Assembly (NCBI GenBank): GCA_029939835.1
Contig: JAOZSE010000002.1
Span: 1-46,670, forward strand
Source: Pontiellaceae bacterium
GTDB lineage: Bacteria > Verrucomicrobiota > Kiritimatiellia > Kiritimatiellales > Tichowtungiaceae
Direction: 5' to 3'
Length of the DNA: 46,670 bases
Part shown: piece after piece, positions 1-46,670 of the stretch
Numbering within the stretch: position 1 is the first letter of the stretch
Layout: every line of letters begins with the position of its first letter
The notes under the pieces: model-generated
The model's database searches: none
What the model was told of the DNA's origin: nothing
What the model saw: the letters and a program-made list of their open reading frames with translations, nothing else
Made by a program: the position numbers and the translations under genes

Positions 1-1945
1 CTGATTTTTTGATCAGAATGTTGCCGCCGGAAAGATCCCTGAAAAACACGCCGCGATTGTGCATCGTAAATAAAAATTCGCAAAGCTGGCGATAAGCATC
101 CTCTTCCGAAATTCCCTGATACATCTTTTCGCCGGCAGCAAATGCTGAACAAAGTTGGCGCGCTGAAAAATCGGCGTTTACATGCTCACAAATGTAATAG
201 TTCTGCATGACGTTGGCATTGCCTTTTTTTTCAAAAAAGGCAACCGGCGGTGCCGTCTCAATGCCGCGCCGCAACAGCTCGGCGGCACCATTCCAGCTGC
301 GCAGTCCTTTGGAAGGTTTAAAGCGGCCAAGCAGTTTTTTATACCCATGCATTTTCACCGGCGTTTTAATGACCAGCTTTTTAGTAAAATTTCGAGGGTC
401 AGGCACCGTCCAAACTGCATTGCGTGCATGGCGAAGAAGTGCGTCTGTCGACGGAGCACCAATTTTCGAGGGATGGATGGCTTTTAATTGGTTTCGATCT
501 TCCTCATCCCGGACAACCAGCACACCTTGCCAGTCGTCCTGCCGGAAAAGAATATGCTTTTTTCGGATATGCCGATGAATTGATAAGCGTTTAATCACAT
601 CAGCTGCAGGATTAATTGCCACGGTTTGGGCCGCCGGAAAACGCAGGTAGACTGGGGATTCAGTAATCAGTTCAGGCGCGGCGCCCAAAACATCTCCATC
701 GCGCGAAATATATTCGGCTACACCAATATCCTCTGCCGCATAGATATCCTTCAGTGCGGCCGCTCTGCCATTTGGCGTCCATACGGCGTGTATCTTATAT
801 TTCTCTGAAGAAAAAGCTTGCACTTCCAGAGCGTTGGTTCCATTCAGCCTTCCTTCATAATGCATGCCGGGAAACAGGGCAGCGAAGGTTTTCATCGCGT
901 GGAAAGAGGGACGCAACCGGAATTTTGAAACATCTCCGGAAACACCGGCATAATGTGTAACACGATCCAATGCAGGGTCTCGCCCGCCGCCATCATCAAT
1001 CAAGCCTTCGCGATGACTGATTAAAGGCCCCCAGAACGCCCGGCGCAAAACACCTGATGCCGCGCAGAGAATCATATAGCGCGCGAGATAATCAGCTTGT
1101 TTCTCTTCGCCGTCTGGCAGACGGCGATGAATCCGCGGCAAGGTCCAGAAAGCAACCGGGGAGAGAAATTCAGGCACTCCGAAATCCTTACCGATCTGCT
1201 GCAGTAAAAATGATTTTTTAATCAGTTTGCAGCCGCAAAGCGGGGCCAGCCGGCGACCGATTATCTTGTGATCATTGCGTTCCGGTTCTGTGCAACGCTC
1301 GGAAAACAGGTTGTCCGTATGAATGTCCGGCAACTGTCTTCGGCTTTTTAGAATGGAAAGCAGCCCGATATTAAACAACGGCTCAAAGTCTGTAATATTC
1401 GGGCCGGCCAGCCTTATTTTACAGCGTCGGACTTCATCATGGGCAATTTGCCATGCATTCAGAAACCCTTTCAGCGTATAACCGGCCCAGCGCCGCCGGT
1501 TTACAGTCGAACCGATTTCCACCAGTTGGATTTTGTCACCAAAACGACACAGCACATCCGCAACAAAATTCCACCAGACCTCCTGGGCGGCTGACGTTTC
1601 CATTGCCCTCGCCGCATGGAACGGCTGCACCAGATGCAGCATGATATGGAAGGATTCTTCGCTCAGCCTATCAAGAAACCGCGCCACATGGTTATCTTCA
1701 TCGCCATAGGTAAAATCGAGTCTTACCTGATCAACTCCAAGTTCCCGCAACCGGGCAATCACATAGGCATCCATCGCCGGGTCTTCTGAGGTTGCAACGC
1801 CCACGCCGGAAAAATCGGCAGAAACCTGATGGTCGGGAAGCGGCAGGCAACCGTTTTTAGAACGAAGCTTTCCTGTCAGTATGTAAACAAGATTGGCACA
1901 AATAAATTGCCAACCCGGTTTAATTCTAGAACTCTTTACCGCCAT
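1..1945 (-). CDS. TIM-barrel-like / InaA-WaaP-type kinase fusion protein, 3' end beyond window
   Basis: An open frame runs from an ATG at 1945 off the left edge, with 648 residues visible and an in-frame TAA just upstream at 1970-1972. The purine-rich stretch GGAGAGAGG about 8 nt before the ATG supports this start. Residues of roughly 35-350 look like a glycoside-hydrolase-style TIM barrel (ARLRELGVDQVRLDF, then LVEIGSTVNRRRW). The last part is a WaaP/InaA/RIO-like kinase: the catalytic loop FFRDLSGGNIL has Asp637 and Asn642. The DFG-equivalent would lie beyond the window. The combination suggests a surface-polysaccharide enzyme, with a carbohydrate-binding or processing half and a phosphotransfer half. 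Which sugar it acts on cannot be read. The domain assignment is from motif reading only: the kinase half is fairly sure, the barrel less so. Confidence 0.7.
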   Translation of the reverse strand, partial: MAVKSSRIKPGWQFICANLVYILTGKLRSKNGCLPLPDHQVSADFSGVGVATSEDPAMDAYVIARLRELGVDQVRLDFTYGDEDNHVARFLDRLSEESFHIMLHLVQPFHAARAMETSAAQEVWWNFVADVLCRFGDKIQLVEIGSTVNRRRWAGYTLKGFLNAWQIAHDEVRRCKIRLAGPNITDFEPLFNIGLLSILKSRRQLPDIHTDNLFSERCTEPERNDHKIIGRRLAPLCGCKLIKKSFLLQQIGKDFGVPEFLSPVAFWTLPRIHRRLPDGEEKQADYLARYMILCAASGVLRRAFWGPLISHREGLIDDGGGRDPALDRVTHYAGVSGDVSKFRLRPSFHAMKTFAALFPGMHYEGRLNGTNALEVQAFSSEKYKIHAVWTPNGRAAALKDIYAAEDIGVAEYISRDGDVLGAAPELITESPVYLRFPAAQTVAINPAADVIKRLSIHRHIRKKHILFRQDDWQGVLVVRDEEDRNQLKAIHPSKIGAPSTDALLRHARNAVWTVPDPRNFTKKLVIKTPVKMHGYKKLLGRFKPSKGLRSWNGAAELLRRGIETAPPVAFFEKKGNANVMQNYYICEHVNADFSARQLCSAFAAGEKMYQGISEEDAYRQLCEFLFTMHNRGVFFRDLSGGNILIKKS

Positions 1946-2247
1946 CCATTCCCTCTCTCCGACCGATTGTTACGCCAAGAATACCGTCCTGTCCGATCCT
2001 TTCAACAGCGCTGTTGCCAGAACAGTCATTCGACCACAAAACGATGGGGGCGTGCAAGCGCGGCTGACGAAAGAACTGTTCGAGTGCAGCGGATGCCTTG
2101 CGCTGTTGGCCAACATCTGTACCGCTTATCTGCCGTGCAACCGAACCGATAGCAAACTTCCGACGGCCTAAAAAAACTCGTGAATCGTCAACTGCACCAG
2201 AAAGTCGTTTATTATAGGTCAAATCGGCAATAAAAGGTTTATTCAAA

Positions 2248-2275
2248 TTGAATTCCAGCAATGCTCCAATATACT
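2248..2275 (+). promoter_or_regulatory. candidate sigma-70 promoter for the rightward polysaccharide gene pair
   Basis: TTGAAT at 2248-2253 and TATACT at 2270-2275 are separated by 16 bp, about 31 bp before the ATG at 2307. AAGAAGAG lies about 9 nt before that ATG and can serve as ribosome binding site. The rest of the 361-bp divergent interval 1946-2306 shows no convincing gene. A leftward frame of about 110 codons from a TTG at 2261 has no recognisable motif and overlaps the neighbouring start. Confidence 0.4.
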
Positions 2276-2306
2276 GCCCGAGTATTTATAAGAAGAGTGT
2301 ATCTAT

Positions 2307-4529
2307 ATGATCTGTCCTGCAAAAATTTGGAACAAAAACACTCGATTTATTGAAATCGGCGCAACCAAGCCGCTTATTGCAACCGCCCTGAAGCAATCCG
2401 GACTAGAAAAATACCTGCTATTAACCCGCGACTCCGAAACGGCAAAGCAACTGAAGGGCACAGAGCCACTATTATCCAATGTGATAGAGGTTATACATGA
2501 TAAAAAATTTCTCTCGCACAACAATGCTGATGTCTTGATCCTTTCAGGGAAAGCCGCTCGCTTTCTTTGGAAGCACCGGAGAATCCGCCACGCTGAAGAT
2601 ATTGTTTGGGATCCGAGCCTGTTCCCCTACAACATCAGCGCATTTTTGGCGGCCGTCGTTCACTTCCTTCTATGGAATCAGAAACTGCCCCGACCAGTTC
2701 TGTTCAAAAACAACAAGTGCTTACGGCTGATGTTTGTGAACTCCATTCGCAGGCCCAAAAATAAAGCAAAGGCACGCTGCTATATACCGCAGGCACTGGG
2801 GATTGAAGGCTTTTTTAACTGTCTCGAAAAACATCATTTTCGATATGCCATCCTGCGATGGTTCGAACAACTTCCAAATCTGGAGGCCAACGAAGACATC
2901 GACATCCTCTGTAGCGATACTGATGTGGAGAAAATTCGCGACGTACTTCTCTCCGGCCCGGGAACGCAACCGGTCGATCTATACAGTACTTCCGGACTCA
3001 AGGGCTCGAATTTCAAAAATATGGCTTACTTCCAACCACATCTGGCTGAAGAAATTCTGGATCATACCGTCCTCTATAAAGACCAATACCGCGTACCAGA
3101 CCCAGAGTACCATTTTATGAGCATGGCTTATCATGCGGTGTATCACAAAGCGGAACAATCCGGACTGCCAACGGTCCATAAAGCGGCGCATCTTCCGGAG
3201 CACCCCAAACGCGACTTCAAAACCATTCTGGAAAAAATGGCAAAGAAAATCGGTATTAAGATTGAAGCCGATATGGAGAGCCTTGACAACTTCCTCAAGG
3301 AGAAGGGCTGGCGTCCAGCGATCGACACCCTGCATCGCTTTGCCAGCGATTCAAAATGGATCCGGGAAACGATAAAGGAGGGGGGGGGGAACTACTCGGA
3401 TCACGGGCTGACCGTTTTTGTTGTCCGACAAACCGGAACGGAGCTGGGTGTCGAGCAAAAGGTCATAAACGAACTGAAACATGTCGGATTCGATATTCTT
3501 TATACAAAACAACTGACGCCAGAAGAGGCAGAGTGCGCCGGAAGAACCACGCGCGGCGGCAACTGGGACATTGGCTTGGGAAAAGAACGTGGAGGCCCCC
3601 CATCCTTTATTATCGTCTGCTACGACCTCTTCCCGGCACCCGTACCAAAAAATAAACAAAAGCTATACCCGGGGGTTACCAATGGACGCATCCTCCGAAA
3701 ACACAAGATCCGGTTCAAGGTGACTAACCACCCGAAAATGAACATTCTGCACTCCAGTGACAACCCGGAAGAAGCCTGGCATTACGTAGAGGTCTTCACG
3801 CCGGAATTCATGGATGAAATCCAACAGAAAATCGCTGAACTGGAGACTTGGTCGCAAACGGATGAACAAGTTCTTCAGGTGCTATCAAGGAGGGGGCGAC
3901 GAGCCAAGGTTGAACTCATAGAGTTCAATGGTGATAAGGCCATAAAAAAAACCTTCAAACCCGATGCAACAAAATTCATGGAGCGGGAAAAGTTCGCCAT
4001 GACGGAACTTCGCAAGAGCTGCCCAAGAATTCCTCCACTACTCGCATTATCTCCCAGCTCAATCACCTATCCCTACTACACAAAGTCGATTGATCTGCAC
4101 CGAAAATCCGGACGATTACTTCCTCTAAAATACGCCCGGCAAGCCATGGAGGCCATTCGTCAGGTATATGATGCCGGATACGCACTCATCGACTGCCACC
4201 CCGGCAATCTGGTTGTTGATAAAATGGAAGGCGTGATGCTGATCGACTTTGAATACCTCTACAAATATGCAACCAAGCCTGAGTCATTCGAACAATGCTA
4301 TGACATTGCGGGTTGCCCACTTGGATTTACTGAGCAACCCCACGCGAAATCACTCAATAACTACGACAAATTCTGGAAACCCTGCACAGGCCTGACGCTA
4401 CACAGCATGCTCTATAATTCTCTTTGTTTGCAGCATTTCAAAAGAACGGCTTACTGCATAACACGCGCCCCGCTTATGCTTTTCTATCTGCTCAGAAACA
4501 TTATAAAAAACGACAATAAAAAGGTGTAA
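2307..4529 (+). CDS. multidomain polysaccharide protein: nucleotidyltransferase-like, NDK-like and kinase-like domains
   Basis: This is a 740-residue protein. Residues 1-120 have a weak methyltransferase-like beginning (FIEIGATKPL). Around 180-330 there is a nucleotidyltransferase-like patch with EDIDIL (Asp197, Asp199). Residues about 367-500 resemble nucleoside diphosphate kinase: VFVVRQTG takes the place of the usual strand 1, followed by KVINELKHVGFDILYTKQLT and the active-site-like NILHSSD, with His482 in the phosphohistidine position. The usual Lys of strand 1 is Arg and the usual HGSD is HSSD. Residues 530-700 are a kinase fold with DCHPGN (Asp629, Asn634) and DFE (647-649). A run of ten G at codons 358-361 sits just before the NDK-like part. 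The downstream partner starts 2 bp after the stop, so the two are probably co-translated. The exact reaction is unknown; a role in glycan phosphorylation is inferred. Confidence 0.7.
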   Translation: MICPAKIWNKNTRFIEIGATKPLIATALKQSGLEKYLLLTRDSETAKQLKGTEPLLSNVIEVIHDKKFLSHNNADVLILSGKAARFLWKHRRIRHAEDIVWDPSLFPYNISAFLAAVVHFLLWNQKLPRPVLFKNNKCLRLMFVNSIRRPKNKAKARCYIPQALGIEGFFNCLEKHHFRYAILRWFEQLPNLEANEDIDILCSDTDVEKIRDVLLSGPGTQPVDLYSTSGLKGSNFKNMAYFQPHLAEEILDHTVLYKDQYRVPDPEYHFMSMAYHAVYHKAEQSGLPTVHKAAHLPEHPKRDFKTILEKMAKKIGIKIEADMESLDNFLKEKGWRPAIDTLHRFASDSKWIRETIKEGGGNYSDHGLTVFVVRQTGTELGVEQKVINELKHVGFDILYTKQLTPEEAECAGRTTRGGNWDIGLGKERGGPPSFIIVCYDLFPAPVPKNKQKLYPGVTNGRILRKHKIRFKVTNHPKMNILHSSDNPEEAWHYVEVFTPEFMDEIQQKIAELETWSQTDEQVLQVLSRRGRRAKVELIEFNGDKAIKKTFKPDATKFMEREKFAMTELRKSCPRIPPLLALSPSSITYPYYTKSIDLHRKSGRLLPLKYARQAMEAIRQVYDAGYALIDCHPGNLVVDKMEGVMLIDFEYLYKYATKPESFEQCYDIAGCPLGFTEQPHAKSLNNYDKFWKPCTGLTLHSMLYNSLCLQHFKRTAYCITRAPLMLFYLLRNIIKNDNKKV
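3380..3389 (+). repeat. G10 homopolymer inside coding sequence
   Basis: Ten consecutive G encode the end of Glu358 and Gly359-361 of the multidomain protein. A slip of one base would terminate or scramble the NDK-like and kinase-like halves. In Campylobacter and other bacteria, poly-G tracts in surface-glycan genes are classical phase-variation switches. Here that role is inferred; a sequencing artefact is the alternative. Confidence 0.8.
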
Positions 4530-4531
4530 TC

Positions 4532-5635
4532 GTGTCAGAGCTATCGCCAATAATCACATACTACTCACCCTGCCTTCAAGGAAGCCTCTCCATGGCGGTT
4601 CTTCAACGGGAATGCGGGGGAACGTTTGTCACAAACCGCCCCTCAACCCTAAAACATTTTCGGGCTCTCTATCCCGATGTACAAACCCAGCGCCGCTATA
4701 GATATTTTAAATGGATGGGGGGGCATAAGCTTTTGAGTGAGGCGGACGTGATCTTCACCGGAGCAGGCTACAACGAATACCTCCCGCAGTTCTCTGCCAA
4801 AAAGTTCATGCTGTTTCACGGAACGTTGGGCGGCATAAATGATGCTCTTGTTCGGCGTTTCACTCACTTCGACCATATGTTTTTGATTGGCCCAAGGATG
4901 GAACAGCAAATAGCCAGATATAACCATAAATACAATATCCCATACACCGTTACCGGGTTCCTTCCCTTTGCGCTGTATCCGGAAAACACAGAGGAAACAA
5001 AACATGAAATCCTCAGGAAACTTGGTTTGGATCATTCAAAAAAAACTATTGTCTACACACCCAGCAAAGCATCGTTCGGCACGTGGCTTTATGCTGCCGA
5101 GGATATCGCGCAACAAACCCCACTGGACTTTAATTTGATCCTGCGCCCCCACCCGAACCAGGCTCTGAGCGGCTCTAAACAGGACAAAACATCGTTTAAA
5201 CGAGTCTCAAACATACTCAAGAATCGCCCCAACGGGATTATTGATCTTTCAATCTGTTCTTTACCGGAGCTCGAGTGCATTGCGGATTTAATGATTACCG
5301 ATGCAAACTCACCCTCCGAGGAATCCATGTTCTATGATTGTGCACAACTTTTCTCGGACGCTCATCTCTCTTCGAAAAAGGCCTTTATTGAGCGCTTCAA
5401 TGAATGGGACATGCACCCCGAAGATACCGAAGGTTATATGCAACTGTTTGATTGCGGGCCCAAATTCCATGAAGAGGGCTATCGCGACTGGGGTAAAGCC
5501 ATTCACACCGCGATCGAAACCAAGGGAGACTATGCGGATGCGCGATCCCAATGCTTCAGGTATATTTTTGGAGAGAGAGATCGCCTGGCATCTAAACGGG
5601 TGGCCGAAAGGATCGGTGATCTTCTTCAAGAATAG
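4532..5635 (+). CDS. CDP-glycerol glycerophosphotransferase-like (TagB/TagF family) enzyme
   Basis: A 367-residue protein starting at a GTG, with AAGGTG just upstream; the start follows the previous stop by 2 bp. Family features are the strand KTIVYTPSKASFGTW near residue 170, LRPHPN near 206 and MITDANSPSEESMFYD near 255, corresponding to the TPTWR, RPHP and SDYSS segments of CDP-glycerol:poly(glycerophosphate) glycerophosphotransferases. These enzymes move glycerol- or ribitol-phosphate from a CDP donor onto a wall or capsule acceptor at the inner membrane. In a Gram-negative LPS region this suggests a glycerophosphate-containing glycan. A related polysaccharide pyruvyl- or glycosyl-transferase cannot be fully excluded. 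The 3' end overlaps the convergent ptmE-like gene by 10 bp. A G7 run lies at 4717-4723. Confidence 0.75.
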   Translation: MSELSPIITYYSPCLQGSLSMAVLQRECGGTFVTNRPSTLKHFRALYPDVQTQRRYRYFKWMGGHKLLSEADVIFTGAGYNEYLPQFSAKKFMLFHGTLGGINDALVRRFTHFDHMFLIGPRMEQQIARYNHKYNIPYTVTGFLPFALYPENTEETKHEILRKLGLDHSKKTIVYTPSKASFGTWLYAAEDIAQQTPLDFNLILRPHPNQALSGSKQDKTSFKRVSNILKNRPNGIIDLSICSLPELECIADLMITDANSPSEESMFYDCAQLFSDAHLSSKKAFIERFNEWDMHPEDTEGYMQLFDCGPKFHEEGYRDWGKAIHTAIETKGDYADARSQCFRYIFGERDRLASKRVAERIGDLLQE

Positions 5636-6666
5636 CCTTGGGCTTTTTTCAAATCAGCCACCTGCCCCACATCGGCCCAGTCGTCTTTTATAAGAAAACT
5701 TCCACACGGAAGATCCTTTTCAACGGCCTCCTCAAAAAGGGTGGTCAGCGGGAAATATTCCTCTGGAATAGTGGCCACAGCCTCGGGCGACAACACGTAA
5801 ATTCCCGCATTCACCAAGTGGGAAACGATTGGTTTTTCCTCCAAGCTCCTTACGCGATCACCATCCACCTTAATACAACCATAGGGAACCTGATGCGTAT
5901 ATTTATGGGTTCCAATCGTGGCATGGAATCCGCCTTGATTATGAAAGTTCAGCATCTGCTCCAAATTGGCCTGTAATACTAGGTCCCCATTCATAACCAG
6001 TAGAGGATTTTCGGACTTCTCAGGAAGCAAGGCAAGCGCTCCCCCTGTTCCCAGCGGATCATTTTCCTTCAGATATTCAATCGTGCAACCAAAGCGCTCT
6101 CCATCACCAAAATAATCTTCGATGACATCTCCCATGTAATTGATGGAAAGAAAGATGCGGCGAATACCAAAACCGACTAAATGAAGTATAAGGCGCTCTA
6201 AAATGGGTCGACCGGCAACCTTCACCATCGGCTTTGGCATGTGTTTCGTAATGGGATGCAGGCGTGTGCCCCGTCCTCCTGCCATGACCACTGCCCAGTT
6301 AGGGCGTTCAGAATGTCCGATCAGACGACTGAGAAAATGTATGCCAACAAGATTTCTACATCCATCAAGGACTGGGATCTGACGAATCCGCCTTGCCTGC
6401 ATCAGATCAAGTACATACGCCCGTTCATCTTCCGGATCCACAAAACTAAAATCCGTACATGTATATTCTTTGAGTGGCGACTGGAGTGTGTCACCAGCCA
6501 ACAATGCACGACGGATATCGCCATCGGTAAGAGTGCCGCAAACCTTATTGTCCTTATCAAGAACAACGGCAAAACCCTCCGCGTCCCGATCAATCACCTC
6601 CAAAGCATCCTTAAGGATGCCTTCTCGGGAAATGCAGTAGGACTCTAATTTCATCATATTATTCAC
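5626..6666 (-). CDS. ptmE: CBS-domain nucleotidyltransferase, PtmE-type glucosamine-1-phosphate guanylyltransferase
   Basis: 346 residues. Residues 1-115 form a CBS pair (CGTLTDGDIRRALLAG and RRIRQIPVLD). Residues 124-346 are a sugar-1-phosphate nucleotidyltransferase with VVMAGGRGTRLHPIT (128-140), MPKPMVKVAGRPILE and a GTGGALALL segment. This CBS-NTase architecture is that of Campylobacter jejuni PtmE, which makes GDP-glucosamine for the GDP-linked legionaminic acid route. The location beside ptmA, legF and ptmF homologues supports that function. The start is GTG with AGGAGG 4 nt upstream; ATG codons at codons 4 and 5 are alternatives. It is the last gene of the leftward Leg cluster. A 171-bp spacer (6667-6837) with no visible gene separates it from ptmA. 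Confidence 0.85.
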   Translation of the reverse strand: MNNMMKLESYCISREGILKDALEVIDRDAEGFAVVLDKDNKVCGTLTDGDIRRALLAGDTLQSPLKEYTCTDFSFVDPEDERAYVLDLMQARRIRQIPVLDGCRNLVGIHFLSRLIGHSERPNWAVVMAGGRGTRLHPITKHMPKPMVKVAGRPILERLILHLVGFGIRRIFLSINYMGDVIEDYFGDGERFGCTIEYLKENDPLGTGGALALLPEKSENPLLVMNGDLVLQANLEQMLNFHNQGGFHATIGTHKYTHQVPYGCIKVDGDRVRSLEEKPIVSHLVNAGIYVLSPEAVATIPEEYFPLTTLFEEAVEKDLPCGSFLIKDDWADVGQVADLKKAQGYS

Positions 6667-6837
6667 ATCGCCTCCTACACATCAAAAGCCGAAAAAACCC
6701 TCGCCTTTTTAGTTATAATATTTAACGGAAACCTCGGAAAAACAAACCTCGAAAGTTGCTTTGCCGCATATCGGAGCTAACCTTCTTTGCTATAGGTATA
6801 AAATTATTTTACATACTGGCTTTGTGCAGGTTGCGGG

Positions 6838-7641
6838 CTACCAAACACCCCATCCGCCATCAATGATCAGATTTTGTCCGGTCACATAGGCCGACAAATC
6901 GCTCGCCAGATAGCACACCGCCCCCTTGAAATCCTCCTCTGTGGCCATGCGCTGCAAAGGCGTTCTTTTAACATAACGATCAACAAACCGTTCGTCCTGA
7001 TCTCTAAAAACCCCGCCCGGCGTGATTGTATTCACTCGGATATCCGGCGCAAGCACCGTAGAGCACCACCGCGTAAGCTGGATCAAACCTCCCTTGCTGG
7101 CGGCATAAGCCGCAGGATTGCCCATGCTAAGGTCGTCGTACAAACGCAAATCCGGAGCGTAAACACCATAAATACTCGAAATGTTGATTATGCTTCCATG
7201 ACCAGAAGTCTTCAGTAAAGGAGCTGCAGCTTTCGATAAGTTGAACACTGATGTCAGATTAACTTCCATTGCCTTGCGCCATGTATCGGCCGTCTGATCC
7301 TCAAAAGGCACGGCCCAACCTTCCAAATTGGTAGTGCCAACAAATGCTGCGCAGTTGACCAGCACATCCAATCCGCCCAGTTGCCCGACAACCGCAGACG
7401 GCAAGGCACAAACATCATTTTCTTCGGCCATATCCACTGCAAATCCTGCGGAAGGAACATCATACTTCCTCGACAGGCCTGCGGAGGTTTCCATGCATGA
7501 AGTCTCATCGATATCGACGATGGCCACCGATGCCCCCAATTCGGCAACGGCATCAGCCATTGCTCTTCCAATATGCCCGGCACCACCTGTTATTAGAACA
7601 ACGCGTCCATTCAGGGCCATCAACTGATTTATACTTCTCAT
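6838..7641 (-). CDS. ptmA: short-chain dehydrogenase/reductase, PtmA-like
   Basis: A 267-residue classical SDR. The Rossmann motif VVLITGGAGHIGRAMA is near residue 14, the NNAG-equivalent is LVNCAAFVG near 92, the catalytic Ser is in NISSIYG, and YAASKGG supplies Tyr and Lys. NITPGGV and YVTGQNLIIDGGWGVW complete the family pattern at the C-terminus. In C. jejuni, PtmA is encoded beside the CMP-legionaminate synthetase and is assigned to the early supply of aminosugar for the Leg pathway. The same neighbourhood here supports that name. The ATG overlaps the stop of legF as ATGA, a sign of translational coupling. The substrate cannot be proved from sequence, and other SDR roles in nonulosonate synthesis remain possible. 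Confidence 0.8.
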   Translation of the reverse strand: MRSINQLMALNGRVVLITGGAGHIGRAMADAVAELGASVAIVDIDETSCMETSAGLSRKYDVPSAGFAVDMAEENDVCALPSAVVGQLGGLDVLVNCAAFVGTTNLEGWAVPFEDQTADTWRKAMEVNLTSVFNLSKAAAPLLKTSGHGSIINISSIYGVYAPDLRLYDDLSMGNPAAYAASKGGLIQLTRWCSTVLAPDIRVNTITPGGVFRDQDERFVDRYVKRTPLQRMATEEDFKGAVCYLASDLSAYVTGQNLIIDGGWGVW

Positions 7642-8357
7642 TGTTTGGCTCGCTTTCGCTTCATAAGAAATTCGGCAAACTCAAAATCCAGTTCGCCATC
7701 GATATCCACAGCATGTTCTACAGGAATTTCAACCGCACCAACACGTCCGTCCCAAATGGAATCCATGCACATAACAAATTCAGGCGCCGTAATGTAAAAA
7801 GCCGTTGCGATATCATAGACTGGCTTAAAGTCTTGGCGTCTGGCCATAACCTGATCCGGCGGATTGACCAAATCCACCGAGCCATTATCCGCTATATTGA
7901 CAACATTAAACGAGGGATGGCGATTCGACCGACTAACGGAAATAACCGTGTCCCACCCTTCCTTGGAGAAAAACTTCTCAATACCTCGGTTTACCTCGTC
8001 TACCGTCCGCAACGGCGCCGTAGGCGGCAGGCTGATCATGGCATCCATATCCGGAAAATCCGATTTCCTGATCCATTCCACGGCATGCCGCCAAGCCAAA
8101 CGTTCCGGCGCTTGATCCGTAGCTAAATCCGCAGGACGCATGAACGGCACTTCGGCCCCGTATTCACGAGCAACTTCTGCTATTTCGACATCATCGGTTG
8201 AAACAAAAACCTTGCTGATCCAATCCGATTGCAGACCGGTCGCAACCGCATACGCAATGAGTGGACGCCCAGCGAATGAAAGAACATTCTTGCGCGGCAG
8301 ACCTTTGGAACCACCCCTCGCAAAAATCCATGCGTATATTACTGGATTGTTCTGCAT
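7638..8357 (-). CDS. legF: CMP-N,N'-diacetyllegionaminic acid synthase (acylneuraminate cytidylyltransferase family)
   Basis: About 239 residues. The N-terminal YAWIFARGGSKGLPRKN is the CTP-binding signature of CMP-sialate synthetases. ISLPPTAPLRTVDEVN and the C-terminal EHAVDIDGELDFEFAE (metal-binding Asp residues) agree with LegF/PtmB and NeuA. The enzyme activates legionaminic acid as CMP sugar in the cytoplasm, the last step before transfer. I chose the ATG at 8357, preceded by AGAGGG, over a TTG three codons earlier. It overlaps the 3' end of the ptmF-like gene by 19 bp and the ptmA start by ATGA. The Leg rather than Neu5Ac assignment rests on the neighbouring GDP-sugar genes. Confidence 0.88.
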   Translation of the reverse strand: MQNNPVIYAWIFARGGSKGLPRKNVLSFAGRPLIAYAVATGLQSDWISKVFVSTDDVEIAEVAREYGAEVPFMRPADLATDQAPERLAWRHAVEWIRKSDFPDMDAMISLPPTAPLRTVDEVNRGIEKFFSKEGWDTVISVSRSNRHPSFNVVNIADNGSVDLVNPPDQVMARRQDFKPVYDIATAFYITAPEFVMCMDSIWDGRVGAVEIPVEHAVDIDGELDFEFAEFLMKRKRAKQ

Positions 8358-9277
8358 ACCCAACAACCCTCTCTTGATGATTTTTCTGCCGCCTCAATCA
8401 ATTCCAACGTTTGCATGGCCTCGTCCAAGGAACACATTTCCTGAGAATTCAAAGCCCACGCAGCGGCGTGCATGGCCTCAATCATTTCATTCCGCTCTAA
8501 TTCGAATTTCTCAGTGGCACCGTTATGAACCAGCTGATTCCCAATAAAGTCGAGATGGATTGTTCCACTTTCATATTGGATAGTGCAGTCTCTTCGGAGA
8601 GACCGATCCAGATAGTTCATTTGGCAAAGCACGACTGGGCAGTTGTCCATTTCCATCAACAAGCCATACAGATCATCACTCTCAATTTCCAAGTCACTCA
8701 AATGGCCTCCAAGTGCTGATACCCTTTTCCATATTCCAGCCAACAAGGCGATATAGTCTAGCTCATGGCTCAAATCCCGAATAACACCGCCACCCTGCTC
8801 CTTGCTGGCGGAATAACATTCTCTATAATCCGTACCCGGACGCCAATCGGGAAGGTATTGTCCCACATATGACTGAATGGATAACAACCGCTTGCCCTCC
8901 AAAATGCTTGCCGCCTGGCGAATCAATGGATGAAAGCGCATCACGTAACCAACATAGGTATCAAATCCATTGCCGTACTCTTGAACCACGGGCTTCTCTG
9001 AGAGTGGTTTTTCAACTAAACATGTTCCGGAAAAACCAGCCGTCTGAATTTCTTCCAAGGTCTCCATATGTTCCGATGTACGGTTCGACACCACGATATA
9101 ATCCGGGCTGAACTCTTCTATTGCCCTCCGTACAGTTGAATATATAGGAAAGGGCAAATCGACAGCATGCTTGCTGACAATAGCCGTTTCTGCCCCCATT
9201 TTTTTCAGAACAGCCTCATGGCGTCTCCCGATCGAACCATAACCGATCACAAGGCTTTTTTTTACATCAGCTGTCAT
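8339..9277 (-). CDS. ptmF: Gfo/Idh/MocA-family oxidoreductase, PtmF-like
   Basis: About 312 residues. SLVIGYGSIGRRHEAVLKK near the N-terminus is the NAD(P)-binding glycine motif, IVVSNRTSEHMETL follows as in Gfo/Idh/MocA proteins, and CLVEKPLSEKP carries the conserved Lys-Pro pair. ptmF sits next to ptmA, ptmB and ptmE in C. jejuni and is assigned to the aminosugar supply of the legionaminic acid pathway. The same gene set occurs here. I prefer the ATG at 9277 because the Rossmann strand begins shortly after it. The upstream extension to 9352 is low in family character, though a further Met two codons upstream is also usable. The reaction itself is not proven by sequence. Confidence 0.75.
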   Translation of the reverse strand: MTADVKKSLVIGYGSIGRRHEAVLKKMGAETAIVSKHAVDLPFPIYSTVRRAIEEFSPDYIVVSNRTSEHMETLEEIQTAGFSGTCLVEKPLSEKPVVQEYGNGFDTYVGYVMRFHPLIRQAASILEGKRLLSIQSYVGQYLPDWRPGTDYRECYSASKEQGGGVIRDLSHELDYIALLAGIWKRVSALGGHLSDLEIESDDLYGLLMEMDNCPVVLCQMNYLDRSLRRDCTIQYESGTIHLDFIGNQLVHNGATEKFELERNEMIEAMHAAAWALNSQEMCSLDEAMQTLELIEAAEKSSREGCWVCRTIQ

Positions 9278-9606
9278 ATACATCCAAATTGTTTGTTTTC
9301 CCGTACATCTAAAGCTCAATTCCTTCATCGGGCTTGGAGTTTTGTTCGGCAAGTTGCCCCATCACCGAATTCCATTGGCCGGTTTCAACACCTGAATTTG
9401 AGCGAGGCGTTGCCAAATCATCTGCGTTCGATTTTTTCATCTCTTGGTAGCCCCTGTCAGCGACGAAACCGAGACAGTCCCAGTAATGGGTAATTGATAC
9501 ACCATTAAGGCGAAAAGGTCAAAGTTCCTCGCCTGCGGCGATATAGAGTGCGGCTTCGCCCGCATCTGCGGCGCCCACCGCAAATACGACGATTTACTTG
9601 GACATA
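9278..9606. other. gene-free spacer with a possible transposase remnant
   Basis: 329 bp between the ptmF-like gene and the FemAB-like gene. No intact gene is visible. A short rightward frame at its right side resembles an IS91-type transposase N-terminus (separate entry). The left half has a leftward open frame ending near 9313 with no recognisable motif. Confidence 0.5.
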
Positions 9607-9623
9607 TCAGAGCCTATATTTGA
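9510..9623 (+). mobile_element. possible IS91-type transposase N-terminal remnant
   Basis: The frame from 9510 to a TGA at 9621-9623 reads KFLACGDIECGFARICGAHR. This resembles the FLxCGDxxxGFARVRC segment that opens the zinc-finger region of IS91-family (Y2) transposases. The later cysteines and catalytic domain are absent. It overlaps the 3' end of the convergent FemAB-like gene. The match is short and by eye only. Confidence 0.3.
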
Positions 9624-10659
9624 AAAGCTTGTTGCTGTTTATCGGCTCCGAAGCGTTTTGATTCCGCAGTTTACATAATTCCCGGTAAATCAATTCATTC
9701 AATACGTGCTCTCCAGCATGAAAGAGTAGCTGCTGTTTGGAGAAGCTCTTTTTGAACTTCAACAGCGAATCATCGTCGTCGTTGGTTCGTCCACCTCCAA
9801 TGAGCAGCCTCCGAATGCCTTTCTCTTTGCACCATTCAATGCATTGATGATGAAGATAGTTGTTGATGCCGATTTTTTGATAAGCTTTATCGGTTCCAAT
9901 CAAGTGGCAATAGGCGAGCTCCCGACTATGTAATAGAATCATGCTGGCTCCGACTTTACCGCCTACAATTGCTGTGGATAGTGTGTAATTTTGGGCTAGG
10001 TCGTCACGAATATTTTGAAAATATTCAGAAGAGAAAAAGTAGAACCCTGCGGCCTTATTAAACTTCATGGTTTCCGCATAGAGCCGGTCAAACTGTTTCC
10101 AGTTCTCTTCATCCTGAGTGAACCGAACCGTGACCTCATTCCGCTTTGCCTTGTTAATGCTTTTTCTGTTTGCTGCCGTGTACTCTTCTGTCCATCGAAT
10201 CTCTTCATCAAGGTCTATCTCGACAAATACGGTGTTGCAAACCGGAACAATATTTCCAGGAAAAACCGTTTCCAAATCGGCATGGTTGCCCAGCAATGGG
10301 TTGAACTTGATCAGTTCGGCAACAATATTTCGTTCTTTGGCCTGCTTATGAAAACAGGAAAGCGCCGCGGCGAGAAACTCCGTGTCCTGCGTATTGAACA
10401 ATGGGCCACCGTATCCATAAGCGGTTGTAATATCGTAGTAGCTATCCAAGAAGGGAGTCTTCTGCATCAAAAAGGGATAGAGGAAGATTTTCTCCCCTTG
10501 GGAGAAGACAAAACAGGTGGACTTTCTCTCCTGACACGCATGAAGATTGACATACTCAGGATGAGCGTACACATCGTTCATCGCCGACGGAAGCTTGTTT
10601 AGCCATTCCAGCCAAGCCTCTTTTTCTTCAATACCTAACCAATAAACTGATTGATTCAT
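9607..10659 (-). CDS. FemAB/GNAT-type acyltransferase
   Basis: 350 residues with the double-GNAT character of FemAB-like proteins. The second half has VGGKVGASMILLHSRELAY, HLIGTDKAYQKIGINNYLH and GIRRLLIGGGRTNDDDD, as in Acetyltransf_6 members that transfer acyl or aminoacyl groups onto cell-surface precursors. Inside the Leg cluster it is the best local candidate for the missing N-acetyltransferase step (LegH) or for an extra N-acyl decoration of legionaminic acid. That link is positional only, because characterised LegH proteins are smaller single-GNAT enzymes. The ATG follows the stop of the TylF-like gene by about 20 bp, so the two are probably in one operon. The 3' end abuts a transposase-like fragment. 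Confidence 0.7.
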   Translation of the reverse strand: MNQSVYWLGIEEKEAWLEWLNKLPSAMNDVYAHPEYVNLHACQERKSTCFVFSQGEKIFLYPFLMQKTPFLDSYYDITTAYGYGGPLFNTQDTEFLAAALSCFHKQAKERNIVAELIKFNPLLGNHADLETVFPGNIVPVCNTVFVEIDLDEEIRWTEEYTAANRKSINKAKRNEVTVRFTQDEENWKQFDRLYAETMKFNKAAGFYFFSSEYFQNIRDDLAQNYTLSTAIVGGKVGASMILLHSRELAYCHLIGTDKAYQKIGINNYLHHQCIEWCKEKGIRRLLIGGGRTNDDDDSLLKFKKSFSKQQLLFHAGEHVLNELIYRELCKLRNQNASEPINSNKLFKYRL

Positions 10660-10679
10660 TTTTTTAGAAAACAGAAAAA

Positions 10680-11441
10680 CTAATCGATCACAATATAGGA
10701 TTGTGTCGGACTAAATCTGGAGTGGTTGATTTTGTATTTGCTTAATCCGAATACTTCCATCACCGCTTGAGTTTCTCCCGGGTAGTCGGCGCAGTTCAGT
10801 TCATCGAAAGCGATCAAACTACCTTTTGTCAATCGATCCTTGATCAATTCCAAGCATCGTTTGGTGGGCTCGTAAATATCGAAATCGAAGTAAGCCATCG
10901 ACACGATTGTCTCCGGGTTCTCTTTTAGATATTTTTCAACTTCCACGATCGCGTCTCCTTTCCTCAACTCATACTTTTTAATATGAGAAATGGGGCTCTC
11001 TTTTTCGTGATAGTTTAAGATCTCTTCCAAATATTTTTCATAGTCATCCGTCACGGAGTAGGCACCGACTTTGATCACATCCGCGTCTCCATCCTTGGGA
11101 TCCACAGAAGGGAAGCCACAGAACGTATCAAAACCTACAATTCTTCGGTTGTGGTTGTGTGGCTCGTAGATGCCTCGAAAGGATTCATAAAGAGCCAGAT
11201 TGCGCCCCCACCTCACACCAAATTCGAAAATCTTGCCATGCACACTAACGATTTGCTGGTAAAGCTCGTTCATGTAGAGAATCTGAGAGAGGTTTTGCCG
11301 GCTCATGAAAAGTGGCAAATTCATGAACAGTTCATCCTCAATAACTGGACAAACCTTGAACAGTTGTTTCAGGTCGTTTCTGATGGATTGCTCATTTTCC
11401 GAGGCATTGAATTTGGTGCCCAGTGTATTTTCTTGGTTCAT
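10680..11441 (-). CDS. TylF-like class I SAM-dependent methyltransferase
   Basis: About 253 residues from the ATG at 11441; a TTG six codons upstream is possible. KIFEFGVRWGRNLALYESF replaces the usual ExGxxxG SAM loop. IVGFDTFCGFP and AYFDFDIYEPTKRCLEL are characteristic of the macrocin O-methyltransferase (TylF) family, in which the DxD-like cluster binds a metal. SLIAFDELNCADYPGE follows, as in relatives from surface-glycan clusters. It most likely O-methylates a sugar of the nonulosonate-containing glycan; the acceptor is unknown. It lies between legI and the FemAB-like gene, same strand, with about 150 bp separating it from legI. Confidence 0.75.
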   Translation of the reverse strand: MNQENTLGTKFNASENEQSIRNDLKQLFKVCPVIEDELFMNLPLFMSRQNLSQILYMNELYQQIVSVHGKIFEFGVRWGRNLALYESFRGIYEPHNHNRRIVGFDTFCGFPSVDPKDGDADVIKVGAYSVTDDYEKYLEEILNYHEKESPISHIKKYELRKGDAIVEVEKYLKENPETIVSMAYFDFDIYEPTKRCLELIKDRLTKGSLIAFDELNCADYPGETQAVMEVFGLSKYKINHSRFSPTQSYIVID

Positions 11442-11559
11442 AATTGTATCCAGTTTCAAGGTTCATTGGTTTGTAACAAACGGTTCGGTTCGGTTCAAAA
11501 AACCCTTTTTAAAGAATAATTCAATCTACGGCTATACTATTTTGTCGAACATTGCACTT

Positions 11560-11581
11560 CCACACGGCGGATCCGCTGTGG
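11560..11581. other. short hairpin downstream of legI
   Basis: CCACA and TGTGG flank the perfect palindrome GCGGATCCGC, with a 2-nt bulge on one arm. It lies 11 bp beyond the legI stop. No T-run follows on the minus strand, so it is not a clear intrinsic terminator; an mRNA-end stabiliser is possible. Confidence 0.35.
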
Positions 11582-11591
11582 TGCCGAAACG

Positions 11592-12644
11592 TTATTGAGG
11601 TGCGGAAATATGTTTCCATTGGAGGACTTCTCCTTCCGGAATCTCCGTAGCGGCGACAGTCCCGACAATCTCGTAGAGATGTTTGGGAGCAATGCCGTCA
11701 GTTACTTTTTTTAAAAAAAAGTCATTCTGGACAAACCGCTCCCCTTTTTGAATGTCTCGGGAAGCGACAAGGAAGCGATGGAATGCTTTGCGATTTTCAA
11801 GCTCCGAAGGCATAACCCGTTTTACCCCGTCTCCCAGCGCCTTATACATGGATCGCAGGGTGGATACGTACCGTGTCAGCTCTTCCGGAGTCAGGGAGGC
11901 CTGATGATCCGGCCCTGCCTGGTCATGGGAAAGAGTAAAGTGTTACACAAAAAACCTTGCTCCCAAGGCCAAGGCCGCACAGGAAGCTTCAACGCCTGTC
12001 GTATGATCAGAAAAACCGACCGGACAATTTGTGATGGCCGCGAGTCGGGGAATCACATTGAGGTTGAGGTCTTCCAAAGGAGCCGGATATGAGGAGACAC
12101 AATGAAGGAGAATCAACTCTTCATTTTCACTCAAAACGGCCTCAACTCCTTCGATTACTTCTTCCAGCGTAGCCGCGCCGGTGGAAAAAATCAGCGGCAG
12201 CTTTTTTCGTCCCAAATACTTCAAAAAAGGAGTATTGGTAACATCTTGGGAAGCTGTCTTCATAATCGGCACATGTAGCTCATCAACCAGGAAGTCGGCA
12301 CTCTCCTGTTCGTCGGGAGTCGATAGGAAAAGAATTCCCTGCGTGTTGCAGTGCTCCTTCAGTTCTCTGAAAGCGTCAAAGGATAGTTCCAGTTTTTTGA
12401 TCGTATCAAACTCCGACTCTTCCCGGTCGGTCGCTTTCTTTTGATACTCCGGCTTGATGGATCGCTCTTGGCAATAGACTTTCTCCGTCTTCCAAGTTTG
12501 GAATTTTACGGCATCGCAGCCACTCTTCGCGGCAACATCAACCAGCTCTTTCGCGACTTTCAGATCTCCATTATGATTCACACCCGCTTCGGCGATAATA
12601 AAAAGATCTTTTTCGGCTTTTTCAATAATCGTGTTGAAATCCAC
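11592..12644 (-). pseudogene. legI: N,N'-diacetyllegionaminate synthase (NeuB/LegI), interrupted by in-frame TAA
   Basis: The full length is 351 codons, as expected for the NeuB family, which condenses a 2,4-diamino hexose with phosphoenolpyruvate. The start is GTG with AAGAGG 5 nt upstream. The N-terminal barrel (FIIAEAGVNHNGD, CDAVKFQTWK, MKTASQDVTN, GFSDHTTG) and the C-terminal antifreeze/SAF domain (RFLVASRDIQKGERF) are intact. Codon 234, at 11943-11945, is TAA. The reading continues in the same frame as HFTLSHDQAGPDHQASL. Homologues read V-E-[KR]-H-F-T here, so the catalytic Glu and the next residue are replaced by one stop codon: a net loss of one codon plus a nonsense change, not a frameshift. 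Unless another synthase exists or the stop is an assembly error, Leg synthesis is broken. Confidence 0.88.
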
Positions 12645-12668
12645 TGGAGCCTCTTCTGGTTGAAGGAT

Positions 12669-13805
12669 TCACTTTGTTAATATTTTATTCAAAATTTCGA
12701 CCATTTTTTCCATCTGGTTGATTGAGAGAAATTCATTAACGGGGATCAACAGATGAGAGTCAATAAACTGTTTTTCCATGGGAAAATTATCGATTTGATC
12801 CTTCGGAATAAAATCCCATTTATCAATCAATGTTGAGAGTAGAATATTTTGATCGAACAACTCTGAAATGACCCGGTTCCGCTGTCCGGGATTGACATAG
12901 ACCGGGACAGTCATTGGGATACAGTTTTCATCCCATGTTTCGTAAACAAACCGGAAGGTGTTGTTTCTCAGATTCTCGTACAAAAAACGGGTGTTTATGA
13001 TCCGTTGAGCCATCATTTTCTCAAAGTCGATCGTTTTCAATCGACCCAGGGTCTCTGGGCACGGGTGGTAAAGACTCAGATTATGGCTGATAAAGGCATA
13101 ATACCGCTCGTAGGCATCGCCCGTCTTCTCCAATATTTCTTGTGACTCAGAGGGGGCATCGCTCTCAAGCATCTCAAAGTTCAGATGAAGATGTTCCATA
13201 TAATTCTGGATCGAGGCTTTTCTCTCTTCACTTTCCGGTTCAAATCCCGCAGAGGCTACTTTGACGGCCGGAAGATAACTCTGAAGAATCGCTCCGTCGG
13301 GCACAGGAAGATACTTGTTGAGAGAAAAGAGGGAGAAGTCTCCTTCTCCTCCCAAAAGATCTCCCTCGGCATTTTTGCAAAACAGGGACTGGGCGCAATC
13401 TTCGAGAATACGAATTTTTTTATGGAAGAGTCGTTTTTTGATCGGTTTGATTGGCTGTTCAAATCCGAACGGATGAATCAGAACCAGCAGCTTAATGGAT
13501 GGATCGTTTTCGATCTGTGTTTCGAGTGCTTCTGGTTTGGCAAAGAGTTTTTCGTCCGCGGTGTAGAATTGAACGTTCACCCCGCTTTGAATGAATGGCT
13601 GTATCACTCCTTCGGCCACATAGGCCGGCATCAGGCATGTGTCTTCATCGGTCAGGCCTAATTGCTTGATCAGAAGCGAGATCAGGGATCTTCCGGTTGA
13701 AGCAAAGCAGTAGTCATCGCATTGCGGTAGATAGGAGAGTATCTCTCTTGCCTCCATCTCATGATAGAACCGCTCTCTGCTAGACTGCCTTAGAAGGTGA
13801 AGCAT
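12669..13805 (-). CDS. DegT/DnrJ/EryC1-like aminotransferase-fold protein
   Basis: About 378 residues. FASTGRSLISLLIKQLGL matches the helix that follows the PLP phosphate-binding loop, VLIHPFGFEQP and ILEDCAQSLF carry the conserved Asp of sugar aminotransferases, and FSLNKYLPVPDGA places a Lys where the Schiff-base Lys is expected. The sequence is divergent from LegC, which is encoded separately, so it may transfer an amino group to a different nucleotide sugar or be a modified relative. I prefer the ATG at 13805, which avoids a 20-bp overlap with the upstream methyltransferase and has GAG about 5 nt before it; an ATG at 13835 is the alternative. It lies between the methyltransferase and legI on the same strand. 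Confidence 0.7.
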   Translation of the reverse strand: MLHLLRQSSRERFYHEMEAREILSYLPQCDDYCFASTGRSLISLLIKQLGLTDEDTCLMPAYVAEGVIQPFIQSGVNVQFYTADEKLFAKPEALETQIENDPSIKLLVLIHPFGFEQPIKPIKKRLFHKKIRILEDCAQSLFCKNAEGDLLGGEGDFSLFSLNKYLPVPDGAILQSYLPAVKVASAGFEPESEERKASIQNYMEHLHLNFEMLESDAPSESQEILEKTGDAYERYYAFISHNLSLYHPCPETLGRLKTIDFEKMMAQRIINTRFLYENLRNNTFRFVYETWDENCIPMTVPVYVNPGQRNRVISELFDQNILLSTLIDKWDFIPKDQIDNFPMEKQFIDSHLLIPVNEFLSINQMEKMVEILNKILTK

Positions 13806-13815
13806 TTTTCTCAAC

Positions 13816-14481
13816 TCACAACGGTTTTCGACCATTGACTACAAAGTGTCCATACTGATCCCTGCCATTGCTCACGGTTCTAGTCGTCTTCTCCAAATTA
13901 AATGCTTCATATCCCGACATGATTTCACACACCTCGGACTCCGTAAAAAAATGCACCAGCAACTCTTTCTGGATCGGCCCTGTCTTGAAATTCGTGTATG
14001 TATTTTCTTCGAGCTTTTCAGCATCTTCCCAACCCGAAGTCTGTGTATTAATAAGGATTCCGAAGAAATACCCGCCGGGTTTGAGAAGATTCCAGATTTG
14101 CTGATGAATGAGGCGAATATTGCTGAAGCTGTTATGCTGGACTGCACTCGAGTCAATGATGACGTCAAAAAATTCCGCTGGGTAATCCAGTTGGGTAAAG
14201 TCTCCAACAGTCAAGTTCGCCTTGAGACCGTCACGGTCAAGCAACGCCAATGCCTGACGGATTGCCGATTCGCTACCGTCAATACCGAAGGTGTCAAAAC
14301 CCTCGCGCGCCAAGAACCAAGTATGGGCACCGCCACCGCATCCAACATCCAATACACGAATCTTTCCGCAGTCTGGTACACTTTTGGATCTTGATGCTAT
14401 AAACCTAACAACATCTTCTGAAGGATATTTTCCCCAGCTTTGTGATTTGAATATCTGTTCCCAGGTTTGATCAAAGGCCAT
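13816..14481 (-). CDS. class I SAM-dependent methyltransferase
   Basis: 221 residues. Motif I is RVLDVGCGGGAHTWFLA near residue 44, followed by FGIDGSESAI (acidic end of strand 2), TVGDFTQLDYPAEFFDVIID and WNLLKPGGYFFGILI (post-motif). These define a Methyltransf_11/25-type Rossmann enzyme. GGAGGG about 8 nt before the ATG supports the start. The cluster position suggests methylation of a sugar intermediate or of a glycan end; nothing in the sequence fixes the acceptor. The stop lies about 10 bp before the chosen DegT-like start. Confidence 0.75.
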   Translation of the reverse strand: MAFDQTWEQIFKSQSWGKYPSEDVVRFIASRSKSVPDCGKIRVLDVGCGGGAHTWFLAREGFDTFGIDGSESAIRQALALLDRDGLKANLTVGDFTQLDYPAEFFDVIIDSSAVQHNSFSNIRLIHQQIWNLLKPGGYFFGILINTQTSGWEDAEKLEENTYTNFKTGPIQKELLVHFFTESEVCEIMSGYEAFNLEKTTRTVSNGRDQYGHFVVNGRKPL

Positions 14482-14549
14482 GGAATAGCCCTCCAGCTTG
14501 GGTCTGTATTGCGTTGTGAAAACTTATTTGAATCATATCAGCATTCCCC

Positions 14550-15713
14550 TCAAAACCCTTTTTGATCAAAAAATTGCTTCATCGTTAACGAAGAAAAATC
14601 ATCAATAGCGCCCAGCGCATTGAGAATCAACTTTGCACTATCACCTTGCTGGTAGGGATTCTCAACCGACTGATGCCCAAACGACAAGGCCTGCGAGATT
14701 GCTTCGACAATCGCTTCTTTTTCGGGCGCACAATCAAAAACTGATGCCGCCTTCAATCGCCCTTGTTGGCGTAGTCCGATATTGACGGTTGGCGTCTGGA
14801 GAGAAGGTGCTTCATAAAGGCCGCTTGAGGAATTACCAATAACCACATCTGCGACTGACATAGTGCCTAGATAACGTTTTTGCCCTAGAGATGTATAGGC
14901 GCGTGCATTGTCTTTGTTGGCTACATACTTCTCTATGTGTTGGATTAGTGTGCGACCTTCTGTATCCGCATTAGGCATTGTAAATATCAACCCAACATCT
15001 TGGCCAAACCGATCCAGCGCCTGGAACAATTCCTCCAGTTGGTCGGAAGATGGCATGTTATCGAGAGTAACCGGGTGGAATGTTATCAAGAAGTTCTTTT
15101 CTCGAAACCGGAAATCCAATTCATGCTCCAGGGTTTCACGATCCATAGCAGCGCTACGGTGCAGATGGTCTAAACCGGGACTTCCGACAATGTAGATTTG
15201 GTCTGGGTTTTCACCCATGTGCTCCAAGCGCTTCGCCGAAATACGGTTGGTCACAAAATGTATATTAGCCATCTTGCTAATGCTGTGCCTCACGGCCTCA
15301 TCAAAAGCGCCCTCTGTGACATCCCCTCCGCCAATATGTGCAGTCGGCAACCGTGCGAATAATGCAGCTTGCGCTGCTGCGAAAATCTCGAAGCGGTCTC
15401 CAAGCACTAGCATCAAGTCAGGGCGCAATCTCTCGCAAACATCAGCAAAACCTATCACGCCAAGTCCAACAGACTTTGTTACAGCAACAGAGGTGTCGCT
15501 GGACAATAGACTCTCGACACGAGCATCTACTTTAAATCCATCTGCTTCTATGACATTGACTGTTGAACCAAATTCAGGCGACAGGTGCATCCCAGTTACA
15601 ACAAGCTGCAATTCAAACTGGCTGCTGGCCTTAATATCCTGCATTAGCCAATATAAAAGGCCATAATCTGCACGACTCCCGGTGACAACGCAGATTTTAC
15701 GTTTATTTTTCAT
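14550..15713 (-). CDS. legG: hydrolysing 2-epimerase of the NeuC/LegG type
   Basis: 387 residues of the UDP-GlcNAc 2-epimerase superfamily. The opening KICVVTGSRADYGLLYWLM is diagnostic for the NeuC/LegG/PseG-like hydrolysing branch. LVLGDRFEIFAAA, HIGGGDVTEGAFDEAVRHS and the late GNSSSGLYEAPSL are family motifs for nucleotide binding and catalysis. In the Leg pathway the enzyme removes the nucleotide from the 2,4-diacetamido sugar while inverting C2, giving the substrate for LegI. The GDP- rather than UDP-linked substrate is inferred from ptmE in the same cluster. It overlaps the end of legC by 11 bp. Confidence 0.9.
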   Translation of the reverse strand: MKNKRKICVVTGSRADYGLLYWLMQDIKASSQFELQLVVTGMHLSPEFGSTVNVIEADGFKVDARVESLLSSDTSVAVTKSVGLGVIGFADVCERLRPDLMLVLGDRFEIFAAAQAALFARLPTAHIGGGDVTEGAFDEAVRHSISKMANIHFVTNRISAKRLEHMGENPDQIYIVGSPGLDHLHRSAAMDRETLEHELDFRFREKNFLITFHPVTLDNMPSSDQLEELFQALDRFGQDVGLIFTMPNADTEGRTLIQHIEKYVANKDNARAYTSLGQKRYLGTMSVADVVIGNSSSGLYEAPSLQTPTVNIGLRQQGRLKAASVFDCAPEKEAIVEAISQALSFGHQSVENPYQQGDSAKLILNALGAIDDFSSLTMKQFFDQKGF

Positions 15714-16866
15714 CAGTACTACCCCCTAGCTTAACGCTACTCGGCATGTTAATAATCCGCTCCGCCAGCCATTCTGCATTTTCGAGCGGTCCGCAAAAAG
15801 CATCACGAAACATATCCAGCTGATGCATCAGCCGCCATGCCGGACGGGTCAACACTCCGGCATCATTGGTTTTCGCTAGCAGCTCGTCCCGCAGGGCCGA
15901 ATCGCGTAGCACCACGGCGTTCAGCCAGTAATTACTGTTGCAGCCAGCGGGTTCTTCAACAAAATCCGCCCAGTCAACTGCGTCAAAAAAAGATTTATAG
16001 GCTGCCGCCAATGATCGTTTTTCCTGAAGAAAATCCGGCACCTTTTCCAGCTGCGCACAGGCCAACGCTGCATTCAGATTGGGCATCCTGAAATTGTAGC
16101 CAACCTCATCGTGTGCAAATTCCCAGCGATGCGGAATTTTTGCCGTAGTGGTCAGATGCTTGGCCCGGTCAGCCAGTTTTTCATCGTTGGTAACGATTGC
16201 CCCGCCGCCGCCGCTGGTCATGATTTTATTTCCGTTGAAGCTGAGTACGCCCATCGTCCCGAGCGTTCCTGTATGATGTCCTTTGTACTGACTACCCAGC
16301 GCTTCGGCGGCATCTTCGATAACCGAAATGCCGTATTCATTGCCGATCTCAACAAGTTCATCCATCCGGCAGGGATGCCCGAAAGTATGCATGGGCAAAA
16401 CAGCAGCGATCCTGCGTCCGGTTGTTCGATTAAAAACTCCGCCTTTACGCTTTTCGGCATGCTTCTCAAGAAATGCTCCGACTGCATCTGGATTCAGCCC
16501 CAGGGTCTCCCGCTCCACATCCAGAAAAACCGGATGTGCGCCGTTATAGACCACCGCATTGGCTGTCGCAATAAAGGTCAGCGGCTGCATGAGCACCTCA
16601 TCGCCGGATTCGACGCCCGCCAACTGAAGCGCCACCTGAAGGGCGCTGGTTCCGTTAACTACAGCCACCGCACGGCGCGCACCCAGATAGGCTGCCAGTT
16701 CCTGTTCAAAACGATCCACATACGCGCCCACACTTGAGACAAAAGTGGAATCGATTGCGTCCAGCACATATTCGCGCTCACGCCCTGTAAAACGGGGCTC
16801 ATGGAGCGAAATGGCATCATCCGTCCCGTACCACTGCCGAACAAAGGTTATGAAATCATCAAACAT
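15703..16866 (-). CDS. legC: LegC-family nucleotide-sugar aminotransferase
   Basis: 387 residues. DegT/DnrJ/EryC1 aminotransferase with the LegC-type N-terminus (DAISLHEPRFTGREREYVLD). AVVNGTSALQVALQLAGV binds the PLP phosphate, VIEDAAEALGS has the Asp contacting the pyridine nitrogen, and VLSFNGNKIMTSGGGG contains the Schiff-base Lys. GYNFRMPNLNAAL is also typical. It transaminates the 4-keto-6-deoxy sugar made by LegB, using PLP and glutamate in the cytoplasm. The start ATG overlaps the legB stop by 8 bp and its end overlaps legG, so legB-legC-legG form a tightly coupled unit. Confidence 0.92.
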   Translation of the reverse strand: MFDDFITFVRQWYGTDDAISLHEPRFTGREREYVLDAIDSTFVSSVGAYVDRFEQELAAYLGARRAVAVVNGTSALQVALQLAGVESGDEVLMQPLTFIATANAVVYNGAHPVFLDVERETLGLNPDAVGAFLEKHAEKRKGGVFNRTTGRRIAAVLPMHTFGHPCRMDELVEIGNEYGISVIEDAAEALGSQYKGHHTGTLGTMGVLSFNGNKIMTSGGGGAIVTNDEKLADRAKHLTTTAKIPHRWEFAHDEVGYNFRMPNLNAALACAQLEKVPDFLQEKRSLAAAYKSFFDAVDWADFVEEPAGCNSNYWLNAVVLRDSALRDELLAKTNDAGVLTRPAWRLMHQLDMFRDAFCGPLENAEWLAERIINMPSSVKLGGSTDEK

Positions 16867-17845
16867 TATAAATATCTGCTTTGTAGCGGGTCAGATTCTC
16901 AGGTTTCACAAACCAGTCAACGGTGGCTTGAAGCCCCTGATCAATGGAATATTCCGGTTCAAATCCGGTCAGCTTTCGAAGTTTTGAATTGTCGCACCAA
17001 AGCCGGAATACTTCGGATTTTTCCGGGCGTAACCGCTGTTCGTCGGTAATGAATTCCACATCGCTGTTCATCAGCTCTTTGACTTTATTGAGTGTATCGC
17101 CGATCGAAATTTCGAAATTCGAACCGATGTTGACCGTCTCTCCAATCGCCTGCTCGCATCCGGCCAGTGCAATAAACCCGCGACAGGTATCCAGCACATA
17201 GTTAAAATCGCGGGTCGGCGACACATCACCCAGCTTGATCTGCTTTGAGCCGTTGGCGATCTGGGTGATGATGGTCGGAATAACCGCCCGGGTGGATTGC
17301 CTCGGCCCGTAGGTGTTGAACGGGCGAGCAATGGTCAACGGCAGGTTAAACGCGTTAAAAAAGCTCATCGCCATCGAATCCGCCCCGATCTTGCTCGCGC
17401 TGTAAGGCGACTGCGGCTGGAGTGGATGTTTCTCATCAATCGGAACATACTGAGCCGTTCCGTAAACCTCACTGGTTGAGGTGTGGATGACCCGCGAACA
17501 TCCGTTATCCAGCGCCGCCTTGCAAATATTAACCGTTCCTTTGATGTTCGTATCCACATAGCTGTCCGGAGCCACATAGGAATACGGAATGGCAATCAGC
17601 GCCGCCAAATGGAATACCACATCAATATCCTTGGTGATTTCCCGGCAGAAATGCGGATCGCGCACATCGCCGCAGACAACTTCAATATCCTCGCGGCAGT
17701 TCACATTCTCCAGCCAGCCCCAGTAATTAAAGGAATTATATTGTGAAAGCGCCCGAACCTCGCAACCTTCCCCCACCAGCATTTCCGTCAGATGAGATCC
17801 AATAAATCCATCAGCACCTGTTACCAAAACTCTTTTCATGGTCAT
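16859..17845 (-). CDS. legB: NAD-dependent 4,6-dehydratase LegB
   Basis: 328 residues of the extended SDR family. RVLVTGADGFIGSHLTEML is the NAD-binding loop, VVFHLAALIAIPYSY follows strand 4, HTSTSEVYG carries the catalytic Thr region and YSASKIGADSMA the Tyr/Lys pair. RPFNTYGPRQSTRAVIPTI is the substrate-binding segment. In the legionaminic acid pathway LegB converts GDP-GlcNAc to its 4-keto-6-deoxy form. A second ATG two codons downstream is an equally possible start. It is the first Leg gene in transcription order, 52 bp after the kinase gene at 17898, so transcription may continue from the LPS core genes. Confidence 0.92.
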   Translation of the reverse strand: MTMKRVLVTGADGFIGSHLTEMLVGEGCEVRALSQYNSFNYWGWLENVNCREDIEVVCGDVRDPHFCREITKDIDVVFHLAALIAIPYSYVAPDSYVDTNIKGTVNICKAALDNGCSRVIHTSTSEVYGTAQYVPIDEKHPLQPQSPYSASKIGADSMAMSFFNAFNLPLTIARPFNTYGPRQSTRAVIPTIITQIANGSKQIKLGDVSPTRDFNYVLDTCRGFIALAGCEQAIGETVNIGSNFEISIGDTLNKVKELMNSDVEFITDEQRLRPEKSEVFRLWCDNSKLRKLTGFEPEYSIDQGLQATVDWFVKPENLTRYKADIYNV

Positions 17846-17897
17846 CTTTTAAAACGCTCCAAGATTTTTAATAGGCGGAACCATTAATCACCTGTTT

Positions 17898-18659
17898 TTA
17901 ATCTGTATACTTTGAAGGATGCCTCAAAATCATTCCATTCAATTCATCCACCCATTCACGCACCGACTCGCCCTGCAAATACTCTCTCAAAAAAAACAGC
18001 CTCCATTTCAGCGGTATAATTTTCAAGGCCCGTTCATTCATATGGTGCAGGTTACCAATCCGCGTTCGACGTGAGATATTCCGGCTGAAGCGCACATCTT
18101 CATAATCCAACAGTAGAAATTCCATCTGACCGGCCCGGCTTCGCATTAATATATTACGTAGTGAAAAATCGATGTGCGAAACACCCCGCTCATGCATCCA
18201 CCGGACAAAAGAGGCAAAATTGATTACCCCCTCTGTAGAGATTTCTTTCCTGTGAATATAATGGTCCACTCGCACGGCATCATCACATAACTCCGCAACC
18301 AGAATAAACGGGCCAAATATTCCCAGCCGTGCCAGACCGATCATTTCGGGGCAACCAACCCCAAGAGTTTTCAGCCTGCAGGCATTATTAAAAGCTCGCT
18401 TCGCTTTTGAAAAACCCAGTGCATTACGAACACACGCCTGAATTCGGCGGTCATAAAAAAGTTTCGCGCAGCATCGCCGACCGTCAACCTCAACACCAAC
18501 CACTCCGGCCCGTTGACCGCTGTTGATTTTCCAAACATTGGAACCGGCCGGATGTACCCATTTAATTCCTTTACCGTCATAGGCTTCAAAAACCGTTCCG
18601 GCGACGGCCTGAACAAATTTCCGGTCTTCTGGACGAACTGTTTGGACTAAATTTTTCAT
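17898..18659 (-). CDS. InaA/KdkA-like LPS kinase
   Basis: 253 residues. It is a small eukaryotic-type kinase fold: CCAKLFYD with Lys66 in the ATP-binding position, GVSHIDFSLRNILM as catalytic loop (Asp164, Asn169) and LLLDYEDVRF supplying the metal-binding Asp185. This is the layout of Kdo kinase/InaA proteins, which phosphorylate inner-core sugars at the cytoplasmic face. It sits directly after waaP, in the same direction, and before legB. The precise acceptor (Kdo, heptose or another sugar) cannot be deduced. Confidence 0.75.
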   Translation of the reverse strand: MKNLVQTVRPEDRKFVQAVAGTVFEAYDGKGIKWVHPAGSNVWKINSGQRAGVVGVEVDGRRCCAKLFYDRRIQACVRNALGFSKAKRAFNNACRLKTLGVGCPEMIGLARLGIFGPFILVAELCDDAVRVDHYIHRKEISTEGVINFASFVRWMHERGVSHIDFSLRNILMRSRAGQMEFLLLDYEDVRFSRNISRRTRIGNLHHMNERALKIIPLKWRLFFLREYLQGESVREWVDELNGMILRHPSKYTD

Positions 18660-18699
18660 CTACACAACATTCCACTTCCAACGTTCTACAATCTCCCGG

Positions 18700-19497
18700 C
18701 TACCCTTTGGGTTTCCTCTGCTCTTTGGCATACAGCCGCCGCGCGGTTTTTTCAACCGTCCGCCAAAAGGGAGTATCTTTTTGTAAGGTTTCGCGCAGCG
18801 GCTTACCGCTGTAGATTTCCATGAACCGGAAGTGGTCGCGCTGTGTCAGCCCGTTATCCATTGCTGAAAAATATAAACCCGCCACATCTTTGACCACCCA
18901 GCGGCGCGGTGTCTTTTTCCGAAGCTGCGCCCGGTGCAGATCAATCAACGGCGCGTGGATTCCGTTTTTCCAGTCTCGGGATGTATCCAGCAGAAAGTGG
19001 CAGATATAACAGTCGCGGTGGTTCACTCCGTTGCGGTGCAGCGTACAGACAGCTGACGCTACATATTCGATCAATGCCTTTTTGAGTGCAAAGGGCGGCG
19101 GACTGTCTTTCCAGTCACGGCAGAAATCCTCAAGGCTGGCAGTGTTCACCAACTCTTCAGTAATAATGAACGACTCAATTGTTGCCGGATTCTTTCCCCT
19201 CTCGCCAAATGCCGTAACCTTCATGGTCGCCACACCAAGTTGTTCCAGTTTCCGAATAGCCTCGTATTCATTGCGGGCGCTCAGCACCGGGCGCTTGAAC
19301 TGCAGCAGGCTTTTAAAAATCTCTCCCCAACCAACTCCGTGATGAACCTTGGCAAAATAACCTTTCCCGTTCAGTTCAAAGCGAAACGTGCGGCGGCTTT
19401 TGACAGAACGGAAAATCTCACCCTCCAACTGGAAAGCCTCCGTAAACGAATCCTTTCCGCTCCAAAGCGCCTGGAAATCTGGATTTAAATAAATCAT
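18700..19497 (-). CDS. waaP: LPS core heptose(I) kinase WaaP
   Basis: 265 residues from the ATG at 19497, the same length as the E. coli enzyme. The start overlaps the stop of the kinase-WaaG gene as ATGA; an upstream in-frame start would overlap that gene by 70 bp and add a non-family extension. FQALWSGKDSF, RRTFRFELNGKGYFAK (Lys50) and the hallmark NHRDCYICHFLL with Asp162 are those of WaaP/RfaP, as are LIDLHRAQLR and GLYFSAMDNGLTQRD. The protein phosphorylates HepI of the inner core with ATP, which strengthens the outer membrane. The clear match is one of the firmest calls in the window. Confidence 0.95.
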   Translation of the reverse strand: MIYLNPDFQALWSGKDSFTEAFQLEGEIFRSVKSRRTFRFELNGKGYFAKVHHGVGWGEIFKSLLQFKRPVLSARNEYEAIRKLEQLGVATMKVTAFGERGKNPATIESFIITEELVNTASLEDFCRDWKDSPPPFALKKALIEYVASAVCTLHRNGVNHRDCYICHFLLDTSRDWKNGIHAPLIDLHRAQLRKKTPRRWVVKDVAGLYFSAMDNGLTQRDHFRFMEIYSGKPLRETLQKDTPFWRTVEKTARRLYAKEQRKPKG

Positions 19498-21446
19498 GAA
19501 ATCTGTTTCAGGATGCACTCGACCGCTTGTCCGGTCAACCCGCTCAACGAAGTCTGTTCGCAATACGTTTTGATATTTTTCCGGTACTGCGCCATCTGGT
19601 CAGCGTCCAGCATGCTCAGCAAAGCACTGTTCAGCGCCTGTTGATTGAACGACTCAGGGAGCACCAGGCCCGCAGAGGCTTCCTGAACATACGGCGCATA
19701 GCCGCAGACACCCGAACAGAGAACCGGCAAACCGCTCGCGAGGCTTTCGATCAGCGTCTTCCCAGCCGCCTCCGTCCGCGCCGGATGCAATAGCAAGTCA
19801 GCGGCGGCCATCACTTCCGATATATCCTGTCGGACACCGGCAAACCGGACTCGCTCATTAACTCCCAGTTTTTTCGCCAACCGCCGGTACGCAGCGGCCT
19901 TACCCTGTCCTGCCACCAGATAAATGCAGCGCGCCCGCAGATCGTCAGGCAGCGCAGCCAGCGCCTGGATGCCGCGATCCACACCTTTGGTCTTAAACGA
20001 TGAGCCGACCTGCAGCAGCAGAAAATCATCCTCGCCCACCCCGAATTCAGAGCGGATATTCCGCCGTGCTTCAGCCAGATTTTCCAAAGGCTGAAAATGT
20101 TCATCCAGCCCTGGAGGTAGAAGCGTAAAACGGGTTTCTGCCGAAGGGTAATGCCTCCGAAATTCATCAATCTGCTGCGGTGCAATCAGGAGAATCCGCG
20201 CCCGGGCTTGCGGATCGAAAACCGCCTGCTCCATCTTCAGGTAAGTTCGGCAGCGCGACGTCAACCGGTAGAAGAAGCTTCTGGCGGCGACGCGCTCTGC
20301 AAAACAGGAGTCACTCGCAAAATAGATGTCCAGACCCGACATTTTGTTAAAGCCGACAACTAAATCAACAGGGCCGCTCCCGAGCAATGTCTGCACCTTC
20401 TCTGCAAACGCTTTGGCGCGTCCATGGTTACTCGCTTTCCGAACCGGTACTATGCGCACATCAAATCCTTCGGGGACAGGCCCTTCCCAGCTCACCGTAT
20501 AAACCCGGATTGCACATCCTCGGTGCTGACACTCGCCCGCAATGCGCAGGAAGTCGTGTTGCAATCCGCCGTGCGGGAAATACTTAAACAGGCAAAATGC
20601 GATAGTTTTCTTCCGCGTTCGCCCAGCCAACCGCTCGCGACAATCCGGCTTTTTAAAAAACCTCCGAACCCGCCGCGCCGTCGCCCGCTCAACCCTTTTT
20701 CTCCAATACAGCTCGCGAGCTTCGACGACTGGATTCGCGGAACAGTAACCCCGCCAAAACTCTTCCCAATGGGTTGCCGGATGATTGTGTAAAAGTTCGA
20801 CAAAATGAACCTGTACCAGATTTTTGATGCGTCCGCGCGCCGGAATCCTCCGGTGCTGGCGGGTGCGGTCGTTGTCCAAATAGATAAACTCCGGATGCTC
20901 TGTACCTAGATTTTTCACCAGCACGTTGCCCCAGCGCAAATCACCGTGGACAAAACCGGCGGCGTGTAACCGTCCGATTTCATGCCCGAATTCTTCACGG
21001 ACGCGGGACCTGTCTTCAAGGTGCCCTGCTCCATTCCGCATATACAGATCATTCATACTGCAGTCTGAATCCACGGCCTCAGATACGGTGAACATCCGGC
21101 GGCCTTTTCGGGCAATGCAGACTATCTCCGGCGTGCTGAAATCTAATGCCTTCAACTGCTGCGCGATATGGATCAGCCGCGACACGTTCAGACGCAAACT
21201 GAGATATTTTTTCCAACTCTCAAATAGATAGTGCTTGAGGTAATAGTCCCTGCCCTGCCACGCGAAGCGGTAAACCGCCGTGCTTTTTGAGCTGTGTACG
21301 GGTTCGAAAAGGCCGGAGACGTCCTCCGCAGCAAGACAACAAGATTTAAAAATCTCTTCATCCAGCAGCGCCGGAATGGCCCATACTTTCCAGCCATCAA
21401 CGCGCTTCACCAGGTTCTCATATTCGTTGCCGGATAGTGTGCGCAT
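19494..21446 (-). CDS. waaG: fusion of an LPS kinase domain with WaaG-type glycosyltransferase
   Basis: 650 residues in two parts. Residues 1-240 are a WaaP/InaA-like kinase: YYLKHY (Lys71), AGFVHGDLRWGNVLV (Asp169, Asn174) and FIYLDNDR (Asp191). A basic linker leads at residue 281 into a complete WaaG/RfaG domain of about 370 residues: TIAFCLFKYFPHGGLQHDF, YTVSWEGPVPEGFDV, LVVGFNKMSGLDIYFASDS and the GT4 donor-site ARTEAAGKTLIESLASGLP. WaaG adds the first outer-core glucose to heptose II. Separate kinase and WaaG genes are usual, so here addition of the sugar and a core phosphorylation may be coupled in one chain. It precedes waaP with an ATGA overlap and follows msbA with a 9-bp gap. Confidence 0.88.
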   Translation of the reverse strand: MRTLSGNEYENLVKRVDGWKVWAIPALLDEEIFKSCCLAAEDVSGLFEPVHSSKSTAVYRFAWQGRDYYLKHYLFESWKKYLSLRLNVSRLIHIAQQLKALDFSTPEIVCIARKGRRMFTVSEAVDSDCSMNDLYMRNGAGHLEDRSRVREEFGHEIGRLHAAGFVHGDLRWGNVLVKNLGTEHPEFIYLDNDRTRQHRRIPARGRIKNLVQVHFVELLHNHPATHWEEFWRGYCSANPVVEARELYWRKRVERATARRVRRFFKKPDCRERLAGRTRKKTIAFCLFKYFPHGGLQHDFLRIAGECQHRGCAIRVYTVSWEGPVPEGFDVRIVPVRKASNHGRAKAFAEKVQTLLGSGPVDLVVGFNKMSGLDIYFASDSCFAERVAARSFFYRLTSRCRTYLKMEQAVFDPQARARILLIAPQQIDEFRRHYPSAETRFTLLPPGLDEHFQPLENLAEARRNIRSEFGVGEDDFLLLQVGSSFKTKGVDRGIQALAALPDDLRARCIYLVAGQGKAAAYRRLAKKLGVNERVRFAGVRQDISEVMAAADLLLHPARTEAAGKTLIESLASGLPVLCSGVCGYAPYVQEASAGLVLPESFNQQALNSALLSMLDADQMAQYRKNIKTYCEQTSLSGLTGQAVECILKQIS

Positions 21447-21455
21447 TAAAACGCC

Positions 21456-23222
21456 TCAATCGATGAATTGACGGTCGTAGAGGCTGCGGTACAGATCGTC
21501 GGACTCATAGAGATCCGCATGCGCTCCGTCCGCGCGCAGAACGCCCTCCTCAAAAATCATGATCCGGTCTGCCAGTTTGATGGTGCTGAAGCGATGGGCA
21601 ATGATGAACACGGTGCGTCCCTGCACCAGTTCGGTCAGCGCCTTCTGCACCATTTCTTCACTCTCAGAATCGAGCGATGAGGTGGCCTCGTCGAGAATCA
21701 GCACCGGCGCGTTGCGCAGGAAAGCGCGGGCGATGGCGATGCGCTGCTTCTGCCCGCCGGAAAGCCGCGCGCCGCGTTCGCCGACCAGCGTGTCGTAGCC
21801 TTCCTCAAACGCCGTAATAAAATCGTGCGCGAAGGCGTGTTGCGCGGCCTCTTCAACCTCTTCATCCGTGGCATCGAGCCGTCCAAGGCGGATGTTGTTT
21901 TGGATGGTATCGTTGAACAGTACCGTATCCTGCGAAACAATAGAAATGTGGCTGCGCAGGTCGTTCTTGCAGAAATCGCGCACATCCGCTCCGCTAATCC
22001 GGATGGCCCCGCCAGTTACGTCATAAAAGCGCGGAATCAGGTTCACAAAAGTGGATTTGCCCGCGCCGCTGGGCCCGACCAGCGCCACGACTGTGCCCGC
22101 CGGGATCTGTGCGCTGACGCCGCGTAGCACCGGAACCCCCAGCTCATACTCGAACGTCACATCCGCGAACTCAATATCCGTTTTCTGCGCGTTGAACGGA
22201 ACCGGATGTTCCGCATCGGGAACCGTATCGGGCGTTTGCATTATTTCTTCAATACGTCCCACCGAAGCTTCACCTTTTTTGATCTCGTTATGCATGGTGC
22301 CGAACTTGCGGATCGGCTGATAGGTCATGTAGAGAGCGGTCAGCAACGGAATCACATCCTCAATGCCCAGCCGGGCGCGCGCCGCATAAAGGATGGCCGC
22401 CGAAACACCAACCGCCGCCAGAAACTCGATGATCGGCGGAAGCATTTTGGAATATTTCACGGTTTTGAGCTGAAATTTCGCGATCACCGCCATACGACTG
22501 GAAAATTTGACGGTTTCGACCTCTTGCAGATTAAACGCGCGCACCTCACGCACGGCCCCGAGATTTTCATTCAGCGCCGTAGAAAGATCCCCCGCACCGG
22601 CCCGCAGTTTTTTGGCACGTCGCAGGAGCCGGCGGCCCAGATAACGGATCGGCAATACGCACAGCGGAACAATTGCCAGCGCAAAGAGGATGAATACAAA
22701 TTCCTGTTTCTGAACGGCAATGTAGATCAATGCCACGATCGCTCCGATAAACGTGACCGGCTCTTTGACCATATTGGTCGAAACATTGGTGACCACCGTC
22801 TGCACGGCATGGGCATCGCCCACCACCCGTGCCATCAAATCGCCGATGTGCATTTTCCCGAAAAACCCGAGCGGCAGATCCTGCAGTTTGCGGTAGAGGC
22901 GACTCTGAATCTGAATCAGCACGCGAATGCCGCAAAAGGAAGCCAGATAGACGCTGAAAAAGTGGCTGATACCCCGGATCAGAAAAGCGGCGGGCATCAG
23001 GGCAATCACCCCGATCAAGAGCCACCCTTCCGGTGGTGACTCCGAAAACACTTTCGGGAGAACCTTATAGGCCATAAAGGGAAAGCCGAAACCACTGGCC
23101 ACCCCGTAGATCAGACCGCAGACCAGCGCACCGAAAAAGGGGAGCTTCACCGGTTTGAGCATCGCGAAATAGGGGTAGAATGTATGCACCAGTTCCGGTG
23201 CTTTAAATTTGAGTTTTTTCAT
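21456..23222 (-). CDS. msbA: MsbA-type lipid A-core ABC exporter
   Basis: 588 residues. The N-terminal half is hydrophobic with about six membrane spans (for example FFGALVCGLIYGVASGFGF and FVFILFALAIVPLCVLPI). The C-terminal ATPase has Walker A VGPSGAGKSTF, the signature ARLSGGQKQRIAIARA, Walker B PVLILDEATSSLDSE and switch His in FIIAHRFS. It is a half-size homodimeric exporter, and the position in an LPS core operon points to flipping of lipid A-core across the inner membrane. The ATG at 23222 is chosen because AAAGG precedes it by 7 nt; a GTG six codons upstream is less likely. A general multidrug exporter role is the alternative. Confidence 0.88.
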   Translation of the reverse strand: MKKLKFKAPELVHTFYPYFAMLKPVKLPFFGALVCGLIYGVASGFGFPFMAYKVLPKVFSESPPEGWLLIGVIALMPAAFLIRGISHFFSVYLASFCGIRVLIQIQSRLYRKLQDLPLGFFGKMHIGDLMARVVGDAHAVQTVVTNVSTNMVKEPVTFIGAIVALIYIAVQKQEFVFILFALAIVPLCVLPIRYLGRRLLRRAKKLRAGAGDLSTALNENLGAVREVRAFNLQEVETVKFSSRMAVIAKFQLKTVKYSKMLPPIIEFLAAVGVSAAILYAARARLGIEDVIPLLTALYMTYQPIRKFGTMHNEIKKGEASVGRIEEIMQTPDTVPDAEHPVPFNAQKTDIEFADVTFEYELGVPVLRGVSAQIPAGTVVALVGPSGAGKSTFVNLIPRFYDVTGGAIRISGADVRDFCKNDLRSHISIVSQDTVLFNDTIQNNIRLGRLDATDEEVEEAAQHAFAHDFITAFEEGYDTLVGERGARLSGGQKQRIAIARAFLRNAPVLILDEATSSLDSESEEMVQKALTELVQGRTVFIIAHRFSTIKLADRIMIFEEGVLRADGAHADLYESDDLYRSLYDRQFID

Positions 23223-23274
23223 GAGCAGACCTTTTACCACGGATGAAGCACCTCTCCAAGCATTTCAGCCGGTT

Positions 23275-24300
23275 TCAGAGACCTAGAAGTTCACGGGCAG
23301 CGGCGAAGGCTTCGTCGGGCGTAACAGCTTCGAGGGCGCGGCGGGCGGCTTCAGAATTGCGCTTGATGTTACGGCTCTGCAGTTCGCTTTTCTGCAACAC
23401 GATGCTTTTCCCCAACGGCCCGGTCTTTTTCGGATCGGTCAGGCCGTAGATTGCGGCCACCGGCGTGCCGAGCGCCGCAGCCAGATGCATTCCACCGCTG
23501 TCGTTACAAACCACACTGTCGCTGATTTTCAGCAGCGCGGCCCACTCCTGCAGCGTGGTCTGCCCGGCCAGATTAAGCACGTCATCGCCGGCGGCTTCGG
23601 CGATTTCTGCACAGACGGCGGCATCATCGGGCCCGCCGCTGAGCACCACGACGGCGTTAAGCTCCATCCACAGCCGTTTGGCGAGTGCGATAAAATGCTC
23701 CGCCGACCAGCGCTTGGAAGGGCCGCGAGCCGCGCCGGGCAGGAGCGTCACCACCGGCCGCGAACCGGTCGCGCGCTCCGCTTCCAGGGCCTGGAAAATG
23801 CCGGCCATGGAACTTCCAATGTTCGGAAGGTGATGCAGTTTTCTTTCCAGGGAGCGGAAGGCTTCGTGCGGCACCTGCAACTGCGGAGCCGGCGGCTCAC
23901 CCTGCACGCCGAGAATATTCATATACTCAAACTGCTGGTGTCCTCCACCGAAGCGGATGCGCTCGGTCAGCATCAATCGCCGGGCGTGACCCGCCGCACC
24001 GATGCGCCGCGGCACGCCCGCCGCGCAGGGCAGATAAGCCGAGCGGAACGAGTTGGGAAAAATGAAGGCATGGCTATAGACGCTTCGCTTGAGCATTCTG
24101 ACCGTTTGCCGTGTTCCGTTCTGAAGCAGAATGGTGTCCGGCGCGGCGTGCATTTCCCAGAGCGGTTTGAGCCCCGGTTTGGTGAGCAGCACGATTTCCG
24201 CATCGGGATATTCCTGCCGGTAGAGCTGAAGGGCCGGCATGCTCATAACGGCGTCCCCGATCCAGTTCAGGCCGATGATTAGAATGGATTCGTTTTTCAT
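23275..24300 (-). CDS. waaF: ADP-heptose:LPS heptosyltransferase II
   Basis: About 341 residues of the GT9 family. ILIIGLNWIGDAVMSMPALQ is the N-terminal motif of WaaF. LLPGAARGPSKRWSAEHFI binds the ADP-heptose phosphate, and VVCNDSGGMHLAAALGTPVAAIYG is the GT9 C-terminal donor site (read in two adjoining blocks). It transfers heptose II to the inner core. The ATG at 24300 fits the usual start of the family; an upstream ATG at 24339 would overlap gmhA by 23 bp. It lies directly after gmhA, consistent with a heptose operon. No waaC is present in the window. Confidence 0.9.
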   Translation of the reverse strand: MKNESILIIGLNWIGDAVMSMPALQLYRQEYPDAEIVLLTKPGLKPLWEMHAAPDTILLQNGTRQTVRMLKRSVYSHAFIFPNSFRSAYLPCAAGVPRRIGAAGHARRLMLTERIRFGGGHQQFEYMNILGVQGEPPAPQLQVPHEAFRSLERKLHHLPNIGSSMAGIFQALEAERATGSRPVVTLLPGAARGPSKRWSAEHFIALAKRLWMELNAVVVLSGGPDDAAVCAEIAEAAGDDVLNLAGQTTLQEWAALLKISDSVVCNDSGGMHLAAALGTPVAAIYGLTDPKKTGPLGKSIVLQKSELQSRNIKRNSEAARRALEAVTPDEAFAAARELLGL

Positions 24301-24316
24301 TTTAGAAGACCGGCCG

Positions 24317-24886
24317 TCAGCCGAAGAGACGCTGCTCAATCTGTTCGCAAAGGCAGTGATAGATTACCGTGCCGACTTCCTGAACGTGCGGGGTGAACGC
24401 AGAGGGTATTTCGATTAAAACATCGGCCTCGGCACCGACCGCACCGCCGCCCGGCCCCGTCATGGCAATGGTCTTGACGCCGATGGTTTTGGCGGCCTTG
24501 AAGGCTTCCGCCACGTTCCGGGAATTTCCAGAGGTCGAAAACCCGAAGGCTACGTCGCCGGCTTCCGCATTGGCCAGCAGCTGGCGGGCAAAAACCTGTT
24601 CGTAGCTGTAGTCGTTGGCAATGCAGGTAACCGTGGCCGCATCGCCGACTAAAGCCTGCGCTTTCAGCGGATGGCGCTCTTTCAGAAAGCGACCATTCAG
24701 TTCCCCGGCCATATGCTGGGCGTCGGCTGCCGATCCGCCGTTGCCGAAGAGAAAGATGCCGTGTTTGTTTTGATACGCCTCAATGATCATTTCGGCGGCG
24801 CGGCTAACGGACTCCGCGCTTTGTTCCAGCGTATCCCGCAAAACCTGTTCCGTTTCCTGAAACCGTTTTGTAAGCAGTTCTTTCAT
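24317..24886 (-). CDS. gmhA: sedoheptulose-7-phosphate isomerase
   Basis: 189 residues, the usual GmhA length. The SIS fold is shown by GIFLFGNGGSAADAQHMAGE, the conserved segment of the phosphosugar site, followed by FGFSTSGNSRNVAEAF and IAMTGPGGGAVGAEADVLIE. GmhA converts sedoheptulose 7-phosphate to D-glycero-D-manno-heptose 7-phosphate, the first step of ADP-heptose synthesis, and forms a tetramer. The start overlaps the rfaE1 stop by 4 bp (ATGA), showing coupling with the next enzyme of the pathway. Confidence 0.95.
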   Translation of the reverse strand: MKELLTKRFQETEQVLRDTLEQSAESVSRAAEMIIEAYQNKHGIFLFGNGGSAADAQHMAGELNGRFLKERHPLKAQALVGDAATVTCIANDYSYEQVFARQLLANAEAGDVAFGFSTSGNSRNVAEAFKAAKTIGVKTIAMTGPGGGAVGAEADVLIEIPSAFTPHVQEVGTVIYHCLCEQIEQRLFG

Positions 24887-25854
24887 GAGCAGTCTCCTTC
24901 CAGCAGTTCCTGCGGCGAGAGCGTGGACGTTCCGAGCTTTTGCACCGCCAGCGCCGCGGAACGGTTGGCGAACTCAGCGGCCTCGGTCAGGCTCAGTCCG
25001 CAGACCAGACCAATGGTCAGGCATGCGCGTACGGTATCCCCGCAACCGCAGGGATCCACCGCATCCACGGAGCATCCGGAAACATGGGTAGCGGTTTTTC
25101 CGTCGTACACCAGCATACCTTCGGCTCCGAGTGTCACCACGACACTTTCAGCACTCAGCGCCGCGTCAAGCGCCCGCATGGAATTCTCTTTTTGATAAGG
25201 ATCAAATTCTTTGACGATCTCCCGGGCCTCTTTCAGATTGGGAGCGGCGATGGTCGCGCCGGAAAAGAAGGCGGCATTGGGCGGCTTGAGATCCACCACA
25301 ACGGGAATGGACCGTTCCCGGCAAAGGGCGATAAAGGCCTGCGCGTTCTCCTGCGTAAAAAATCCTTTGTTGTAATCGCTGAGGATCACCGCGTTGACCT
25401 GATCGAGAATGTTTTCGAACTGTCGGCGGATATCCGCCGACATCTCCGAACTGATTTTGTGGAACAGTTCGTCATCGCGCCGCAACAGGTAGTGATCGTC
25501 AATATAGAGACGGGTCTTGATCGTGGTAGGCCGCGAGGCATCTTCGATCAGCGTGTGCGTGATCCCGGAGGCATCGCACAGCCGGCGAACTTCCAGCGCG
25601 TTGCCGTCATCCCCGCAGATGGACAACAGAGAGGTGAAGACTTTTAACGAAGCCAGATTGGCCGCCACGTTTCCGGCACCGCCGAGCATTCGCTCGATAC
25701 GGTGCGCGGTGTAAACCCGCTTGTCCGGGCGTTCCGGTGATGGGCGGCTCTGCTCGGTGTAACAAAAGTCATAGCTATCCAGCACCACGTCGCCGACGAC
25801 CAGAATGCTGTTCTTCTGTGCGCTTTTCAGAATTTTTTCCACTGAGATCATCAC
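24883..25854 (-). CDS. rfaE1: D-glycero-beta-D-manno-heptose-7-phosphate kinase
   Basis: 323 residues of the PfkB/ribokinase family. ILVVGDVVLDSYDF opens the fold, MLGGAGNVAANLASL is the N-terminal ribokinase signature and VDAVDPCGCGDTVRACLTIG the C-terminal signature with the catalytic Asp. AVILSDYNKGFFT and VVDLKPPNAAFF are typical of HldE/RfaE1. It phosphorylates heptose 7-phosphate at C1. Here the kinase is a separate gene from the adenylyltransferase (rfaE2), unlike the fused HldE of enterobacteria. The usual GAGD is GCGD here. Confidence 0.93.
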   Translation of the reverse strand: MMISVEKILKSAQKNSILVVGDVVLDSYDFCYTEQSRPSPERPDKRVYTAHRIERMLGGAGNVAANLASLKVFTSLLSICGDDGNALEVRRLCDASGITHTLIEDASRPTTIKTRLYIDDHYLLRRDDELFHKISSEMSADIRRQFENILDQVNAVILSDYNKGFFTQENAQAFIALCRERSIPVVVDLKPPNAAFFSGATIAAPNLKEAREIVKEFDPYQKENSMRALDAALSAESVVVTLGAEGMLVYDGKTATHVSGCSVDAVDPCGCGDTVRACLTIGLVCGLSLTEAAEFANRSAALAVQKLGTSTLSPQELLEGDCS

Positions 25855-25862
25855 GTCATCTT

Positions 25863-25946
25863 TTGTAGCCGCGCTCCGCAGAGCGCGGGGCCGGGGTCTC
25901 CCGCCTTCGCCAAGGCTTCGGCGGACAAGGCTGACCCCGGCTACAA
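25863..25946. repeat. REP/BIME-like palindromic element
   Basis: TTGTAGCC at 25863-25870 pairs with GGCTACAA at 25939-25946. Inside are a CGCGCTC/GAGCGCG hairpin and GGGGTC/GACCCC arms. The outer GTAG...CTAC bases match the tetranucleotide recognised by REP-associated tyrosine transposases. It fills most of the rfaE1-rfaD spacer. Confidence 0.8.
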
Positions 25947-25963
25947 TTATTTTCCATTTTGCA

Positions 25964-26929
25964 TCACGAAGCCTTGATCAAATAATTTTCGACATAATCC
26001 CTGATGCCGTCTTCAAGCGAATGGAACGCGGCATCAAAGCCGCGCCCGCGTATTTTATCCATCACCGCGCAGGTATAGTATTGGTATTTGCCCTGCAGGT
26101 GCTGCGGCATATCAATGAATTCAATGTTCGGCGGAATGCCCATTGCATCGAACACCGAGGTGACCAGATCCATCCAGGTTCGGGGCGTGCCGCTTCCGCA
26201 GTTGAACAGTCCGCTGACCGACGGGTTGTCGCCCAGCCACAGGGTCATGTCCACCGCGTCCTTGACGTAGAGAAAATCACGAACCTGTTCGCCGTCTTTA
26301 TATTCCGTCCGGTGCGATTTGAAGAGCTGCACGCGGCCGGTGTCGCGGATCTGCTCAAAGGCCTTGTGCACCACGGAACGCATATCGTCCTTATGCGCCT
26401 CGCCCGGGCCGTAGACGTTAAAATATTTCAGCCCGGCAATTTCACTAAGCGCGCCGTTTTTGAGCGCCCAGAGATCGAACATGTGTTTGGAATAGCCGTA
26501 CATATTCAGCGGACGGTATTTCGGCGTATCTTCGTCCGCATCGGAATAGCCCAGTTCGCCATCGCCGTAGGTGGCGGCGCTGGAGGCGTAAACAAAGCGG
26601 ATGCCGGCATCAAGGCAGGTTTCGCACAGCGCGCGGGTGTAGTGATAGTTGTTGTAGGCGAGGTAGTCGGCATCGGTCTCGGTGGTGGCGCTGCAGGCAC
26701 CGAGATGGTAGACCGCTTTGACCTTTTTGAGAGCAACCCCGTCGAGGTAATCGAAAAGGTCTTCCTTGTCGATGTAATCCTCATACGCAAGGCCGACCAG
26801 ATTTTTCCACTTTTCGTCCTCACCGAGCTCATCAACAATCAGAATGTCTGTCTCGCCGCGGGCGTTCAGCTCACGAACCACATTGCTGCCGATAAATCCT
26901 GCTCCCCCTGTAACGATGTATTTGATCAC
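25964..26929 (-). CDS. rfaD: ADP-L-glycero-D-manno-heptose 6-epimerase
   Basis: About 321 residues. An extended SDR: KYIVTGGAGFIGSNVVREL binds NADP, YHLGACSATTETDADYL and FVYASSAATYGDGELGY are RfaD/HldD hallmarks, and YGYSKHMFDLWAL gives Tyr and Lys. LKYFNVYGPGEAHK and the C-terminal QYYTCAVMDKIRGRGF also match. It makes the final L-glycero form of ADP-heptose. The GTG at 26929 is chosen: it starts just before the Rossmann strand, is preceded by GGAAGGA and does not overlap hepT. An ATG at 26965 would overlap it by 32 bp. Confidence 0.93.
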   Translation of the reverse strand: MIKYIVTGGAGFIGSNVVRELNARGETDILIVDELGEDEKWKNLVGLAYEDYIDKEDLFDYLDGVALKKVKAVYHLGACSATTETDADYLAYNNYHYTRALCETCLDAGIRFVYASSAATYGDGELGYSDADEDTPKYRPLNMYGYSKHMFDLWALKNGALSEIAGLKYFNVYGPGEAHKDDMRSVVHKAFEQIRDTGRVQLFKSHRTEYKDGEQVRDFLYVKDAVDMTLWLGDNPSVSGLFNCGSGTPRTWMDLVTSVFDAMGIPPNIEFIDMPQHLQGKYQYYTCAVMDKIRGRGFDAAFHSLEDGIRDYVENYLIKAS

Positions 26930-26933
26930 GGCG

Positions 26934-27320
26934 CTATTTTCCTTCCGCTGAACGAACATCAGCAATCATTTGAGTTAAAACAGGAATCATCTCCGGAATG
27001 TTCACTTTACAAACATCAAACACGGCCTCTGCGTCCAGATCAAAATAGTGATGACTGATAATATCCCGCATCCCTTTTGCACTTTTCCAGTCAATCTGAG
27101 GATAGCGCTCCAGAAATTCCGGGCCCGCCACTTTATCGAGATTCTTCAAGCTTTCCCCAAGAGCGATCAGCTGCATGCAGATTGCATCCAACTTCTCCAA
27201 CCCCTCTTCGGAATCCAGGAAATATGAAGCTGAGCCAACTGGCTCAAAACGAGCCAGAATTCGCTCCGCCGCTTCACGAGTCTGCAGCAGTATTTCGAGG
27301 GCCAACGGCAGATCAGACAT
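26934..27320 (-). CDS. hepT: HepT-like HEPN-family toxin (DUF86)
   Basis: 128 residues, mostly helical. KGMRDIISHHYFDLD contains the R-x4-H-x-Y-type HEPN motif (RDIISHHY), the putative ribonuclease site of HepT toxins. LDAICMQLIALGESLKNLD is typical of the family helix bundle. It overlaps the mntA gene by 8 bp, the usual toxin-antitoxin arrangement in which MntA modifies the HepT Tyr with AMP groups. The pair sits between rfaE2 and rfaD in an LPS operon, which is an unexpected place. Confidence 0.88.
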   Translation of the reverse strand: MSDLPLALEILLQTREAAERILARFEPVGSASYFLDSEEGLEKLDAICMQLIALGESLKNLDKVAGPEFLERYPQIDWKSAKGMRDIISHHYFDLDAEAVFDVCKVNIPEMIPVLTQMIADVRSAEGK

Positions 27321-27606
27321 AGCAAGCCTCCTGCTGCAGGCGGTTTTTCAGAAACGGATTCATGCGTTCCCGATAGCTGACCAGGTCAACGTGACGGTGC
27401 AAACGCTCTTCGAGCTCAATACGTATTCTGGAAAGCGTAAACAGATTCGGCTCTTTCAGCCGGATCACAACATCAACATCGCTTTCTTCGGACGCAGCAT
27501 CTTTCGCCAGCGAACCGAAAATCCCCAATAAGACAATGCCGTATTGGTCTCCACACTCCCTCTGGAACTGTCTCAGAATATCAAGTACATGCTGTTTGGT
27601 CGGCAT
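27313..27606 (-). CDS. mntA: MntA-like antitoxin, minimal nucleotidyltransferase
   Basis: 97 residues. The polymerase-beta-type core is IVLLGIFGSLAKDAASEES, then DVDVVIRL: the G-S-x9-D-x-D metal-binding pattern of minimal nucleotidyltransferases. ELEERLHRHVDLV carries the third acidic residue. In characterised MntA/HepT pairs the enzyme adds AMP to the toxin and silences it. The start overlaps the rfaE2 3' end by 26 bp, so the module is translationally embedded in the heptose operon rather than independently spaced. Confidence 0.88.
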   Translation of the reverse strand: MPTKQHVLDILRQFQRECGDQYGIVLLGIFGSLAKDAASEESDVDVVIRLKEPNLFTLSRIRIELEERLHRHVDLVSYRERMNPFLKNRLQQEACYV

Positions 27607-28123
27607 TACGTCCCCCTCCTTCGTTGTCTGCGGATCCGCCTCCGTAAACGTTCAGGACTTTTTCAATCGTTCCGGTGGTAGAGCGCCCCTCCACCATCTT
27701 TGCGAGCACTACTTTTCCGCCGGCGGCTTCCACCGCTTCGCAGCCACTCACATAGTGCGCCCAGTCCTCGCCCTTAACGAGCACATCCGGCAGAAGCTCC
27801 CCGATAAGAGCAGCGGGCTCATCTTCATCAAAAAGCACCACATGATCAACACATTCGAGTGAGGCCAGAACCTCTGCGCGGTCTTCTTCGCAGTTGATCG
27901 GGCGGCCCTCTCCCTTATTGCGTTGAACCGAAGCATCGGAGTTCATCCCGATCACCAGCACATCGCCCTGCGCCCGTGCGAAATTCAGATAGGTAATGTG
28001 CCCGCGGTGAAGAATATCGAAACAACCGTTGGTAAACACCACCGTTTTTCCGTCGGCTTTGAGTCGTGCCCGTTCCGCGTTCATTGCCTCCCGCGTCAGA
28101 ATCTTGGATTTAAAGTCTCTCAT
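27581..28123 (-). CDS. rfaE2: D-glycero-beta-D-manno-heptose 1-phosphate adenylyltransferase
   Basis: 180 residues. FTNGCFDILHRGHITYLNFA contains the HxGH nucleotidyltransferase motif, followed by VIGMNSDASVQRNKGEGRPI, LLPDVLVKGEDWAHYVSG and VEGRSTTGTIEKV, the ISSTxxI-like end of the family. It transfers AMP to heptose 1-phosphate. The tail after Val160 is glycine-rich and overlaps mntA; it might be an extension created by insertion of the toxin-antitoxin pair. The start overlaps the gmhB stop by 4 bp. Confidence 0.93.
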   Translation of the reverse strand: MRDFKSKILTREAMNAERARLKADGKTVVFTNGCFDILHRGHITYLNFARAQGDVLVIGMNSDASVQRNKGEGRPINCEEDRAEVLASLECVDHVVLFDEDEPAALIGELLPDVLVKGEDWAHYVSGCEAVEAAGGKVVLAKMVEGRSTTGTIEKVLNVYGGGSADNEGGGRNADQTACT

Positions 28124-28647
28124 ACCGGCAGCTCCAGCAGTTCACTCAATTTAGAAATGATGTGCGTACTATGCACCGGATCCGCATCGCCAAGCAATAC
28201 GCAGTTGCAAATGCCCGCCGCTGCGGCTGCCTGCATATCGCTCGTTTTATCGCCCACGATCCAGGAAACGTCCGGGTCAATATCGTGCTCTTGAATGGCC
28301 CGCAAAAACAGTCCCGGCTTCGGCTTGCGGCAGTCGCAACCGGCATCGGGGGCGTGCGGACAGCTGTACACCGCGGCGATATCAACCCCCTCTACAGCGA
28401 ACTGTTCCACCATCCAAGCCGTCAACTGCTGCAAATCCTCTTCGGTGTAGAGGCCGCGCCCGATACCCGACTGGTTGGTCACCACAATCAGTGTATAGCC
28501 TTTTTTGGACAGAGCCCGCATGACCGGAAAAATTCCGTCCGTAAACTCGAAATCCTCAATCTTTGATACATAACCGTGATCGACATTAATCACGCCGTCG
28601 CGATCAAAGAAAAACGCTTTCTGCCGGGTTGTACTGCTATCCGTCAT
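28120..28647 (-). CDS. gmhB: D-glycero-beta-D-manno-heptose 1,7-bisphosphate 7-phosphatase
   Basis: 175 residues of the HAD family. AFFFDRDGVINVDHGYV supplies the catalytic Asp pair, LIVVTNQSGIGRG the Thr/Ser motif II, and SWIVGDKTSDMQAAAAAGI the late Asp. The Cys-His loop SCPHAPDAGCDCRKPKPGL binds structural zinc in GmhB. It removes the 7-phosphate between the RfaE1 and RfaE2 steps. It completes the five-gene ADP-heptose set in this cluster and is co-oriented with rfaE2. Confidence 0.94.
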   Translation of the reverse strand: MTDSSTTRQKAFFFDRDGVINVDHGYVSKIEDFEFTDGIFPVMRALSKKGYTLIVVTNQSGIGRGLYTEEDLQQLTAWMVEQFAVEGVDIAAVYSCPHAPDAGCDCRKPKPGLFLRAIQEHDIDPDVSWIVGDKTSDMQAAAAAGICNCVLLGDADPVHSTHIISKLSELLELPV

Positions 28648-28710
28648 TTTCTTGTTTCACGCTTTCAGCGTGATGAATTCTGTGCACGCTTTTTGGGGAA
28701 GGGAGATTTT

Positions 28711-28803
28711 GACAAAATAATTGACGACAAAATCATGGGAAATTTTCTTTGGCCTCCTAACCTTGGGCTTTTGAAAAATTATTTTGTTATCCATCATTTT
28801 GTA
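28711..28803. repeat. AT-rich inverted repeat with ACAAAAT units
   Basis: The left arm has two tandem units (GACAAAATAATT, GACAAAATCATG). The right arm is an imperfect reverse complement (ATTATTTTGTTATC, CATCATTTTGT). It lies in the 190-bp gap between gmhB and lpxK and resembles the element at 36859-36936. Confidence 0.7.
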
Positions 28804-28837
28804 AAACTTCTCTGGTCGCGGCTTTGCCGCGCCGGGT

Positions 28838-29986
28838 TCATTTGAAGCAAATACGGTCAATCCAGTCGTTGAACGCTTCGCCGCCGGAAAGCATCTCAAT
28901 CTCCACGCGCAGGAAAAACACCGGACGGTCGCGCCGTTCAGTGAACGGAAAACGCACGGCGTCTTTTTCGGTCGTCAGAATCACCTCGGCCCCGGCCGCG
29001 GCGCTGCGGTTGATGATTTCAATAATCTCCTGCTGCGTGTAGCGATGGTGGTCAGCATAGCGCGCGCGGTAAACAATCTCCGCGCCCAGCCGCTGGAGTC
29101 CCCCTTCAAAACTCTCCGGCACCGCAATCCCCGAAATCGCCGCAACCTTTCGTCCGCGCAGAAAGTCGAGCTCTTTGCGCTCGCGGGTGTAAACGTTTTG
29201 CAGATATTTGGAGCTGTGGCGGCATTCGGAAATTTCCGCGTGTGGATTGAGTTCGCGCAGTTTTTCTTTAAGCTCCGGTGCGCCTTCCGGAGGGCATTTG
29301 GTGATGAAAATGAAGCCCGCGCGCTTGAGGTTGCGCATCGGTTCGCGCAGCAGTCCGCGCGGCAGCACTTTTCCGTAGCCGAAGGGTTTGGTGGCATCCA
29401 CCAGTACGATGTCGAGCCGGTGTTGCAGGGAAAGGTACTGAAAGCCGTCGTCGAGCACCAGCGTATCGCAACCCAGCTCACGAATGGCGTATTTTCCGGA
29501 TTTGACACGGTCTTTGTCCACCAGCACGGCCACCTCCGGCAGATTGGAGGCCAGCATGTACGGCTCATCCCCGGCCATCTCGGAATTGAGCAGCAGCAGG
29601 GTTCCATTGGAGACCACCCGCGGAAGCTGCGCCTCTTTTTTGAGCAACCGCTCCAAAAACGGCGTTTTGCGGCTCTTGTATCCGCGGCTCAGAATGGCCA
29701 CTTTGCGCCCCTTCTGCTGTAGGGCTCGAGAAAAGGTTTCCACCACCGGGGTCTTGCCCGTTCCACCCACCGTGAGGTTGCCTACACTGATGACCTGACA
29801 GCCGAGCGTGCTTGGACGGATAATCCGGTGCTTGTACAGATCCAGACGGAGTTGCACCAGCGCGCCGAAAACCCAGGAAAGCATCCGTAATATCCCGCGA
29901 AAAAAGCCGGCCCGCTTGCCGCGCGTCTTTCCTGTAATCAGACCCAGCACCTGCTGTTCAAGCCGTTCGTTCGGTTTGCGTGCCAT
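28838..29986 (-). CDS. lpxK: tetraacyldisaccharide 4'-kinase
   Basis: 382 residues. An N-terminal hydrophobic/amphipathic stretch (ILRMLSWVFGALVQLRLDLY) anchors the protein at the inner membrane. VISVGNLTVGGTGKTPVVE is the LpxK Walker A. VAILSRGYKSRK, DTLVLDDGFQYLSLQHRLDI and LLREPMRNLKRA are strongly conserved in the family. It phosphorylates the lipid A disaccharide at the 4' position. The product of this step feeds WaaA, which is not in the window, and then the core enzymes encoded downstream on the same strand. Confidence 0.95.
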   Translation of the reverse strand: MARKPNERLEQQVLGLITGKTRGKRAGFFRGILRMLSWVFGALVQLRLDLYKHRIIRPSTLGCQVISVGNLTVGGTGKTPVVETFSRALQQKGRKVAILSRGYKSRKTPFLERLLKKEAQLPRVVSNGTLLLLNSEMAGDEPYMLASNLPEVAVLVDKDRVKSGKYAIRELGCDTLVLDDGFQYLSLQHRLDIVLVDATKPFGYGKVLPRGLLREPMRNLKRAGFIFITKCPPEGAPELKEKLRELNPHAEISECRHSSKYLQNVYTRERKELDFLRGRKVAAISGIAVPESFEGGLQRLGAEIVYRARYADHHRYTQQEIIEIINRSAAAGAEVILTTEKDAVRFPFTERRDRPVFFLRVEIEMLSGGEAFNDWIDRICFK

Positions 29987-29995
29987 AAAAATCCT

Positions 29996-30784
29996 TTATT
30001 CCGCCAGCAAGACGATTTCACTGACTTCGTCCGCACCGGTCAGGCGCACCGTCACATGCCGATGTCCCGCCGCCGCCAGCGCCGTTTCCATTGTCCGACG
30101 GGCGTGGTGCGGACTGTTACAGTCCGCGCTAAGGTGTGCAAGAAAAAGATGTTCCAGTCCCTCGCCTGCGATTTCGGCAATCAGCCCAGCCGCCGACGCG
30201 TTGGAAAGATGCCCCTGCCGCCCGCTGATCCGCTGTTTCAGGCTCCACGGACGATTGGCTTCGCGCAGCAGGGTCTCGTCGTGATTCGCCTCGACCACCA
30301 CCGCGTGGCAGGTCCGCAGCTTTTCGCGAAGCAGATTCGTCACCATCCCGACATCAGTCGCCACGCCGACTGAACGGCTGGCGGCATGGATCACAAAGCC
30401 GACCGGCTCATACGCATCGTGCGGCACGGAGAACGGTTCGATCTTCAGCTCACCGATGGAAAACGGCGCTCCGGTGGTAAACTGGCAACAGGTAATGTCA
30501 CTGCACCGGCGGTCACGCAGAATGCCGCCGAGTGTTCCGGCATTGGCATAAACGGGAATATCGTGGTTTTTCTGCAACACGCGAATGCCCGCGATATGGT
30601 CGCCGTGCTCATGACTCACGCAAATGGCGTCAATCTGCTCAATGCGCTCGCCGATGGCTGCCAGCCGCTCGGTCGTGCGGCGCGCCGAAAGGCCCGCATC
30701 AATCAGGATGCGGGTGCTTTCCGTGCCGATAAATGTGCAGTTTCCTGAACTGCCGCTGGCTAATACGCAAAGTTTCAGGGTCAT
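29996..30784 (-). CDS. MBL-fold metallo-hydrolase, YycJ/WalJ-like
   Basis: 262 residues. LKLCVLASGSSGNCTFIG is the typical opening of the YycJ family. VSHEHGDHIAGIRVL provides the metal-binding HxHxDH motif, and FSVPHDAYEPVGFVI, VVEANHDE and HLSNASAA add later ligands. Family members act on nucleic acids or DNA ends, or are linked to cell-wall signalling; no function can be fixed here. It starts divergently from rpoN across a 95-bp interval and ends 9 bp before lpxK. Confidence 0.85.
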   Translation of the reverse strand: MTLKLCVLASGSSGNCTFIGTESTRILIDAGLSARRTTERLAAIGERIEQIDAICVSHEHGDHIAGIRVLQKNHDIPVYANAGTLGGILRDRRCSDITCCQFTTGAPFSIGELKIEPFSVPHDAYEPVGFVIHAASRSVGVATDVGMVTNLLREKLRTCHAVVVEANHDETLLREANRPWSLKQRISGRQGHLSNASAAGLIAEIAGEGLEHLFLAHLSADCNSPHHARRTMETALAAAGHRHVTVRLTGADEVSEIVLLAE

Positions 30785-30879
30785 AGATAAACCGTTAAAA
30801 TTGAATGTTAAATCTGCTCTGTTATGTGTTAGAAGTTGACCGCCGATTGTCAGACATGAACCCTAATTTGTAAATCCAA

Positions 30880-32292
30880 ATGGCAGAACAGTATCTAGGA
30901 CAAACTCAGGAGCAGCGGATGGAGCAGACGCTCACCCCGCAAATGCTCCAGTCTCTCAAAATTCTCCAGCTTCCGATCCTGGATCTCCAGATCATGGTTC
31001 AGCAGGAGGTAGAGCAGAATCCGACGCTTGAGCGCGAAGCCCCTGAAGTGGAGGAAACCACGGATTTTGACGAGGCCGCGCGAGACGAACTGCGCGAAAA
31101 GCGCGAAATCGAGGAACTCACCGAGCTCGCCGAATGGGACGAAGATTTCCGCCGCAACCGCGAAGTCCGCTCACAGGCTGATGATGAACGCTACCAGTTT
31201 ATGGTGGACTCCATTTCCAGTGATGAAACCCTGCAGGAGCACCTGCTTGATCAGCTTTCCATGGCCGGGCTCGATGCCCGCGAACGCGGCATCGCCGACG
31301 TCCTCATCGGCAGCATTGATGATGATGGTTATCTCCAGCTCGATCTCGACGGTATCATCGGCGTCACCCCTGAATTCCCTGAGGAGCTTTTTGAGCGCAT
31401 CATCGGCGTTATTCAGGGCCTCGACCCCGCCGGCGTCGGTGCGCGGTCACTTCAGGAATGCCTATTGCTCCAACTCCGCCATCAGGGGAAAGGCGAATCC
31501 CTCGAAGCCGTCCTCGTACGCGATCACCTCGACAAACTCGGCGCCCATCAATACGAGCAGATCGCCCGCTCCATGCGCCTTCCTCTCGAAAAAATCAAAG
31601 AGCTCTCCGAGGTTATCGCCGACCTCGACCCTAAACCCGGTCGCAACTTCACCGGCGAACAAACCGAATACATCATTCCCGAGATTACCGTGGAAAAAAG
31701 AGACGGTGTCTGGACCGTCAGTCAGAACCGCAGCCCCTACCCGCGCCTCTTCATCAGCAAAAAATATCTCACCCTGCTCAAAGACAAAACGACTGCCGCT
31801 GAAACAAGGAAATACATCCGTGAAAAAATCGCCAAAAGCAAATTTTTCATCCGCAGCATTGATCAGCGGCAGAACACCATTTACCGCATCGCCTGTGAGA
31901 TTGTCCGCGTGCAGGAGGATTTTCTCGAAGAAGGCGTCTCCGGCCTCAAACCGCTCACCATGAAACAGGTCGCCGATATTCTCGAAGTCCACGAAACCAC
32001 CGTCAGCCGCGCCTGCAACGGAAAATTCATGGCCACCCCGCAGGGCACTTTTGAGTTCAAATATTTCTTCACCACGGGCGTCGCCCAGGCTGACGGACGC
32101 GTCCTGTCCAATGCCGTCATCAAAAGCGCACTCGCGGCTATCGTCCGCACCGAAAGCAAGCGCCGCCCGCTCTCCGATCAGCGCGTCGCCGGGGAGCTGA
32201 GCAAACAGGGCATCGTCATCGCCCGCCGCACCGTCGCCAAATACCGCGAGCAGCTCAAAATCCTCCCCGCCCGCCTACGCCGCCAGGCGTAG
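30880..32292 (+). CDS. rpoN: RNA polymerase sigma-54 factor
   Basis: 470 residues. The Gln/Leu-rich region I (MEQTLTPQMLQSLKILQLP) binds activators and core, and an acidic region II follows (about 45-110). LDPAGVGARSLQECLLLQL and the helix-turn-helix MKQVADILEVHETTVSRA are core-binding and DNA-binding parts. The RpoN box is VIARRTVAKYREQL near the C-terminus. It directs transcription from -24/-12 promoters with bacterial enhancer-binding proteins. It is the only rightward gene in 18-41 kb of the window. No clear ribosome site precedes the ATG. Confidence 0.96.
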   Translation: MAEQYLGQTQEQRMEQTLTPQMLQSLKILQLPILDLQIMVQQEVEQNPTLEREAPEVEETTDFDEAARDELREKREIEELTELAEWDEDFRRNREVRSQADDERYQFMVDSISSDETLQEHLLDQLSMAGLDARERGIADVLIGSIDDDGYLQLDLDGIIGVTPEFPEELFERIIGVIQGLDPAGVGARSLQECLLLQLRHQGKGESLEAVLVRDHLDKLGAHQYEQIARSMRLPLEKIKELSEVIADLDPKPGRNFTGEQTEYIIPEITVEKRDGVWTVSQNRSPYPRLFISKKYLTLLKDKTTAAETRKYIREKIAKSKFFIRSIDQRQNTIYRIACEIVRVQEDFLEEGVSGLKPLTMKQVADILEVHETTVSRACNGKFMATPQGTFEFKYFFTTGVAQADGRVLSNAVIKSALAAIVRTESKRRPLSDQRVAGELSKQGIVIARRTVAKYREQLKILPARLRRQA

Positions 32293-32374
32293 TTTCAAAT
32301 CGCTCTAAGAACGCTGTTGACCGTGCTGGGACAGGTGCTGTAAGGGTCGGTTCGCACGATCAGACGTATCCATG

Positions 32375-32514
32375 ACGTAGATGAGGCTTCCAGCCTCGTT
32401 CGCTTGAGCAACCGGTGAAAAAAGCTCCACCACCTTTCGCGAGTACGTTCAAGTTTGTGTGCGGAGGAGATCCTTGTTCGCTATGCTGAATGAGGCTGGA
32501 AGCCTCATCTACGT
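32375..32514. repeat. inverted REP pair without transposase (non-autonomous element)
   Basis: The left hairpin at 32375-32397 (ACGTAGATGAGGCTTCCAGC...) and the right hairpin at 32492-32514 (...AGCCTCATCTACGT) are reverse complements apart from one base at the inner end of the left arm. Each contains the palindromic core GAGGCTTCCAGCCTC, the same core found at both ends of the priA insert and, as ACAGGCTTCCAGCCTGT, at both ends of the xseA insert. About 95 bp of unrecognised sequence lies between. It sits in the rpoN-osmC gap. Confidence 0.85.
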
Positions 32515-32516
32515 TT

Positions 32517-32951
32517 TTACAGCACAGCAACCGTCACCTTGCTGGCGTTTAGCAGGTTCCAGGAAACCGGACACCGCGCATCCACTTCGTGAACGAAGGC
32601 CTCCTTTTCTTCGATGCTCATGTCGGCGTCAACTTCCACCGATATACGGATTTCCTTAAACCCGACGGGGTCGGGGCTCTCCTTGCCGAGCAGGCCGTCG
32701 GTATTGATGTCGCCTTCGACCTTAATATCCATGCCGTGCACGGTGAGCTTTTTCTGCATCGCCACGATCCGGCCGATCGAACCGATACAGCCCGCCAGCG
32801 CCAGAAAAAGATATTCGAGCGGCGTCGGCCCCTCATCGTGTCCGCCCATCGCAATGGGCTGGTCGATCACCTTGTTATGCCCGCGCACGTTGCTTTCAAT
32901 TTTGAATTTTTCACCCAGCTTTGTTTCCACTGATACTGTTTTAACCGCCAT
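32517..32951 (-). CDS. OsmC/Ohr-family protein
   Basis: 144 residues. GPTPLEYLFLALAGCIGSIG and EVDARCPVSWNLLNASKV contain the two Cys of the OsmC/YhfA peroxiredoxin-like fold. EGDINTDGLLGKESPDPVGF is typical of the YhfA-like branch. Family members reduce organic hydroperoxides with a cysteine pair; the substrate here is unknown. It is convergent with rpoN and its 3' end touches the REP pair. Confidence 0.85.
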   Translation of the reverse strand: MAVKTVSVETKLGEKFKIESNVRGHNKVIDQPIAMGGHDEGPTPLEYLFLALAGCIGSIGRIVAMQKKLTVHGMDIKVEGDINTDGLLGKESPDPVGFKEIRISVEVDADMSIEEKEAFVHEVDARCPVSWNLLNASKVTVAVL

Positions 32952-33008
32952 GAGAGTCTCCTTTCAAACATTTGGACTGCGGTGGGTTGCCATTCCCTTC
33001 GGTCATTG

Positions 33009-33131
33009 CCCCGAACTTTCGGGGCCTCGCTCCTGAAGTCGCGTGCCACCGCTTTGTTAGCCGAAGCTTGCTTCGGTCTCTTTTAAAACGCGGGGCAAGC
33101 CCCGCTCAACAAAGCGCAGGCAAGCCTGCGC
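33009..33131. repeat. array of four short perfect hairpins
   Basis: Perfect palindromes occur at 33009-33024 (CCCCGAACTTTCGGGG), 33061-33076 (CCGAAGCTTGCTTCGG), 33090-33105 (GCGGGGCAAGCCCCGC) and 33114-33131 (GCGCAGGCAAGCCTGCGC). CTTTGTTAG at 33052 and CAACAAAG at 33107 form outer arms. It lies between the priA 3' end and the osmC-like start. It may be another REP family or a complex mRNA-end structure. Confidence 0.75.
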
Positions 33132-33144
33132 ACTCCAAAGAAAA

Positions 33145-36024
33145 TTACAACAACGAAGTCGCGTCAACGTCTACCGTTACTTTTACCGTTTTCGGCCACT
33201 TCATTTCGCCGAATGCCGCGCGAACGGCTTCGTTCATCGTGCGTGTACGCGCGGCACGCAGCAGAATCTGCCAGCGGTATTCACCGCGAATGCGGGCAAT
33301 CGGTGCGGGCATTGCGGGCGAAAGCATCGCCTGGCCTGCCGCGCATTTCTCCAAACACCGAGAGAGCATTTCGCCCGCTTTCTCCACCTCGGCCTCGTTT
33401 TTTCCGCGCAGTGTAATGCAGGTCAGATGCGCGCAGGGCGGATAGCCCAGCTCTTTGCGGAACGTCAGCTCCTGATCGCAAAAGCCTTCAAAATCCATAC
33501 GCCGCGCCGCCTGAACCGCCGGATGGTGCGGCGTATAGGTCTGCACAATCACCTCGCCTTCCGCCTCGCCGCGCCCCGCGCGCCCCGCCACCTGCGTCAA
33601 AAGCTGGAATACCCGCTCTCCCGCGCGAAAATCAGCCATATGCAGCGCGTGGTCGGGATTCACCACGCCGACCAGCGTCACATTCGGAAAATCAAGTCCT
33701 TTGGCAATCATCTGTGTGCCGACAAGAATATCAATTTTACCGACCCGGAATTTACCGAGCAGATCGCGGTGCGCATTCTTGCGCCGCATGCTGTCCGAAT
33801 CCATCCGCTCAATCCGCGCCTTCGGGAACAGCTTGGTCATGACCTCCTCAATTTTTTCCGTCCCCGCGCCCGCATATTTAAACAGGTCGGATTTGCATTC
33901 CGGGCAGCGCGGCGGAACCGGCTTTTCGCCGCCGCACATATGGCAGACCAGCCGTGCCCGCGCCTTATGATAGGTCATGCCGACGCTGCAGTGTTCGCAT
34001 TCGGCCACATAGCCGCAGTCAGGGCAGATCAGCGACGCGGAAAAGCCGCGGCGGTTCAGAAAAATCATCGTCTGCTCCGCGCGGTCGAGCCGCGTGCGGA
34101 TGGCTTCGATCAGCTCGCGCGAAAAGAGGTGCGGCCTGCCTTCGCGCTGCGCTTCGATACGCATATCCACAATCTGAATCGCGGGCATACGGCGGTCATC
34201 CACGCGCAGCGGCAGATCGGCATAGCGATACTTGCCGCTCTTGGCATTGGCGTAGGATTCGAGCGCGGGGGTTGCCGAGCCGAGCACCACCGCACACTTT
34301 TCCATGCGGCCGCGCATTACGGCGGTGTCGCGCGCGCTGTAACGCGGCGTCTCGTCCTGCTTGTAGGTCGGCTCGTGCTCCTCGTCCACCACGATCAGGC
34401 CGAGGTTGTGCACGGGCGCAAACAGCGCCGAGCGAGCGCCAATCACAATCTGTGCCTCGCCCGAGCGGATGCGGTGCCATTCGTCGTAACGTTCGCCATC
34501 CGAAAGCGAGCTGTGCAGCACCGCCACCCGTTCCGGACCGTCTGCAAAGCGCGCGCGGAAGCGGTCGACGGTTTGAGGCGTCAGCGCGATTTCCGGCACC
34601 AGCACAATGGCGGCCTGCCCCTGCTCCAATGCGCGGGCAATCGCCTGTAAATACACCTCCGTCTTGCCCGAGCCGGTCACGCCGTGAAGCAAAACGACCG
34701 GCGGCTCCGGCTCATCCATTGCCTCAATAATCTGTTTAAGCGCGTCCGACTGTTGCGACATCAGGTTAAGCGGCTCGGTTTTGAGCAACTCGATACCTTC
34801 GTGAGGGTCGCGATAGACCGATTCGCTCGAAATCGTCACCAGCCCCTTCTTCTCCAGCGTTTTCACCGGCGAAGCCGTCACTTCTGCTGCAGCGATTAAT
34901 TCGGACAGGAGCATCGGGCCCTCTCTTTCCAGAATTTGGATAACGGCCTGCTGTTTTGGAGACAAAGGTGGAAGCGGCATCCCTGCCGCTTGAGAAAGAG
35001 GCTGGAAGCCTCTTCCACTCTGTTTCGGATTGTCTTGAATGTATTTGCGAATCTGGGTCATCTGTCGCTCGTTTCGCACGATATGATCGAACGATTCCTT
35101 CTGCCAAACGGCAGAACCTTTCGTTCCGCTCAAACGATTCAGTTCATTTGCGGTATAGGATTTCCAACTATGTAGAATATCTGACAGAAGGTTGTCTGCC
35201 AGCGGCGAAACCAAGACATGCACATGATTGGGCATCACAACAAACTCATGAAGCCGGTAGCGTTCCCCATCAAATTTCTTTAAGGCATTTTCGACCCGTT
35301 TTTTTTCTTCGCCTCCGGCGAGCCGGCAACTGCCATATCCGGCATCCATCCAGTTTTGCAAGCGGTCGGGAAACAGCTGATAGTATTCGTGCCGGGTTGC
35401 TTCATCATGCGGTTCAGGGTGTTCTTTCAGCCACAAAACTTTTTCCTGTTTCCATTGATTCAGTTTTTCCTGCGGCAAAGAGTCCGCCAAACGGAATGTT
35501 ATGAAATAGGTTGCGCCGTCCTGACGCCAGTGAGGGAGGGTTCCTTTTAGGTCAGCAATCGGTTCTTTTGGATCAAAATAGTTAATCGTAGAAACGGCTT
35601 TCTCCGTGTGGCAGAGGCTTCCAGCCTCTGTATCCAGCGGCAGGGATGCCGCTGCCACATTATTAACCAACGAAACCACCAGCTGTTTCTTTTCACCGCG
35701 AGCTTTGCGGCGAACGACTGCGGGCAGCACGGCACGCACGCAGGTCTCGAAGGGAGCGAGGTAATAGGCCGACATCCAGTGCGCCAGCTCCATCACCGGC
35801 TCGGTGATCAGGGATTTTTCACCCAGCACCTTGCCGATCGCTTTAAGGCCCGAAACCGCCGACTGATCGCTCAGTCCGATCACAAACCCGGTGATGGTGC
35901 GCGGCCCGAACGGCACTTCTACCCGCGAGCCGATTTCAACAACCGCCCGGAGCGGTTCGGGGATCAGATAGTCAAACTCCCGGTCCAGCGAGAGGTCAAC
36001 AGCAACTTTGGCAATGTGGTTCAT
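33145..36024 (-). CDS. priA: primosomal replication restart helicase PriA with in-frame RAYT transposase insert
   Basis: 959 residues from the ATG at 36024, where the family N-terminus (MNHIAKVAVDLSLDREFDYL) begins; open frame further upstream overlaps yjbQ and is not PriA. Residues 1-122 are the 3'-DNA-end-binding domain. Residues 123-352 are a foreign Y1/HUH transposase with REP ends. From 353 the winged helix (SPKQQAVIQILEREGPMLL), Walker A GVTGSGKTEVYL, VVDEEHEPTYKQDE and the zinc-binding CPDCGYVAECEHC...CPECKSD continue. Without the insert about 729 residues remain, against 732 for E. coli PriA. The insert lies exactly in the linker between DNA-binding and winged-helix domains. PriA reloads the replisome at stalled forks; whether the chimera works is not known, but all its own motifs are intact. 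Confidence 0.95.
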   Translation of the reverse strand: MNHIAKVAVDLSLDREFDYLIPEPLRAVVEIGSRVEVPFGPRTITGFVIGLSDQSAVSGLKAIGKVLGEKSLITEPVMELAHWMSAYYLAPFETCVRAVLPAVVRRKARGEKKQLVVSLVNNVAAASLPLDTEAGSLCHTEKAVSTINYFDPKEPIADLKGTLPHWRQDGATYFITFRLADSLPQEKLNQWKQEKVLWLKEHPEPHDEATRHEYYQLFPDRLQNWMDAGYGSCRLAGGEEKKRVENALKKFDGERYRLHEFVVMPNHVHVLVSPLADNLLSDILHSWKSYTANELNRLSGTKGSAVWQKESFDHIVRNERQMTQIRKYIQDNPKQSGRGFQPLSQAAGMPLPPLSPKQQAVIQILEREGPMLLSELIAAAEVTASPVKTLEKKGLVTISSESVYRDPHEGIELLKTEPLNLMSQQSDALKQIIEAMDEPEPPVVLLHGVTGSGKTEVYLQAIARALEQGQAAIVLVPEIALTPQTVDRFRARFADGPERVAVLHSSLSDGERYDEWHRIRSGEAQIVIGARSALFAPVHNLGLIVVDEEHEPTYKQDETPRYSARDTAVMRGRMEKCAVVLGSATPALESYANAKSGKYRYADLPLRVDDRRMPAIQIVDMRIEAQREGRPHLFSRELIEAIRTRLDRAEQTMIFLNRRGFSASLICPDCGYVAECEHCSVGMTYHKARARLVCHMCGGEKPVPPRCPECKSDLFKYAGAGTEKIEEVMTKLFPKARIERMDSDSMRRKNAHRDLLGKFRVGKIDILVGTQMIAKGLDFPNVTLVGVVNPDHALHMADFRAGERVFQLLTQVAGRAGRGEAEGEVIVQTYTPHHPAVQAARRMDFEGFCDQELTFRKELGYPPCAHLTCITLRGKNEAEVEKAGEMLSRCLEKCAAGQAMLSPAMPAPIARIRGEYRWQILLRAARTRTMNEAVRAAFGEMKWPKTVKVTVDVDATSLL
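34968..35018. repeat. REP double hairpin, end of the priA insert (3' side of the gene)
   Basis: Bounded by GTGGAAG and CTTCCAC-type ends. It holds AGCGGCATCCCTGCCGCT and AGAGGCTGGAAGCCTCT hairpins. It is translated in PriA as GFQPLSQAAGMPLP. Confidence 0.88.
35608..35658. repeat. REP double hairpin, end of the priA insert (5' side of the gene)
   Basis: Starts GTGGCAGAGGC and ends GCTGCCAC. The same two hairpins as the partner occur in inverted order (CAGAGGCTTCCAGCCTCTG, then AGCGGCAGGGATGCCGCT). It is translated as VAAASLPLDTEAGSLCH. Confidence 0.88.
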
Positions 36025-36046
36025 AATAAATTCGCTATCGGCGAAT

Positions 36047-36463
36047 TTATTCGCCGATGATTTTGACGAGAAGGCGTTTGTCGCGTTTGCCGTCGAATTC
36101 GCCGTAGAAGATCTGCTCCCACGGACCGAAGTCGAGTTTGCCGCCGGTAATGGCGCAAACGACTTCGCGGCCCATGATCTGGCGTTTGAGGTGAGCGTCG
36201 GCATTATCTTCAAACCCGTTGTGGGAGTACTGACTGTGCGGCTTTTCGGGGGCCAGTTTTTCGAGCCATTTTTCAAAGTCCTGATGAAGCCCGCCCTCGT
36301 CGTCGTTGATGAACACGCTGGCGGTGATATGCATCGCATTGACGAGGCAGAGCCCCTCTTTAATGCCGCTTTCGCGAAGGCACTCGTTCACATCGGGCGT
36401 GATGTTGATGAACGCGCGCCGCTTCGGCACCTTAAACCAAAGCTCTTTGCGGTATGACTTCAT
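36047..36463 (-). CDS. YjbQ/UPF0047 family protein
   Basis: About 138 residues from the ATG at 36463, which overlaps the rsfS stop as ATGA and is preceded by [44 protein letters not shown] and [20 protein letters not shown] match the UPF0047/YjbQ family, small trimeric proteins with conserved His and Glu or Asp that have been linked to thiamine-phosphate synthase-like activity. The true role is not settled. It is co-oriented with rsfS and ends 22 bp before the priA start. Confidence 0.88.
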
Positions 36464-36804
36464 ACAGTGATCCTCTTCGCATCTTTCCACAGTTTTTCGA
36501 GATCATACATATTACGCATTTCAAAACTGAAAACGTGCACCATGACGCCGCCGTAATCGACGATGGCCCAGCCGCTGTCCGGCATGCCCGCCGCACGGAA
36601 ACCTTCATACTGCTCGTTTTTGAACAGCCGCTGGAGACCATCGCTCAACGCCTTGAGATGCGGTGTATTGGCAGCGGTGGCCACCACAAAGTATTCGGCG
36701 ATATTCGCCACTTCGCGCAGATCGAGCACCGCAATGTTTTTCGCTTTTCTGTCGTCTAAAAATTCAACGGACTTGGTCAGGACTTCCGGCAGTCGTTCAC
36801 TCAT
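36460..36804 (-). CDS. rsfS: ribosomal silencing factor RsfS
   Basis: 114 residues of the Iojap/RsfS family. [43 protein letters not shown] and the final [17 protein letters not shown] are the family's three conserved blocks. RsfS binds uL14 of the large ribosomal subunit and blocks subunit joining when nutrients are scarce. It is next to nadD on the same strand, the usual nadD-rsfS neighbourhood, though a repeat-bearing gap of 142 bp lies between them. Confidence 0.93.
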
Positions 36805-36858
36805 ATTGTTCTACTCTCCAAAAAATGTTCAGACAGAGTAGTCAGGAACAAGACGTTT

Positions 36859-36936
36859 GGCAAAATCATTAAGGGCAAAATCATTTTTCAAAAACCAGCC
36901 CAACCCTCTCAATTCGAAGTTGAAAATGATTTTGCC
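36859..36936. repeat. AT-rich inverted repeat with GGCAAAATCATT units
   Basis: GGCAAAATCATT at 36859 is followed by a second GGCAAAATCATTTTTC unit, and the right end is the reverse complement GAAAATGATTTTGCC. It lies between rsfS and nadD. It has the same design as 28711-28803: two direct units on the left, one or two inverted units on the right. Confidence 0.8.
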
Positions 36937-36946
36937 ACCCTCTCTT

Positions 36947-37615
36947 TCATCCGTAGAGATGGTGTTCGAAAATGTACATTTCGACTTCGGGCGGCACAAG
37001 ATAACGGATGCTTAAACCCTCGGCGAGCCGCATCCGGATTTCAGAAGCGGAAATTTCAATTTCGTGAATCCGGATGAGCCGCTCCATCAGCTTTTCCGTC
37101 CATCCGCCTTCGCCAAAGGACTCCGGCGTGACAGGCCCCCCGGAAAGCGCTGCTTTTCCCGCCGCACTTTGCGGGTCTTCGCCGCCGCGCGCAAACGGAA
37201 CCACCGTGTACTGCGTGAGCAGTTCATCAATATTTCGCCAGAGATGCAGCTCGCTCAGCGAGTCGAGGCCTATGATAAAGAACAGCTCCGCACCGGGATG
37301 CTCCGCCTGAACCTGCTGCATGGTTTCAAACGTATAGGAAACGCCGCCGCGCCGGAGCTCCATATCTGAAACCTCAAAGGCCGGATTGTCCTCCGCGGCC
37401 AGCTGAAGCATAGCGAGGCGGTGTTCGCCGTCCGCCAGCGTATGATCCTGTTTATGCGGCGGAACAGCGGCGGGCACAAAAATCAGCCGGTCGAGTTCCA
37501 ACTGCTCCACCGCATCCTGCGCCACCGTAAGGTGGCCCATATGCACCGGATCAAACGACCCGCCAAACACCCCGATCCGCTCTGTGGTTTCTTCGTTCAC
37601 CTCTGGCTCACGCAA
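36947..37615 (-). CDS. nadD: nicotinate-nucleotide adenylyltransferase
   Basis: 222 residues. IGVFGGSFDPVHMGHLTVAQ holds the HxGH-type nucleotide-binding motif, VPAAVPPHKQ follows, and EIEISASEIRMRLAEGLSIR is the conserved C-terminal ISSTxIR block. It makes deamido-NAD in NAD synthesis. The start used is a TTG that overlaps the HTH gene stop by 8 bp. A GTG five codons downstream is an alternative, and neither has a strong ribosome site. Confidence 0.93.
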   Translation of the reverse strand: MREPEVNEETTERIGVFGGSFDPVHMGHLTVAQDAVEQLELDRLIFVPAAVPPHKQDHTLADGEHRLAMLQLAAEDNPAFEVSDMELRRGGVSYTFETMQQVQAEHPGAELFFIIGLDSLSELHLWRNIDELLTQYTVVPFARGGEDPQSAAGKAALSGGPVTPESFGEGGWTEKLMERLIRIHEIEISASEIRMRLAEGLSIRYLVPPEVEMYIFEHHLYG

Positions 37616-37889
37616 TCTTCACTTTAAGCTGAGCACCACAAGCCGAGGCATAACGGGCGATGGTCTCAATGGAAACATTACTGCCCCGTTCAACCCGGGA
37701 AACAACGCTCTGCGTAGTTCCCATCCGCTCGGCCAGTTGGGATTGTGTCAAATGATTACGTTTACGGACAGACTGCAAATCACGGGCAATCTGATACTCA
37801 ATATCAAACTCTTCGGAGACCCGTCTGTAGCAGGGCTTCTTGCGGATCGTTGCCGCCTGCTTCGCCTGCGCCGCACTCATTTTTTTCAT
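37608..37889 (-). CDS. XRE-family helix-turn-helix regulator
   Basis: About 93 residues. LQSVRKRNHLTQSQLAERMG, then TTQSVVSRVERGSNVSIETI, form a Cro/C1-type helix-turn-helix; the C-terminus is short. Similar proteins serve as HigA-like antitoxins, but no toxin gene lies next to it here. The ATG at 37889 has AAAGAG upstream; a GTG six codons earlier or an ATG three codons later could also be used. A perfect inverted repeat at 37945-37971, about 60 bp upstream, could be its operator. The stop overlaps nadD. Confidence 0.75.
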   Translation of the reverse strand: MKKMSAAQAKQAATIRKKPCYRRVSEEFDIEYQIARDLQSVRKRNHLTQSQLAERMGTTQSVVSRVERGSNVSIETIARYASACGAQLKVKIA

Positions 37890-37944
37890 GTAGCTCTTTT
37901 TCTTCACAGAGGAAATATCGCATATATGCGATGATGTGTCATGG

Positions 37945-37971
37945 ATAATTTTCCACTGTTTGGAAAATTAT
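37945..37971. promoter_or_regulatory. perfect 11-bp inverted repeat, possible operator
   Basis: ATAATTTTCCA and TGGAAAATTAT are separated by 5 bp, upstream of the HTH gene and downstream of gatB. It may be an autoregulatory site or a small dispersed hairpin. Confidence 0.4.
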
Positions 37972-37985
37972 TCTTCCACAAAAAC

Positions 37986-38010
37986 GGCCCGCTCGGCGAG
38001 CGGGCCCTAC
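37986..38010. repeat. half REP hairpin with CCCTAC end
   Basis: GGCCCGCTCGGCGAGCGGGCC followed by CTAC: a single hairpin resembling the right half of the element at 42001-42052. It lies just beyond the gatB 3' end. Confidence 0.7.
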
Positions 38011-38043
38011 CTTCGCGACTTTGCGGCTTGGCGAGAGATTCTC

Positions 38044-39468
38044 TTACGCACCCAACTTTTTTTTGAGAAGAGCAATTACGGCGGGGGGATTGGCTTTGCC
38101 TCGGCTGGCCTTCATGACACAGCCCATGAGAGCGTTGATGGAGGCGGCGTTGCCCGCTTTGTACGCCTCAACGGCTTTGGGATTACCCGCGATGGCTTCG
38201 TCGGCCCAGATTTCAAGCGCACTGTCGTCGCTGACCTGCGCCATGCCCTTTTCTTCGACAATCGCCTTCGGATCGCCGCCTTCGGTAAAGAGCACTTCGA
38301 TCAGTTCGTTGGCGGCGCTGGAACTGATCGTTCCGCCCGCGACCAGTTCAGCCACCTGTGCAAGCGTTTCCGCCGTTAGTTCACTGTCAGCAATGCTGAT
38401 TTCCTTTTCGGTGACAAGGCTGGCCACTTTGCCCATCAGGTAATTGGAAACGAGCTTGTACTGCTTCGTCTTCTGACAGGTCTCATCGAAGAACTCGGAA
38501 ACCGCTTTTTCGGCGGTGAGCACGCCCGCATCGTATTCCGGCAGGCCGAGTTCACTGACATAGCGCGCGCGACGCTGGGCTGGCAGTTCGGGCAGTTCGC
38601 TTCGCCACTGCTCAATCTGTTCAGCAGAGATTTCAACCGGCAGCAGGTCGGGCTCAGGGAAGTAGCGGTAGTCGTGCGCGTCCTCTTTGGTGCGCTGGGA
38701 AAAGGTTTCACCGCGATCCGTGTCGTAGCCGCGGGTTTCCTGATCAATCGTTCCTCCGTTTTCGATTACGCCGATCTGGCGATCAATCTCATACTCAATC
38801 GCTTCGACGATAAAGCCGAACGAGTTCATGTTTTTGATTTCGACCTTCGCACCGAGTTCCTTCTGCCCGACTGGGCGGACGCTGACGTTGACATCGGAAC
38901 GCATGTGCCCTTTTTCGAGGTCGCAATCGGAGATGCCGCCGTATTCCATGATCTGCTTAAGCGCGGTCATATAGGCGAGCGCGTCGGACGAAGAGTGCAT
39001 GCAGGGATTGGAGACAATTTCCATCAGCGCGGTACCGGCGCGGTTGTAATCAACGAGGCTCGCGCCGGAAATGTGCGTATTCTTGGCGGCATTCTCTTCC
39101 TGATGAATACGCTCAATCGTGAAGGTCTTCGTTTCCCCGGCAACCTCGGTGGTGAGCTGCCCGCCGAGACAAAGCGGCTCGTCGGCCTGGGTGATCTGAT
39201 AGTTTTTGGCCATGTCGGGATAAAAATAGTTTTTGCGGTCCCACTTAGAGCGCGGATTGATCCCGCATCCGAGCAGCAGCCCCGCCTTGCAGCAGAGTTC
39301 AATGGCGCGCGCGTTCATCACTGGAAGTGCACCCGGATAGCCGAGACAGACCGGACACACATTGGTGTTCGGTTTCGCTCCGTATTCATGTTTGCAGCCG
39401 CAGAACATTTTTGTCTGCGTCTTCTGCATCACATGGGTTTCGAGCCCGATACAAGCTTCGTACTTCAT
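38044..39468 (-). CDS. gatB: Asp/Glu-tRNA amidotransferase subunit B
   Basis: 474 residues. ACIGLETHVMQKTQTKMFCG, the zinc-ligand cysteines in CGCKHEYG and VCPVCLGYPGALPV, the RAGTALMEIVSNP segment and the C-terminal YqeY-like tail are standard for GatB. GatB binds the misacylated tRNA and contains the kinase-like ammonia acceptor site of GatCAB, which converts Glu-tRNA(Gln) or Asp-tRNA(Asn). It is on the same strand as gatA and gatC, 98 bp after gatA. The gap holds a dispersed inverted repeat. Confidence 0.96.
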   Translation of the reverse strand: MKYEACIGLETHVMQKTQTKMFCGCKHEYGAKPNTNVCPVCLGYPGALPVMNARAIELCCKAGLLLGCGINPRSKWDRKNYFYPDMAKNYQITQADEPLCLGGQLTTEVAGETKTFTIERIHQEENAAKNTHISGASLVDYNRAGTALMEIVSNPCMHSSSDALAYMTALKQIMEYGGISDCDLEKGHMRSDVNVSVRPVGQKELGAKVEIKNMNSFGFIVEAIEYEIDRQIGVIENGGTIDQETRGYDTDRGETFSQRTKEDAHDYRYFPEPDLLPVEISAEQIEQWRSELPELPAQRRARYVSELGLPEYDAGVLTAEKAVSEFFDETCQKTKQYKLVSNYLMGKVASLVTEKEISIADSELTAETLAQVAELVAGGTISSSAANELIEVLFTEGGDPKAIVEEKGMAQVSDDSALEIWADEAIAGNPKAVEAYKAGNAASINALMGCVMKASRGKANPPAVIALLKKKLGA

Positions 39469-39482
39469 AATTCAACTTCTTA

Positions 39483-39559
39483 CCACAGAAGTCACAGAGG
39501 CTCAGAGAAATGCGCTATTTAAAAACTCTCTTCTCAGTGTCTCTGTACCCTCTGTGGTT
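39483..39559. repeat. ACCACAGA-type inverted repeat
   Basis: ACCACAGA and AGTCACAGAGGCTCAGAGA on the left face TCTCTGTACCCTCTGTGGT on the right. It occupies most of the gatA-gatB gap. CACAGAG-rich intergenic repeats of this kind are frequent in some PVC-group genomes as far as I recall. Confidence 0.65.
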
Positions 39560-39566
39560 ATCTTTT

Positions 39567-41018
39567 CTAAAATGCCGGTTTCTGTTTATGCCAATCCGTC
39601 GCCTGCTCGTAGGCATGACCGACTTTGAGGATGTTCGCCTCTTTAAAGGAGTCACCGATGATCTGCAGGCCGATGGGCAGGCCGTCACTTGAAAATCCGC
39701 AAGGCACACTCAAGGCACAGTTGCCAGCAAGGTTGACCGGTGTGGTGAGAATATCGTCGAGATACATCTTGAGCGGATCACCGGTCTTTTCGCCGATTTT
39801 ATACGCCGGGGTCGGCGTGACCGGCGCGAGAATTGCGTCGCACTGCTTGAATGCTTCGATAAAATCGTTGCGGATCAGGGTGCGGACTTTCTGCGCGCGG
39901 AGGTAGTAGGCATCGTAATAGCCGCTCGAAAGTACGTATGTGCCGAGAATGATACGCCGCTTCACCTCCGGCCCGAAACCGGCCGCGCGCGTTTTGCCGT
40001 AGAGTTCAATCGGGTCGGCGCCATCCTCGCGCAGGCCGTAGCGGATGCCGTCGAACCGCGCGAGGTTTGCCGACGCTTCCGCCGTTGCAATGATGTAGTA
40101 AACCGCAATCGCATATTTCGCGTTCGGCAAACTGACGTCCACGATCTCCGCGCCGAGTTCTTCGCACTTTTTGACCGCCGCGCGCACTGCGGCTTCGACT
40201 TCGGGATCCATCCCTTCCACAAAATACTCTTTGGGCAATCCGAGCTTCATGCCCTTGAGGTCATCCGTCAGTGCAGCGGCGTAATCCGGCACCGGCACAT
40301 CAATCGAAGTGGAATCCGCCGGATCGTGCCCCGAAACAACGCCCAGCAGCAGCGCGGCATCTTTCACCGTTTTGGCGAGCGGGCCGATCTGATCGAGCGA
40401 CGACGCAAACGCGGTCAGGCCATAGCGCGAAACGCGCCCGTAGGTCGGTTTAAGGCCGACACACCCGCAAAACGCGGCGGGCTGGCGGATTGAGCCGCCG
40501 GTATCGGAGCCGAGCGCGGCGACTGCTTCATCAGCAGCCACACAGGCGGCCGAGCCGCCGGAGGAGCCGCCCGGTACGCGCTCCGCATCCCACGGATTGA
40601 CTGTTTTGCCCAGCCCCGAGTTTTCGGTGCTTGAACCCATCGCGAACTCATCCATATTGACGCGGCCCAGCAGCACCGCACCTGTCTCGCGCAGTTTGGC
40701 GACGGCCGTCGCATCGTACGGCGCACTGTAGCCCTCAAGAATTTTTGAACCGCATGTGCAGGGCTGACCCTTCACGTTAAGCAGGTCTTTGATGGCCACC
40801 GGTATGCCGAGCAGCGCGCCGGTTGTACCCGTCGCGCGCGCTGCGTCGGCGGCTTTCGCCTGCGCAAGCGCATCGTCGCGGTCAAGGGTCAGATACGCGC
40901 CGATTTTGCCGTCGCGCGCATTGATCGCCGCCAGTACATCGCTGACAATATCCACAGACGTACACTCGCCGGCGGCGAGCATCGCACTCAGTTCAGCAAT
41001 GGTTTTAGTGTTGAGCAT
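39567..41018 (-). CDS. gatA: Asp/Glu-tRNA amidotransferase subunit A
   Basis: 483 residues of the amidase-signature family. [14 protein letters not shown] contains the catalytic Lys, and [17 protein letters not shown] with [18 protein letters not shown] the cis-Ser and nucleophile Ser. It hydrolyses glutamine and sends ammonia through a channel to GatB. The ATG overlaps the gatC stop by one base (TAATG), showing tight coupling. The length and motifs are entirely normal. Confidence 0.97.
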
Positions 41019-41314
41019 TACGATTGATCTATGATTTTGGGCACGACGACCTGTCCGTCGCGCACAGCGGGAAAATTGTCCACTACCGTATCGTGATCGA
41101 GGCCCGGCGCGGGTTCATCGGCGCGCAGCACATTGACCAGCGACATCGCGTGCGCCGTCGGTTCGACACCGGTTACGTCGAGTTCCTTAAGCTGCTCGAC
41201 ATATTCGAGCACCTGATTGAGCTGCCCCTGAAACAGCGCGGTCTCCTCCTCCGTGAGGTGAATCCGCGCCAGATGCGCGACATAAGAAACATCGATATGA
41301 GTTGCTTCCGCCAT
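41018..41314 (-). CDS. gatC: Asp/Glu-tRNA amidotransferase subunit C
   Basis: 98 residues from the ATG at 41314, preceded by [26 protein letters not shown] is the standard GatC opening. [20 protein letters not shown] is followed by the C-terminal loop [19 protein letters not shown] that wraps between GatA and GatB. It is a small clamp that stabilises the complex. Open frame further upstream has no GatC character. It is divergent from trmB. Confidence 0.95.
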
Positions 41315-41379
41315 GGGTTCTTCCTTAAAAACTAAGTTCAAAATCAAACACAAATCAGAACGAAAAAACACGAAAAAAG

Positions 41380-41967
41380 ATGGATAGTCTGAGCATACGT
41401 CCCGATCAGTGGCTTGAGCCGGTTGATTTCCGCTCTTTCTTTGAGCATCCGGAGCGTCCGTTCGAAATTGATCTCGGCTGCGGCAAGGGCCGTTTCCTGC
41501 TCGCTCGCGCGGCCAAATTCCCCGAAATCAACTTTCTGGGAATCGACCGCATGCTCAACCGCATCCGGAAAATCGATAAAAAGGCGCTCCGAAAAAGTCT
41601 CTCCAACATCCGGCTTTTCCGGGTGGACGGCTATTACGCCGTCACCTACCTGCTCCCGCCTTCGAGCGTGGACACCTGTTATATTTTCTACCCTGACCCG
41701 TGGCCCAAAGGGAAACACCATCACAACCGGCTGTTCAACGAGCCGTTCATGAATGCGCTCGCCCGCACCCTCAAACCCGGAGGGAAACTCCATGCCTCGA
41801 CCGACCACCTGCCCTATTTTGAGGAAATCTACGCACTGCTCAAAAACGACAAACGCTTTGAGGAGACCGGCACCTTCTATCCCTCCGAGGACGAGGTGAC
41901 GGACTTTGAACTGATTTTCGCTCACAAAACACCGGGACGGTGTTCATTTATTAGAAAAGAGGGTTAA
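41380..41967 (+). CDS. trmB: tRNA (guanine-N7-)-methyltransferase
   Basis: 195 residues. FEIDLGCGKGRFLLARAA is the SAM-binding motif I, NFLGIDRMLNRI follows strand 2, and YIFYPDPWPKGKHHHNRLFN is the TrmB-specific catalytic block. GTFYPSEDEVTDFELIF closes the family pattern with the conserved T/S-x-F-E region. It forms m7G46 in the variable loop of tRNA. It is slightly short compared with E. coli TrmB, mainly at the N-terminus. It starts 65 bp from the divergent gatC start. Confidence 0.94.
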   Translation: MDSLSIRPDQWLEPVDFRSFFEHPERPFEIDLGCGKGRFLLARAAKFPEINFLGIDRMLNRIRKIDKKALRKSLSNIRLFRVDGYYAVTYLLPPSSVDTCYIFYPDPWPKGKHHHNRLFNEPFMNALARTLKPGGKLHASTDHLPYFEEIYALLKNDKRFEETGTFYPSEDEVTDFELIFAHKTPGRCSFIRKEG

Positions 41968-42000
41968 CCGCAAATTTACGCTAATTGAATGCGAATATAG

Positions 42001-42052
42001 GTAGGGCGCGTTCGCCGAACGCGCCGCGGACGGCTCGGCGAGCCGTCCCTAC
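42001..42052. repeat. BIME-like double hairpin bounded by GTAGGG and CCCTAC
   Basis: Two perfect hairpins in tandem (GGCGCGTTCGCCGAACGCGCC-type and GGACGGCTCGGCGAGCCGTCC-type) lie between GTAGGG at 42001 and CCCTAC at 42047-42052. GTAG at the hairpin base is the known recognition tetranucleotide of REP-type Y1 transposases. It lies in the trmB-DUF3859 gap. Confidence 0.88.
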
Positions 42053-42070
42053 CCGCATCGGAGTTTTGAA

Positions 42071-42454
42071 ATGCCGAAACAAAAACCAGAAGTAAAAATC
42101 GAAAGCCGAGGGCTCTATACGCCGCTCGAAAAAGAGGGTAAAGCGCTGCCGAAACTGGTTCGCTTTACCGACGAGATTCCGTGCGAGCCTGGCGTGGAGT
42201 TCGGCTACATCCTCCACATCCGTAAAGGCCGCGGAATGAAGCTGACGTTCCAAATTGACCACCCGCCCTTCCTTCGGGACGGCGAAATCGACCCGCCCTT
42301 CACCGGCGAGGTCTATGTGCGATCCAACGACTGGAAATTTTTCCTCGGCGACACCACCTGGGAGCCGATTGAAGACAAAGCGGGCGACTGGCGCATCCGC
42401 ACCTGGCTCGACGGCGACCTTGTCGCTGACCGCACCCTCACCCTCATTCGTTGA
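42071..42454 (+). CDS. DUF3859-family protein
   Basis: 127 residues, beta-rich. VKIESRGLYTPLEKEGKALP, VEFGYILHIRKGRGMKLTF and WKFFLGDTTWEPIEDKAGDW correspond to the conserved blocks of DUF3859, small proteins without known function. No signal peptide or membrane segment is visible, so it is probably cytoplasmic. It follows trmB on the same strand after a REP element and ends before a strong hairpin terminator. Confidence 0.8.
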   Translation: MPKQKPEVKIESRGLYTPLEKEGKALPKLVRFTDEIPCEPGVEFGYILHIRKGRGMKLTFQIDHPPFLRDGEIDPPFTGEVYVRSNDWKFFLGDTTWEPIEDKAGDWRIRTWLDGDLVADRTLTLIR

Positions 42455-42495
42455 TTTTCGCCCGTCACTCCGTCCTCCGCTTTAAATCTTAAAAA

Positions 42496-42521
42496 GAACC
42501 ATACTTTCGAAAGTATGGTTC
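42496..42521. terminator. bidirectional intrinsic terminator
   Basis: A perfect 26-bp palindrome built on GAACCATACTTTC and its complement, with an A-run before and a T-run after (CTTTTAA). It stands 41 bp after the DUF3859 stop and fits a rho-independent terminator for that gene. Confidence 0.85.
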
Positions 42522-42620
42522 TTTTAAACGCTTATATTTAAGCTGCCCGGCGGCAACCTACCTCAAATGCAACGTCCGGAAATACTGTGCAAACCTTTCT
42601 TTTCCGCTATGCTGGCCGGT

Positions 42621-43391
42621 ATGAAAATTCTCTTTGCAGGTGATATCGTCGGCAGCGCGGGCCGGCAGGTGTTTCAGCGGGTCACCGAGCGGCTTCGTGA
42701 TGAGGGGCGGATTGATCTGGTGATCGCCAATGCGGAAAACGGCGCGGGCGGACGCGGGCCGTCGCCGGAAATCGCGGAAGCCCTCCTCGGCGCCGGAGCC
42801 GCCGCGCTGACGCTCGGCGACCATACCTTTGACGACAAAAAGCTGATTCCCCTCCTTGAGACCGAGTCGCGGCTGGTCCGCCCAGCCAACCTTCCGCCGG
42901 ACGCTGCCGGACGCGGCATGACCACCATTGAAACCGGTGAAGGAGCGGTCTGCCTTATTTCACTGATCGGCCGGACGTTTATGAACCCGGCCGACTGCCC
43001 GTTCCGTACAGCCGATAAACTGATCGGTATGGCGCAGGCCAAAACGATTTTGGTCGATTTCCATGCCGAGGCGACATCGGAAAAGATTGCGCTGGGCCAC
43101 TATCTCGACGGGCGCGTCACTGCCGTGCTCGGCACACATACACACGTCCAGACTTCGGATGAAGCGATCCTGCCAAACGGCACGGCCTACATCACTGACC
43201 TCGGAATGACCGGCCCGAAGGATTCCGTACTGGGTCGAGAGGTTGAGCCGGTCGTCCAGCGGTTTATCACCGGTATGCCGCAAAAATTTGATGTCTCCAA
43301 AAAAGACCCCGCGCTCGAAGGGGTGATCGTCGATGTTGTCATCAAAAGCGGCAAAGCGCACTCCATTGAGCGAATTCGGGAGAGAGCCTGA
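42621..43391 (+). CDS. YmdB/TIGR00282-type metallophosphoesterase
   Basis: 256 residues from the ATG at 42621, where the family N-terminus (MKILFAGDIVGSAGRQVFQ) begins; open frame upstream is unlike it. IANAENGAGGRGP, ILVDFHAEATSEKIAL, VLGTHTHVQTSDE and YITDLGMTGPKDS are the metal-binding blocks. Characterised members are phosphodiesterases acting on 2',3'-cyclic nucleotides. One ligand block reads LGDHTFDD where GNHTWD is usual, so Asn is Asp. It precedes xseA on the same strand. Confidence 0.9.
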   Translation: MKILFAGDIVGSAGRQVFQRVTERLRDEGRIDLVIANAENGAGGRGPSPEIAEALLGAGAAALTLGDHTFDDKKLIPLLETESRLVRPANLPPDAAGRGMTTIETGEGAVCLISLIGRTFMNPADCPFRTADKLIGMAQAKTILVDFHAEATSEKIALGHYLDGRVTAVLGTHTHVQTSDEAILPNGTAYITDLGMTGPKDSVLGREVEPVVQRFITGMPQKFDVSKKDPALEGVIVDVVIKSGKAHSIERIRERA

Positions 43392-43439
43392 AATCCAATC
43401 ATGTTTTATACATTATTTTTATCCACCCGCTTCGCTCGA

Positions 43440-43500
43440 TTTCACAGATTTACAGGATTGAGAATCGCAATCTGTGAAAATCTGCGCAATCTGTGGATGA
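43440..43500. repeat. AATCTGTG-type dispersed repeat
   Basis: TTTCACAGATT at 43440-43450 pairs perfectly with AATCTGTGAAA at 43469-43479, followed by further AATCTG-like units (ATCTGCGCAATCTGTGGATG). It lies between the ymdB-like gene and xseA. Confidence 0.7.
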
Positions 43501-43572
43501 AAATTTTCTTACAGGTTGAATCTTTTATTCCGGCTCCGGCGGATTGAAATCAAGAGCAGGGTTAAGAATCAG

Positions 43573-45441
43573 ATGAACGAAAAGCGGAAAATCTACAGCG
43601 TCACGGAGCTGAATCGCGCGGCGCGCTTTACGCTCGAAAACGGCATTGGCGAGGTGTGGGTCGAGGGCGAAATCTCGCGCCTTACCAAACATTCCAGCGG
43701 CCACTGGTATTTCACGCTCAAGGACGAAAAAGCCGCAGTTTCGTGTGCCATGTTCCGGCAGAACAACGCGAGGATCTCTTTTGCACCGAAGGATGGGCTC
43801 AAGGTGCGTGTATTCGGACAGGCCAGTCTTTACGAGCCGCGCGGAAATTATCAGCTCATTGTTCGCCAGATGGAGGAAGCAGGCAAAGGGACACGTCAGG
43901 AACAGTTTGAAAAACTGAAAGCCAAATTGGCCGCCGAGGGTCTCTTTGACGAAGAGTACAAAAAGCCACTCCCGCTGCTGCCGCAAAAGATCGGTGTGGT
44001 GACGTCCCCTACCGGCGCGGCGATCCGCGATATCATCAATGTGCTGACGCGACGCTTTCCAAATCTCGAAATCCTGCTCGCGCCGGTCACGGTACAAGGC
44101 GAAGGCGCGGCGGAAAAAATTGCCGCCGCGATCGAGTATTTGAACGCATACAACAAAAACGTAGGACAGGCTTCCAGCCTGTCTGAACCATCGGAGGATG
44201 CGCGCTATTTCACACCGTTTCTTCCCCTCGAAATCGCAAAACGTCATTTGCCGCACTGGGAACAGGAAGGTGTCACGTATTTTGTGACATTCCGGCTGGC
44301 CGATGCCCTGCCAAAGAAAAAATTGGAACAATGGAAAAGTGAACGTGAACAGTGGCTCAAGACCCATGAAGAACCGTATTCCTCGCAGGAAATGGAGGAA
44401 TACAGCGAACTTTTCAGTGAGAGAATCAACCAATGGCTGGATACCGGATCAGGCTCCTGCCTTTTAGCAGACCAAGGAAACGCCCGGATTGTCGAAGATG
44501 CCTTCCATCACTTTGACGGAGAGCGCTATCATCTGGGCTCATACATCATCATGCCGAATCATATCCATGTACTGATCACCCCCACCCCCGGATATACCTT
44601 GCCCTCTATTCTGCATTCTTGGAAATCGTTTACCGCAAACAAAATCAATGAACAGAGAGGACGAAGTGGGCCGGTGTGGCAGGATGAATCGTATGATCAT
44701 ATTGTAAGAAGCCCTGAACAACTGAAGTTCTACACACAGTACATTCAAAAAAACTTCGAACAGTCGAATGGCACTGCTCTGGTGCATATAGACAGGCTGG
44801 AAGCCTGTCCTACGTTGGAGAGGCCAATTGACGTGCTGATCGTCGGGCGCGGCGGCGGAAGCCTCGAAGACCTCTGGGCTTTTAATGAAGAAATCGTCGC
44901 TCGTGCAATTGCCGCCTCGAAGATTCCAATCATTTCAGCGGTCGGACACGAAATTGATTTTACCATCGCGGACTTTGTCGCGGATCTGCGCGCGCCGACG
45001 CCCTCGGCGGCGGCCGAGCTGGCCGTGCAAGTGAAGACCGAACTTGAAACACAGATTACGCGGCTGGCCGCGCGGCTCGGCGGTTCATTGCAAAATCAGG
45101 AGCGTGTGCTGCGTGAGCGGCTTCCGGGCCTGCGCCAAACGATGGTGCACGCTTTGCGCAACGGCCTCCAGCGGACACAGCAGAAGATGGACGAAAGCGC
45201 GCTGACGCTCGGTCATCTGCTGCAAAGCGTCGTGGCGGAGCGTAAACAGAATCTGCGACGGCTTGAAGTGCAGCTGCGGGCACTGGGCCCGCTGGCGGTG
45301 CTCGATCGCGGCTACAGCGTTACGCAGACCGCAGACGGAAAAGTCGTGCGCGACGCGGGAAAACTGAAAAAAGGTGATCTGCTGCACACGCGGCTCGCCA
45401 AAGGAACCGTACTTTCAGAAGTCAAAGAGAAGGAGACGTAA
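43573..45441 (+). CDS. xseA: exodeoxyribonuclease VII large subunit with in-frame RAYT transposase insert
   Basis: 622 residues from the ATG at 43573, where the XseA N-terminus (KIYSVTELNRAARFTLEN) starts. Residues 1-196 contain the OB fold (VWVEGEISRLTKHSSGHWYF) and IGVVTSPTGAAIRDI. Residues 197-414 are a Y1/HUH transposase with its REP ends. From about 420 the enzyme resumes with DVLIVGRGGGSLEDLWAFNE, VGHEIDFTIADFVADLRAPT and the C-terminal coiled coil. Normal XseA reads continuously from the IxxLN helix into DVLIVGRGGG, so the insert occupies one surface loop. Removing it leaves about 404 residues, a normal size. ExoVII degrades single-stranded DNA with XseB, encoded 2 bp downstream. All XseA motifs survive. 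Confidence 0.95.
   Translation: MNEKRKIYSVTELNRAARFTLENGIGEVWVEGEISRLTKHSSGHWYFTLKDEKAAVSCAMFRQNNARISFAPKDGLKVRVFGQASLYEPRGNYQLIVRQMEEAGKGTRQEQFEKLKAKLAAEGLFDEEYKKPLPLLPQKIGVVTSPTGAAIRDIINVLTRRFPNLEILLAPVTVQGEGAAEKIAAAIEYLNAYNKNVGQASSLSEPSEDARYFTPFLPLEIAKRHLPHWEQEGVTYFVTFRLADALPKKKLEQWKSEREQWLKTHEEPYSSQEMEEYSELFSERINQWLDTGSGSCLLADQGNARIVEDAFHHFDGERYHLGSYIIMPNHIHVLITPTPGYTLPSILHSWKSFTANKINEQRGRSGPVWQDESYDHIVRSPEQLKFYTQYIQKNFEQSNGTALVHIDRLEACPTLERPIDVLIVGRGGGSLEDLWAFNEEIVARAIAASKIPIISAVGHEIDFTIADFVADLRAPTPSAAAELAVQVKTELETQITRLAARLGGSLQNQERVLRERLPGLRQTMVHALRNGLQRTQQKMDESALTLGHLLQSVVAERKQNLRRLEVQLRALGPLAVLDRGYSVTQTADGKVVRDAGKLKKGDLLHTRLAKGTVLSEVKEKET
44158..44183. repeat. left REP hairpin of the xseA insert
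   Basis: AACGTAG followed by the hairpin GACAGGCTTCCAGCCTGTC. It is translated as VGQASSLS. GTAG stands at the hairpin base. Confidence 0.88.
44791..44816. repeat. right REP hairpin of the xseA insert
   Basis: The hairpin GACAGGCTGGAAGCCTGTC followed by CTACGTT, the exact reverse complement of the left end. It is translated as DRLEACPTL. Confidence 0.88.
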
Positions 45442-45443
45442 TC

Positions 45444-45674
45444 ATGGCCGAAAAAACTGTCGATTTTGAAAAATCCCTCGAACGGCTCGAAGCAATTGTC
45501 GAGGAGATGGAAAGCGGTGAGCTTTCGCTCGAACAGATGATTAAGCATTTCGAGGAAGGTTCGAAGCTGGTCACGCTCTGCTCCGGCAAGCTCAACGAGG
45601 TGGAGCAGAAAATTGAAAAGCTGGTGAAAAAAGACAGCGAGCTGACCGCCGAACCGTTTGAGTCCGAAGAGTAA
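45444..45674 (+). CDS. xseB: exodeoxyribonuclease VII small subunit
   Basis: 76 residues. VDFEKSLERLEAIVEEMESG and LSLEQMIKHFEEGSKLVTLC give the two helices of XseB, with the usual acidic tail. XseB helices bind the long C-terminal coiled coil of XseA. AAGGAGACG before the ATG is a strong ribosome site and the gene follows the xseA stop by 2 bp, so the chimeric xseA is still in its normal operon. Confidence 0.94.
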   Translation: MAEKTVDFEKSLERLEAIVEEMESGELSLEQMIKHFEEGSKLVTLCSGKLNEVEQKIEKLVKKDSELTAEPFESEE

Positions 45675-45686
45675 AACCGGTCGACT

Positions 45687-46400
45687 TTACCGGCGGCTGA
45701 CCAGATCAAGCATTTCTTCGGCCGATATTTCGCCGAGTGATTCGAGCACCTGTTTGGCTCCTGCAAAATCTTCAAATGCAGTGTGTGCATCCGGAACTGC
45801 AATACAAGTGGCCCCGGCGGTCATCGCGCCTTTGCAGGCCGCCCGCGAACTCACGATGGCAATCAGCGGAATGGTTTCCTGGTCGCGCTGCTTGAGGAGG
45901 CGCAGCCAGTGGTCAGCACGCGGGAACACAGGATCTTCGCTGTCAAATGCTTCGAGATCCACATCCAGTTTGTCGAGACCGAGCTTTTCCATCAGGGCCT
46001 GTGCCGTTTTTTCGGGCCAGGCGGAAATGGCGACGATATCCATGTCCTTCTCCCGGGCCGCTTTGATCAGCGCCGGCAGATCTTTGTTGAGAGTCGCCTT
46101 GGCGGCAAAAAATTTCTGCATAGCCGTCTCAGCCTGGGCGGCTACCTGATCGCCAGTGGTAATGTTTTTTCCGGAATCTTCAATGATCGCATGGATGGCC
46201 GGGCCCGGACGGGAAGTGATGCCGCAACGGGCAAACAGCGCCGGGGTCACTTCAATATCCTTGGATTTCAGGGCCTGCTTTACCGAATCAAACAGGGCCT
46301 GACGGCCGGTAGTGGCGATAAATTCGAGTTCAAAAAAGAGAACTTCGCGGGCTTTATTTTCTTCTGTTACCGGGGCTTCTTCGACAGCAGCTGTACTCAT
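45687..46400 (-). CDS. degenerate HAD-superfamily protein
   Basis: 237 residues with the length and layout of a beta-phosphoglucomutase-like HAD hydrolase: cap-type helices after the first strand, ALIKAAREKDMDIVAISAWP as motif II strand, and IPLIAIVSSRAACKGAMTAG in the motif IV position. The nucleophile motif DxD is replaced by FFELEFIATT (E-L-E), and the late acidic pair of motif IV is SS. It is therefore likely a pseudoenzyme, perhaps binding a phospho-ligand or protein partner. It is convergent with xseB (12-bp gap) and divergent from carA. Function unknown. Confidence 0.7.
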   Translation of the reverse strand: MSTAAVEEAPVTEENKAREVLFFELEFIATTGRQALFDSVKQALKSKDIEVTPALFARCGITSRPGPAIHAIIEDSGKNITTGDQVAAQAETAMQKFFAAKATLNKDLPALIKAAREKDMDIVAISAWPEKTAQALMEKLGLDKLDVDLEAFDSEDPVFPRADHWLRLLKQRDQETIPLIAIVSSRAACKGAMTAGATCIAVPDAHTAFEDFAGAKQVLESLGEISAEEMLDLVSRR

Positions 46401-46591
46401 TCAATCGGCTCCTTAAATTACGTCTGTTTTTTAAAAAAGAGGGGCACAGTGTATGCACCCGCCCCTCCGCGGTCAAGCCCTGAGAAAATATCGCCCCCCT
46501 CGCCCGCAAAAAGGGTTGCATGGCTCTGGCTTCACTGTGATGATGCCCAGAATTTCGCCCCGAAAATGTGAAAGATTTGCCGGACGAACCA

Positions 46592-46670
46592 ATGAAAAAA
46601 GCAATCATATCCCTGGAAGACGGCACTTGTTTCTCAGGCCGAGCCTTTGCCGGAAGCGGCGAGTTCTACG
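46592..46670 (+). CDS. carA: carbamoyl-phosphate synthase small subunit, 5' end only
   Basis: 26 codons are visible from the ATG at 46592: MKKAIISLEDGTCFSGRAFA, then GSGEFY. This is the standard CarA N-terminus (xxALLxLEDGTxFxGxxFG). CarA is the glutaminase subunit supplying ammonia for carbamoyl phosphate in pyrimidine and arginine synthesis. The 191-bp upstream interval shared with the divergent HAD gene holds no clear promoter or attenuator that I can defend. Confidence 0.85.
   Translation, partial: MKKAIISLEDGTCFSGRAFAGSGEFY

Follow-up and report, generated by a model that had tools for sequence, protein, structure and literature searches.

In-frame RAYT transposases inside exonuclease VII and other host proteins of a Pontiellaceae bacterium and its relatives

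A whole REP-RAYT-REP element, or REPtron, was found in frame within one loop of the exonuclease VII gene xseA of a Pontiellaceae bacterium, and most of its closest relatives in related genomes were likewise found inside host genes. Our preferred reading, to which we give a probability of about 70%, is that this is a RAYT lineage adapted to start-less life inside host proteins, from which it would probably mobilise REPs in trans. The window analysed is the whole stretch of 46,670 nucleotides (contig JAOZSE010000002.1 of assembly GCA_029939835.1). The element covers 659 nt (44158-44816) of xseA (43573-45441, + strand), and a single open frame spans host and insert (ORF 43516-45441, + strand; xseA ATG at 43573, stop at 45441). 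The features of this region are as follows:

43573..44157, + strand: N-terminal part of the xseA host (OB fold and start of the catalytic domain), by Pfam tRNA_anti_2 and Exonuc_VII_L and by E. coli XseA residues 7-196 (8txr)
44158..44184, + strand: left REP, a GTAG-headed palindrome translated as NVGQASSLS, with a perfect 27-nt inverted match to the right REP
44212..44787, + strand: RAYT (Y1, HUH) domain in the xseA frame, by Pfam Y1_Tnp, the lineage profile and structure 4er8
44560-44562, 44566-44568 and 44740-44742, + strand: catalytic codons of the XseA-RAYT for H330, H332 and Y390, respectively, by residue numbering
44790..44816, - strand: right REP, repeating the left one in inverted orientation and read as DRLEACPT, by its palindrome and inverted match
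44817..45441, + strand: C-terminal part of the xseA host, from DVLIVGRGGGS on, by Exonuc_VII_L and E. coli residue 198 onward
45444..45674, + strand: xseB-like small subunit, directly 3' of xseA, named from a reading of the sequence

The sequence-only reading had proposed an in-frame RAYT in xseA with catalytic residues His330, His332 and Tyr390, and this was borne out by the single ORF, by the residue numbering (from the ATG at 43573), which placed the two HUH histidines and the tyrosine as predicted, and by Pfam, which gave Y1_Tnp at 27.0 bits (cut-off 23) with Exonuc_VII_L on either side. The proposed position, a loop before the DVLIVGRGGGS strand, also held: in the comparison with the E. 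coli exonuclease VII structure 8txr the host alignment ends at residue 196 and restarts at 198, indicating that the element occupies one short turn before that strand. The net gain with respect to empty xseA genes was 223 codons (280 vs 57 residues for the same segment). The ends had been described as perfect, inverted and translated, and they are, over 27 nt (44158-44184 and 44790-44816), which is longer than had been claimed. Each arm is itself a palindrome (GACAGGCTTCCAGCCTGTC) with a GTAG head, i.e. a REP, and the hairpin GTAGGACAGGCTTCCAGCCTGTC is the predicted cognate substrate of the XseA-RAYT.

Three features by which RAYTs are recognised were found, namely the HUH motif with a downstream Tyr, inverted REP flanks headed by GT[AG]G and, across the genome, dispersed cognate REPs. 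The family profile matched the TnpAREP structure 4er8 at 3.6e-5, and also the ISDra2-type TnpA structure 2xm3. Met is absent from 60 residues upstream of the domain to 20 residues inside it, so that no stand-alone start was found; this start-less state was treated as a new variation and not as a reason for exclusion from the RAYTs, the published classes of which rest on the protein and the REPs.

Ten Y1_Tnp matches were detected in the window genome (G000), of which three belong to this lineage. One lies in xseA, one in priA and one in a CCA/poly(A)-polymerase-like gene, each embedded in frame in its host; inspection of frames of the remaining seven showed no host part. The other in-frame sense copy that had been reported near xseA proved to be real, with Pfam PriA domains and Y1_Tnp in the same frame:

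33145..36024, - strand: priA with in-frame RAYT, by Pfam PriA domains and Y1_Tnp and by E. coli PriA (8fak)
34990..35571, - strand: RAYT domain within priA, by Pfam Y1_Tnp and the lineage profile

The alignment of the PriA fusion with E. coli PriA (8fak) ends at residue 106 and restarts at 129, after the 3'BD. The third copy lies in frame in the CCA-enzyme gene (contig C58, locus L012 4887-7082, - strand) and carries a different REP type (GTGGCGCAGGCGCC...). All xseA matches of the window genome fall in the fused gene and there is one PriA_C match, indicating that the fused copies are presumably the working enzymes; the hosts presumably function with the insert present. The xseA and priA insertions had been called independent, which stands in so far as each copy falls in the group specific to its own host. 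Related species, however, have insertions at both sites, so that neither is private to this genome. A local hop between xseA and priA, which lie 8.6 kb apart, was also considered and found no support, the XseA group not being paired with the PriA group on the trees. Elsewhere in the window, positions 5626-18659 hold a run of sugar-activation genes that resembles a surface-glycan cluster of the sialic or nonulosonic-acid type (NeuB- and NeuC-like ORFs, named from a reading of the sequence).

A lineage profile built from the three window-genome copies matched 38 of 58 related genomes. The best 75 places (to E about 1e-20, with split rows merged and some 18 weaker places outside the count) were classed: 54 lay inside host genes, in sense and in frame, two were C-terminal TatD fusions, and 19 either stood alone or ended at a contig edge with no trace of a host. 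Host frame of at least 100 aa was present on both sides in 45 of the 54 embedded copies, or in 52 when contig edges were allowed. The hosts were PriA (n = 17), the CCA enzyme (n = 10), XseA (n = 9), a B12-binding radical-SAM protein (n = 9, at two different sites), HypF (n = 2), diphosphomevalonate decarboxylase (n = 2), an Eco57I-type methyltransferase (n = 2), CmoB (n = 1), Fic (n = 1) and an HsdR-like protein (n = 1), host families having been searched for one or two members per cluster and assigned to the rest through BLAST clustering. The classed rows are related and not independent of one another, and in the 58 genomes they correspond to about 12 embedded and two free-standing distinct host-site events. 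The isolate Pontiella sulfatireligans F21(T) (G024), of the same order as the window, Kiritimatiellales, carries both the PriA and the B12-radical-SAM fusions.

The frame was open in 53 of the 54 embedded copies, the exception being the HypF copy of G001 (L088 / L134), where an in-frame TAG suggests that the fusion has decayed. The HUH motif was intact in all 54 and the Tyr motif in 52, with His replacing Tyr in the PriA copy of G003 and the domain interrupted in the HsdR-like ORF of G012 (L116), whose RAYT part is itself broken by an in-frame insert. A Met within 20 codons before the domain was found in only 4 of the 50 embedded copies with enough sequence, in contrast to 13 of 19 free-standing ones (P 1e-6). 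Estimates of dN/dS, which rest on eight pairs in total, were 0.08 for the RAYT domain of PriA (one usable pair of 136; host part 0.07) and 0.13-0.20 for that of the CCA enzyme (seven usable pairs of 45), none of the 36 XseA pairs being close enough; these values indicate that purifying selection acts on the amino-acid sequence of the domain and that it is no bare linker, at least in PriA and the CCA enzyme.

In a tree of 74 rows a clade of 55, with modest support (84/85), comprised 53 embedded and two free-standing rows. Grouping inside it followed the host: XseA (9 rows), the CCA enzyme (10 rows), radical-SAM with HypF and Fic (12 rows), and PriA with diphosphomevalonate decarboxylase and CmoB (20 rows, support 86/60). 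A larger tree of 151 rows, to which named loci were added, from which three duplicates were dropped, and in which the two TatD fusions were scored as embedded, was obtained by a short search; it does not keep the 55 rows together, the nearest group having 58 rows, 51 of them embedded, with the Cca rows outside. On this tree the embedded state required 15 changes against a shuffled mean of 50.4, and none of 500 shuffles was as low. As a control, 122 Y1_Tnp rows from 24 genomes were compared: 23 of 24 lineage rows lay in frames of at least 400 aa, one row was a TatD fusion, and only 3 of the 97 other rows had frames of that length. The earlier suggestion of a strategy rather than an accident is thus upheld by the 54 of 75 places embedded in sense and in frame, by the frame-length control and by the tree. 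The random spread over intergenic regions and orientations that had been named as evidence against it was not seen for the transposase copies, yet bare REPs of the window genome look mostly intergenic.

Two of the three long non-lineage frames hold another type of RAYT, which in L284 precedes a putative cyclo-ligase and in L285 terminates a CobQ-like protein, and RAYTs of this kind also end ThiD-like proteins in L121, L125 and L283 (host names read from the sequence). Given these terminal RAYTs of other types, and those of the TatD fusions (L094, L096), fusion may have arisen more than once.

The home sites alternate between empty, REP-only and RAYT-filled states from species to species. The xseA gene was present in 57 of the 58 genomes, and among 39 genes read at the insertion site, 26 were empty, four held a REP pair only and nine were filled by a RAYT; RAYT presence needs six changes on the xseA host tree. 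At least 51 of the 58 genomes have priA (three PriA_C searches, giving a lower bound), and of nine priA genes that were inspected and lack the RAYT, two (G004 and G025) hold a REP pair at its site. Two long PriA frames lacking a RAYT match were accounted for, in G025 by this REP pair and in G046 by a long upstream frame only.

In two genomes (G032 and G041) the C-terminal parts of xseA belong to the sister family, while the RAYTs inside these genes cluster with RAYTs of the family to which the window belongs. An xseA host tree constrained to keep the first-type bearers in one group was rejected (AU P 3e-68), as was a sister-family RAYT clade (P 0.003), revealing a conflict between the RAYT and host trees. 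The groups compared were named after the trees had been seen and the N-terminal part of both xseA genes is cut by contig ends, so that a longer piece may have recombined. Even so, it seems that the RAYT arrived at the same xseA site from another family in a homing-like manner, by transposition or by recombination through the flanks.

The palindrome of the XseA element occurs 69 times in the window genome (at most two mismatches), and its reversed control 0 times. Inspection revealed similar inverted REP flanks in most other hosts, the REP at the domain edges differing between host types. The first XseA REP type (23 nt, at most one mismatch) was present in 52, 29, 13, 4 and 3 copies in five bearer genomes (52 in the window genome), two in each being the flanks, and it was found outside xseA in all five bearers vs 10 of 53 other genomes (P 7e-4). 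The chief exception was G003, with 21 REPs of this type, mostly of a GTGGG variant, and without an XseA-RAYT. Similarly, one PriA REP type was present outside priA in six of the seven bearers of the matching PriA-RAYT group vs 9 of 51 others (P 7e-4), four of those nine being genomes in which priA was not found. A second XseA REP type was restricted to three of the 58 genomes, with 15 copies in G029 (four at xseA), three in G035 (all at xseA) and one in G012; it was seen in two of the four second-type bearers, outside xseA only in G029 among them, and was absent from bearers G027 and G031 at the mismatch level used. The link between the type of REP and the resident RAYT is correlative and has its exceptions.

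Bare REPs of the window genome were surveyed as 42 groups in 40 regions (54 palindromes, among those listed of the 69, with three contig-edge sites left out). At most 15 of the 42 groups lay in a spanning frame that is over 150 aa long and extends past the REPs by over 50 aa in both directions, and most bare REPs look intergenic, as judged from spanning frames without gene calling; the idea that they form a parallel in-frame population was accordingly dropped. Among 10 REP-spanning ORFs searched with Pfam, those for a HemA-like protein, TilS and a DUF2064-glycosyltransferase have domains flanking or crossing the REP, TrpC has the REP ahead of its domain, one is a DUF1573 ORF and five had no Pfam match. 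In-frame bare REPs of the XseA type were observed at four loci (L244, L251, L263 and L245, in HemA-like, TilS, DUF2064-glycosyltransferase and TrpC, respectively). The contrast between free bare REPs and embedded transposases suggests that selection on expression, and not insertion targeted to genes, lies behind the pattern.

A scan of named bacterial genomes extended the range of hosts. In 24 of its best 80 loci at least 94 in-frame host residues were present on each side, and Pfam assigned a host family to 22 of the 23 searched (L151, the PriA copy of G003 again, was set aside), with none for L143. Hosts among the best 80 loci included class I tRNA synthetases (L128, L130 LeuRS, L155 ValRS), CarB (L136, L197), MetH (L164, L175, L188, L191), IspG (L162), adenosine deaminase (L135), FabA-like proteins (L161, L171), a dehydrogenase-oxidoreductase frame (L131), DUF1156 (L182) and the restriction proteins HsdR (L129, L144, L147), MmeI (L132) and Eco57I type (L140, L146, L168). 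By the labels of their records, these embedded loci belong to Verrucomicrobiota and Planctomycetota, with one assembly each of Gallionellaceae, Ignavibacteriales, Methylomirabilis and Methylobacter. In several phyla the host was often a restriction-modification protein, of Eco57I type, MmeI or HsdR (also L063 and L092), and such proteins are a possible route of spread between lineages. A phylum survey of 193 genomes, drawn evenly, gave a lineage match in 52. Frames of at least 400 aa were found in 30 of its 96 rows. In the two home families all 14 rows had such a frame, one of them a C-terminal fusion to TatD, as against 16 of the 82 rows from other groups, indicating that near-total embedding is characteristic of the home families and a minority state beyond them.

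Under the preferred reading, the insert is a REPtron whose transposase gene, having no start of its own, resides in frame in a host protein. The lineage would have largely given up the separate-gene state to become an additional domain, translated within a loop or linker of some housekeeping enzyme, as seen in the frames, the positions and the missing starts. The RAYT would be produced as part of the host enzyme, and the host gene would supply expression and shield it from frameshift or nonsense decay, since such changes would break the host too. The fusion protein may cut and copy cognate REPs in trans across the genome, as the intact HUH and Tyr motifs and the match between REP type and resident RAYT suggest, and new homes would be gained by in-frame, sense insertion of the REP-bounded unit into a loop that tolerates it, unsuccessful insertions being lost. 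A stronger version, with homing to fixed loops of housekeeping genes, is offered tentatively and has perhaps one chance in three: an intein-like life without splicing, in which the RAYT of the home families is nearly wholly protein-embedded, crosses between families to the same site without the host gene, may leave behind either scars made of REPs or sites that are cleanly empty, and controls the REP population of its genome as a domain of indispensable enzymes.

The pattern might instead be an accident filtered by survivorship, with random insertion followed by the loss of all but in-frame sense copies in indispensable genes, so that the strategy is merely apparent. The diversity of unrelated host genes would agree with this, as would the bare REPs of the window genome, no more than 15 of the 42 groups being in spanning frames and most appearing intergenic. 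Survivorship covers the missing out-of-frame copies, but it leaves the shortage of intergenic ones unaccounted for, with 53 embedded to two free-standing rows in the clade and, by events, about 12 to 2 compared with 15 to 27 REP groups (P 0.002). Moreover, 94 of the 97 other Y1_Tnp rows in 24 genomes lie in frames shorter than 400 aa, the embedded copies have mostly lost their own starts, and some hosts, among them HypF, Fic and restriction enzymes, may be dispensable; we consider this explanation unlikely. A service to the host was also weighed, in which the RAYT domain guides exonuclease VII or PriA to hairpins, single-stranded DNA or forks. In the converse version, which the sequence-only reading had put forward as a speculation from a link to single-strand DNA and fork enzymes, it is the host that carries the RAYT to such places. 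XseA and PriA do act on single-stranded or branched DNA, and in one PriA pair the dN/dS of the RAYT domain resembles that of the host. The proposed link was nevertheless not supported by the hosts, which include LeuRS, ValRS, carbamoyl-phosphate synthase (CarB), methionine synthase (MetH), a FabA-like protein, IspG, HypF, diphosphomevalonate decarboxylase and restriction enzymes; targeting to forks or single-stranded DNA was rejected since they are too diverse, and close relatives have empty xseA and priA sites, which makes co-option by the host improbable.

A dead passenger, that is, an old insertion tolerated as a linker, would fit the loop or linker position, the interrupted RAYT of the G012 HsdR-like ORF, the one lost Tyr and the one stop codon. 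It is disfavoured, and slightly less probable still than co-option, given the conservation of HUH (54/54) and Tyr (52/54), dN/dS well below 1 in all eight usable pairs and the cognate REPs present in bearers. Finally, the window assembly has 183 contigs and is 87% complete, which leaves room for a metagenome assembly or binning artefact, but the same sites are filled in several species; among these, the 7-contig assembly G007 has both the XseA and the PriA fusion and the isolate P. sulfatireligans has the PriA one, and the frame is open in 53 of 54 copies, so that this explanation is scarcely credible. The start-less, host-embedded RAYT lineage thus remains our preferred reading.

The insert shares with the RAYT/TnpAREP REPtrons the Y1 transposase with HUH and Tyr, the inverted GTAG-headed REP flanks and the dispersed REPs; RAYTs are treated as separate genes in the published work consulted, whereas here they are start-less and read inside a host protein. 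By motif, class 2.4 (NH[IFV]H, WQ, YIxNNP) of PMC6006769 looks nearest to this lineage. That paper reports in-frame REPs within tnpAREP genes and sets aside unexpectedly long proteins as fusions or annotation errors. Palindromes read in frame in protein genes are also known, both as intragenic REPs, many of them in replication and repair genes, and as Rickettsia palindromic elements (PMC3733652); the likeness concerns the mode of insertion alone, and those inserts, as described there, are some 20-82 aa without a transposase, in contrast to the whole transposase of about 190 aa found here.

Inteins with homing endonucleases are selfish nucleases in frame inside conserved proteins, and the embedded RAYT would be analogous in this respect and in its apparent arrival at an identical site in a different family. 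Unlike an intein, the insert stays in the protein, whose fold must tolerate the RAYT, and a Pfam scan (E 0.001) detected no Hint or splicing domain in the XseA and PriA fusions. With the TnpA of IS200/IS605 the insert has the Y1 HUH chemistry in common, but the set of near-identical copies typical of those elements is absent, the PriA and Cca copies being 50% and 46% identical to that of XseA, respectively. No description of whole in-frame RAYTs inside host proteins was found in the literature searched, which covered few subscription journals and preprints. The protein family and the biology of REPs are known; the way of life is new.

Embedded RAYTs are natural maps of insertion-tolerant loops in important enzymes, and they place transposases, hidden from view, in genes annotated as tRNA synthetase, PriA or MetH. 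If our reading is true, they represent a new route of persistence for a mobile element in a compact genome, with no gene of its own and riding in proteins that are hard to lose, which would help to explain the upkeep of RAYTs and the origin of some REP families.
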